Source: Blastococcus sp. (GTDB taxonomy: Bacteria; Actinomycetota; Actinomycetes; Mycobacteriales; Geodermatophilaceae). Taken from it: DNA of 36,631 bases. Every line of letters starts with the position of its first letter. The stretch's first letter is position 1. The notes under the pieces are model-generated. The model made no database searches. It saw nothing but the letters and a program-made list of their open reading frames with translations, and was not told the origin of the DNA. Position numbers and translations under genes: made by a program. The stretch is from positions 1-36,631 of the forward strand of contig JAOPWJ010000032.1 in the NCBI GenBank assembly GCA_025965715.1. The letters run 5' to 3'. Of this stretch, positions 1 through 36,631 are shown in pieces.

Positions 1-1607
1 ATCAGGTAGTCGCGCTGACCGCCGTTGACGGTGCGGCTGACCATCTCGATGTAGCGGCCGATGCCGTGGTGCTCGTGGACGACGAGGTTGCCGTGCTGCA
101 GCTGCACCAGGTCGACGGCGTTGCGCCGGCGGGCCGGCATCTTGGTCGCGTCGCGCATCGAGGTGCCGCGCTGACCGGTCAGGTCGTGCTCGGTCAGCAG
201 GGCCAGGCCGATGCCCGGGAAGGCGAAGCCGGCCTCCAGGTTCCCCTGGGTCACCGACGTCAGCCGCGGCTCGGGGGCGCTCTCGATGCCCGGCACCAGC
301 GCGGCGCCGAGCTCGGCCTCGGCGAACTGGTCGGCGGCGCGCTGGGCGGGGCCGGGCCCGGCGAAGGTGACCACGACCCGCCAGCCGTCGCGGGACCAGG
401 TGCGCACCTGTTCGACGGCGCGCGGCACGTCCCCGGAGAAGCGGTCGACGGTCGTGGCGTCGAGGGTGACGTGCTCGTCGTCGTCCTCGGCCTGCAGGGT
501 GAAGGCGCCCGTCGTCCACCACGGCAGACCGCGGATGCGTGCCGCCGTCTCCACCTCGGCGAGGTCACGGAAGGACGACGCGCCGAGATCGATCGGCGCC
601 TGCCCCGCTCCGTCCTTGTCGCTGGCCGCGGTCGACCAGGAGGCGGCGAGGAACTCCTCGGCGGTGCGCACGAGGTCGGCGGCTCGGCTGCGCACCCGCT
701 CGGGATCGCAGACCAGCACATGGGTGCCGCGGGCGACCAGGTCGGTGAGCAGCTGCATCGGCTGTCCGCCGATCAGCGCGGGGATGAGCGACTCCATGCC
801 CTCGACGGCGATGCCTTCGGCGAGCTTGCCGAGGATCTCGGCGAGCTCGGGGTGCTCGGTCGCCAGCGCGGCGGCCCGCTCCCGCGTCTCCGGGGTGAGC
901 AGCAGCTCACGGCAGGGGGGCGCCCACAGCCGATCGGGCCGCTCGTCCAGGGAGCGCTGGTCGGCGGCCGAGAAGTAGCGCAGCTCGTCGACCTCGTCGC
1001 CCCAGAACTCCACCCGCACCGGGTGTGGCTCGGTGGGCGGGAAGACGTCGAGCAGGCCACCGCGGACGGCGAACTCGCCGCGCTTCTCCACCAGCTCGAC
1101 GCGGGTGTAGGCGGCGTCGACCAGCGCACGGGCGATGTCGTCGAGCTCGACGCTGTCGCCGGGCTTCAGCTCGACCGGGACGAGGTCGCCGAGGCCGGGG
1201 GCCAGCGGTTGCAGCGCGCTGCGCACCGGCGCGACGAGGACGTCGATGGTCCCGTTCTCGCCGGGGTGGGTCAGGTCGCGGAGCACCGCGAGGCGCCGGC
1301 CGACGGTGTCGGCGCGGGGCGAGAGCCGTTCGTGCGGCAGCGTCTCCCACGCCGGGAAGATCTCGACCCGCCGGCCGGGGACGAAGCACCTCAGCTGGTC
1401 GGCGACCTGCTCGGCGTCCCGCTCTCCCGCGGTCACCACGAGCACCGGCACACCCCCGCCCGGCTTCGCCGCCGCCAGGGCGGCTGCCACCAGGGGCTGG
1501 ACTGCCGGCGGCGCCGTGACGGCGAGCGTGGCGTTGCCTGCCGCGGCCACGACGCGGGCCATGCCGGGATCGGTGAGGACGACGTCGAGCACGCCGCGCA
1601 GAGTCAC
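1..1607 (-). CDS. mfd: Transcription-repair coupling factor Mfd, N-terminal part (gene runs off the window)
   Basis: Mfd is the SF2 translocase that removes RNA polymerase stalled at DNA lesions and recruits UvrA. About 535 N-terminal residues are present; the family is usually about 1,150-1,200 aa, so the translocase motor lies outside the window. The UvrB-like N-terminal module is recognisable by FPAWETLPHERLSP near residues 84-97. The last visible residues (LQHGNLVVHEHHGIGRY) are the start of the CarD/TRCF RNA-polymerase-interaction domain. The start is GTG at 1605-1607 (VTLRGVLDVVL), with AGGAG at 1619-1623, 11 nt upstream. The next gene on the same strand ends 112 bp upstream. The reading frame is intact throughout. 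Identity is secure; only the 3' end is missing. Confidence 0.96.
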   Translation of the reverse strand, partial: MTLRGVLDVVLTDPGMARVVAAAGNATLAVTAPPAVQPLVAAALAAAKPGGGVPVLVVTAGERDAEQVADQLRCFVPGRRVEIFPAWETLPHERLSPRADTVGRRLAVLRDLTHPGENGTIDVLVAPVRSALQPLAPGLGDLVPVELKPGDSVELDDIARALVDAAYTRVELVEKRGEFAVRGGLLDVFPPTEPHPVRVEFWGDEVDELRYFSAADQRSLDERPDRLWAPPCRELLLTPETRERAAALATEHPELAEILGKLAEGIAVEGMESLIPALIGGQPMQLLTDLVARGTHVLVCDPERVRSRAADLVRTAEEFLAASWSTAASDKDGAGQAPIDLGASSFRDLAEVETAARIRGLPWWTTGAFTLQAEDDDEHVTLDATTVDRFSGDVPRAVEQVRTWSRDGWRVVVTFAGPGPAQRAADQFAEAELGAALVPGIESAPEPRLTSVTQGNLEAGFAFPGIGLALLTEHDLTGQRGTSMRDATKMPARRRNAVDLVQLQHGNLVVHEHHGIGRYIEMVSRTVNGGQRDYL

Positions 1608-1719
1608 GGTTTCTTCTACTCCTGAGGGTCTGTCGGCCGCACGCACCGCCAGCCGCGGCGGGGGCCGGTCTCCCAGGTTAGTCCGCCGGACGAGGGCACG
1701 CGCCCGTGCCCGGACCGCG

Positions 1720-2685
1720 CTACTCGGGGCGGCAGCCGGCCTCGGCGACCTGGCGCCAGGCCTGCTGGGACGCCTCGTCGCGCAGTCGCCAGTCGCCCTG
1801 GGCGCCGACCGCCTGCCAGTACAGCCACATGCGGATGCGGGGATGCCCGGCGATCCAGGCGGCATCCGCGCGGATCGCGGCGGCCCGCGCCTGCTCCTTG
1901 GCGGGCTGCCGCCGCTCGCCCGGGGCGACGGCGTACTGGCCGTACTCGGTGATGAGCAGGGGAACGCCGGTCGGTGCCATCGACCGGTACCAGAAGTGGA
2001 ACGACCCGCTGGCGGTCATGGGCTCGGGGTCGGGGCTGTACCAGTCGAGGCCGGCGAAGTCGGCGTAGGCCGCCCCCGGCCACCAGTCCGCGGGATTCCC
2101 GACGAAGTGCGCCGGCGCCTTCGGATCCCACCAGTAGGCCATGTAGACCGGCCCCCACAGGATGGTGGGGTTCGCCGCCTTGACCACGGTGTAGAGGTGC
2201 CGCTGGAAGGCGACGAACTCCCGGCCGGTCATGTTGTCCTCCGGCTCGTGGAAGGACGTCGCGTAGACCCCGGTCCGCGGCACGCTCTTCGCCCACGCGG
2301 AGATCTGCCGGTCGTAGGCGCCCTCGGCCACCCCCCGGTGGTCACCCTTGGGCGGCTTCCACGAGACGAAGGACCTGACGCCGGCTTCCCGGTCGCCGGC
2401 GGCGGCCGACGCGGCGAAGGTGTGCGGCAGCTCGGAGTCGAAGCTGCGCCGGACGGTCAGCGGGCCGAGCGCGGCGACGGCCTTGCGGAACAGGGGAAGG
2501 TCGCCGCCGTCGGTCCGCTCGGGGGCGTTGACGGCTGCGCCGACGGCGAGGCACTGCGACGCGTACCCGGAGGGTCCGGACGTGGTGAACTCGGCCTGCG
2601 TGGACCCGAGGGTCATGGCGACGGCGGCCAGCATGGCGACGAGCGCGCCGCGCCGCGGAGTACTGCCGACCGTGCGCCCGCTCAT
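1720..2685 (-). CDS. Secreted glycoside hydrolase-like protein (GH-A/GH26-like TIM barrel)
   Basis: A 321-aa exported protein. Residues 1-31 look like a signal peptide: basic start, then the hydrophobic stretch ALVAMLAAVAMTLGSTQA. The rest resembles a (beta/alpha)8 glycoside hydrolase of clan GH-A, with a candidate acid/base Glu147 in SFHEPED and a candidate nucleophile Glu247 in LLITEYGQ. Aromatic-rich strands (YMAYWWDP, LDWYSP, MWLYWQ) suit a sugar-binding cleft. The start is ATG at 2683-2685 behind GAAGGGCGGGG; longer in-frame starts would run into low-complexity, non-protein-like sequence. It is divergent from the TauE-like gene and shares the HEPE theme with the hydrolase at 4228-5199, though the two are only distantly similar. 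The substrate is unknown; a cell-wall or exopolysaccharide glycan is inferred from context. Confidence 0.75.
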   Translation of the reverse strand: MSGRTVGSTPRRGALVAMLAAVAMTLGSTQAEFTTSGPSGYASQCLAVGAAVNAPERTDGGDLPLFRKAVAALGPLTVRRSFDSELPHTFAASAAAGDREAGVRSFVSWKPPKGDHRGVAEGAYDRQISAWAKSVPRTGVYATSFHEPEDNMTGREFVAFQRHLYTVVKAANPTILWGPVYMAYWWDPKAPAHFVGNPADWWPGAAYADFAGLDWYSPDPEPMTASGSFHFWYRSMAPTGVPLLITEYGQYAVAPGERRQPAKEQARAAAIRADAAWIAGHPRIRMWLYWQAVGAQGDWRLRDEASQQAWRQVAEAGCRPE

Positions 2686-2840
2686 CCCCGCCCTTCGCCC
2701 GCAGCCGGCCCTTCCCCGCCGCTCATGGAGTGCCGACGGTACCCGTGGGCGGCGCCCGCCCGGCCCTCCGGCGCGTGCGGTACCGCCCCCGATGAGTGAG
2801 GGGGCGGCCGAAGGAGGGGCCCAGCCCGCCCACCAGCGCT

Positions 2841-2846
2841 TAGGGT
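2841..2846 (+). promoter_or_regulatory. Candidate -10 hexamer TAGGGT upstream of the TauE-like gene
   Basis: TAGGGT fits the actinobacterial TANNNT -10 pattern and lies about 50 nt upstream of the permease start. The same hexamer precedes two other plus-strand genes of this region (4010-4015 and 10668-10673). No convincing -35 box is visible, so this is a weak call. Confidence 0.3.
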
Positions 2847-2898
2847 CTGCTCTCGCGCACGGCTGCGCGGCGACGTCGGACGGATTCGGGGAGGCGTG

Positions 2899-3951
2899 GT
2901 GGACCTGCAGCTCTCGCTCGTCCTCGCCGGCTTTGCCATCGGCGTCGTCGTGGGCATGACCGGCATGGGCGGTGGCGCGCTCATGACGCCGGTGCTCGTC
3001 ATCTTCTTCGGCGTCCCGCCGCTGGCCGCCGTCTCCAGCGATCTGGTCGTCTCCGCCGTCATGAAGCCCGTGGGGGGGCTGGTCCACCTCCGGCGCGGCA
3101 CGGTGAACCTCCGACTGGTCGCCCTGCTGTGCCTCGGCTCCGTTCCGAGCGCGTTCTGCGGCGTCCTCGTCTCCCGCGCCCTCGGGTCGGGCACCGGGGT
3201 GCAGGAGTGGACCAAGCTCGCCCTCGGCGTCGCGCTGGTGCTCGCCGCGACCGGCCTCATCGTTCGGGCCTATCAGGATCTCGTCGCCCGCGGCCGCCGC
3301 GCCGCCGACCGGGCCGCCGGGCGGCCGGTGCGGGAGACCGTTGCCCCGTCGACGGCGCCCCTGCGGCTACGCCCGGTCAGCACCGTGATCGTCGGGGTGG
3401 TGGGCGGCCTGGTCGTGGGCATGACATCGGTCGGCTCCGGCTCGCTGATCATCATCGCCCTGCTGGCCCTCTACCCGGCGCTCAATCCGCGCTCGCTGGT
3501 CGGCACCGACCTCGTGCAGGCGGTGCCACTGGTCACCTCCGCCGCGCTCGGCCACCTGCTCTTCGGGGACTTCCAGCTCGACCTGACCACCTCGCTGCTG
3601 ATCGGTTGCCTCCCCGGCGTCTATCTCGGCGCCCGGCTGTCCTCCCGGGCCCCGGGCGGCCTGGTGCGCCGGGCGCTGGCCCTGGTGCTGCTCGCCTCGG
3701 CACTGAAGCTGCTCGGCCTTCCGAACCTGGCCACGGTCAGCGTCCTGGGCGCGGTCGTCGTCGTCGGGCCCCTGCTCTGGATGACCGCCCGCGCCCGGCA
3801 CGGCCTGCCCGCCCGGCCGCGGATCCTCACCGGGGCCCGGGCCCGGGCACGACGCGACCGCACACCCGATCCACGCCAGTCCGGGGACCCGCCGCCCCCG
3901 GGGGTCCCCAGCGAGGTGCCGGACTCCTCACCGGCGAAGACGGCGCACTGA
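2899..3951 (+). CDS. TauE/SafE-family membrane permease (sulfite/organosulfonate exporter-like)
   Basis: A roughly 350-aa polytopic membrane protein with about eight hydrophobic segments in two repeats. Each repeat carries the Gly-rich family signature: GMTGMGGGALMTPVLV near the N-terminus, and GMTSVGSGSLIIIALLALYP near the middle. TauE/SafE proteins export or import small sulfur anions such as sulfite or sulfoacetate, but substrates across the family are diverse. Two tandem GTG codons (2896 and 2899) follow GGGGAGG at 2888-2894; the second gives the better spacing and an MDLQ start, as in relatives. The C-terminal ~45 residues are Pro/Arg-rich and probably cytoplasmic. It lies between two secreted glycoside hydrolases and near four sulfotransferases, which makes a sulfur link attractive but unproven. 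Confidence 0.85.
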   Translation: MDLQLSLVLAGFAIGVVVGMTGMGGGALMTPVLVIFFGVPPLAAVSSDLVVSAVMKPVGGLVHLRRGTVNLRLVALLCLGSVPSAFCGVLVSRALGSGTGVQEWTKLALGVALVLAATGLIVRAYQDLVARGRRAADRAAGRPVRETVAPSTAPLRLRPVSTVIVGVVGGLVVGMTSVGSGSLIIIALLALYPALNPRSLVGTDLVQAVPLVTSAALGHLLFGDFQLDLTTSLLIGCLPGVYLGARLSSRAPGGLVRRALALVLLASALKLLGLPNLATVSVLGAVVVVGPLLWMTARARHGLPARPRILTGARARARRDRTPDPRQSGDPPPPGVPSEVPDSSPAKTAH

Positions 3952-3988
3952 GCGCCGACCGGGCACCTGGTTGCGCGGTCCTCGATTT

Positions 3989-4007
3989 CCTCCTGCCCAG
4001 CAGGAGG
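3989..4007 (+). terminator. Short hairpin after the TauE-like gene
   Basis: CCTCCTGC and GCAGGAGG form a perfect 8-bp stem with a 3-nt loop, 38 nt after the stop codon. No U-tract follows; the next bases are GTTAGGGT, a candidate -10 for the riboswitch transcript. It may end the permease transcript or simply lie in the next promoter. Confidence 0.35.
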
Positions 4008-4009
4008 GT

Positions 4010-4015
4010 TAGGGT
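4010..4015 (+). promoter_or_regulatory. Candidate -10 hexamer for the riboswitch-hydrolase transcript
   Basis: TAGGGT lies about 58 nt upstream of the riboswitch aptamer and would give a leader of roughly 200 nt before the hydrolase ATG. That is the right length to contain the whole aptamer. No clear -35 element is visible. Confidence 0.35.
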
Positions 4016-4072
4016 CCCCCGCGACTCGACCGAGCTGTCCACCCCGGAACCCACCGGGTACTCGGCGAGTCG

Positions 4073-4202
4073 CCGCTCAATCCTGTCGGCGCATCTACCA
4101 GCGCGCAGGAACCGGGGACCCACGTACTCCCGGGGTGAATCGGCATCGATGCCGTAGGGCCACTTCTTCCCGCCCGAACCCGTCAGCTAACCCGGTCAGC
4201 GG
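4073..4202 (+). ncRNA. ydaO/yuaA-type c-di-AMP riboswitch
   Basis: The leader carries the conserved blocks of the ydaO/yuaA RNA in the right order: CGCTCAATCCTG, CCGGGGACCCA, CGGGGTGAATC, GCCGTAGGGC, and CCCGAACCCGTCAGCTAACC. The closing helix is CCGCT (4073-4077) with AGCGG (4198-4202). This RNA class binds cyclic di-AMP and in actinobacteria often controls cell-wall hydrolases. The hydrolase ATG at 4228 lies 25 nt downstream. CTTCTTCC inside the aptamer (4163-4170) is perfectly complementary to GGAAGAAG (4207-4214), which overlaps the Shine-Dalgarno GAAGGAG (4211-4217). That suggests control of translation initiation by base pairing; the direction of control cannot be told from sequence. 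Confidence 0.9.
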
Positions 4203-4227
4203 ATCTGGAAGAAGGAGCTACTCCCCC

Positions 4228-5199
4228 ATGTCCACGAGTCCCTCGGTGCTGCCCCCCACGGGCCGCCCGACCTCCCACCGCGCACCCCGACCGACCGCAC
4301 GCCGCCGTCCCCGCCTGCGGGCGCTGACCGTGGGCCTCGCCGCCACTTTGGCGCTCGGGGCCACGGCGTCCCTGGCTCCCTCGGCGGCGGCCCGCACCCC
4401 CATGTACTTCGGGTCCGTGGCCGGCGGCTACGAGCAGGCCCAGGCCGGAACCGGCGAGAACCTGGCCAACCACGCCTACTCGACCTTCAGCAGCAAGCCG
4501 CCGACCGCCCGGATGATCACCGTCCACGCGGGCAGCGCGGGCTGGCGCCAGGTGGCCAAGGCTGCCCCGGGGTCGGCGCTGTACAACGACATCGTCCGGT
4601 GGGCGCAGACCATCAAGGCGCGCGGCGGCCACGTCATGGTGGCCTACAACCACGAGCCCGAGGCCGCTGCCGGTGGTTCGCGCGGCTCGAGCGCGGACTT
4701 CATCGCCGCGTATCGACGCGTGGTCAACATCTTCGACTCGCAGGGTGCCTCGAACGTCGAGTGGACCTGGCAGATGACGGCGTACGCCTTCCGGACGAAG
4801 CCCGGCGACAGCCGCGCGGCAGCGAAGTGGTACCCGGGCGACGCCTACGTCGACAACGTCGGTGCCGACGCCTACAACTGGGCGAGCTGCGGGCACGGCA
4901 ACGGGAAGTGGAACGAGCTGTCCTGGCTGATGGAGCCGGTCATCGCCTTCGCCCGCGCCCACGGTAAGGCCGCCTCGATGCCGGAGTTCGCCACGAACAG
5001 TGACGCGCGCCGGAGCCAGTGGATCCGCAACGCCCACCAGTTCTTCCTGAACAACCAGGACATCCTGACCGCGGCGTTCTACTTCAACCGCCCGCCGACG
5101 GTGAAGGCCAACTCGGACTGCCGTTGGGCGCTGCAGAACTCCACCGAGTACGACGCCCTGGGTGACATCGCACGGGACCGCGCGCACTTCACCGCCTGA
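4228..5199 (+). CDS. Secreted GH26-like glycoside hydrolase under c-di-AMP riboswitch control
   Basis: A 323-aa secreted protein. A basic N-region (ARRRPRLR) and a hydrophobic segment ending in SAAA near residue 55 make a signal peptide. The mature part resembles GH26-type (clan GH-A) barrels: YNHEPE with candidate acid/base Glu143, VEWTWQ, GADAYNW, and MPEFA with candidate nucleophile Glu253. GH26 enzymes include beta-mannanases; the true substrate here is open. The start is ATG at 4228-4230, with GAAGGAG at 4211-4217. The c-di-AMP riboswitch directly upstream suggests a role in remodelling the envelope or surface glycan in step with c-di-AMP levels (osmotic or cell-wall state). It converges on the propeller gene and ends in a repeat-plus-terminator spacer. 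Confidence 0.8.
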   Translation: MSTSPSVLPPTGRPTSHRAPRPTARRRPRLRALTVGLAATLALGATASLAPSAAARTPMYFGSVAGGYEQAQAGTGENLANHAYSTFSSKPPTARMITVHAGSAGWRQVAKAAPGSALYNDIVRWAQTIKARGGHVMVAYNHEPEAAAGGSRGSSADFIAAYRRVVNIFDSQGASNVEWTWQMTAYAFRTKPGDSRAAAKWYPGDAYVDNVGADAYNWASCGHGNGKWNELSWLMEPVIAFARAHGKAASMPEFATNSDARRSQWIRNAHQFFLNNQDILTAAFYFNRPPTVKANSDCRWALQNSTEYDALGDIARDRAHFTA

Positions 5200-5212
5200 T
5201 CCGGCTGCGACG

Positions 5213-5306
5213 CGGGCGCCACGACACGGGCGCCACGACACGGGCGCCACGCCGACAGCGCCACGCCGACAGCGCCACGCCGACAGCGCCACGCCGACAG
5301 CGCCAC
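5213..5306. repeat. 14-bp tandem repeat array (two variant blocks)
   Basis: Two and a half copies of CGGGCGCCACGACA (5213-5250) run directly into four perfect copies of GCCGACAGCGCCAC (5251-5306). Both units are 14 bp and share GCGCCAC, so the array looks like one minisatellite in two variants. It lies in the non-coding gap between convergent genes. A 14-bp period is out of phase with codons, which argues against a coding origin. It is not a CRISPR array, as there are no unique spacers. Confidence 0.9.
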
Positions 5307-5312
5307 GCCAGC

Positions 5313-5342
5313 GGGCCCCCGACCGGAGACGGTCGGGGGCCC
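5313..5342. terminator. Strong bidirectional terminator hairpin
   Basis: GGGCCCCCGACC (5313-5324) and GGTCGGGGGCCC (5331-5342) form a perfect 12-bp stem around a 6-nt loop, GGAGAC. It lies between the convergent hydrolase (stop at 5199) and propeller gene (stop at 5364), so it can serve both. There is no U-run, as is usual in high-GC actinobacteria. Confidence 0.85.
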
Positions 5343-5363
5343 GTCGTCGTGGGGGCGCGTGGT

Positions 5364-7418
5364 TCAGCCGGGCGGTGGACCGCCGGGGCCGAGGAACAGC
5401 GCCCGGGTGCTCCAGCTGCGCCCGTCGACGCCCGGCCCGCTGACCACCGTCACCGGACCGGCAGGGATGCCCCCCGCGAACCGGAGCCGGGCGAGGTCGC
5501 CGGCCGTTCCTCGGGCGACGTAGAGGTCGCCGCCCGAGCGGAACATGCCGCTGACGTCGGCGAAGCCGCTGCCGGTCACGGTCGTCTCCGCGGCGCCCAC
5601 GATCCCGCTGTCGAGTGAGAAGGGCCGGGAGTACAGGGCCGGCGAGCCCGTGCGGGTGTAGTAGAGACGGCCGTCGTCGTAGAACATGCCGCCCACGGTC
5701 GGCAGCTGGTCGTAGAAGCTGGGCCGGCTGCCCCGGTAGGTCTGGCCCGACCCGGTCTGGACGTTGCTCCACGCGGGGTCGTCGTAGGGATCGAGCAGCG
5801 TCGGGACGCCGAATCCCGTCGCATCCAGCGTCCGGCGGTAGAGCGCGTAGCCACCGGTTCCGTCGGGGTAGCCGTAGTAGAGGGTGGTCCCACCCGCCAT
5901 GAAGGCGCCGCGTGCGGTGCTCCAGGCCAGCTCCCCGCGCCCGGCGACGGCGTCCGGTGAGATGTCGGCGCCGTCGACGTACCGGGTGAGGACGTCGTCC
6001 ACCCCTTGCGGCGGAACGCTCCCCGGCACGGGCGTTGCCCGCCCGGCCAGATAGACGGTGCCCGGCAGTGCCCCGAGGGTCTCCGGAGGCAGCGTCGTTC
6101 CGCCGGCCAGCGGAAAGTAGGCCAGCCGCGGGCGCAGGTACTTGCGGTCGCCGATGTACTCGGTGTCCATGCCGACGTAGAGCCCCGTGGATGTGGCGAG
6201 CAGCGCCTCGGCGCCCACCCCCCGCGGATTGCGCCCGGGGTTCCAGGCCAGCGGTAGCCCCGTCCGCGGGTCGAGGGCGGCCAGACCCGGGCGCGGAACG
6301 GCGCCCGCGCCGGGGGAATCGCTGCCGAAGGGGTTGTTCATCCAGCGCTGGTGACCGCCGGTGTAGACAGCTGTCCCAGTGACCTCGACCGACAGCAGCG
6401 TGTCGCCGCCCGAGTAGGAGACCCACCGCGGCGCGACATCCTGCCCGCCGCCGGTGGCGTCCCACCTGGCGACGCTGTCGCAGAGGGAGCCCGGAAAGGC
6501 GCCACCCGTGGTCGAGACGGCGAACCAGGAACCGTCGGGGGCGAACTGCAGGTCCCGGACGTAGGAGTCGAAGGCCCAGGAGAAGCAGGCCGGCTCGTAG
6601 CGCGTCGTGCGCCAGTTCGGATCCACCACGGCCGCCCCCGCCTGCAGCCGCACCATCACCAGCTGATCGCGGGTCAGTCCGTCGGCGGTGCGGAAGTTGC
6701 CGATGGCGACCAGCCGGGTGCCGTCCGGTGCGACGTCCAGCTTGGCCACACCGACGGGGGCGCGGGCGGTGCCCCGGTCGGGCCAGTTGTGGTTGACCGA
6801 CACGTCGACACCCAGGTACTCGTCCCGGGCACCACTGGCCGGGTTCAGGCTGGCCAGCCCGCCGTGTGTGACCCCGCCGACCGTCGTGAACACACCGCCG
6901 ACGTAGAGCCGCCCGCCGGCGAGCGCCAGGTCGGTGACGGCGCCGTTCAGCGCCGGGGGGCGGAAGGCCGTGAGCGCACCCCTGGCGAGGGACACCTGTG
7001 CCAGGTTGCGCACCGCCGTGCCGTTCACAGCGCTGAACGCGCCGCCCAGGTACACGGTGCTGCCGGGCCCGGGCAGGACGGCATTGACCGTACCGTTGAC
7101 CACCGGCGAGAACGTGCGGTCGACGGCACCGGTCGACGGGTCGAAGGCGAACACCGACCGCCGGCCGAACGCCGCTCCACCGTTGGCCGCGGCGTTGCGG
7201 ATCCTGGTGAACGACCCGCTCACGACGATCCGGTTACCGACGGCAGCGAGGTCGAGGACCTTGTTGTCCAGGACGGCCGGCGTCCGGGCGCCCGGCACCG
7301 TCGCGACGACGGTGTCCTGCTTGGTCCCCGCGGCCGACGCCGGAGAGGCCGCCGAGGAGACCGACACCAGGACGACGGCGATCACCGTGCCGCTGAAGAC
7401 CTGCCGGAGAGGGCGCAT
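5364..7418 (-). CDS. Secreted beta-propeller protein, short paralog (no PKD domain)
   Basis: A 684-aa exported protein. The signal peptide is in residues 1-29 (MRPLRQVFSGTVIAVVLVSV to SPASAA). The rest is built of repeated blades of the type VLDLAAVGNRIVVSGSFT, STVYLGGAFSAVNG and RLYVGGVFTTVGG, like delta-60/DUF5122-type propellers. Further conserved blocks include GGHQRWMNNP, GLYVGMDTEYIG and GRLYYTR. It is a full-length paralog of the propeller part of the upstream gene (7532-10489), with well over half the residues identical by eye. It stops just after the shared FLGPGGP, where the longer protein continues into a PKD domain. The start is ATG at 7416-7418 behind AAGGGG. No catalytic motif is recognisable; binding or scaffolding at the surface is inferred. 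Confidence 0.82.
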   Translation of the reverse strand: MRPLRQVFSGTVIAVVLVSVSSAASPASAAGTKQDTVVATVPGARTPAVLDNKVLDLAAVGNRIVVSGSFTRIRNAAANGGAAFGRRSVFAFDPSTGAVDRTFSPVVNGTVNAVLPGPGSTVYLGGAFSAVNGTAVRNLAQVSLARGALTAFRPPALNGAVTDLALAGGRLYVGGVFTTVGGVTHGGLASLNPASGARDEYLGVDVSVNHNWPDRGTARAPVGVAKLDVAPDGTRLVAIGNFRTADGLTRDQLVMVRLQAGAAVVDPNWRTTRYEPACFSWAFDSYVRDLQFAPDGSWFAVSTTGGAFPGSLCDSVARWDATGGGQDVAPRWVSYSGGDTLLSVEVTGTAVYTGGHQRWMNNPFGSDSPGAGAVPRPGLAALDPRTGLPLAWNPGRNPRGVGAEALLATSTGLYVGMDTEYIGDRKYLRPRLAYFPLAGGTTLPPETLGALPGTVYLAGRATPVPGSVPPQGVDDVLTRYVDGADISPDAVAGRGELAWSTARGAFMAGGTTLYYGYPDGTGGYALYRRTLDATGFGVPTLLDPYDDPAWSNVQTGSGQTYRGSRPSFYDQLPTVGGMFYDDGRLYYTRTGSPALYSRPFSLDSGIVGAAETTVTGSGFADVSGMFRSGGDLYVARGTAGDLARLRFAGGIPAGPVTVVSGPGVDGRSWSTRALFLGPGGPPPG

Positions 7419-7531
7419 GCGCGGACCCCTTCCCCACGAGGGCGTTCCCCGTGGGGGGACGACGATCCGCGCCCGGCGCCCGATCGTCCAGACCCCGCGC
7501 CGCCATGTCGAACGGCTGTGGACTGCCTCGC

Positions 7532-10489
7532 TCAGCCGGCCGGCGTGAGGACGACGGTGAACATGGTGGCCCGGTTGCTGGCTGCAGGGACCGTCGCGGT
7601 CAGCCCACCCACCCCGCCGGCGGGGACGCCCACCCCACTGTCGGCGACCAGGGTGGCGATGTCACCCGAGCCGATGCCCGCCTGACTGTCGCGCACGGTG
7701 GCGCCGTCGCCACCGAAACTCCAGCTACGCGCGGCGGACTGCTTGTCCGACCACACCGACACGATCCAGCTCCCGGCCGCGGCGGTGGCCGAGGGGGTGG
7801 TGTGCGAGGTTCCGCCGATGTCGAGCGCGCCCGCCACCGAGGCCACCGGATCACCGGCCGAGACGCCGGAGTAGGCCAGCACCTGCAGGGTGACCTTCGC
7901 CTGCTGGGTCAGCGGGACGGTGAGCACCGTGCCCGCGTCGGCAGCTGTCGCCAGACGCGACCACAGCCGCGTGGTGATGTTCGTGCCGGAGGCCTGGGTG
8001 CCCTCTTCCACGAAGCCCGCCGGCGCGGCACCGGTGGCGTCGGAGTTCGTCGAGAGCACCAGCAGCAGGGCGTCACCGGCCTGCACCGAGGCCGGCACGG
8101 TGACCGACACCGACGTCACCGCCCGCGCCGAGGTGCCCGTCGCCGCGCGCAGGTTGATGCCCGTTCCCGCCGGCGGCGCGGTCACGGTCACGGTGCGCAC
8201 CGTCTGCGCGGTGGCGCCCCCGTCGTCGGTGACGGTGAGCGTGACCGGACGGCTGCCGTCACTGGGGAACGTGTGCGTCACCCGCACCCCGGCGCCGGTC
8301 GTCCCGTCGCCGAAGTTCCAGGCGTAGGCCGCGACGGTGCCGTCCCGGTCGGCCGAGCCGCCGGCGTCGAAGGAGCACACCAGCCCGGCGCAGGACGACT
8401 CGAACGCCGCCGTCGGCGCCTGGTTGGGGCCGCCGGGACCGAGGAACATCGCACGGGTCCGCCAGTCGCGGCCGCCGGAAGCCGGGCCCGGGGCGGCCAC
8501 TGTCACGACACCGCTGGGGGCACCGTCCACCAGCGCCACCTTGCGCAGTTCGCCCGTCGAGGAGGTGGCCCAGTAGAGCGTGTTCCCGGACACGAACGTG
8601 CCGGCGACGTCGGAGAAGCCGGTGGTGGCCGCCTGGTACTCGACCTGACCGACCACGCCGCTGTCGACCGAGAACGACCGGTAGAACAGCTGCGCGACGC
8701 CGCTCCGGGTGTAGTAGAGCCGGCCGTCCCGGAAGAACATGCCGGTGACACTGGGCAGCTGGCCGTAGAACGTCGGCCGGGCGCCGCGGTAGTAGACCGG
8801 CTGGCCGTTGCGTGTCGACCCCGTGGCGACGGTGCTCCAGTACGGGTCGTTGTATGGGTCGATCGCGGTCGCGGGGCCGTACGTCGTCCCGTCGAAGGTC
8901 CGCCGCCAGAGGTACCAGGTGCCCGCGGAGTCGGGGGCTCCGTAGAACAGCGTGTCGCCGGCCATGAAGGCGCCGCGCACTCCGCTCCACGCGACGCCAC
9001 CGGTGGGCACCACCTCGTCGGCGGCCACCGTCGCGCCGGTGAAGAACCGCGCCCGGACGTCGTTGGTGCCGGCGGCGGACGTGGCCGTCTGCCGCCCGGC
9101 CATGAAGACGTTGGCCGGCAGCGTGCCGGTGTCCTCCGAGGGCAGCGCGGCGCCGCCGGCCAGGGGGAAGTAGGCCAGCCGCGACCGGAGGTACTGACGG
9201 TTGCCGATGTACTCCGTGTCCATCCCGACGTAGAGACCCGTCGAGGTGGCCAGCATGGCCTGGGCACCGATGCCGCGCGGGCTCCGGCCGGGGTTCCACG
9301 ACAGCGGGATGCCGGTGCGCGGGTCCAGGGCGGCGAGGCCCGGCCGGGGCACCGCGCCGGCGCCGGCGGTGTCGGCTCCCGAGGGGTTGTTCATCCAGCG
9401 CTGGTGGCCGCCGACGTACACCGCTGTCCCGGTGATCTCGGTGGAGAAGAGCGTGTCACCCCCGGTGGCGGCGACCCATCGCGGCTGCACGTCCTGCCCC
9501 GTGGTGGCGACGTCCCAGCGGCTGGCGGAATCGCACAGGGTGCCGGCGTAGGGCGCCCCCGTGGTGACGATGACGAAGTACGAGCCGTCGGGTGCGAAGT
9601 CGAGGTCCCGGACGTAGCTGTCGAAGACCGCGGACTTGCACGCCGCTTCCAACCGGCGGGTGCGCCAGGTGGGGTCGACGGTCGGGCCGTTCGCGCCCAG
9701 GAGGACGATCATCGCCTGGTCGCGGACCAAGCCCTCGGCCTGCCGGAAGTTGCCGATGGCGGCCATGCGGCTGCCGTCCGCGGAGACGGCGATCTTCTCG
9801 ACACCGACCGGTGACTGTGCGGTACCGCGGTCGGGGTAGTTGTGGTGCTGGGCGACGTCCACGCCCAGGTAGTCGTCCAGGGCACCGCTCGTCGAGTCCA
9901 GGCTGGCCAGGCCGCCGTGGGCCACGCCGCCCACCGTGGTGAACTGCCCGGCCAGGATCAGCCGCCCGCCCGCGAGCGCCAGGTCGTTGATCGCGCCGTT
10001 CGGCTGGGGCGCACGGAATGCGGTGCGTTCCCCGGTGGCCAGGGACACCTGGACGACGTTGCGGGAGGACACCCCGTTCAGCTGGGTGAAGGTGCCGCCC
10101 AGGTAGACGTCGGCGCCGTCCGACCCCGCCAGCACGGCGCGGACCTCACCGTTGACCAGCGGGTCGAACCCTGGGTCCACCGCGCCGGTGACAGGATCGA
10201 AGGCGAAGACGTTGCTCCGCTGGTAGGTGGCGCCGCCGTTGGCCTTCACGTCCCGCACCTGACTGAAGACGCCGACCACCACGATCCGGTTGCCCACCTG
10301 CGCCAGGTCGAGCACCTTCTCCTCGACGGTGGACGAGCTGTCCAGGATCTGCGGCGTCCGGCCGTCCGGCAGCGCCGAGACGATCGAGGCCTGCGTGCCG
10401 CCCGCACTCGCCGAACCCGTCGCGACGGCTAGCGTGGCGAGGATCGCGGCGATCACCAGGCCGCAGACCAGCGTCGAACGTGCATGCAT
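7532..10489 (-). CDS. Secreted beta-propeller, PKD and C-terminal beta-sandwich protein, long paralog
   Basis: A 985-aa exported protein. A signal peptide occupies residues 1-29 (LVCGLVIAAILATLAVA to SASA). Residues about 35-687 are a propeller of VGGxFT-type blades, collinear with the short paralog downstream. Residues about 690-770 are a PKD domain (APTAAF, SADRDGTVAAYAWNFGDGT, LTVTDDGG). Residues about 778-985 form a Thr/Ser/Val-rich beta-sandwich (SVSVTVPASVQAGDALLLVL, ending FTVVLTPAG) of the kind appended to actinobacterial secreted proteins. The start is ATG at 10487-10489, with GGAGGG 9 nt upstream. It is divergent from the glycan operon, with a 268-bp shared upstream region, and is followed after 113 bp by the short paralog. 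A role in binding or organising surface glycan is inferred from position only. Confidence 0.83.
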   Translation of the reverse strand: MHARSTLVCGLVIAAILATLAVATGSASAGGTQASIVSALPDGRTPQILDSSSTVEEKVLDLAQVGNRIVVVGVFSQVRDVKANGGATYQRSNVFAFDPVTGAVDPGFDPLVNGEVRAVLAGSDGADVYLGGTFTQLNGVSSRNVVQVSLATGERTAFRAPQPNGAINDLALAGGRLILAGQFTTVGGVAHGGLASLDSTSGALDDYLGVDVAQHHNYPDRGTAQSPVGVEKIAVSADGSRMAAIGNFRQAEGLVRDQAMIVLLGANGPTVDPTWRTRRLEAACKSAVFDSYVRDLDFAPDGSYFVIVTTGAPYAGTLCDSASRWDVATTGQDVQPRWVAATGGDTLFSTEITGTAVYVGGHQRWMNNPSGADTAGAGAVPRPGLAALDPRTGIPLSWNPGRSPRGIGAQAMLATSTGLYVGMDTEYIGNRQYLRSRLAYFPLAGGAALPSEDTGTLPANVFMAGRQTATSAAGTNDVRARFFTGATVAADEVVPTGGVAWSGVRGAFMAGDTLFYGAPDSAGTWYLWRRTFDGTTYGPATAIDPYNDPYWSTVATGSTRNGQPVYYRGARPTFYGQLPSVTGMFFRDGRLYYTRSGVAQLFYRSFSVDSGVVGQVEYQAATTGFSDVAGTFVSGNTLYWATSSTGELRKVALVDGAPSGVVTVAAPGPASGGRDWRTRAMFLGPGGPNQAPTAAFESSCAGLVCSFDAGGSADRDGTVAAYAWNFGDGTTGAGVRVTHTFPSDGSRPVTLTVTDDGGATAQTVRTVTVTAPPAGTGINLRAATGTSARAVTSVSVTVPASVQAGDALLLVLSTNSDATGAAPAGFVEEGTQASGTNITTRLWSRLATAADAGTVLTVPLTQQAKVTLQVLAYSGVSAGDPVASVAGALDIGGTSHTTPSATAAAGSWIVSVWSDKQSAARSWSFGGDGATVRDSQAGIGSGDIATLVADSGVGVPAGGVGGLTATVPAASNRATMFTVVLTPAG

Positions 10490-10667
10490 GCGTGGTGACC
10501 CTCCGAAGTCGTGGGCCCGCCCCGTCATCCATCTGGAGCCCACTGATTCCCTGCAGCATTACAGAGAGTGGCGAGAGGATCCATCCCGTACCGGAAGTCT
10601 CGCCCGTCCGAGTGGCCGCAACGGGCGGAATGTGCCCCAACGGGAGCCGTCGGTGGTATTCACTGCC

Positions 10668-10673
10668 TAGGGT
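10668..10673 (+). promoter_or_regulatory. Candidate -10 hexamer of the glycan operon
   Basis: TAGGGT lies about 85 nt upstream of the Wzz-like start and is the only TANNNT of this form in the divergent spacer. It would drive the seven-gene operon 10758-19907. No clear -35 box is visible. The 10490-10757 spacer must also hold the promoter of the divergent propeller gene. Confidence 0.35.
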
Positions 10674-10757
10674 TCGGTCGAGGGACAGGGCCTGTACCAG
10701 CACATGTGCCTGACAGCAGGAGGGCGCTGATCTGCACCACAAGGGGGAGCGGGGCCC

Positions 10758-12707
10758 ATGCAGAACGGAACTGCCGCCAACGGTATGCGGCTAGGGGATT
10801 ACCTGGAGTTGCTGCGTCGGCAGTGGCTGACCGTGCTGATCTGCCTGGTCCTGGGTATCGGGCTGGCCATCGCCTACATCCAGTTCGCCCCCCGGGAGTA
10901 CCGCTCCCAGACCTCGGTCCTGGTCACCGCCACCGATCCCGGGAGCGCCGCGACGACGGACCGGGCCGTGGCCATCAATCTCGACACGGAGGCCCAGCTG
11001 GTGACCGCCACCGAAACGGTGGCCGTCGCCGCGAAGGCCCTCGGCGTTCCCGCCGACCAGGCGCGCCAGGTCGCCGACCGCGTGGGCGTCAGCGTGCCGC
11101 CGAACACCGAGATCCTCGACATCACCTACACCGGCGACACGGCGGCCTCGGCGCAGAAGGGCTCCCTCGCCTTCGCCCAGGCCTACCTCACCCAGCGCAG
11201 CGCCACGGCACAGGCTGCCCTGGACGCGCAGGACGCCAACCTCCAGGCGCGCATCGATGCGGTCAACGCGCAGCTGGCGGGGGTTCTCAAGGCCGGCGCG
11301 GCCATGCCGGCCGGCTCTCCCGAGCTCGCCCGTAACAGCGACCAGGCCGCCGGCCTCTACAGCCAGCTGGACACCTTGACCGCATCGCAGAACCGGGTGC
11401 GCTCCCAGACGATCACGCCTGGCCAGATCGTCACCCAGCCGGGGCTCCCCGACTCACCCAGCAGTCCCGACCCGCTGATCGCCACGGCGGCGGGCGTGCT
11501 CCTGGGTCTGCTCGCCGGGATCGGCCTGGCCGCCGTGCGCAACCGCAACGACGACGTGATCCGCACACCGGAGGACCTCTTCCAGCGCACCCGCGTGCCC
11601 GTCGCGACGGTGCTCTCCGAGCGCCTGCACGGGGGCGAGATCTCGGTCCTGCAGCCGCTGAGTGCCGACGGCCGCGGATACGCCCGGCTGCGCAATCTCG
11701 TCACCACGGGCCTCGACGAGAGCTCGCGCCGCGTCGTCCTCGTGACCGGGGTCCGTCGCGGTGGCGGCCCGGTCGCGGCGAACCTGGCCGCCTCGCTCGC
11801 GCGTGCCGGCGAGGAGGTCGTCCTGGTCTGCGCCGACGTCTTCGGAAGCACTGCCGACGCACTGCTGGGCAACGCCCCGGCTGACGGACTGGCCGAGGTG
11901 CTCGACGGCGAGCACCCGGTCGACGGCGTGCTGCGCACGTTCCCCGGGGTTCCGAGCCTGCGGATCCTCGGGCCCGGCCGCGACATCGACCGCGCGGATG
12001 CGCTCCTGCAGACCCGGAGCCCGCGCAAGCTGGTCGATCGGCTCCTGGGGACGGCGTCCTGCATCGTGATCGAGGCGCCGCCCACGACCGACAGTGCCGA
12101 CGCCCAGACGCTGGCCAACGTCGCCGACCTGGCGGTGCTGGTCGTCGAGGCCGGGCCGACGACGGCCCGCGAGGTCCTGGACGCCTGTGCGCAGCTCGAG
12201 TCGGTCGGCACTCCGGTGCTCGGCGCGGTGATCGCCCGGTACGGGCGCGACAGCAATCCCGACCAGCGGCCGCGCACGCCCACGGCGGAGGCCACGGCCA
12301 CGGCACAGCCGGGGTCGGGAGTCGAGGCCGGCTCGGAGGTCGAGGACTCCCCCGCCGACGGCGTTCCCCACACCGCGACGGTAGAACCCGCGACGGCTTC
12401 GTCCGAGGCCGCCGGCGACCGCGCGGCCGAGGAGGACGTCACCGAGGAACGGACTCCGGCACCCGCCGGGGCGACTCCGCCGACCGCGCCGGCGGTCGCG
12501 CAGGTGCCTGACCGGCCCGCCCCGCCGAACGGCGCCGGCCAGCCCACCGCCGGCGGCGCGACCGTGGCGGAAGCCACCCGGCTGGCGCAGACAGCGGGCA
12601 CCAACGGCACGGCCCCCAACGGGACAGCGCCCAACGGGACGGGCAGCCAGCCGGGAGCGCGCACCGAGCTCATCCCGCCGGGCGCCCGGGGCCCCGCTCC
12701 TCGATGA
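10758..12707 (+). CDS. Wzz-type chain-length/co-polymerase protein fused to a degenerate BY-kinase domain
   Basis: A 649-aa inner-membrane protein of the Wzz/CpsC-CpsD type, which normally governs polysaccharide chain length. Residues 12-43 hold the first membrane helix, about 44-238 the external domain, and about 239-261 the second helix. Residues about 305-500 have the fold of a bacterial tyrosine kinase (NLAASLARAGEEVVLVCAD). The Walker A region reads TGVRRGGGPVAANLA, without the Lys and Ser/Thr of GKST. Walker A' has VCAD for IDAD, and Walker B has VIEAPP for IIDTPP. The tail (about 500-649) is Ala/Pro/Thr/Glu-rich, has NGTAPNGTAPNGT repeats and contains no tyrosine, so the usual Tyr cluster is missing. 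GGGAG precedes the ATG at 10758. It is probably a structural pseudokinase. It overlaps the next gene by 4 nt (ATGA). Confidence 0.88.
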   Translation: MQNGTAANGMRLGDYLELLRRQWLTVLICLVLGIGLAIAYIQFAPREYRSQTSVLVTATDPGSAATTDRAVAINLDTEAQLVTATETVAVAAKALGVPADQARQVADRVGVSVPPNTEILDITYTGDTAASAQKGSLAFAQAYLTQRSATAQAALDAQDANLQARIDAVNAQLAGVLKAGAAMPAGSPELARNSDQAAGLYSQLDTLTASQNRVRSQTITPGQIVTQPGLPDSPSSPDPLIATAAGVLLGLLAGIGLAAVRNRNDDVIRTPEDLFQRTRVPVATVLSERLHGGEISVLQPLSADGRGYARLRNLVTTGLDESSRRVVLVTGVRRGGGPVAANLAASLARAGEEVVLVCADVFGSTADALLGNAPADGLAEVLDGEHPVDGVLRTFPGVPSLRILGPGRDIDRADALLQTRSPRKLVDRLLGTASCIVIEAPPTTDSADAQTLANVADLAVLVVEAGPTTAREVLDACAQLESVGTPVLGAVIARYGRDSNPDQRPRTPTAEATATAQPGSGVEAGSEVEDSPADGVPHTATVEPATASSEAAGDRAAEEDVTEERTPAPAGATPPTAPAVAQVPDRPAPPNGAGQPTAGGATVAEATRLAQTAGTNGTAPNGTAPNGTGSQPGARTELIPPGARGPAPR

Positions 12708-14242
12708 GCCGGGTCCGACCAGCCGCTCCCTACGGACCGATGGTCACCCGGCCGCTACTGGGCCGGGAGATCGGCGCACCGGCGCCCGGTGTCCCGGGCC
12801 AGGAAATCAGCCCGCCGGCACTCGGCGTGCCCGGCCGGCCCGGCCGGCCCGGCCGGCCCGGCTGGCCGCTGACCGCGCTGCTCGTGCTCTATCCGCTCTG
12901 GTGGGCGCTCGGCATGGGCACGCTCGCGGTGTTCCTGCTGGCGGTGCCCATGGCACTGCAGCTGTGGCGGCGGCGGCCGGTGATCGTCCCGCCGGGCTTC
13001 GGCCTGTGGCTGTTGTTCCTGGTGTGGGTGCTGGCCAGCACCATCATGCTGCCGCAGAATCCCCCGGGCACTCTGCCGGACACCGTCTCCGGCCGGTTCG
13101 TCTCCGTGGCGTTCAACCTCGCCGGATACCTCTCGGCCACGATCATCCTGCTGTACGCCGGAAACCTGACCGAGGAGGAGTTCCCCCGCCGCAGGCTCGT
13201 GCGCCAGCTCGGCTTCTTCTTCATGGTCGTGCTCGCCGGCGGCCTCCTGGGCACGTTCGCGGCGCGCTTCGAGTTCACCTCGGTCGTCGAGGTGCTGCTT
13301 CCGACGCAGGTGGCGCAGAACGGCTTCGTGCGCAGCCTCGTGCACCCCGCGGCCTCGCAGCTGCAGGACGTCCTCGGCTTCACGTCGCCGCGGCCGTCCG
13401 CACCGTTCGGCTACACCAACACGTGGGGCAACTGCCTGGCGCTGCTGCTGGGCTGGTTCGTCGTCAGCTGGCTGCGGGACGGCTCGGCCCGCCGGCGGCT
13501 GATCGGTCTCGTCGGGCTCGGCCTCACCGCCATCCCGGTCGTCTATTCGCTCAACCGCGGACTCTGGGCCGGCCTCGGCCTGATCGTCATCTTCATGGCG
13601 GTCCGGATGGCCATGCGCGGTCACCTCGCGCTGCTCGGCGCGCTGCTCGCCGGGCTGCTCCTGGCGGGGGCGCTCGTCGCTGCCTCACCCCTGGCGACCA
13701 TCGTCGAGGCGCGGTTCGACAACCAGAAGAGCAACGCGATCCGCGCGTTCACGCTCGACCGCACGCTCGACGTGGTGACCGAGTCGCCGATCCTCGGCTT
13801 CGGCGCGACCCGCGCGGCCCTCGGGAGCAGCAACTCCATCGCGGTGGGGGCCGACGCCAAGTGCCCGCGCTGCGGCAACCCGACCCTGGGCAGCAACGGG
13901 CAGCTGTGGCTGCTGCTGATCGCCCAGGGCCTCGGCGGCGCCGCGCTCTACATCGGTTTCTTCGTCCGGTCCCTCTGGGCCTACCGCCGGGACCGCACAC
14001 CGATCGGCGACGCCGGGCTGCTCGCCCTCGCCCTGCCGCTGTTCTTCATGCTGGTCTACAACGCGCTGACCATGCCGCTGGTGATCTCGTTCCTCTCCCT
14101 CGCACTGCTCTGGCGCAACCGGCAGGAGAACGCCCGGCAGGAGAACGCCGGGCAGGAGAGCCCCCAGGCAGACAGCGCACTGATGACCGCCCCCGCGGCA
14201 GCCCTCGCGGGGCCGGTGCGCATGCGGCAGGGCCGGCCGTGA
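12704..14242 (+). CDS. O-antigen ligase / Wzy polymerase-like membrane protein
   Basis: A 512-aa protein with roughly ten to twelve membrane helices and the Wzy_C/O-antigen-ligase pattern: FGYTNTWGNCLALLL (235-249) and SLNRGLWAGLGL (282-293) ahead of a large outer loop. Such proteins polymerise lipid-linked repeat units or transfer finished glycan to an acceptor; sequence does not tell which. The outer loop has an unusual CPRCG (387-391). The N-terminus carries PGRPGRPGRPGW, from a 9-bp DNA repeat. The C-terminal tail has RQENARQENAGQE repeats. The start is ATG at 12704, overlapping the Wzz-like stop (ATGA). Its own stop overlaps the next start (GTGA). Confidence 0.86.
   Translation: MSRVRPAAPYGPMVTRPLLGREIGAPAPGVPGQEISPPALGVPGRPGRPGRPGWPLTALLVLYPLWWALGMGTLAVFLLAVPMALQLWRRRPVIVPPGFGLWLLFLVWVLASTIMLPQNPPGTLPDTVSGRFVSVAFNLAGYLSATIILLYAGNLTEEEFPRRRLVRQLGFFFMVVLAGGLLGTFAARFEFTSVVEVLLPTQVAQNGFVRSLVHPAASQLQDVLGFTSPRPSAPFGYTNTWGNCLALLLGWFVVSWLRDGSARRRLIGLVGLGLTAIPVVYSLNRGLWAGLGLIVIFMAVRMAMRGHLALLGALLAGLLLAGALVAASPLATIVEARFDNQKSNAIRAFTLDRTLDVVTESPILGFGATRAALGSSNSIAVGADAKCPRCGNPTLGSNGQLWLLLIAQGLGGAALYIGFFVRSLWAYRRDRTPIGDAGLLALALPLFFMLVYNALTMPLVISFLSLALLWRNRQENARQENAGQESPQADSALMTAPAAALAGPVRMRQGRP
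12830..12865 (+). repeat. In-frame 9-bp tandem repeat encoding PGR units
   Basis: Three perfect copies of CCCGGCCGG followed by one variant copy (CCCGGCTGG) encode PGRPGRPGRPGW in the cytoplasmic N-terminus of the ligase-like protein. The unit is in phase with codons, so gain or loss of units would change length without a frameshift. Confidence 0.85.
14120..14160 (+). repeat. In-frame 15-bp repeat encoding RQENA units
   Basis: CGGCAGGAGAACGCC occurs twice in tandem (14120-14134, 14135-14149), followed by a partial third copy. It encodes RQENARQENAGQE in the hydrophilic C-terminal tail of the ligase-like protein. Confidence 0.75.
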
Positions 14243-15480
14243 CCGACGACCGCCTGCAGCACCTGCAGGACGTCGGGCGCCTTCTGTGGCCGGACCCCCT
14301 CGAGCTGCGGATCGGCGGTAGGGCGCCCCTCGACGGCGCCGTCCACCGCGAGTACCTGCTGCTGCCCAACGGCCGCCGTCCCCGGTTGCTGGTTCCCCGC
14401 GGACGGCGAGCTGCCACGGGCGCGCTGCGCGGATACGGCGTGGGCCGCGGACGCTCGGCCCGCTGGCAGGCCGCCGGGCTCGCACTGGGCATGGCCACCG
14501 GGCTGGCGCCACTGGTGCTGCGTGACCGGCTACGGCTCGTCGGCACCGGGGGCACGTCGATCGGCGGCGCGGCGTCCATCGAGTCGCACCTGGCGGAGGT
14601 GCTGGGCCGCGAGGTGCTGCTGAGCATGTATCTGGGCGCGCCTCGCGCCAACCGCAAGCCGGTGCTGCAGGTGCTCTCCCCGCAGGGCCGCACGCTGGCC
14701 TACGTCAAGGTCGGCGTCGACCCGCTCACGTGCCGTCTGGTCGGCGACGAGGCCGCGGCGCTCGAGACGCTGGCCGCGGCCGGGCTCCGGCAGTCGACCG
14801 TGCCCGCCGTGCTGCACAGCGGGCGCTGGAACGGCCTGGAACTCCTGGTGCAGTCACCGCTGCCGGTCGGCAGCAGCCGCGGCCGCCCCGACCGCGACCG
14901 AGTGGTGGCCGCGCAGGTGGAGGTCTCGGAGATCGGCCGGACCGCGGAGGGACCGCTGGCGGGGACGCCGTTCTGGGCGGCACTGACCGAGCGGATCGGC
15001 GGGCTGCCGGACACCCCTGCGGCCCGCACCCTGGCCGACCTGCGGACCGGGATGGAGAAGCGGTTCGGCGACGTTCCGCTGCGCCTGGGCGCCTGGCACG
15101 GCGACTGGACACCGTGGAACACCGCACTGGCCGGCGACCAGCTCCTCGTCTGGGACTGGGAGAGGTTCGCCGCACCGGTGCCGGTCGGCTTCGACGCGGT
15201 GCACTGGATGCTGCAGACCGACCTGGTCAACCGTCTGGCCGATCCGAGTGAGTCCACCCGGCGTTCCCTGGCTTCGGCACCCACCGTGCTGGAACCCTTC
15301 GGAATGACCACCGAGCAGGCACGGGCGACCGCTGTCTGCTACTTCGCCGAGCTGGCGACCCGGTACCTGGCCGACCGCCAGGTGGAGGCCGGGGCCCGGC
15401 TCGGGGACGTCGGCGAATGGCTGCTCCCGGCCATCGGTGCGGCACTGGACGGCGAACGAGACGGAAGAGGCACGGAATGA
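14239..15480 (+). CDS. APH/choline-kinase-fold phosphotransferase, probable sugar or lipid kinase
   Basis: A 413-aa soluble protein. The C-terminal half has the aminoglycoside-phosphotransferase kinase core: Lys157 in LAYVKVG, a catalytic loop AWHGDWTPWN (285-294; Asp289, Asn294), and a metal-binding Asp306 in VWDWERF. The N-terminal ~150 residues are Arg/Leu-rich and I do not recognise them. Given its place inside the operon, it more likely phosphorylates a small glycan precursor or decorates the polymer than confers drug resistance; that is inference. The start is GTG at 14239, overlapping the upstream TGA (GTGA). The stop overlaps the next ATG (ATGA). Confidence 0.8.
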   Translation: MTDDRLQHLQDVGRLLWPDPLELRIGGRAPLDGAVHREYLLLPNGRRPRLLVPRGRRAATGALRGYGVGRGRSARWQAAGLALGMATGLAPLVLRDRLRLVGTGGTSIGGAASIESHLAEVLGREVLLSMYLGAPRANRKPVLQVLSPQGRTLAYVKVGVDPLTCRLVGDEAAALETLAAAGLRQSTVPAVLHSGRWNGLELLVQSPLPVGSSRGRPDRDRVVAAQVEVSEIGRTAEGPLAGTPFWAALTERIGGLPDTPAARTLADLRTGMEKRFGDVPLRLGAWHGDWTPWNTALAGDQLLVWDWERFAAPVPVGFDAVHWMLQTDLVNRLADPSESTRRSLASAPTVLEPFGMTTEQARATAVCYFAELATRYLADRQVEAGARLGDVGEWLLPAIGAALDGERDGRGTE

Positions 15481-16382
15481 CACTCACTGCGACGCTGCGT
15501 CGATCGCCGGCGTTGAAGCGAGCCGTGCAAGCGGTCACCCGGAGCGCGGGGCTGGCCACCAGCCGGTGGCGGATGACGCCTGGCTTCCTCATCATCGGCG
15601 GCCAGCGCTGCGGCACGACGTCGATGTACCGGACGCTGAGCCAGCACCCCGCCGTCCTCAAGGCCGTGCGGCACAAGGGTGTGCACTACTTCGACACCGA
15701 CTACGACCACAGCATGGCCTGGTACCGGGCGCACTTCCCGCTCGAGCGCACCGCCGCGGCGGTGGAGCGCCGGACCGGCGTCCGTCCGCTCACGTTCGAG
15801 TCGAGCCCCTACTACGGCTTCCACCCGCTGTCCGCCGAGCGCATCGACCGCGACCTGCCCGGCGTCAAGGTGATCGTGCTGCTCCGCGACCCGGTGGAAC
15901 GCGCCTACTCGGCGCACGCGCACGAGCTGGCCCGCGGCTTCGAGGACCAGGAATTCGAGAAGGCGCTGGCCCTCGAGGAGACCCGGCTGGCCGGTGAGGC
16001 CGAGCGGCTGGTCGCCGAGCCGCACTACGTCAGCCACGCCCACCAGCACCAGGGCTACCTGCAGCGCGGGCGCTACGTCGACCACCTGCAGCGGCTGGAG
16101 AAGGTGTTCGGCCGCGACCGCATGCACGTGGTGGACAGCCACCGCTTCTTCACCGACCCGGAGCCCGTCTACGACGCCGTCCTGGAGTTCCTCGGCCTGC
16201 CGCACACCGGCTACCCGCTGTTCGAGCAGCACAACGCCCGACCCCGCTCCCCGATGCCGGCCGAGCTGCGCAAGCGGCTGGAGGCGCACTTCGAGCCCTA
16301 CGACGAGCGACTGGTCTCCTGGCTCGGACACCCGGTGAGCTGGCGCCCCTCCGTCGACCGATCGGAACCACTTCCCAGGTGA
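15477..16382 (+). CDS. Sulfotransferase 1 (heparan-sulfate-sulfotransferase-like)
   Basis: A 301-aa PAPS-dependent sulfotransferase. The 5'-phosphosulfate loop is IIGGQRCGTTSMY (39-51). The 3'-phosphate-binding segment is VLLRDPVERAYSAHAHE (134-150, with Arg137 and Ser145). A downstream GYLQRGRYVDHL block is typical of glycan N/O-sulfotransferases related to the NDST group. It would transfer sulfate to a sugar hydroxyl or amine of the glycan. The start is ATG at 15477, overlapping the kinase stop. The first ~33 residues are basic and amphipathic. The stop overlaps the flippase start (GTGA). Family call is strong; acceptor unknown. Confidence 0.9.
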   Translation: MTLTATLRRSPALKRAVQAVTRSAGLATSRWRMTPGFLIIGGQRCGTTSMYRTLSQHPAVLKAVRHKGVHYFDTDYDHSMAWYRAHFPLERTAAAVERRTGVRPLTFESSPYYGFHPLSAERIDRDLPGVKVIVLLRDPVERAYSAHAHELARGFEDQEFEKALALEETRLAGEAERLVAEPHYVSHAHQHQGYLQRGRYVDHLQRLEKVFGRDRMHVVDSHRFFTDPEPVYDAVLEFLGLPHTGYPLFEQHNARPRSPMPAELRKRLEAHFEPYDERLVSWLGHPVSWRPSVDRSEPLPR

Positions 16383-18001
16383 GCACGACTGCACCCGGGG
16401 CGCCGGCGAAGGTGGCCGGCTCCGCCGGCCTGCCCTCCATCGCCCGGGGGGGCGCACTCAACCTGGCCGGCGCCGGCATCTCCGCGATCGCGGGGGTGCT
16501 GCTCGTCGTCGTCGTCACCCGTGCCCTTCCGCAGCGGGACGCCGGCGTGTTCTTCGCGCTCACCTCGGTGTTCCTGCTCGCCGAGATGGTGGCGCGGCTG
16601 GGTACCGGCACGGGGCTCGTCTACTTCATCGCCCGGTTGCGCTCGCTGGGCCGCACCGACCGGATCCGGGCCTTCCAGCGGGTCGCCCTCACTCCGGTGG
16701 TCGTGCTCTCCCTGATCACCTGCGCGGTGCTCGTCACCTGGGCGCCGGAGTTGGCGCGGCTGGTCGGTGGGCCGGGCGACCAGACGCGCACCGCCGTCGT
16801 GGTCCTCGCCGTCCTGCTGCCGGTGACGACGCTGTCGGACACCCTGCTGGCGGCGACCCGCGGGCACGCGACGATGGTGCCCACGGTCGTGCTCGACCGG
16901 GTGGGCCGGCCGCTCCTGCAACTGGGTCTGGTCGCCGTCGCCGTCATGGCCGGCTCCACCGCGGTGCTGGCGGGTGCCTGGGCGCTGCCCTGGGCGGTGT
17001 CGGCGGCGCTGGCGTGGGTGTGGCTGCTCCGCCTCGGGCGGGAGCTGCACGTCGGGCGACACAGCGCCGAGGCGCACCCGCGAGCCGGTGCCGACGACGA
17101 CGCCGCGCCCTGGCGGGAGTTCTGGTCGTTCACCGGGCCCCGGGCGGTCAACAGCCTGGCCCAGCTCGCACTGCAACGCCTGGACATCATCCTGGTCACC
17201 GTCCTGATCGGACCGGCCCAGGCCGCGGTCTACACGGCCGCTACCCGGTTCCTGGTGGTCGGCCAGCTCACCAGCACCGCGATCGCCACTGCCGCCCAGC
17301 CGCGCCTGGCCGAGCAGCTCGCCGTGGGCGACAGGGCCTCGGCGAAGGCGGTCTACCAGTCGGCCACCGCCTGGATCGTGCTGCTGAACTGGCCGCTCTA
17401 CCTGCTGTGCGCGGTGTTCGCGGACGTCGTCCTGGCCGTCTTCGGCAACGGCTACGACGCCGGCCGGCCGGTCGTGCTGGTCCTGGCCGGCGCGATGCTC
17501 GTGGCCAGCGGCTGCGGCATGGTGGACATGCTCCTGAACATGGCCGGCCGCACCTCCTGGACGCTGGCCAACTCGGTCGTCGCACTGGCGGTGATGGTCG
17601 GCGTCGACCTCGTGCTCATCCCGCGCCTGGGGATCCTCGGCGCAGGCATCGGCTGGGCGGCGGCCATCATCGCCAACAACGCCCTGCCGCTCACCCAGCT
17701 CGTCGTCTCCATGGGCCTGCACCCCTTCGGGCGCGCCACGCTCCGGGCCGGGGGCCTCTCGGCCGTCTGCTTCGGCATCCTGCCCGGGGCGGCCGCGCTC
17801 CTGCTCCCCGACGACCTGCTCGCGGCGGCCGGCGCGGTCCTCGTCGGGCTCACCGTCTTCCTGACCGTCAGCCTGCGGCGACGGGAGGCCCTCGGCCTGC
17901 CCGCACTGAGCGCCCTGCGCCCGAACCGGCGGCCCGCCGCCCCGGACGCCGAGTCGCACGCCCGCCACGCCGCCCAGCCCCCCTCCGGAGGAACCCGATG
18001 A
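16379..18001 (+). CDS. Wzx-like polysaccharide flippase (MATE/MOP superfamily)
   Basis: A 540-aa protein with about 12-14 membrane helices, matching the polysaccharide-biosynthesis flippase family: ARGGALNLAGAGISAIAGVL near residues 22-41, ALQRLDIILV mid-protein, and LGILGAGIGWAAAIIANN in the second half. It would move polyprenyl-linked glycan units across the membrane. The last ~40 residues are hydrophilic. The start is GTG at 16379, within GTGA of the upstream stop. The stop overlaps the next ATG. It is the only flippase seen in the locus, and its place between two sulfotransferases suggests that at least part of the sulfation happens on the cytoplasmic side. Confidence 0.9.
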   Translation: MSTTAPGAPAKVAGSAGLPSIARGGALNLAGAGISAIAGVLLVVVVTRALPQRDAGVFFALTSVFLLAEMVARLGTGTGLVYFIARLRSLGRTDRIRAFQRVALTPVVVLSLITCAVLVTWAPELARLVGGPGDQTRTAVVVLAVLLPVTTLSDTLLAATRGHATMVPTVVLDRVGRPLLQLGLVAVAVMAGSTAVLAGAWALPWAVSAALAWVWLLRLGRELHVGRHSAEAHPRAGADDDAAPWREFWSFTGPRAVNSLAQLALQRLDIILVTVLIGPAQAAVYTAATRFLVVGQLTSTAIATAAQPRLAEQLAVGDRASAKAVYQSATAWIVLLNWPLYLLCAVFADVVLAVFGNGYDAGRPVVLVLAGAMLVASGCGMVDMLLNMAGRTSWTLANSVVALAVMVGVDLVLIPRLGILGAGIGWAAAIIANNALPLTQLVVSMGLHPFGRATLRAGGLSAVCFGILPGAAALLLPDDLLAAAGAVLVGLTVFLTVSLRRREALGLPALSALRPNRRPAAPDAESHARHAAQPPSGGTR

Positions 18002-18942
18002 CCGCGCTGGACCGAAGCCCGTCGGCGCCGCCGCCGCCGCTCGAGCTCACCCCGTGGCGGCTGGCGTCGCTGACCGCCCGTGGACTGCTCTCCGACCGTC
18101 GGGAGCGCCGCCGGGAACGCGCCGGCCGTCACCGCGCAGGGCCGCGGCGGGTGAGGGATACCCGGCTGCGCGCACCCGTCTTCGTGCTGGGTGCGCCGCG
18201 CTCGGGGACGACGTTCCTGGGTTCCTGCATCGGGGCGCTGCCCGAGGTGTCCTACCACTTCGAGCCGCGGGTGACCAAGGCCGCGGCTCGGCTGGTGTAC
18301 GAGGGCACGTGGTCGGAGGAGCGGGCAGCCCGCGTCTTCCGCCGGTCCTACCGGCTGCTCGTGCTGGCCGCCGGAGAGGGCGGCCGCCGGTTCGTGGAGA
18401 AGAACCCGGAGAACTGCTTCGTGGTGCCGTTCCTGGTCCGGGCCTTCCCCGACGCCCGGTTCGTGCAGATCATCCGTGACGGGCGGGACGTCGCGGTCTC
18501 CCACGCGGAGAAGCCGTGGCTCTCGGCGAGCTCGGCCGGCAGCGGCCGGCGCGGCCGCGGCGGCCAGGCCTGGGGGCCCTGGGCCCGCTGGTGGGTGGAG
18601 CCGGAGCGGGCGGAGGAGTTCGCCGCGGCCTCCGACCTCACCCGGACGGCATGGAGCTGGCGGCGGTTCACCGAGGCAGCCCGCACCGCACTGGCCCAAC
18701 TGCCGCCCGACCGCGTGCTGACCATTCGCTACGAGGACGTCGCGCGGCACCCTCAGGAGGCCGCCGAGACCATCGCCGCGTTCTTCGGGCATCCGGAGGC
18801 GCCGCAGTCGCTGCGCGCGGCGCTGGCGACCGCCGACCCGAGCTCGATCGGCCGCTGGCGCGAGGCGCTGGACGAGGACGGGCTGGCCGACGTCGAGCGC
18901 GAGGCCGGCCCCCTGCTCCGCGAGTTGGGGTACGAGGCGTGA
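17998..18942 (+). CDS. Sulfotransferase 2 (Sulfotransfer_3-like)
   Basis: A 314-aa sulfotransferase. The phosphosulfate loop is VLGAPRSGTTFLGS (63-76). RFVEKNPENC (131-140) and FVQIIRDGRDVAVSHA (155-170) follow, the second being the 3'-phosphate site. LTIRYEDVARHPQE near the C-terminus is typical of the family. About 55 basic, Pro-rich residues precede the fold. GGAGG at 17987-17991 supports the ATG at 17998, which overlaps the flippase stop (ATGA). The stop overlaps the next gene (GTGA). It differs clearly from the other three sulfotransferases, so it probably modifies a different position or sugar. Confidence 0.9.
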   Translation: MTALDRSPSAPPPPLELTPWRLASLTARGLLSDRRERRRERAGRHRAGPRRVRDTRLRAPVFVLGAPRSGTTFLGSCIGALPEVSYHFEPRVTKAAARLVYEGTWSEERAARVFRRSYRLLVLAAGEGGRRFVEKNPENCFVVPFLVRAFPDARFVQIIRDGRDVAVSHAEKPWLSASSAGSGRRGRGGQAWGPWARWWVEPERAEEFAAASDLTRTAWSWRRFTEAARTALAQLPPDRVLTIRYEDVARHPQEAAETIAAFFGHPEAPQSLRAALATADPSSIGRWREALDEDGLADVEREAGPLLRELGYEA

Positions 18943-19907
18943 GCGCGACCGATCCCGCACCCACCGGGGGCCTCCTGGTCACCGGTCTCCCCCGCACCGG
19001 CACCAGCTGGGTGGGCAAGATGCTGGAGGCGTCCGGCGAGGTCGTCTACGTCAACGAGCCGATGAACCCGCAGCATCCGCCGGGCCACTCCCCCGGCGTG
19101 CTCGATGCCCGGGTGACCCATCGGTTCCAGTACATCAGCGACGAGGACGACGCCCCCTGGCGCCGCGCCTTCGAGCACACCCTCGCCCTGAAGTACCAGT
19201 TCCGCGCCGAGGTTCGGCGGAACCGGTCCGCGTACGACCTCGCCCGCATGGCCAAGTACGGCACGGCCTTCACGGCGGGGCGTCTGCGCGGCCGCCGGGC
19301 GATGCTGGACGACCCGTTCGCCATCTTCTCCACCGGGTGGCTGTCGCAGAACATGGGCTGCGAGTCCGTCGTCCTGGTGCGGGACCCCGTGTCGTTCGTG
19401 GGCAGCTGGCGGGCCCTCGACTGGTCGATCCACTTCCACGAGCTGCTCGAGCAGCCGGCCCTGGTGCGTGACCACCTCGGCCCGTACGTGGACCGGATGC
19501 GCAGCCTGGTCGGGTCGCCGGACTGGCTGGCCCGCACCTGCCTGCTCTGGGAGGCGACCTACGACGTCGTCGACCGCGCGTTCCGCGACCTGCCCGGCGT
19601 GCACCTGGTCCGCTACGAGAGCCTCGTCCAGGACCCGATGGGAGGGTTCGCCGACCTCTACCGGCGGTTGGGCCTCACCTGGTCCGGGGACGCCGAACGA
19701 CGTGTCCGCGAGGCGACGACGGAGAAGGCCGGCGCGGAGCAGGGGTCGCACCGCTGGTCACTGCGCGGCGGGCTGTCGCGTACCGCCTACCGGCCGATGG
19801 GGCAGGCGACCGCACTGTCGACCTACCGGACGCGGCTGACGCAGGCGGAGGTCGACCGGGTGCGAGAGCTCACCTCGCCGGTGGCCGCCCGGGTGCTGGG
19901 GCCGTAG
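18939..19907 (+). CDS. Sulfotransferase 3
   Basis: A 322-aa sulfotransferase-fold protein. The phosphosulfate loop is LVTGLPRTGTSWVGKML (13-29), VYVNEPMNPQ follows, and the 3'-phosphate site is VVLVRDPVSFVGSWRAL (144-160). VHLVRYESLVQDP lies further on. The start is GTG at 18939, overlapping the previous stop. It is the last gene of the unbroken overlap chain; the next gene is on the other strand, 42 bp away. The acceptor is unknown. Confidence 0.88.
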   Translation: MSATDPAPTGGLLVTGLPRTGTSWVGKMLEASGEVVYVNEPMNPQHPPGHSPGVLDARVTHRFQYISDEDDAPWRRAFEHTLALKYQFRAEVRRNRSAYDLARMAKYGTAFTAGRLRGRRAMLDDPFAIFSTGWLSQNMGCESVVLVRDPVSFVGSWRALDWSIHFHELLEQPALVRDHLGPYVDRMRSLVGSPDWLARTCLLWEATYDVVDRAFRDLPGVHLVRYESLVQDPMGGFADLYRRLGLTWSGDAERRVREATTEKAGAEQGSHRWSLRGGLSRTAYRPMGQATALSTYRTRLTQAEVDRVRELTSPVAARVLGP

Positions 19908-19949
19908 CCGGCAGGAAGGCCGTCGCGCTGGGGACCGGCCCCCTGAAGA

Positions 19950-20732
19950 TCAGCTGCGCGGCGCGCGGATGCGGGTGAGCAGCGCGCCGATCAGGAGCGC
20001 CAGCGCGAAGGGCGCGTCCTCGCGGAGGTAGCGGCGGAACAGCCTGCGCGGCTCGTGCGCCAGGCGGAACAGCCATTCCAGCCCGAGTGGCCGCATCCAG
20101 CTGGGGGCGCGCTGCAGGTCACCGGCGGCGAAGGGCAGGGCGGCGCCGCAGCCCAGCCACCAGGTGCTGGGGAGAAGGCCGGAGAAGCCGGAGATGATCT
20201 GCTCCTGCTTCGGGAACCCGAGACCGACGAAGACGAGGTCCGGAGCCGCGTTCACCACGGCGTCCCGGCACGTTCCGAGCTCGCCCTCGTCGAGCTCGAA
20301 GCCGCGGGGCGGCGAACAGGTGCCGGCGATCTTCAGGGTCGGGTAGGCCAGCTGCAGGGCCTCGGCCGCACGGTCGGGCACCCCGGGCTCGCCGCCGAGC
20401 AGGTAGACGGAGCGGCCGTCGGCAGCCGCGGCCGCGCTCAGCGACCAGAGCAGGTCCGCTCCGGTGACGCGCGCCGGGATCGGCCGGCCGGACAGGCGCG
20501 CGGCCCACACGACCGGGGCGCCGTCGGCGACGCTCAGCTGGGCGGTGCGGATCAGCTCGGCCAGCCGGGGGTCCCTGGCGGCGTGCCGGAGGTGGTCGAC
20601 GTTCGGCGTGGCGATCCAGCCGCCACGGCCCGCCCGCAGCTCGGCGCGGACGCGCTCGACGACCTCTTCCTCGGTCAGCGGATCAATCGGTAGCCCGCCG
20701 ACCTCGACGCGCTTACGCTCCGTCGCTGTCAT
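19950..20732 (-). CDS. WecG/TagA/CpsF-family (GT26) glycosyltransferase
   Basis: A 260-aa protein with the full GT26 signature: ATPNVDHLRHAARDP, SVADGAPVVWAARLSG, VTGADLLWSL, VFVGLGFPKQEQII, and a C-terminal GLEWLFRLAHEPRRLFRRYL. GT26 enzymes add the second sugar (for example ManNAc or ManNAcA) to a polyprenyl-diphosphate-linked acceptor at the membrane face. The start is ATG at 20730-20732 (MTATERKRV); a GTG 36 nt upstream is possible but adds no family sequence. It is antisense to the rest of the glycan genes and divides the plus-strand set in two. It is divergent from the fourth sulfotransferase. Confidence 0.9.
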   Translation of the reverse strand: MTATERKRVEVGGLPIDPLTEEEVVERVRAELRAGRGGWIATPNVDHLRHAARDPRLAELIRTAQLSVADGAPVVWAARLSGRPIPARVTGADLLWSLSAAAAADGRSVYLLGGEPGVPDRAAEALQLAYPTLKIAGTCSPPRGFELDEGELGTCRDAVVNAAPDLVFVGLGFPKQEQIISGFSGLLPSTWWLGCGAALPFAAGDLQRAPSWMRPLGLEWLFRLAHEPRRLFRRYLREDAPFALALLIGALLTRIRAPRS

Positions 20733-20843
20733 GCGTAGATCATGACCCGCTCGCAGGTGGGGCGACACATCTTCGCGCGCGGTCTCACCCCTTGGAGGTC
20801 ACCAGGGGTCACCGATGCTCTCTGTGATGGCATTGTCGTCCCC

Positions 20844-21842
20844 GTGGTAAGCACCTCCGCGGGGAACAAGCCCCACCCGTCGTCAGGGCAGGACATTACG
20901 GACCGGCCGACGGTGCTCTATCTGGGCGGTCTAGGACGCAGCGGCACAACGGTGCTCGAGCGCGTGCTGGGCGAGCTGCCGTCCACCTGTTCGGTGGGTG
21001 AGCTGGTCCACCTGTGGCAGCGCGGCGTCCTCGACGACGAGACCTGCGGCTGCGGCAAGCCGTTCTCCCGGTGCCCGTTCTGGAACGAGGTGGGCCGGCG
21101 GGGCTTCGGCGGCTGGGACCGGGCGCTGGCGGCCCGCATGGAGGAACTGCGTCCCCGGGTCGACCGCACACGGTTCATCCCGCGGCTGCTCGCCCCGCGA
21201 CTGCTGGGCCGGCACCGAGCCGCGCTTCGTGAGTACGTGACGACGTTCCTCCAGCTGTACCGCGCGATCAGCGAGACCGCCGGTGGCGCCGTCGTCATCG
21301 ACTCCAGCAAGCACTCCTCGCTGGCTTTCTGCCTCCGGACGGAACCGGCCATCGACCTCCGGGTCGTGCACGTGGTCCGTGACAGCCGCGGGGTGGCCTA
21401 CTCCTGGACCAAGGAGGTCCGGCGTCCGGAAGCCACGGCCGAGGCCGCCCTGATGACTCGCTACTCGCCCTCCCGCTCGGCCGCCCTGTGGGTGGGCCAC
21501 AATCTCTTCTTCGGCCTCCTGGGGCTCCTGGGGACGTCCAGGCGGCTGCTGCGCTACGAGGACTTCGTCGCCACGCCCGGTCCGGTTCTCGAGGAGCTCG
21601 CGGAGTTCGCCGGGCTGTCACTGGCGCCGGGAGCACTGGACTTCCTCGACGGCTCCTCGGTGATGCTCTCGCCGTCGCACACGGTGGCCGGCAACCCCAT
21701 GCGCTTCCGCACGGGCGCGACCACGCTGCGCCGGGACGACGCCTGGCGATCGGAGCTGCCGCGCGGTCGCCGCTGGCTGGTCTCCGTGCTGACCGCGCCG
21801 CTGCTGGCACGCTACGGCTACCTACGGCGGTCCTCCCGGTGA
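20844..21842 (+). CDS. Sulfotransferase 4, Cys-motif type
   Basis: About 332 aa. The phosphosulfate loop is YLGGLGRSGTTVLERVL (26-42). A CGCGKPFSRCPFW block (68-80), VIDSSKH (151-157) and VVHVVRDSRGVAYSWTKE (174-191) are typical of one bacterial sulfotransferase group. I chose GTG at 20844 because the in-frame ATG at 20742 adds 34 residues that look non-coding and would leave only 9 bp to the divergent GT26 start. No good ribosome site precedes 20844, so the start is uncertain. The stop overlaps the GT2 start (GTGA), making a two-gene unit. Confidence 0.85.
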   Translation: MVSTSAGNKPHPSSGQDITDRPTVLYLGGLGRSGTTVLERVLGELPSTCSVGELVHLWQRGVLDDETCGCGKPFSRCPFWNEVGRRGFGGWDRALAARMEELRPRVDRTRFIPRLLAPRLLGRHRAALREYVTTFLQLYRAISETAGGAVVIDSSKHSSLAFCLRTEPAIDLRVVHVVRDSRGVAYSWTKEVRRPEATAEAALMTRYSPSRSAALWVGHNLFFGLLGLLGTSRRLLRYEDFVATPGPVLEELAEFAGLSLAPGALDFLDGSSVMLSPSHTVAGNPMRFRTGATTLRRDDAWRSELPRGRRWLVSVLTAPLLARYGYLRRSSR

Positions 21843-22774
21843 GCACCCCCGCGACCGGCCCCCTGCCCACCGTCGGCGTGGTCGTGCCCACCCACGACCG
21901 GCCGGAGCTGTTGCGCGAGACCCTGCGGTCGGTCCTCGCCCAGGACACGACGGCCGAGCTGGACATCGTCGTGGTGTTCGACCGCACGACGCCCGACCAG
22001 GAGCTGACCCGGCTGAGCATGCCCGGCCGGCGGGTCCGGGTCATCCCCAACATCCGCACGCCGGGTCTGGCCGGCTCCCGCAACACCGGGATCCTGGCCC
22101 TGGACACCGACTGGGTCGCCTTCTGCGACGACGACGACACCTGGGCCCCGACGCGACTGCGGGCCCAACTGGAGCGGGCGGCTCGTCACCCCGAGGCGGA
22201 GCTCCTCACGACGTCGATCTGCGTGGCCTACGAGGGCGCCGAGACACCACGCCTGGCCGGCACCGGCACCGTCACACGGGCCGACCTCCTCCGCAGCCGC
22301 ATGGCGATGCTGCACAGCTCGACGGTGCTGGTCCGCCGCTCGGCTCTGGTGGGCTCCCTGGGGCTGGTCGACGAGACGATCCCCGGCAGCCAGAACGAGG
22401 ACTGGGACCTGCTCCTTCGCGCCGCGAGCCGCGGACCCATTCAGCACATCGACGAGCCGCTCGTACGCGTGCTGTGGGGCCGGTCGTCGCAGTTCTCCCG
22501 CCAGTGGGAGACGCGGGTGTCATCCCTGGAGTGGATGCTCCAGCGCCATCCCGACATCGCCGGTGACGACCGAGGTGCGGCACGGGTCTTCGGGCAGCTG
22601 GCGTTCGGCAGCGCCGCGCTGGGACGCCGCCGCGCGGCCGCCCAGTGGGCCCGCCGTGCCGTGGGCCGGCGGATGACGGAGCCCCGGGCGTTCCTGGCGC
22701 TCGCCGTGGCCGGGGGCCTGTTCTCCGCCGAGGCGGTCATGTCGTTCCTGCACCGCCGCGGCAAAGGCCTGTAG
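21839..22774 (+). CDS. GT2-family (GT-A fold) glycosyltransferase
   Basis: A 311-aa glycosyltransferase. VGVVVPTHDRPELLRETLRS (12-31) is the nucleotide-sugar fold. AFCDDDDTW (94-102) carries the metal-binding Asp motif, and SQNEDWDLLLR (184-194) supplies the likely catalytic base. The C-terminal ~90 residues are helical and Arg/Ala-rich. The start is GTG at 21839, overlapping the sulfotransferase stop. It is one of only two non-initiating glycosyltransferases in the locus. Donor and linkage cannot be inferred. Confidence 0.9.
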   Translation: MSTPATGPLPTVGVVVPTHDRPELLRETLRSVLAQDTTAELDIVVVFDRTTPDQELTRLSMPGRRVRVIPNIRTPGLAGSRNTGILALDTDWVAFCDDDDTWAPTRLRAQLERAARHPEAELLTTSICVAYEGAETPRLAGTGTVTRADLLRSRMAMLHSSTVLVRRSALVGSLGLVDETIPGSQNEDWDLLLRAASRGPIQHIDEPLVRVLWGRSSQFSRQWETRVSSLEWMLQRHPDIAGDDRGAARVFGQLAFGSAALGRRRAAAQWARRAVGRRMTEPRAFLALAVAGGLFSAEAVMSFLHRRGKGL

Positions 22775-22988
22775 CCGGTCGGGGCTGTGCGGGCGGCGAG
22801 GGCAGGGCCCGGTGGCGTGCGGCTTGGCCAGACCATCTGACAGGGCACGTCGGCGACCCGGGCCACGCTGGAAGGCGACCTCGTTCACCGTCGGACCCAC
22901 TGCGCAGCCCTCGAACGCAGCTGCGAATCTGGCGACCGGACAGGACGGTTCCCGGGCGACTGCCGGCAGAAGGACCGAGACCCGGAGG

Positions 22989-24506
22989 TCAGTACGCGCC
23001 GCGGGAGCGGAGGACCGCGGACGCCGTCTTCCAGAGGATCAGGAGATCCAGGGCGAGCGTCCAGTTCTCGACGTAGCGCAGGTCGAGGCGGACCGACTCC
23101 TCCCAGGAGAGGTCACTGCGACCGGAGATCTGCCACAGGCCGGTCAGGCCGGGCTTGACCAGCAGCCGACGGCGGATGGAGGTGTCGTAGCGCTCCACTT
23201 CCTGCGGCAGCGGCGGTCGGGGACCGACGAGCGACATCGAGCCACCGAGCACGTTGAACAGCTGGGGCAGCTCGTCGAGTGAGAACCGGCGCAGCCACCG
23301 CCCGACTGGCGTCACCCGCGGGTCCTGGCGCATCTTGAACAGCAGGCCCTGACCCTCGTTGCTGGCCAGGAGCTCGGAGAGCTTCGCGTCGGCGCCGACG
23401 ATCATGCTGCGGAACTTGTACATCGTGTACCGGTCGCCGTAGGCCCCGACGCGCTCCTGTCGGTAGAGCACCGGACCCGGCCCGGAGAGACGCACGGCCA
23501 CGGCGATGCCCAGCAGCACCGGTGCGATGAGGACGAGGGCGCAGGCCGCGCCGGCCCGGTCGAGGGCACCCTTGAGCACCCGCTTCCAGCCCGAGAACAC
23601 CGGCTCCTCGATGGAGAGCAGCGGCAGACCGACGAAGGGCCGGATGTGCAGCCGGGGACCGGCGATCTCGACCATGCCCGGCGACACCAGCAGCTCGATC
23701 CCGCTGCCCTCGAGCTGCCAGGAGAGCTTGCGCAGGTACAGCGCCGCGGTCTCGCTGGCCGAGGTGACGGCCACGGCATCGGCGCCGCGCCGCTGCACCA
23801 CGTCGACGACATCATCGAGGCCACCGTCGATCGGCACCCCGATCGACTCGACCCGCGCGGCTGCGCCCGGAGTCGTGACGCACGCGGCCACCACCTCCAT
23901 GCCCGCGTAGTGGTCGACCTGGATCCGCCGGACCAGGTCGGCGACGGCGGCGTCCCGGCCCACCGCGACGACCCGCTTGACGCAATGGCCGCCGCGCCGG
24001 GCTCGCTGGAGCCACTTCCGCGCGATGACGTGGGAGATGAGCGACCCCAGCGTCATGGCCGGAACGGTGAAGACCACGAACGAGCGCGCGATCTCGAGTT
24101 GGCCCGCGTAGGACACGACACTGACGGCGGCGAGCAGCCACAGGCCCCCGCGCGCCACCTTGCGGAACTCCTCGCTGCCCGTTCCGAAGAACTTCGGCGC
24201 GTAGCCACCGGACATGCACACGGCGGCCGGCCAGAGGACGGGAAGCGCCAGGCTCAGCCAGGCGTAGGGCGATCCGGGCAGCGCCTCCGCCGGGCGGATG
24301 ACCAGCATCACCACGCCGGCGACAACGCCGACCAGTGCGTCGACGGTGATCAGCACCGCCCGGTAGCGCCGGCTCCAGCGGGGTTCGCGGCGGCGGGCCA
24401 CCACGGCGCGCGGAAGCGCGGCAGGCATCGGGGCAGCGGTGTCCGAGACACGGCCGGGGGCCGGTGGGCGCAGCTCTGCATGACCTGCGCCGGCATCAAC
24501 GAGCAT
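22989..24506 (-). CDS. Polyprenyl-phosphate sugar-1-phosphate transferase (WbaP/CpsE-like initiating enzyme)
   Basis: A 505-aa membrane enzyme that starts glycan synthesis by moving a sugar-1-phosphate to undecaprenyl or decaprenyl phosphate. Four membrane helices lie in about 48-163, then a CoA-binding-like cytoplasmic domain, then a re-entrant/membrane segment (about 313-338). The catalytic module follows: VLYRQERVG, MYKFRSM (362-368), KMRQDPRVTPVGRWLRR, FSLDELPQLFNVL with Asp411-Glu412, and SLVGPRPPLPQE (425-436). The start is ATG at 24504-24506 behind GGGGGG. It is convergent with the GT2 gene; the 214-bp gap between them shows no clear terminator. It shares a strand with pth, 192 bp upstream. 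Confidence 0.93.
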   Translation of the reverse strand: MLVDAGAGHAELRPPAPGRVSDTAAPMPAALPRAVVARRREPRWSRRYRAVLITVDALVGVVAGVVMLVIRPAEALPGSPYAWLSLALPVLWPAAVCMSGGYAPKFFGTGSEEFRKVARGGLWLLAAVSVVSYAGQLEIARSFVVFTVPAMTLGSLISHVIARKWLQRARRGGHCVKRVVAVGRDAAVADLVRRIQVDHYAGMEVVAACVTTPGAAARVESIGVPIDGGLDDVVDVVQRRGADAVAVTSASETAALYLRKLSWQLEGSGIELLVSPGMVEIAGPRLHIRPFVGLPLLSIEEPVFSGWKRVLKGALDRAGAACALVLIAPVLLGIAVAVRLSGPGPVLYRQERVGAYGDRYTMYKFRSMIVGADAKLSELLASNEGQGLLFKMRQDPRVTPVGRWLRRFSLDELPQLFNVLGGSMSLVGPRPPLPQEVERYDTSIRRRLLVKPGLTGLWQISGRSDLSWEESVRLDLRYVENWTLALDLLILWKTASAVLRSRGAY

Positions 24507-24698
24507 GGTCCCCCCAGACCGCCATCAACTACCGAGCGTAGTCGCCGGGCTACACCTTGTCGTGGGCCTGACCAGGGGGTTCCCTGCTCCAGCCGCCCGG
24601 GACCCGGTAACCCTCACACTGCGTCAACCGACCGTCAATACGCACCGTAGCGGTTCACCCAATTGGGAGGACGCCGGCACGGCGACGGAAAGGCCTGC

Positions 24699-25355
24699 TC
24701 AGTTGCGGGGATGCACGTAGTTCTGCGCCGGTTCGAGACCGCGCTGGAGCAGGAGCTCGACGGCGTCCGCGGCCTCTACGAGGAGAAGATCCAGTTCCTT
24801 GCGCTCCGTTGCGGAGAAGTCCTTGAGAACGAAGTCCGCAGCCTCCTGACGCCCCGGGGGTCGGCCGATGCCGACGCGCACCCGGAGGTAGTCCTTGCTG
24901 CCGACCGAGCGGCTGATCGACCTCAGGCCGTTGTGCCCGCCCTCGCCGCCGCCGCGCTTGAGCCGGACGGCCGCGAAGGCGATGTCGAGTTCGTCGTGGG
25001 CGACGACCAGGTCCTCCACCGGGATGGAGTGATAGTCCAGCAGCCCGCGCACCGGGCCGCCGGACTCGTTCATATAGGTCATGGGCCGGGCGAGGACGAC
25101 GCGTCGTCCCGCGAGGCGGCCCTCGCCGGAGACCGCCCGCGCCCGGGCGCCCTTGCCGGGAGCCAGCCGGATCCCGGCGCGGGCGGCCAGCTCGTCGAGC
25201 ACCATTGCACCCACGTTGTGCCGGTTCCCCGCATAGCCGGGCCCCGGGTTGCCCAGTCCGACGACGAGGAAGGGCCCCTCGGACAAGGGCACGGACACGG
25301 GCCCGGACGGCGACGAGCCGGGGGCGCCGGCAGTACCGGCGCCCCCGTCGTTCAT
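24699..25355 (-). CDS. pth: Peptidyl-tRNA hydrolase
   Basis: Pth releases peptides from peptidyl-tRNA that drops off the ribosome. The 218-aa protein has the catalytic set: [17 protein letters not shown] (33-49, His46), AHDELD (119-124, Asp121), and [10 protein letters not shown] (135-144, His141/Asn142). About 27 Gly/Ser-rich residues precede the fold, longer than most family members. The start is ATG at 25353-25355, 20 nt after the rplY stop, so the two are probably cotranscribed. It is the last housekeeping gene before the glycan locus. Confidence 0.95.
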
Positions 25356-25375
25356 GCCCTCGCTCAGCGATCGCC

Positions 25376-26089
25376 TCAGTTGTCCCGCGACTTCGCGGCG
25401 GCGTCCATCGACTCGCCGCTGCCCTGGGCCGCAGGCTCGGGGACGACGTCGCCCTGACCGGCGCCCGCGGTCGCCGCGTCGGACTCCTCGCGCTCGATGC
25501 CGGCCTCGGCCTCGTCGGCGGCCAGCCCGGCCTCCAGCGCCTCGGCGGTGGGCGCACCGAGGAAGCCGATCACGAGCGCCTCGGCGTCGGTGATCAGGGT
25601 CGAGCCCGTCGGCAGGATCAGGTCGCCCGCCGTGATGTTCTGGCCGGCCGCACGGCCGGTGACGTCGACCTCGATGCTGTCGGGCAGGCGCGTCGCGTCG
25701 GCCTCGATCTGCACGGTGTTCAGCTGCTGGTTGGGGATCGAGTCGACCCCGACCTCGCCGACGATCACGATCGGCACCTCGACGGTCGTCTTCTCACCGC
25801 GCCGGACCAGCAGCAGGTCGATGTGCTCGTGAGTGCGCTTGATGGGGTCGCGCTGCACGGCCTTGGTGAGAGCCAGCTGCTCCTTGCCCTCCACCACGAT
25901 GGTCAGCAGGGCGTTGGCGCCGCCGTTGCGCAGGGCCGCGGCGAACTCGCGGGCCGGCAGCGACAGGTGGACGACGTCCTGGCCGTGCCCGTACAGGACG
26001 GCGGGGACGCGGCCGGCGCGGCGGGTGCGGCGGGCGCTGCCCTTGCCGAACTCGGTGCGGGTCTCGGCTTCGAGGCGGAAGTCAGCCAC
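25376..26089 (-). CDS. rplY: 50S ribosomal protein L25/general stress protein Ctc
   Basis: A 237-aa long-form L25 (CTC type) that binds 5S rRNA. The N-terminal L25 domain ([34 protein letters not shown]) is followed by a beta-rich TL5/CTC C-domain ([13 protein letters not shown]). An acidic Ala/Glu-rich tail (about 190-237) is common in actinobacteria. The start is GTG at 26087-26089, with AGGAG 9 nt upstream. It is followed by pth after 20 nt. A 275-bp gap separates it from prs, so it probably has its own promoter. Confidence 0.95.
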
Positions 26090-26230
26090 GGTGATGTGCT
26101 CCTCAACAGGGTGGATCGGGTCTGGTGCCGGCGCACGAGCGCGGCACACCCTGGAGGCTTCCCACCTGGAGCATGCACGTCGATCACGGAGACGGTCGGA
26201 CCGCTCCCTCGCCGGGCAACGGGACCGAGG

Positions 26231-26253
26231 TTACCCGACCGCGACACCGACAC
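26231..26253 (-). promoter_or_regulatory. Possible SigB/SigF-like promoter of rplY/ctc
   Basis: On the minus strand GTGT (26250-26253), a 13-nt spacer and GGGTAA (26231-26236) resemble the GTTT-N14-16-GGGTAA pattern of actinobacterial stress sigma factors. The match is partial and would give a ~130-nt leader. Ctc is a stress protein in Bacillus, which is why the match was noted. Confidence 0.22.
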
Positions 26254-26364
26254 GGCCAAGGGCCCGGCCGGGCGGGGCACCGAGGACCTCCGGAACGGGA
26301 CGAGAAGCCCTCAGCGCAGGCGCGGTCCGGGCCTGGCCGCTCTGCGATCGGGAGGATCGCAGGG

Positions 26365-27345
26365 TCAGGAGTTCCCGTCGAAGAGGCTGGTGACCGAGCC
26401 GTCCTCGAAGACCTCCTTGATCGCCCGGGCGAGGAGTGGGGCGATAGAGAGCACGGTCAGCTTGTCGAACTGGCGCTCGGGCGTGATGGGCAGCGTGTTG
26501 GTCACGATGACCTCGCTGATCTTGCTGTTCTTCAGCCGGTCGACCGCGGGCCCCGACAGCACCCCGTGCGTCGCGGTGACGATGACGTCGGCGGCGCCGG
26601 CGTCGAACAGCGTCTCGGCGGCCTTCACGATCGTGCTGCCGGTGTCGATCATGTCGTCGACGATGATGCAGACCCGGCCCTCGACCTCACCGACGACGCG
26701 GTTGGCGACGACCTCGTTGGGCCGCATGGGGTCGCGAGTCTTGTGGATGAAGGCCAGCGGGGTGCCACCGAGCTTGTCTGTCCAGCGCTCGGCGACGCGG
26801 ACGCGGCCGGAGTCCGGCGAGACCACGGTGATGTCGCGGTCACCCCAGCGCTCGCAGACGTGCCCGACCAGCAGGTCGAGGGCGAACAGATGGTCGACCG
26901 GGCCGTCGAAGAAGCCCTGGATCTGCGCGGTGTGCAGGTCGACGGTCATGAGCCGGTCGGCGCCGGCGGTCTTGAACAGGTCCGCGACGAGGCGGGCGGA
27001 GATGGGCTCGCGGCCGCGGTGCTTCTTGTCCTGGCGCGCGTACGGGAAGAAGGGCGCGACCACGGTGATCCGCTTCGCCGACGCGCGCTTGAGCGCGTCG
27101 ACCATGATCAGCTGCTCCATGAGCCAGGTGTTGATGGGCGCCGTGTGGCTCTGGACGACGAACGCGTCACAGCCACGTACCGATTCCTTGAACCGGACGA
27201 AGAGCTCCCCGTTGGAGAACTCGTAGGCAGCGGTGGGCGTCGGTTCCACACCGAGGTACCCGCCGATCTCGTCGGTCAGCTCGGGGTAGGCACGGCCGGA
27301 GAAGAGCATCAGGCTCTTGCTGTTCGTCGCCCGCATGACACTCAT
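26365..27345 (-). CDS. prs: Ribose-phosphate pyrophosphokinase (PRPP synthetase)
   Basis: Makes PRPP from ribose-5-phosphate and ATP for nucleotide, His and Trp synthesis. The 326-aa length is standard. Motifs: SNGELFVRF, PYARQDKKHRGREPISARL (101-119, ATP-binding flexible loop), TVDLHTAQIQGFF (134-146), and the PRPP loop IIVDDMIDTGSTI (227-239). The start is ATG at 27343-27345, 4 nt after the glmU stop. A second ATG three codons in is an alternative. It is operonic with glmU, the usual actinobacterial arrangement. Confidence 0.97.
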   Translation of the reverse strand: MSVMRATNSKSLMLFSGRAYPELTDEIGGYLGVEPTPTAAYEFSNGELFVRFKESVRGCDAFVVQSHTAPINTWLMEQLIMVDALKRASAKRITVVAPFFPYARQDKKHRGREPISARLVADLFKTAGADRLMTVDLHTAQIQGFFDGPVDHLFALDLLVGHVCERWGDRDITVVSPDSGRVRVAERWTDKLGGTPLAFIHKTRDPMRPNEVVANRVVGEVEGRVCIIVDDMIDTGSTIVKAAETLFDAGAADVIVTATHGVLSGPAVDRLKNSKISEVIVTNTLPITPERQFDKLTVLSIAPLLARAIKEVFEDGSVTSLFDGNS

Positions 27346-27349
27346 CGGA

Positions 27350-28870
27350 TCAGCTTTCCCTACTGGTCGTGGTCCGCGGGAGGAGATCCGGACCGTCTGC
27401 ACCCGGCGTCGCGTCCCGCTTCTCGGCCGCCTCAGCGGCTTCGGCGGACGCGGTCCCGGGACGGCGACGCCGTACCCAGCCTCCCACATTCCGCTGGGGG
27501 GCCCGCGCGACGGCTATCGCCCCCGGGGGCACGTCCGACGTGATCACGGAGCCGGCCGCGGTGTAGGCACCGTCCCCGACGGTGACCGGCGCCACCAGCA
27601 TCGTGTCGGAGCCGATCCGCACGTGGTCGCCGACGGTCGTGTGGTGCTTGGCGATGCCGTCGTAGTTGACGAACACGGTGGCGGCGCCGACATTGGCGCC
27701 CCGGCCGATGGTCGCGTCGCCGACGTAGGACAGGTGCGGCACCTTCGAGCCTTCGCCGATCTCGACGTTCTTCGTCTCCACGAACGCTCCGACCTTGGTA
27801 CCCCGGGACAGCCGCGTGCCTGGCCGCAGGTAGCTGAACGGGCCGACCGTGGCCTCCGGGCCGATCACGGCGCCCAGGCAGTGCGACCGGAGGACGCCGG
27901 CGCCCTCGTCGACCGCGGTGTCGACGAGCGTCGTGTCCGGGCCGATGACCGCGCCGGTGGCCACACTGGTCCTCCCCTTGAGCTGGGTGCCCGGCTCGAG
28001 GACGGCGTCGGCCTCGACGGTCACGGTCACGTCGACCCACGTGGTCTGGGGGTCGACGACGGTCACGCCGTCGCGCATGAGGCGGTCGAGGACCCGGTCG
28101 TTGAGGGTGCGCCGGCGTGCGGCCAGTTCGCGCCGGTCGTTGCAACCGAGCACGTCGTCCGGGTCGTCGGCCAGCGCGCCCCCGACCGGAACGCCGTCGC
28201 CGACCAGGAGGCCGAGGACGTCGGTCAGGTAGAGCTCGCCCTGCTCGTTGTCGGCGCCGACGCGGCCGAGCGCGTCGCGCAGCCTGCCCGCGTCCCCGAC
28301 GTAGACGCCGGCGTTGATCTCGCGGATCTGCCGCTGCGTCGGGGTCGCGTCGCGCTCCTCGACGATGGCCCGCACCCCTCCCCCGGCGTCCCGGACGATC
28401 CGGCCCAGCCCGGTCGGATCGGAGACCTCGGCGGTGAGCACGGTGAGCGCGTTGCCGGCGCGGACGTGCTCCTCGACCAGGGCGCGGATCGTCTCCGGTC
28501 GCAGCAGCGGGGCGTCGCCGTTGACCACCAGCACGGTCCCGTCGAGCTCAGGGACGGCGTCCAGCGCGAGCGCGGCGGCATGACCGGAGCCGCGCTGCTC
28601 CTCCTGCGGCACGGGCACGGCACCGGGCGCGATCGCGGCGAGGTGCGCCTCCACGGCCGCGCGACCCGCGCCGACCACGACGATCGTCGTCCCGGCGCCG
28701 AGGGGCTCGGCCGCCGCGAGCACGTGACCGAGCATGCTGCGGCCGCCGAGCGGGTGCAGCACCTTGGGAGTCGACGAGCGCATGCGGGTGCCCTGCCCCG
28801 CGGCGAGTACGACGACGGCGGCGACCGCCCCTTCAGCGACGGCGGGCTCCGGCGGCTCCAGCGGGGTCAC
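27350..28870 (-). CDS. glmU: Bifunctional GlmU: N-acetylglucosamine-1-phosphate uridyltransferase / glucosamine-1-phosphate acetyltransferase
   Basis: Makes UDP-GlcNAc in two steps for peptidoglycan and other glycans, so it may also feed the nearby glycan locus. The 506-aa protein has the pyrophosphorylase motif VLAAGQGTRM (21-30) with Lys36 in TPKVLHP. It also has EINAGVY, and a left-handed beta-helix with hexapeptides ending in VNYDGIAKHHTTVGDHVRIG. The last ~40 residues are basic, Ala/Glu-rich and disordered-looking. The start is GTG at 28868-28870, with GAGGAG just upstream. It lies 47 nt downstream of tRNA-Gln and 4 nt upstream of prs. Confidence 0.97.
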   Translation of the reverse strand: MTPLEPPEPAVAEGAVAAVVVLAAGQGTRMRSSTPKVLHPLGGRSMLGHVLAAAEPLGAGTTIVVVGAGRAAVEAHLAAIAPGAVPVPQEEQRGSGHAAALALDAVPELDGTVLVVNGDAPLLRPETIRALVEEHVRAGNALTVLTAEVSDPTGLGRIVRDAGGGVRAIVEERDATPTQRQIREINAGVYVGDAGRLRDALGRVGADNEQGELYLTDVLGLLVGDGVPVGGALADDPDDVLGCNDRRELAARRRTLNDRVLDRLMRDGVTVVDPQTTWVDVTVTVEADAVLEPGTQLKGRTSVATGAVIGPDTTLVDTAVDEGAGVLRSHCLGAVIGPEATVGPFSYLRPGTRLSRGTKVGAFVETKNVEIGEGSKVPHLSYVGDATIGRGANVGAATVFVNYDGIAKHHTTVGDHVRIGSDTMLVAPVTVGDGAYTAAGSVITSDVPPGAIAVARAPQRNVGGWVRRRRPGTASAEAAEAAEKRDATPGADGPDLLPRTTTSRES

Positions 28871-28917
28871 GGATCTCCTCGGACGGCGGGGCCGCCTGTT
28901 CGACGGCATGTTCGGCG

Positions 28918-28990
28918 CTGGGGGACTCGGACTCGAACCGAGACTGCACGGCTCCAAAGGCCGGCGGGCTGCCGATTACCCCATCCCCCA
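28918..28990 (-). tRNA. tRNA-Gln (anticodon UUG)
   Basis: A 73-nt cloverleaf. The acceptor stem TGGGGGA pairs with TCCCCCA, with discriminator G. The D-arm lies in GGGTAATCGGCAGCCC. The anticodon loop is CTTTGGA with TTG at 34-36. The T-arm is CTCGG-TTCGAGT-CCGAG. The outermost pair of the anticodon stem is a C-T mismatch. CCA is not encoded. It is on the same strand as glmU, 47 nt upstream, so it may be processed from a shared transcript. Confidence 0.93.
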
Positions 28991-29043
28991 CCCTCGGCGC
29001 CGGACGCGCGCCCAGGGGGCGACCGCGAGCGGCGCCCGCCGCG

Positions 29044-29049
29044 AGCCTA
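29044..29049 (-). promoter_or_regulatory. Candidate -10 element of the tRNA-Gln/glmU transcript
   Basis: TAGGCT on the minus strand, about 54 nt upstream of the mature tRNA 5' end, fits the TANNNT pattern. There is no clear -35 box. Confidence 0.3.
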
Positions 29050-29129
29050 GGGCCGGGCGGGGCCGAGGGCACCCTCCGGCACCCCCATCGACGGAGCCGG
29101 AGGCGGCCGGAGCCCGGGTCGCCGATGTT

Positions 29130-29145
29130 CCTACGCTGCCGTAGG
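29130..29145. promoter_or_regulatory. Palindromic operator candidate upstream of the desaturase
   Basis: CCTACG-CTGC-CGTAGG is a perfect 6-bp inverted repeat with a 4-nt centre, about 75 nt before the desaturase start. Its right arm overlaps a possible -10 (TAGGTT, 29142-29147). Size and symmetry suit a TetR-family dimer, and a TetR gene lies just downstream of the desaturase. Confidence 0.5.
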
Positions 29146-29219
29146 TTACGGGCACGCAGCCCGGCTGGAACGCGTAGGACCAGCGTCGCCGGACCTTCCG
29201 CACCGTCCTCGGAGGCCCC

Positions 29220-30200
29220 TTGTCCGCTCCAGCCCGCACCCGGCCCACGGCTCCGCCACTCGCCGATCCCTATGCCGGGTTGCCGGCCAACGCCATTGGC
29301 CGGCACAAGAGCTCGCTCGAGATCGTCACGCTCTACGTGATCGTGCTCGTGCCGTTCCTCGCGCTGGGCGCCATCGTTCCGGCGGTGTGGGGCTGGGGGC
29401 TCTCGTGGCTGGACGTCGGACTCGCCGTCGGCTTCTACTACCTGACCCTGCTGGGTGTCACGGTCGGCTACCACCGCCACTTCACCCACGGCTCGTTCAA
29501 AAGCAAGCGGCCTCTGCGGCTCGCGCTGGCGGCCGCCGGCTCCATGGCGATCCAGGGGCCGGTCATCCAGTGGGTCGCCGACCACCGGCGGCACCACGCC
29601 TTCGCCGACCGCGCGGGCGACCCGCACTCGCCCTGGCGCTACGGCACCGACCTGCGTGCGCTGGTCAAGGGCATGTTCCACGCGCACCTGGGCTGGCTGT
29701 TCGACCGCCGCAAGACCAACCAGGAGCGCTACGCACCCGACCTCCTCAAGGACGGCGCCCTGGTCGTGACCAGCCGGCTGTTCGTCGTGTGGGCGTTCCT
29801 CAGCCTGGCCCTGCCCGCGGTGCTCGGCGGGCTGATCACCGGCAGCTGGGCCGGTGCCTGGTCGGCCTTCTTCTGGGCCGGGCTCGTCCGCGTGGCGCTG
29901 CTGCACCACGTCACGTGGTCGATCAACTCGGTGTGCCACGTGGTCGGCAACCGCCCGTTCATGTCGCGCGACCGCGCCACGAACTTCTGGCCGCTGGCGA
30001 TCCTCAGCGGCGGCGAGTCGTGGCACAACCTGCACCACGCCGACCCCACCTGCGCCCGGCACGGCGTGCTGCGCGGCCAGATCGACATCAGCGCCCGCCT
30101 CATCTGGGTCTTCCAGAAGCTGGGCTGGGCCTCCGACGTCAAGTGGCCCGACCCGGTCCGCCTGGCCGCCAAGCGCCGTCCCGCCGCGGCGACGAGCTGA
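29220..30200 (+). CDS. Membrane fatty-acid desaturase (acyl-CoA delta-9 type)
   Basis: A 326-aa di-iron desaturase that puts a double bond into a saturated acyl chain. The three histidine boxes are GYHRHFTH (83-90), DHRRHHAF (121-128) and WHNLHH (268-273). Hydrophobic segments lie at about 36-58, 66-83, 183-207 and 208-228. The best start is TTG at 29220, with GGAGG at 29211-29215; there is no ATG near the N-terminus. It may set membrane fluidity. The TetR gene follows after 76 bp. Confidence 0.93.
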   Translation: MSAPARTRPTAPPLADPYAGLPANAIGRHKSSLEIVTLYVIVLVPFLALGAIVPAVWGWGLSWLDVGLAVGFYYLTLLGVTVGYHRHFTHGSFKSKRPLRLALAAAGSMAIQGPVIQWVADHRRHHAFADRAGDPHSPWRYGTDLRALVKGMFHAHLGWLFDRRKTNQERYAPDLLKDGALVVTSRLFVVWAFLSLALPAVLGGLITGSWAGAWSAFFWAGLVRVALLHHVTWSINSVCHVVGNRPFMSRDRATNFWPLAILSGGESWHNLHHADPTCARHGVLRGQIDISARLIWVFQKLGWASDVKWPDPVRLAAKRRPAAATS

Positions 30201-30223
30201 CAGAGGACTCCCTCCTCCCCGCC

Positions 30224-30239
30224 CCTCGAGGGCTCGAGG
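30224..30239. promoter_or_regulatory. Inverted repeat upstream of the TetR gene
   Basis: CCTCGAG-GG-CTCGAGG is a perfect 7-bp inverted repeat 37 bp before the TetR start. It could be an autoregulatory operator; its sequence differs from the palindrome upstream of the desaturase. Confidence 0.3.
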
Positions 30240-30276
30240 CGGTGCCCGGGAGGTGGGCAGGGGCAGAGTGGGCGCC

Positions 30277-30918
30277 ATGAGCAGCAGTGCTGCGCGGCCC
30301 CGGGTCCGGATGAGCGCCGTCCAGCGGCGGGAGCAGCTGCTCGACGTCGGCCGAGAGCTGTTCGGGCAGAAGGGCTACGAGGCGACCTCGATCGAGGAGA
30401 TCGCCGCCCGCGCCGGGGTGAGCAAGCCGGTGGTCTACGAGCGGTTCGGCGGCAAGGACGGGCTGTACACGGCCGTCGTCGACCGCGAGATGCACAGGGT
30501 GCTCCACCGCTTCACCACCGCGCTGGCGGCCCCGGGGCACCCGCGCCAACTGCTGGAGCGGGCCGCCCTGTCGCTGCTCGAGTACATCGAGGACCACACC
30601 GACGGGTTCCGGGTGCTCACCCGCGACGCCCCGGTGACCGCCGGCGTGTCGACGTACTCGTCGCTCATCGGCGAGGTCGCCCGGCAGGTGGAGCACATCC
30701 TCGGCCGGCAGTTCGGCGACCGCGGCTACGACCCCCGGCTGGCCCAGCTCTACAGCCAGGCCCTCGTGGGCATGGTCTCCCTGGTCGGCCAGTGGTGGCT
30801 CGACAACCGGTCGCTGGGCAAGGAGCGGGTCGCCGCCCACCTGGTCAACCTGTCCTACAACGGCCTGGCGCACCTCGATCCGCAGCCGGACCTGGTGGAC
30901 CGCCCCGCGGCGGTCTGA
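30277..30918 (+). CDS. TetR-family transcriptional regulator
   Basis: A 213-aa regulator. The N-terminal helix-turn-helix is clear: REQLLDVGRELFGQKGYE, then SIEEIAARAGVSKPVVYERF and GKDGLYTAVVDREM. The C-terminal ligand domain is all-helical (FRVLTRDAP, QALVGMVSLVGQWW). The start is ATG at 30277. It lies 76 bp after the desaturase on the same strand and converges on ispE. A TetR gene next to the mfd/glmU block is also known in mycobacteria; the effector here is unknown. Control of the desaturase is inferred. Confidence 0.92.
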   Translation: MSSSAARPRVRMSAVQRREQLLDVGRELFGQKGYEATSIEEIAARAGVSKPVVYERFGGKDGLYTAVVDREMHRVLHRFTTALAAPGHPRQLLERAALSLLEYIEDHTDGFRVLTRDAPVTAGVSTYSSLIGEVARQVEHILGRQFGDRGYDPRLAQLYSQALVGMVSLVGQWWLDNRSLGKERVAAHLVNLSYNGLAHLDPQPDLVDRPAAV

Positions 30919-30952
30919 GGCCCCGCGCTCGGGCCACGACTCCAGCCACGGC

Positions 30953-31861
30953 TCAGGCCACGACGCGGGCACCAGCCACAGGGCCCTGCACCGCGCGGAC
31001 GGTCCGGAACACGCCCGCCCCGGCGAGCACCGCGGCCACCCGGACGGCGGCCTCCTCGTCCTCGACCAGCGCCGCGACGGTGGGTCCCGATCCGCTCACC
31101 AGCGCGGCGCTGGCGCCGGCGTCCGTGGCCGCCCGCAACGCCCGCCGCAGCTCCGGCCGCAGCGAGAACGCCGGCGCCTGCAGGTCGTTGCTGAGCGCCG
31201 CGGCCAGTGCGGCCGGCGATCCGTTCCGCAAGGCGGCGATCACCCCTTCCGTCGACGGCAGCTCGGCACCGTCGGGCACCCGGCCGGCCTCTCGCAGGCG
31301 GTCGAGCTCCCGGTAGACGGCCGGGGTCGACAGCCCCTCGTCGGCGATGCCCAGCACCCAGTGGGTGGGACGTCGGGCCAGCACCGGAGAGACCTGCTCG
31401 CCGCGGCCCCGGCCCAGTGCCACTCCACCGAGCAGGCTGAACGGCACGTCGCTGCCCAGCTGAGCCGCGATGCCCGCCAGGTCGCCGGGCGCCGCACGGG
31501 TGCCCCACAGCAGGTCGAGGGCCACCAGCGTGGCTGCCGCGTCGGCGCTGCCCCCGGCGAGGCCGGCGGCCGCGGGAATGGCCTTGGCGACGGCGATCGT
31601 GGCGTCGGCCGGCATTCCGGCGGAGGCCGCGAGCAATTCGGCGGCCTGCCACACCAGATTGCGGCGATCGGTCGGGACGTCGCCGCCGGCCCCCTCCCCC
31701 GTGACGGACACCGCGAGGCCCTCCCCCGGACCGACCGTGACGGTGTCGAACAGGGACACCGCGAGGTAGACCGTCCGGAGCTCGTGGAACCCGTCGGCGC
31801 GCAGCGGTCCGACCCCGAGGTGCATGTTGACCTTCGCGGGTGCGCGCGCCGTGACCCTCAC
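30953..31861 (-). CDS. ispE: 4-diphosphocytidyl-2-C-methyl-D-erythritol kinase (MEP pathway)
   Basis: A GHMP kinase of isoprenoid synthesis, ultimately supplying polyprenyl carriers such as those used by the glycan locus. The 302-aa protein has [11 protein letters not shown] near the N-terminus, the ATP loop [18 protein letters not shown] (about 94-111), and a late [11 protein letters not shown]. The start is GTG at 31859-31861, overlapping the rsmA stop (GTGA), so translation is probably coupled. It is the last gene of the rpfB-rsmA-ispE run. It converges on the TetR gene with a 34-bp gap and no obvious terminator. Confidence 0.96.
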
Positions 31862-32703
31862 GGCTGCACCGGGTCGGTGGCCGCCAGCCGCGCGAAGTCG
31901 GTCACCGACAACTGTTCCCCGCGGCTGCCTGGATCGATTCCGGCGGCCCGCAGCCGGACCTCCGCCGCGGCCGGGCTACCCGCCCAGCGGGCGAGGGCGG
32001 CCCGCAGGCTCTTGCGGCGGGTGGCGAACGCGGCGTCGACGACCGCGAAGGTGGCCCGCCGGTCGCCTTCCGGCGGCGGGCGCCGGGTCAGGGCGACCAG
32101 GCCGGAGTCGACGTTCGGCTCGGGCCAGAAGACGCGGCGGCCGATGGAGCCGGCACGGCGCACCTCTCCGTACCAGGCCGCCTTGACCGAGGGGATGCCG
32201 TAGGCGGCGGCCCCCGGGGCCGCCGCCAGCCGTTCGGCCACCTCCGCCTGCACCAGGATCAACGCGCGGTCGAGCGTCGGCAGCAGCTCCAGCAGGTGCA
32301 GCAGGACGGGCACGGCGACGTTGTAGGGCAGGTTGGCCACCAGCGCGGTCGGCGGGGGTTCCGGCAGCTCCCGCACCCGCAGCGCGTCGGCCTCGACCAC
32401 GGTGAGCCGGTCGGCGAGTTCGGGGGCGCGCTCCGCCACCGTCACCGGCAGCAGCTGGGCCAGGCGCGGGTCGATCTCGACGGCGGTCACCCGGGCCGCG
32501 ACCTCGAGCAGGCCGAGCGTGAGAGAGCCCAGGCCCGGGCCGACCTCGAGGACGACGTCGTCGTCCGCCAACTCTGCCGTCCGTACGATCCGCCGGATCG
32601 TGTTGGCGTCGTGCAGGAAGTTCTGACCGAGGCTCTTGGTCGGTCGCAGGTCCAGCTGCCGGGCCAGCTCGCGGATGACCGCGGGCCCCAGCAGGCCCGT
32701 CAG
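31858..32703 (-). CDS. rsmA: 16S rRNA (A1518/A1519) dimethyltransferase RsmA/KsgA, apparent CTG start
   Basis: Dimethylates two adenosines in the 16S 3' hairpin during ribosome assembly. Motifs: [13 protein letters not shown] (20-32), [12 protein letters not shown] (51-62, SAM binding), and the NLPY motif VANLPYN (122-128). The family start (typically MTGLLGP followed by IREL) aligns with CTG ACG GGC CTG CTG at 32703. No ATG, GTG or TTG occurs in frame between there and the end of rpfB, so CTG is the best start (281 aa, normal length). A GGCCCC/GGGGCC hairpin (32708-32725) lies just before it. rpfB ends 109 nt upstream. Confidence 0.9.
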
Positions 32704-32707
32704 GAAC

Positions 32708-32725
32708 GGCCCCGCTGCAGGGGCC
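32708..32725 (-). other. Hairpin immediately upstream of the rsmA start
   Basis: A perfect 6-bp GGCCCC/GGGGCC stem with a 6-nt loop ends 4 nt before the proposed CTG. It occupies the place where a ribosome-binding site would be, so it could lower or regulate initiation. With no U-tract it is an unlikely terminator. Confidence 0.45.
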
Positions 32726-32812
32726 CGCCAACAGCGCCCGACACGGCACCGCCCCGAGCAGGTGAGCGGTGGGGGGAAGGGAGCCCCTCCAGGGAGGCAG
32801 CGGGGTCCGTCA

Positions 32813-33901
32813 TCAGTCGAAGAGGTGGCTGCCGCAGCCCCACTGGCCGGCGCCGCTGCGGTTGTACAGCAGCTGAGCGCGGTAGGTCTGCTCGTCCACC
32901 GAGGCCGCCGCCGGGTCGCCCGTGCCGCCGACGCCCGCCCAGGTCGACCGGGAGAACTGGTACATCCCGCGGTAGGTGCCGCTGGCACTGACGGCGTTCG
33001 GCCGGCCACCCGACTCGCACGCGGCCAGCGCCGCCCAGTTCAGGCCGTCCGCCGAGGGCTTGTTCACCGGGCGCGGCTTGGTGCCGACGGTGACGTGCTC
33101 GGCGACCGGCTGTCGGGTGACCGTCGAGGTGAGCGACTCCCGGGCCGTCTCCACGCCGTCGGTGACCGTCACGCGGAAGGTGGTGACCCGCTCACCCGGC
33201 ACGCCGGCCTGGGTCACCGTGTCGTCGCCCTCGAACGCGCTCGGGTCGGCCGTCTCCACGCGCTCGGGAGCGATCGCGGAGGGAACGTCGACCTGCGACA
33301 CCTGGACCCGGAACACCTGCAGCCGCATCTGGTCGAGGAGGGCCTGGTCCGGCCGCAGACTGGTGCGGTCCGTGGCGCCCAGTGCGATGCCCTGCTCGAC
33401 GAGCAAGTCGGCGGCCGTGCCCGCCGTGGTGGTCACGACACGCTCCTGGCCGTCGCTGACCAGCACGACGTCCTTGGGGGTGGTGATGGTGAGCTCCATG
33501 CCGTCCAGCGGCAGACGCTCGCTACGGCTTGCCGAGAGCACCAGGTCGTCGGCGCGGTACCCCAGCTGCTCCAGCGCCTGGTCGACCGACAGCGCGGTCA
33601 CGTAGACCTCGCGCGAGACGCCGTCCACGGTGAGCTGGAGGGGCCGCGCCCGGTTGAGCACCACGGTCGCACCGTCGGTGACCTGCTGGTGCACCGCCGG
33701 GAGGACGACGTCGTGCGCCGCGGGCTGCAGGTTCTCCTCCTCCAGCACCTCGCCGACCGTGTCGGCATAGGTGCCGACATGGCGCGCCTGCCCGTCGACG
33801 GTGACCGTCACGGACTTCTGGGCGAGGAGGAAGGCCAGCGAGCCACCCAGGAGTCCGAGGAGGACCAGGGCGAACAGGCCGAGCTGGAGGGAGCGTCGCA
33901 C
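32813..33901 (-). CDS. rpfB: Resuscitation-promoting factor RpfB
   Basis: An exported muralytic protein that cleaves peptidoglycan and stimulates growth from dormancy. The 362-aa product has an N-terminal membrane anchor/signal ([20 protein letters not shown], 8-27). Three DUF348 repeats follow (about 30-87, 88-143 and 145-199), then a G5 domain (about 200-275). The C-terminal RPF domain begins [12 protein letters not shown], with catalytic Glu296, and has a probable Cys295-Cys356 disulfide. It ends at FGxSHLFD-like [10 protein letters not shown] chose GTG at 33899-33901 (VRRSLQLGL); longer starts add low-complexity sequence. The ribosome site is weak (GGA, 6 nt). It is followed by rsmA and ispE. 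Confidence 0.95.
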
Positions 33902-34259
33902 GTCACATCCAAAGTCACAGAACCCGGGCAGGAGAGCGGGTGCGCCGTCCGGGGACGGACATCCGCCGTAACGGCTCGAGGGCGCACCGCCGCCCGGAGC
34001 GCGAGCTCGGAGCCGGTGGACGCCACCCGGGTCGATCTCCACCCCGGCTGTCGGTCACGACACGATAACGAAGATGCTGCGAGGAGCAACGGTTCGAGAC
34101 GAGTGAAGCAGCCCCCGTACGTGCGCTGGGTGGGCACGCCGATACGCACTGCGACAGACGTGCCGGGTGGGGCCCCTGGGGCGGCCCGTTATGGCCCTGT
34201 GTCGTGGGTGACTAAGGCCACAGCGGAGAACCGCCGGAACCGGGGCAAGCGGGCGCCGT
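33902..34259 (-). promoter_or_regulatory. 358-bp non-coding leader/promoter region of rpfB
   Basis: This is the longest non-coding gap in the window. On the minus strand TTGCTC (34084-34089), a 16-nt spacer and TATCGT (34062-34067) make a reasonable SigA-type promoter. It would start a leader of about 150 nt. The leader contains a CCGTC/GACGG hairpin (33945-33958). TGGCC/GGCCA arms in the distal part may end the upstream membrane-protein transcript. I see no known riboswitch consensus here. Confidence 0.45.
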
Positions 34260-35099
34260 TCAACTCGCCAGCGCGGGCGCGCTCGACCTGACCGGACGCA
34301 GCCAGGTCAGCAGGAAGCCCGCGACGCCGACACCGGCCGCCAGCGCCGAGAAGCCGCCCGCGACCAGCGCCACGGGTAGCAGGTCGACGCTGTCGGTCAC
34401 GCGGTCACCCAACTCGATGCCGCCCGCCAGCAGCAGGCTGCCCAGGGGCAGCAGTCCGAGGACGCTGGCGGCCGCGGTGGCCAGGTGGGCGGTCCAGGTC
34501 CGCAGGGCCTCGTCGACCGGGACGTCGGCGCCCTCGGCCGGCAATGGACGCAGCAGTACGCGAAGCAGGGCCACCTCGGCCAGCAGCCAGGCCAGCAGCG
34601 GAACGACGACGGACGCCCACGCCACCGCACCGGTCAGGTCCCCGGACCGCCACAGGACGACCGCCGCGACGAGTTCCGCCGCGAGCACTGCCCGCATGGT
34701 CCAGACCAGCCAGGGCGACACCAGATCGGTCCGGCGGGGACGGCGGGGCGGCGAGCTGAGCGCCCAGCGCGGGCGCGGCCGGGTCGCCTCGGCGAGCAGG
34801 ATCCCGGCCAGCAGGCCGACGGCCAGCACCGGCAGCCAGAGGAAGACCGACGCCTCCGCGAACAGGACGACGCTGGCGATGACGCCGGCCAACCCCAGCA
34901 GGAAACCGAGCCGCCGGAGCCGCCGGCCGTGCTGGGCCTGGCGGAGCAGGGTGCCGGAGCCCTCGGCGGTGGGCTCAACGAGCTCCACGGCGCCGCCGGC
35001 GACGGCCCGGCGACCAGCGGCCAGCCACCACGCCCGCGCGAGCAGCACGCCCGGCACGAGGACGGCGATGAACAAGATGACGGCGATCAGACGACCCAC
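34260..35099 (-). CDS. Multi-pass membrane protein of unknown function
   Basis: A 279-aa protein I do not recognise. About seven hydrophobic segments are visible: LIAVILFIAVLVPGVLLA near the start, then paired helices around 65-105, 130-150, 155-185, 205-230 and 243-270. Basic loops (RPRPRW, RRPRR) lie between them. It is Leu/Ala/Val-rich with no catalytic motif. The start is GTG at 35097-35099; an in-frame stop lies two codons upstream, so no longer start is possible. GGAGG is 15 nt away, further than ideal. It lies between tatD and rpfB, which are directly adjacent in many actinobacteria. Confidence 0.78.
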   Translation of the reverse strand: MGRLIAVILFIAVLVPGVLLARAWWLAAGRRAVAGGAVELVEPTAEGSGTLLRQAQHGRRLRRLGFLLGLAGVIASVVLFAEASVFLWLPVLAVGLLAGILLAEATRPRPRWALSSPPRRPRRTDLVSPWLVWTMRAVLAAELVAAVVLWRSGDLTGAVAWASVVVPLLAWLLAEVALLRVLLRPLPAEGADVPVDEALRTWTAHLATAAASVLGLLPLGSLLLAGGIELGDRVTDSVDLLPVALVAGGFSALAAGVGVAGFLLTWLRPVRSSAPALAS

Positions 35100-35217
35100 G
35101 GTTCACATTGTCGTCCTCCCGACGACACCGCGGCCACGTTCCGTCCCCCTGCTCCTCCGATCCCTTGCCGTCCCGGCTCACGAGACCCCCCGCGCCCCGC
35201 TCGTCACGAGATCCCGC

Positions 35218-36111
35218 TCAGGGAGCGCCTTCCTCCCAGGTGCCGAAGACTCGTTGCGCGGTTCTCGTCAGGTGCTCGCACAGTTCGGCGAGCTCGGTGC
35301 CGGTGACCTCGGCGAGCGCACGCACCGTGTGCGGCACCAGCCGGGAGGCGTTGGGGCGGCCACGGTGCGGCATCGGGGTGAGGAACGGCGCGTCGGTCTC
35401 CACCAGCAGCTGGTCCAGCGGGGTGAGCGCGGCGGCCTCCCGGAGGTAGCCGGCGTTGCCGAACGTCAGCGTGCCCGCGAACGACAGCACGTAGCCGCGC
35501 TGGACGCAGGCCTTCGCGAAGGCGGCGTCACCCGAGAAGCAGTGGAAGACGGTGTGCTCGGGGGCGCCCTCGTCCTCGAGCACCCGCAGGATCTCCTGGT
35601 GCGCATCCCGGTCGTGGATGACCAGGGCGACGCCGCGGTCCTTGGCGATGCGGATGTGCGCCCGGAAGGACGCCTCCTGCGCAGCCCATCCCTCGGGCCC
35701 GGTGCGGTACCTGTCGAGCCCGGTCTCCCCCACCGCCCGCACCCGCGGCCACGCCGCCAGCCGGTCGATCTCGGCCAGCGCGTCGTCGTCCGCTGCGCCG
35801 GCCTCGTTGGGATGAATCGCCACCGCGGCCAGCACGTGGGGGTGCCGGGCGGCCAGCGCGGCCGACCACCGCGAGGACGGCACGTCGACGCCCACCTGCA
35901 CCAGCCGCGGGATGCCGACGGCAGCCGCCGCCGCGATCTCGGCATCGACGTCGCCGTCCGACGCCCACTCCCCGTGCTCGTCGCCGGCCGGCCGCTCCCC
36001 GAGGACGATGTCCAGGTGGGTGTGGCTGTCCAGGGCCGGCGAGGGCAGCGGCTCCGGGGACGGCGGCGGCTCCCCCCGCCGGTTGGCACGGGCGCTGGTC
36101 GAGCGGCTCAT
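35218..36111 (-). CDS. tatD: TatD-family metal-dependent deoxyribonuclease
   Basis: A 297-aa amidohydrolase-fold DNase. Metal ligands are in place: DSHTHLD (28-34, His30/His32), AVGETGLD (126-133, Glu129), VIHDRDAH (164-171, His166), HCFSGD (190-195, His190), and LLVETDAPFLTP with Asp240. The first ~25 residues are Arg/Pro-rich. The start is ATG at 36109-36111, overlapping the metG stop (ATGA). The family acts in DNA repair and nucleic-acid turnover. Confidence 0.95.
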   Translation of the reverse strand: MSRSTSARANRRGEPPPSPEPLPSPALDSHTHLDIVLGERPAGDEHGEWASDGDVDAEIAAAAAVGIPRLVQVGVDVPSSRWSAALAARHPHVLAAVAIHPNEAGAADDDALAEIDRLAAWPRVRAVGETGLDRYRTGPEGWAAQEASFRAHIRIAKDRGVALVIHDRDAHQEILRVLEDEGAPEHTVFHCFSGDAAFAKACVQRGYVLSFAGTLTFGNAGYLREAAALTPLDQLLVETDAPFLTPMPHRGRPNASRLVPHTVRALAEVTGTELAELCEHLTRTAQRVFGTWEEGAP

Positions 36112-36631
36112 GCGCCTTCCAGGCGGGCGAGCTCCTCGTCCACGATCGAGGGGTCGAGCTTGGTGAAGATCGGCGTCGGCGCAGCGAGCGGCGTGCCCGA
36201 CGGCGGCAGTGCGGTGGATCCCCAGCCGGCCTGCCCGTCGTCGTAGGGCCCGGTGATGATCGGGTACGGCGAGCCGTCGTCCAGGTCCGTCACCTCGTGG
36301 ATCTCCGGCTGCACCGACCAGACGCCGGTGCCGCCGAGCAGCTCGTGCACCTTCTGCGCCGAGTGCGGGAGGAACGGGCTCAGCAGGGTGTTGCAGTCCT
36401 TGATCGCCTGCAGTGCGGTGTGCAGGACGGTGTCCCGGCGGGCCGGGTCCTCCTTCAGCTTCCACGGCGCCTGGTCCGACAGGTACTTGTTCGCCTCGCC
36501 GACGACCCGCATCGCCTCGCCGATCGCGGCCTTCTGCCGGTTCCGCGAGAGCAGGTCACCGATCGGGGCGAAGGCGCCGGAGGTCGTCGCCAGCAGCGCG
36601 CGGTCGCCCTCGGTCAGCTCACCCGGCGTCG
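36108..36631 (-). CDS. metG: Methionyl-tRNA synthetase, C-terminal part (gene runs off the window)
   Basis: About 173 C-terminal residues of MetRS: the helical anticodon-binding domain (EANKYLSDQAPWKLKEDP, CNTLLSPFLPHSAQKVHELL), ending at DEELARLEGA. There is no C-terminal EMAPII-like tRNA-binding domain, as is normal in actinobacterial enzymes. The stop overlaps the tatD ATG. It is the first gene of the metG-tatD-rpfB-rsmA-ispE arrangement. Confidence 0.95.
   Translation of the reverse strand, partial: TPGELTEGDRALLATTSGAFAPIGDLLSRNRQKAAIGEAMRVVGEANKYLSDQAPWKLKEDPARRDTVLHTALQAIKDCNTLLSPFLPHSAQKVHELLGGTGVWSVQPEIHEVTDLDDGSPYPIITGPYDDGQAGWGSTALPPSGTPLAAPTPIFTKLDPSIVDEELARLEGA

Follow-up and report, generated by a model that had tools for sequence, protein, structure and literature searches.

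The window, a stretch of 36,631 nucleotides of Blastococcus sp. DNA, carries what is most likely an actinobacterial cluster for building a sulfated extracellular polysaccharide. Pfam profiles identified in one locus four intact sulfotransferases (ST1 to ST4), a Wzz-type co-polymerase, a Wzy polymerase, a Wzx flippase, two glycosyltransferases (GT26 and GT2) and a sugar-phosphate transferase, to which a fold search added an APH-fold kinase. Every component named in a sequence-only reading of this DNA was found, the kinase, which lacks a Pfam match, by an AlphaFold2 model searched with Foldseek. With an initiating transferase, flippase, polymerase and co-polymerase occurring together, the Pfam-defined set for a Wzx/Wzy-dependent pathway is complete. 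We think it likely that this is a Wzx/Wzy polysaccharide locus of the wps-1 type with an enlarged sulfation set. That its product is a sulfated Wzx/Wzy glycan, as first proposed, is well supported by inference from wps-1 synteny, from the proximity of APS kinase genes in many relatives and from the likeness of ST1 to heparan-sulfate sulfotransferases. The locus type is already known from wps-1 (published in 2026); here many related bacteria are seen to carry it, and what is added is a form with two more sulfotransferases than most relatives have.

Gene order and likeness to wps-1

Neighbouring plus-strand genes are joined by 4-bp overlaps, in the manner of an operon. They encode the Wzz-type co-polymerase (10758..12707; PF02706), the Wzy/WaaL-type polymerase (12704..14242; PF04932, Wzy_C; 10 hydrophobic segments), the APH-fold kinase (14239..15480), ST1 (15477..16382; PF00685, E 5e-16), Wzx (16379..18001; PF01943, Polysacc_synt), ST2 (17998..18942; PF13469, E 6e-27) and ST3 (18939..19907; PF13469, E 1.5e-12). 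The GT26 glycosyltransferase of the WecG/TagA/CpsF type lies antisense (19950..20768, minus strand; PF03808, E 6.5e-55), followed on the plus strand by ST4 (20742..21842; PF13469, E 1.3e-7) and GT2 (21839..22774; PF00535, Glycos_transf_2, E 6.6e-22). The initiating enzyme, a polyprenyl glycosylphosphotransferase (22989..24506, minus strand; PF02397, Bac_transf, E 3e-65), scores above the cut-off of TIGR03025 and below those of the WcaJ and WbaP models. Judged by eye, ST1 more probably begins at 15477, where its ATG overlaps the kinase gene (ATGA), than at 15417. As drawn, GT26 and ST4 overlap at 20742-20768; both starts are uncertain and probably lie further inside, and residues 1-50 of the ST4 AlphaFold2 model have pLDDT below 50. 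An open reading frame at 24655-25557 was rejected as a wrong-frame, arginine-rich reading; the real gene there, named by eye, is peptidyl-tRNA hydrolase-like (24699-25355).

Eight core proteins are 38-57% identical to their counterparts in a cluster of genome G186, which we take to be A. missouriensis and whose gene order agrees: Wzz to WpsK (38%), Wzy to WpsJ (49%), the kinase to WpsI (43%), ST1 to WpsH (56%), Wzx to WpsG (48%), GT26 to WpsC (55%), ST4 to WpsB (57%) and GT2 to WpsA (55%). The window thus repeats the wps-1 order Wzz-Wzy-kinase-ST-Wzx-(slot)-GT26 (antisense)-ST-GT2, and shares with it two core sulfotransferases and a GH26 relative. As published, wps-1 of A. missouriensis (AMIS_7280-7380) has two sulfotransferases and a predicted sulfated polysaccharide product, for which the authors assumed a two-sugar unit, and its knockouts impair sporangia (PMC13390465). 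Deletion of wpsH, or of AMIS_7390 (APS-kinase family), causes severe sporangium defects, the wpsH knockout resembling those of wzx and wzy; delta-wpsB sporangia look normal and release about tenfold fewer spores (PMC13390465). The wps-1 slot holds a methyltransferase, GH26 and DUF4262, whereas here ST2 and ST3 occupy it and the GH26 relative lies upstream; this accessory slot trio is absent here and also from other members (e.g., L028-L031). Unlike wps-1 as published, whose gene list includes no initiating transferase (PMC13390465), the window has an adjacent initiating transferase and propeller/PKD proteins, and it contains no APS kinase.

In the scheme that we favor, the glycosylphosphotransferase would load hexose-1-phosphate onto undecaprenyl phosphate, and GT26 and GT2 would extend it to a short repeat unit, perhaps of three sugars, a figure from the sequence-only reading that is an enzyme count. 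The core ST1 and ST4 and the accessory ST2 and ST3 would then sulfate sugars of the lipid-linked unit in the cytoplasm, the site of PAPS synthesis, and before flipping, because none of the four has membrane segments. Wzx would flip the unit and Wzy polymerize it, and Wzz may set the length without autophosphorylation control, its BY-kinase-like domain having lost the Walker A lysine. It is improbable, in our judgment, that the polymer is instead a ligated cell-wall or lipid-linked glycan, with the PF04932 protein as ligase, and not a free exopolysaccharide or capsule. PF04932 does cover ligases as well as polymerases, and the GT26 family counts the teichoic acid enzyme TagA among its members, but one PF04932 protein alongside Wzz and Wzx suits polymerization. 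The A. missouriensis counterparts, moreover, act on the sporangium matrix (PMC13390465). The polymer would be located at the surface or outside the cell.

Among known systems, Synechocystis PCC 6803 has the synechan (xss) cluster, which by its published gene content is also a Wzx/Wzy/PCP locus with two sulfotransferases of distinct subfamilies, and sulfate was measured in synechan; the cluster differs in having eight glycosyltransferases, cyanobacterial regulators and, in the part described, no APH-fold kinase (PMC8205485). Vibrio sp. KMM 8419 and Cobetia marina KMM 1449, whose capsules were chemically shown to be sulfated, likewise have sulfotransferases and PAPS-synthesis genes in one polysaccharide cluster, but these are marine Gammaproteobacteria with ABC-transporter capsule export (PMC11641403, PMC11766843). 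Bacterial sulfated exopolysaccharide has been termed exclusively cyanobacterial (PMC8205485, PMC13390465), despite these chemically proven cases (PMC11641403, PMC11766843).

PAPS supply and distribution of the locus

The best genomic evidence for sulfation is linkage to APS kinase. In 47 of 69 genomes its gene is no more than 20 kb away from ST4, against about 0.38 expected at random; the 69 comprise 20 genomes (16 with the gene near), nine of them with loci already seen to have an APS kinase nearby, and the next 49 in rank (31 near), L073 and 10 others of the 80 related loci falling outside. The remaining 22 genomes have no APS kinase near ST4, in part because contigs are short. In a search for cysC and cysND elsewhere in the window's own metagenome-assembled genome, an APS kinase with an intact P-loop turned up on contig C94 (the locus is on C70); PF01747 gave no ATP sulfurylase, and PF01507 recovered CysH only.

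Sulfotransferases do co-occur with the flippase/Wzy pair: ST4, GT2, GT26, ST1, the APH-fold kinase, Wzy and Wzx are all present in 62 of the 80 related loci (the duplicate genomes L042-L046, of L028, L030, L026, L027 and L032, are kept in this tally and in that of the 66 long loci). In a sample of 60 genomes from an Actinoplanes genus, all 60 have ST4. It was not retained as a phylum-scale locus marker, since the 61 matching genomes among 396 (E 1e-60) are sequence matches alone and some have several copies. The APH-fold kinase therefore served as the class-level marker, and yielded 54 regions from 53 genomes (G701 twice). ST1 is present in 49 of these and ST4 in 31, and GT26 in only three, so a uniform product is unlikely. 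Around the kinase homologue in four family genomes (L034-L037), the fetched DNA holds no other core genes.

Could the sulfotransferases be in the locus by coincidence, with small molecules or lipids unconnected to the glycan as their targets? Bacterial sulfotransferases acting on lipids and small oligosaccharides do exist, in rhizobia and mycobacteria (PMC8205485), and the window's own genome encodes two further PF13469 sulfotransferases elsewhere. We nevertheless regard this as very improbable, since ST1 and ST4 accompany Wzx, Wzy and glycosyltransferase genes across many genera (ST1 in 68 of 80 loci) and knockout of the ST1 counterpart resembles knockouts of wzx and wzy (PMC13390465). The literature search returned no paper linking a sulfotransferase to polysaccharide in Geodermatophilus or to polysaccharide biosynthesis in Micromonosporaceae. 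With the locus conserved and APS kinase linked to it, what was proposed for A. missouriensis becomes a prediction that can be tested in many actinomycetes, including several named strains; Modestobacter sp. DSM 44400 (L043) and Blastococcus sp. KM273128 (L042) both carry the locus.

Core and accessory sulfotransferases

The four sulfotransferases are as divergent as was first claimed. All score above cut-off with PF00685 or PF13469, no pairwise match is longer than 194 aa (at 25%) and the other five pairs align over 18-30 aa only. Their 5' and 3' PAPS-binding motifs are intact, also as stated from the outset, and among homologues (L042-L046 left out) the 5' motif arginine is kept in 74/74 ST1, 3/3 ST2, 8/10 ST3 (the remaining two lacking residues at that site) and 83/83 ST4 sequences. 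With dN/dS of 0.11-0.26 against nearest relatives, and 0.20-0.28 against L025 (ST4 excepted), purifying selection marks ST1 to ST4 as working genes and not chance open reading frames.

The same reading had called several sulfotransferases in an actinobacterial Wzx/Wzy locus unusual. This did not hold: two are the norm (59 of 66 long loci), which rules out multiple sulfotransferases as the sole mark of an exceptional locus, and among the class-sample loci 31 of 48 have at least two, 15 have one and two have none. What is unusual is four in one locus, found in none of the 66 long loci and two of the 48 class-sample loci. ST1 and ST4 are the core pair, and ST2 and ST3 are extras in the variable slot. 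ST2 is found in the same slot in L025, L026 and G036, and ST3 in most Geodermatophilaceae loci.

The closest solved relatives of ST1 in the PDB include heparan sulfate 3-O- and N-sulfotransferases. ST4, the only one of the four whose fold was predicted, has a sulfotransferase fold, and its nearest folds are protein-tyrosine sulfotransferases, which counts against glycan sulfation. It is possible, though we think it unlikely, that only ST1 and ST4 sulfate the glycan and that ST2, ST3 or both are cassette genes directed at another target, such as a secreted protein or lipid. Both are mostly restricted to Geodermatophilaceae copies of the locus, ST2 resembles tyrosylprotein sulfotransferases (residues 59-165, E 1e-7), ST3 weakly resembles STF1 of M. 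tuberculosis (2zq5, E 2e-5), and secreted propeller proteins are encoded nearby. However, ST2 and ST3 lie within the operon by their 4-bp overlaps, between Wzx and GT26, in a slot that elsewhere carries modification-type genes; the tyrosylprotein likeness of ST2 covers the PAPS-binding half only, and the same enzymes are the best fold match of ST4. We prefer a glycan target for all four. Enzymes that sulfate defined sugars would be useful for making sulfated polymers.

Kinase, co-polymerase and upstream genes

Beyond the extra sulfotransferases, the leads are the substrate of the kinase, a co-polymerase without the Walker A lysine and the linked secreted propeller protein. The kinase protein has no useful sequence match in Pfam, the PDB or NCBIfam. 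The PDB structures matched by its AlphaFold2 model (mean pLDDT 90.9) are those of APH(3'), APH(4), glucosamine kinase, LicA and FN3K, the best at E 5e-6 and with query TM-scores of 0.29-0.46, and the catalytic residues are kept in its homologues (Lys 73/75, Glu 74/75, HGD and Asn 75/75, Asp 75/75). The protein is probably catalytically active on a sugar or small molecule, and probably needed for the product, because its A. missouriensis counterpart shares the severe knockout class with Wzy. The C-terminal domain of Wzz departs from BY-kinases at the Walker A motif GxxxxGK[ST], reading GVRRGGGPVA in the window; a G..GK[ST]-like pattern occurs in three of 68 homologous sequences, and tyrosine-autokinase models score below cut-off.

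The limits first drawn for the locus (10758-24506) capture its core and are probably too narrow, the locus probably continuing leftward to include the GH26 relative and the secreted beta-propeller/PKD proteins. The GH26-like protein (4135..5199, plus strand; PF02156, E 6e-6), a WpsE relative and probable outlying member, has an N-terminal hydrophobic segment, is probably secreted and aligns with the G186 cluster's GH26 at 32% identity over 146 aa (E 1e-13). In L024 and L027 the locus has a close relative of this protein next to it (589 and 299 bits), and none was seen in the eight others among L024-L033, a number of which are cut by contig or fetched-region ends.

We tentatively envisage, at rather less than even confidence, an old and widely conserved actinomycete machine for sulfated extracellular polysaccharide, parallel to the cyanobacterial one, with two core sulfotransferases, an APH-fold kinase and linked PAPS synthesis. 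Individual lineages would add more modification enzymes, in this case two extra sulfotransferases that might give Geodermatophilaceae a densely sulfated, glycosaminoglycan-like coat, and the linked secreted beta-propeller/PKD protein might be the polymer's surface receptor or tether.

That protein (7532..10543, minus strand; PKD_4, E 8.5e-20), encoded divergently from Wzz, is a probable member of the extended locus. A secreted beta-propeller paralogue (5364..7418, minus strand; weak DUF5122/Rax2 matches) shares 59% identity with it over 689 aa. Relatives of the 7532..10543 protein occur in all ten loci L024-L033, one of them weak. In 33 of 51 genomes its gene and that of the APH-fold kinase are no more than 20 kb apart; the 51 were G186, ten that carry either an L024-L033-type locus or the window, and some of the class sample.

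Gene content and relation to wps-1

The eleven genes at 10758-24506 encode, in order, a Wzz co-polymerase, a Wzy polymerase, an APH-like kinase, the sulfotransferase ST1, a Wzx flippase, the sulfotransferases ST2 and ST3, a GT26 glycosyltransferase, the sulfotransferase ST4, a GT2 glycosyltransferase and an initiating sugar-phosphate transferase, with GT26 and the initiating enzyme on the minus strand. To the left of these genes are encoded a TauE-type transporter, a GH26 protein and a pair of secreted beta-propeller proteins. To the right come housekeeping genes: one assigned by eye as peptidyl-tRNA hydrolase-like, and those for ribosomal protein L25, PRPP synthetase, tRNA-Gln and a GlmU-like protein. 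The assembly is 80% complete (3.55 Mb, 263 contigs), and the best match of ST4 among named genomes (84%) is in a MAG labelled Blastococcus.

Tezuka and Ohnishi (2026, PMC13390465) described the polysaccharide cluster wps-1 in Actinoplanes missouriensis. As given in the main text, it comprises WpsA (GT2), B (sulfotransferase), C (GT26), D (DUF4262), E (GH26), F (methyltransferase), G (Wzx), H (sulfotransferase), I (protein-kinase-like), J (Wzy) and K (Wzz), and is adjoined by an APS-kinase-family gene (PMC13390465). Read from K to A, wps-1 has the gene order of the window; the two differ in the slot between Wzx and GT26, where ST2 and ST3 take the place of F-E-D. In G186, a genome that is probably A. 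missouriensis, the cluster lies near 0.78 Mb of an 8,773,466-bp contig, with the APS kinase beyond Wzz. Identities to G186 are 38% for Wzz, 49% for Wzy, 43% for the kinase, 56% for ST1, 48% for Wzx, 55% for GT26, 57% for ST4 and 55% for GT2, with 32% over 146 aa for the window's GH26 protein and 54% for the MAG's APS kinase. Pfam finds GH26 and DUF4262 in the Actinoplanes-type slot of L079 and a methyltransferase in that of L082. The locus in the window is a variant of the wps-1 type, with an enlarged sulfation set.

Core and accessory sulfotransferases

That one locus holds four intact, divergent sulfotransferases, as the sequence-only reading claimed, is borne out on every count: all exceed Pfam cut-offs, keep both PAPS motifs, diverge strongly from one another and evolve under purifying selection. 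Against nearest relatives, dN/dS is 0.11 for ST1, 0.16 for ST2, 0.16 and 0.26 for ST3 and 0.17 for ST4; for comparison, Wzx has 0.16-0.20, GT2 0.22 and Wzz 0.36; against the related locus L025, values for ST1-ST3 are 0.20-0.28. G036, another genome of this genus, has Wzx, ST2 and ST3 in unchanged order on a contig of 3.4 kb at 84% DNA identity, and a further contig of it holds Wzz, Wzy, the kinase, ST1 and Wzx, so the extra sulfotransferases are not an artefact of a single assembly.

ST1 and ST4 are the core pair, and ST2 and ST3 are extras. The same reading had regarded several sulfotransferases in such a locus as unusual, which does not stand: wps-1 was itself published with two, and 59 of 66 long genome_contigs loci carry two (three in 3, one in 4, four in none). 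In a class-wide sample of 48, two were found in 23, one in 15, three in 6, none in 2 and four in 2, the extras in these last two being weak and non-orthologous. Of eleven Geodermatophilaceae loci, some of them truncated at contig ends, seven carry three sulfotransferases and the one in the window carries four. ST3 occupies the slot in the majority of Geodermatophilaceae copies, as well as in a few further loci; ST2 was seen there only in L025, in L026 (the same genome as L044) and in G036. Two further PF13469 sulfotransferases lie outside the locus in the window's own genome (L038, contig C129; L039, contig C72).

The closest solved relatives of ST1 are 3rnl, a bacterial sulfotransferase with no stated substrate, and heparan-sulfate 3-O- and N-sulfotransferases (E 5e-18 to 6e-11). 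The nearest folds to ST4 are tyrosylprotein sulfotransferases at modest TM-scores, and these model-based matches say little about substrate. In A. missouriensis, loss of the ST1 counterpart is severe, and the ST4-counterpart mutant appears normal by microscopy and releases about tenfold fewer spores (PMC13390465, main text). Mutants lacking WpsI, the kinase counterpart, are reported there in one severe class with those lacking Wzy, which suggests that making the product requires the kinase. The catalytic residues of the kinase are near-invariant across 75 sequences, and a fold search with its AF2 model finds aminoglycoside phosphotransferases, glucosamine kinase, LicA and FN3K at modest TM-scores; we infer a sugar or another small molecule as the substrate. 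The BY-kinase-like domain of the Wzz protein (10758-12707) lacks the Walker A lysine, as do nearly all examined homologues (Walker A pattern in 3 of 68 sequences).

Distribution of the locus type

No survey of other genomes for wps-1 was found in the main text of PMC13390465. An ST4 alignment scanned against genome_contigs gave 285 relatives. Among the best 80 of these, ST4, GT2, GT26, ST1, the kinase, Wzy and Wzx occur together in 62 loci (57 of the 66 of at least 17 kb), with ST1 in 68, the kinase in 66 and Wzz in 62. Judged by record title, these 80 loci belong mostly to genera of the Micromonosporaceae, plus Glycomyces, Actinomadura, Geodermatophilaceae and other MAGs. An ST4 counterpart of 79% identity or more is present in all 60 genomes sampled from the genus to which A. 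cyaneus belongs.

The kinase marker was found in 15 of 112 Geodermatophilaceae genomes. Of the 14 besides the window's, nine show several of the core genes in their usual order and one has a partial set; in the remaining four, all of one genus code (L034-L037), the DNA retrieved contains a kinase homologue, about 32-39% identical, and no other core gene. A class-wide draw of 394 genomes gave 54 with the marker, spread over 12 family codes. The 54 regions surrounding the non-own matches contain ST1 in 49 cases, Wzy in 48, Wzz in 47, Wzx in 45, GT2 in 42 and ST4 in 31, with ST1, Wzy and Wzx together in 43. Gene order and content loosen with growing distance; since GT26 occurs in just 3 of 54 regions despite ST1 in 49, repeat-unit chemistry probably differs among lineages.

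Evidence for sulfation and linked genes

The first interpretation is partly supported: a sulfated Wzx/Wzy glycan, as proposed, is still the best reading of the locus, but the type itself has been published and is common. No sulfate measurement for any wps-1-type locus member was found in the literature consulted. In 47 of 69 genomes, ST4 has an APS kinase on its own contig at a distance of no more than 20 kb, where a single copy placed at random would give 0.38; in cases of doubtful contig numbering, identity was checked by length. Because the genomes are related, these linkages are not independent events. The first set gave 16 of 20, nine of its genomes having been picked after a nearby APS kinase was observed, and 19 of the 20 have a single strong APS kinase; a second set, chosen by rank, gave 31 of 49. 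For Vibrio KMM 8419, PAPS genes and sulfotransferases in one cluster were called a hallmark of sulfated polysaccharide (PMC11641403).

In the window's own genome, the APS kinase sits on another contig, and ATP sulfurylase was not found in this incomplete assembly. The genome's CysH, read by eye, has two Cys pairs, which mark APS rather than PAPS reductases, so PAPS would remain for sulfation. Near the locus, a TauE/SafE-type membrane protein of the sulfite exporter family (PF01925) is encoded at 2896-3951 on the plus strand.

The secreted beta-propeller proteins (5364-10543, minus strand) are paralogous, and the larger, with a PKD domain, is transcribed divergently from Wzz. This protein (7532-10543), which is not part of wps-1 as described in the main text, has relatives in all ten loci L024-L033, one of them weak (68 bits). 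Among the best 80 of 285 genome_contigs loci, many of them cut near there, it has relatives in only seven, four being Geodermatophilaceae. We might guess that it serves as receptor or tether for the polymer. In 33 of the 51 genomes tested, a propeller/PKD relative and the kinase gene are no more than 20 kb apart; multiple copies occur in some genomes (as many as 10 matches) and make such a linkage likelier by chance. By group, the linkage was found in 30 of 33 genomes outside family code f91 and G186, and in 3 of 18 inside.
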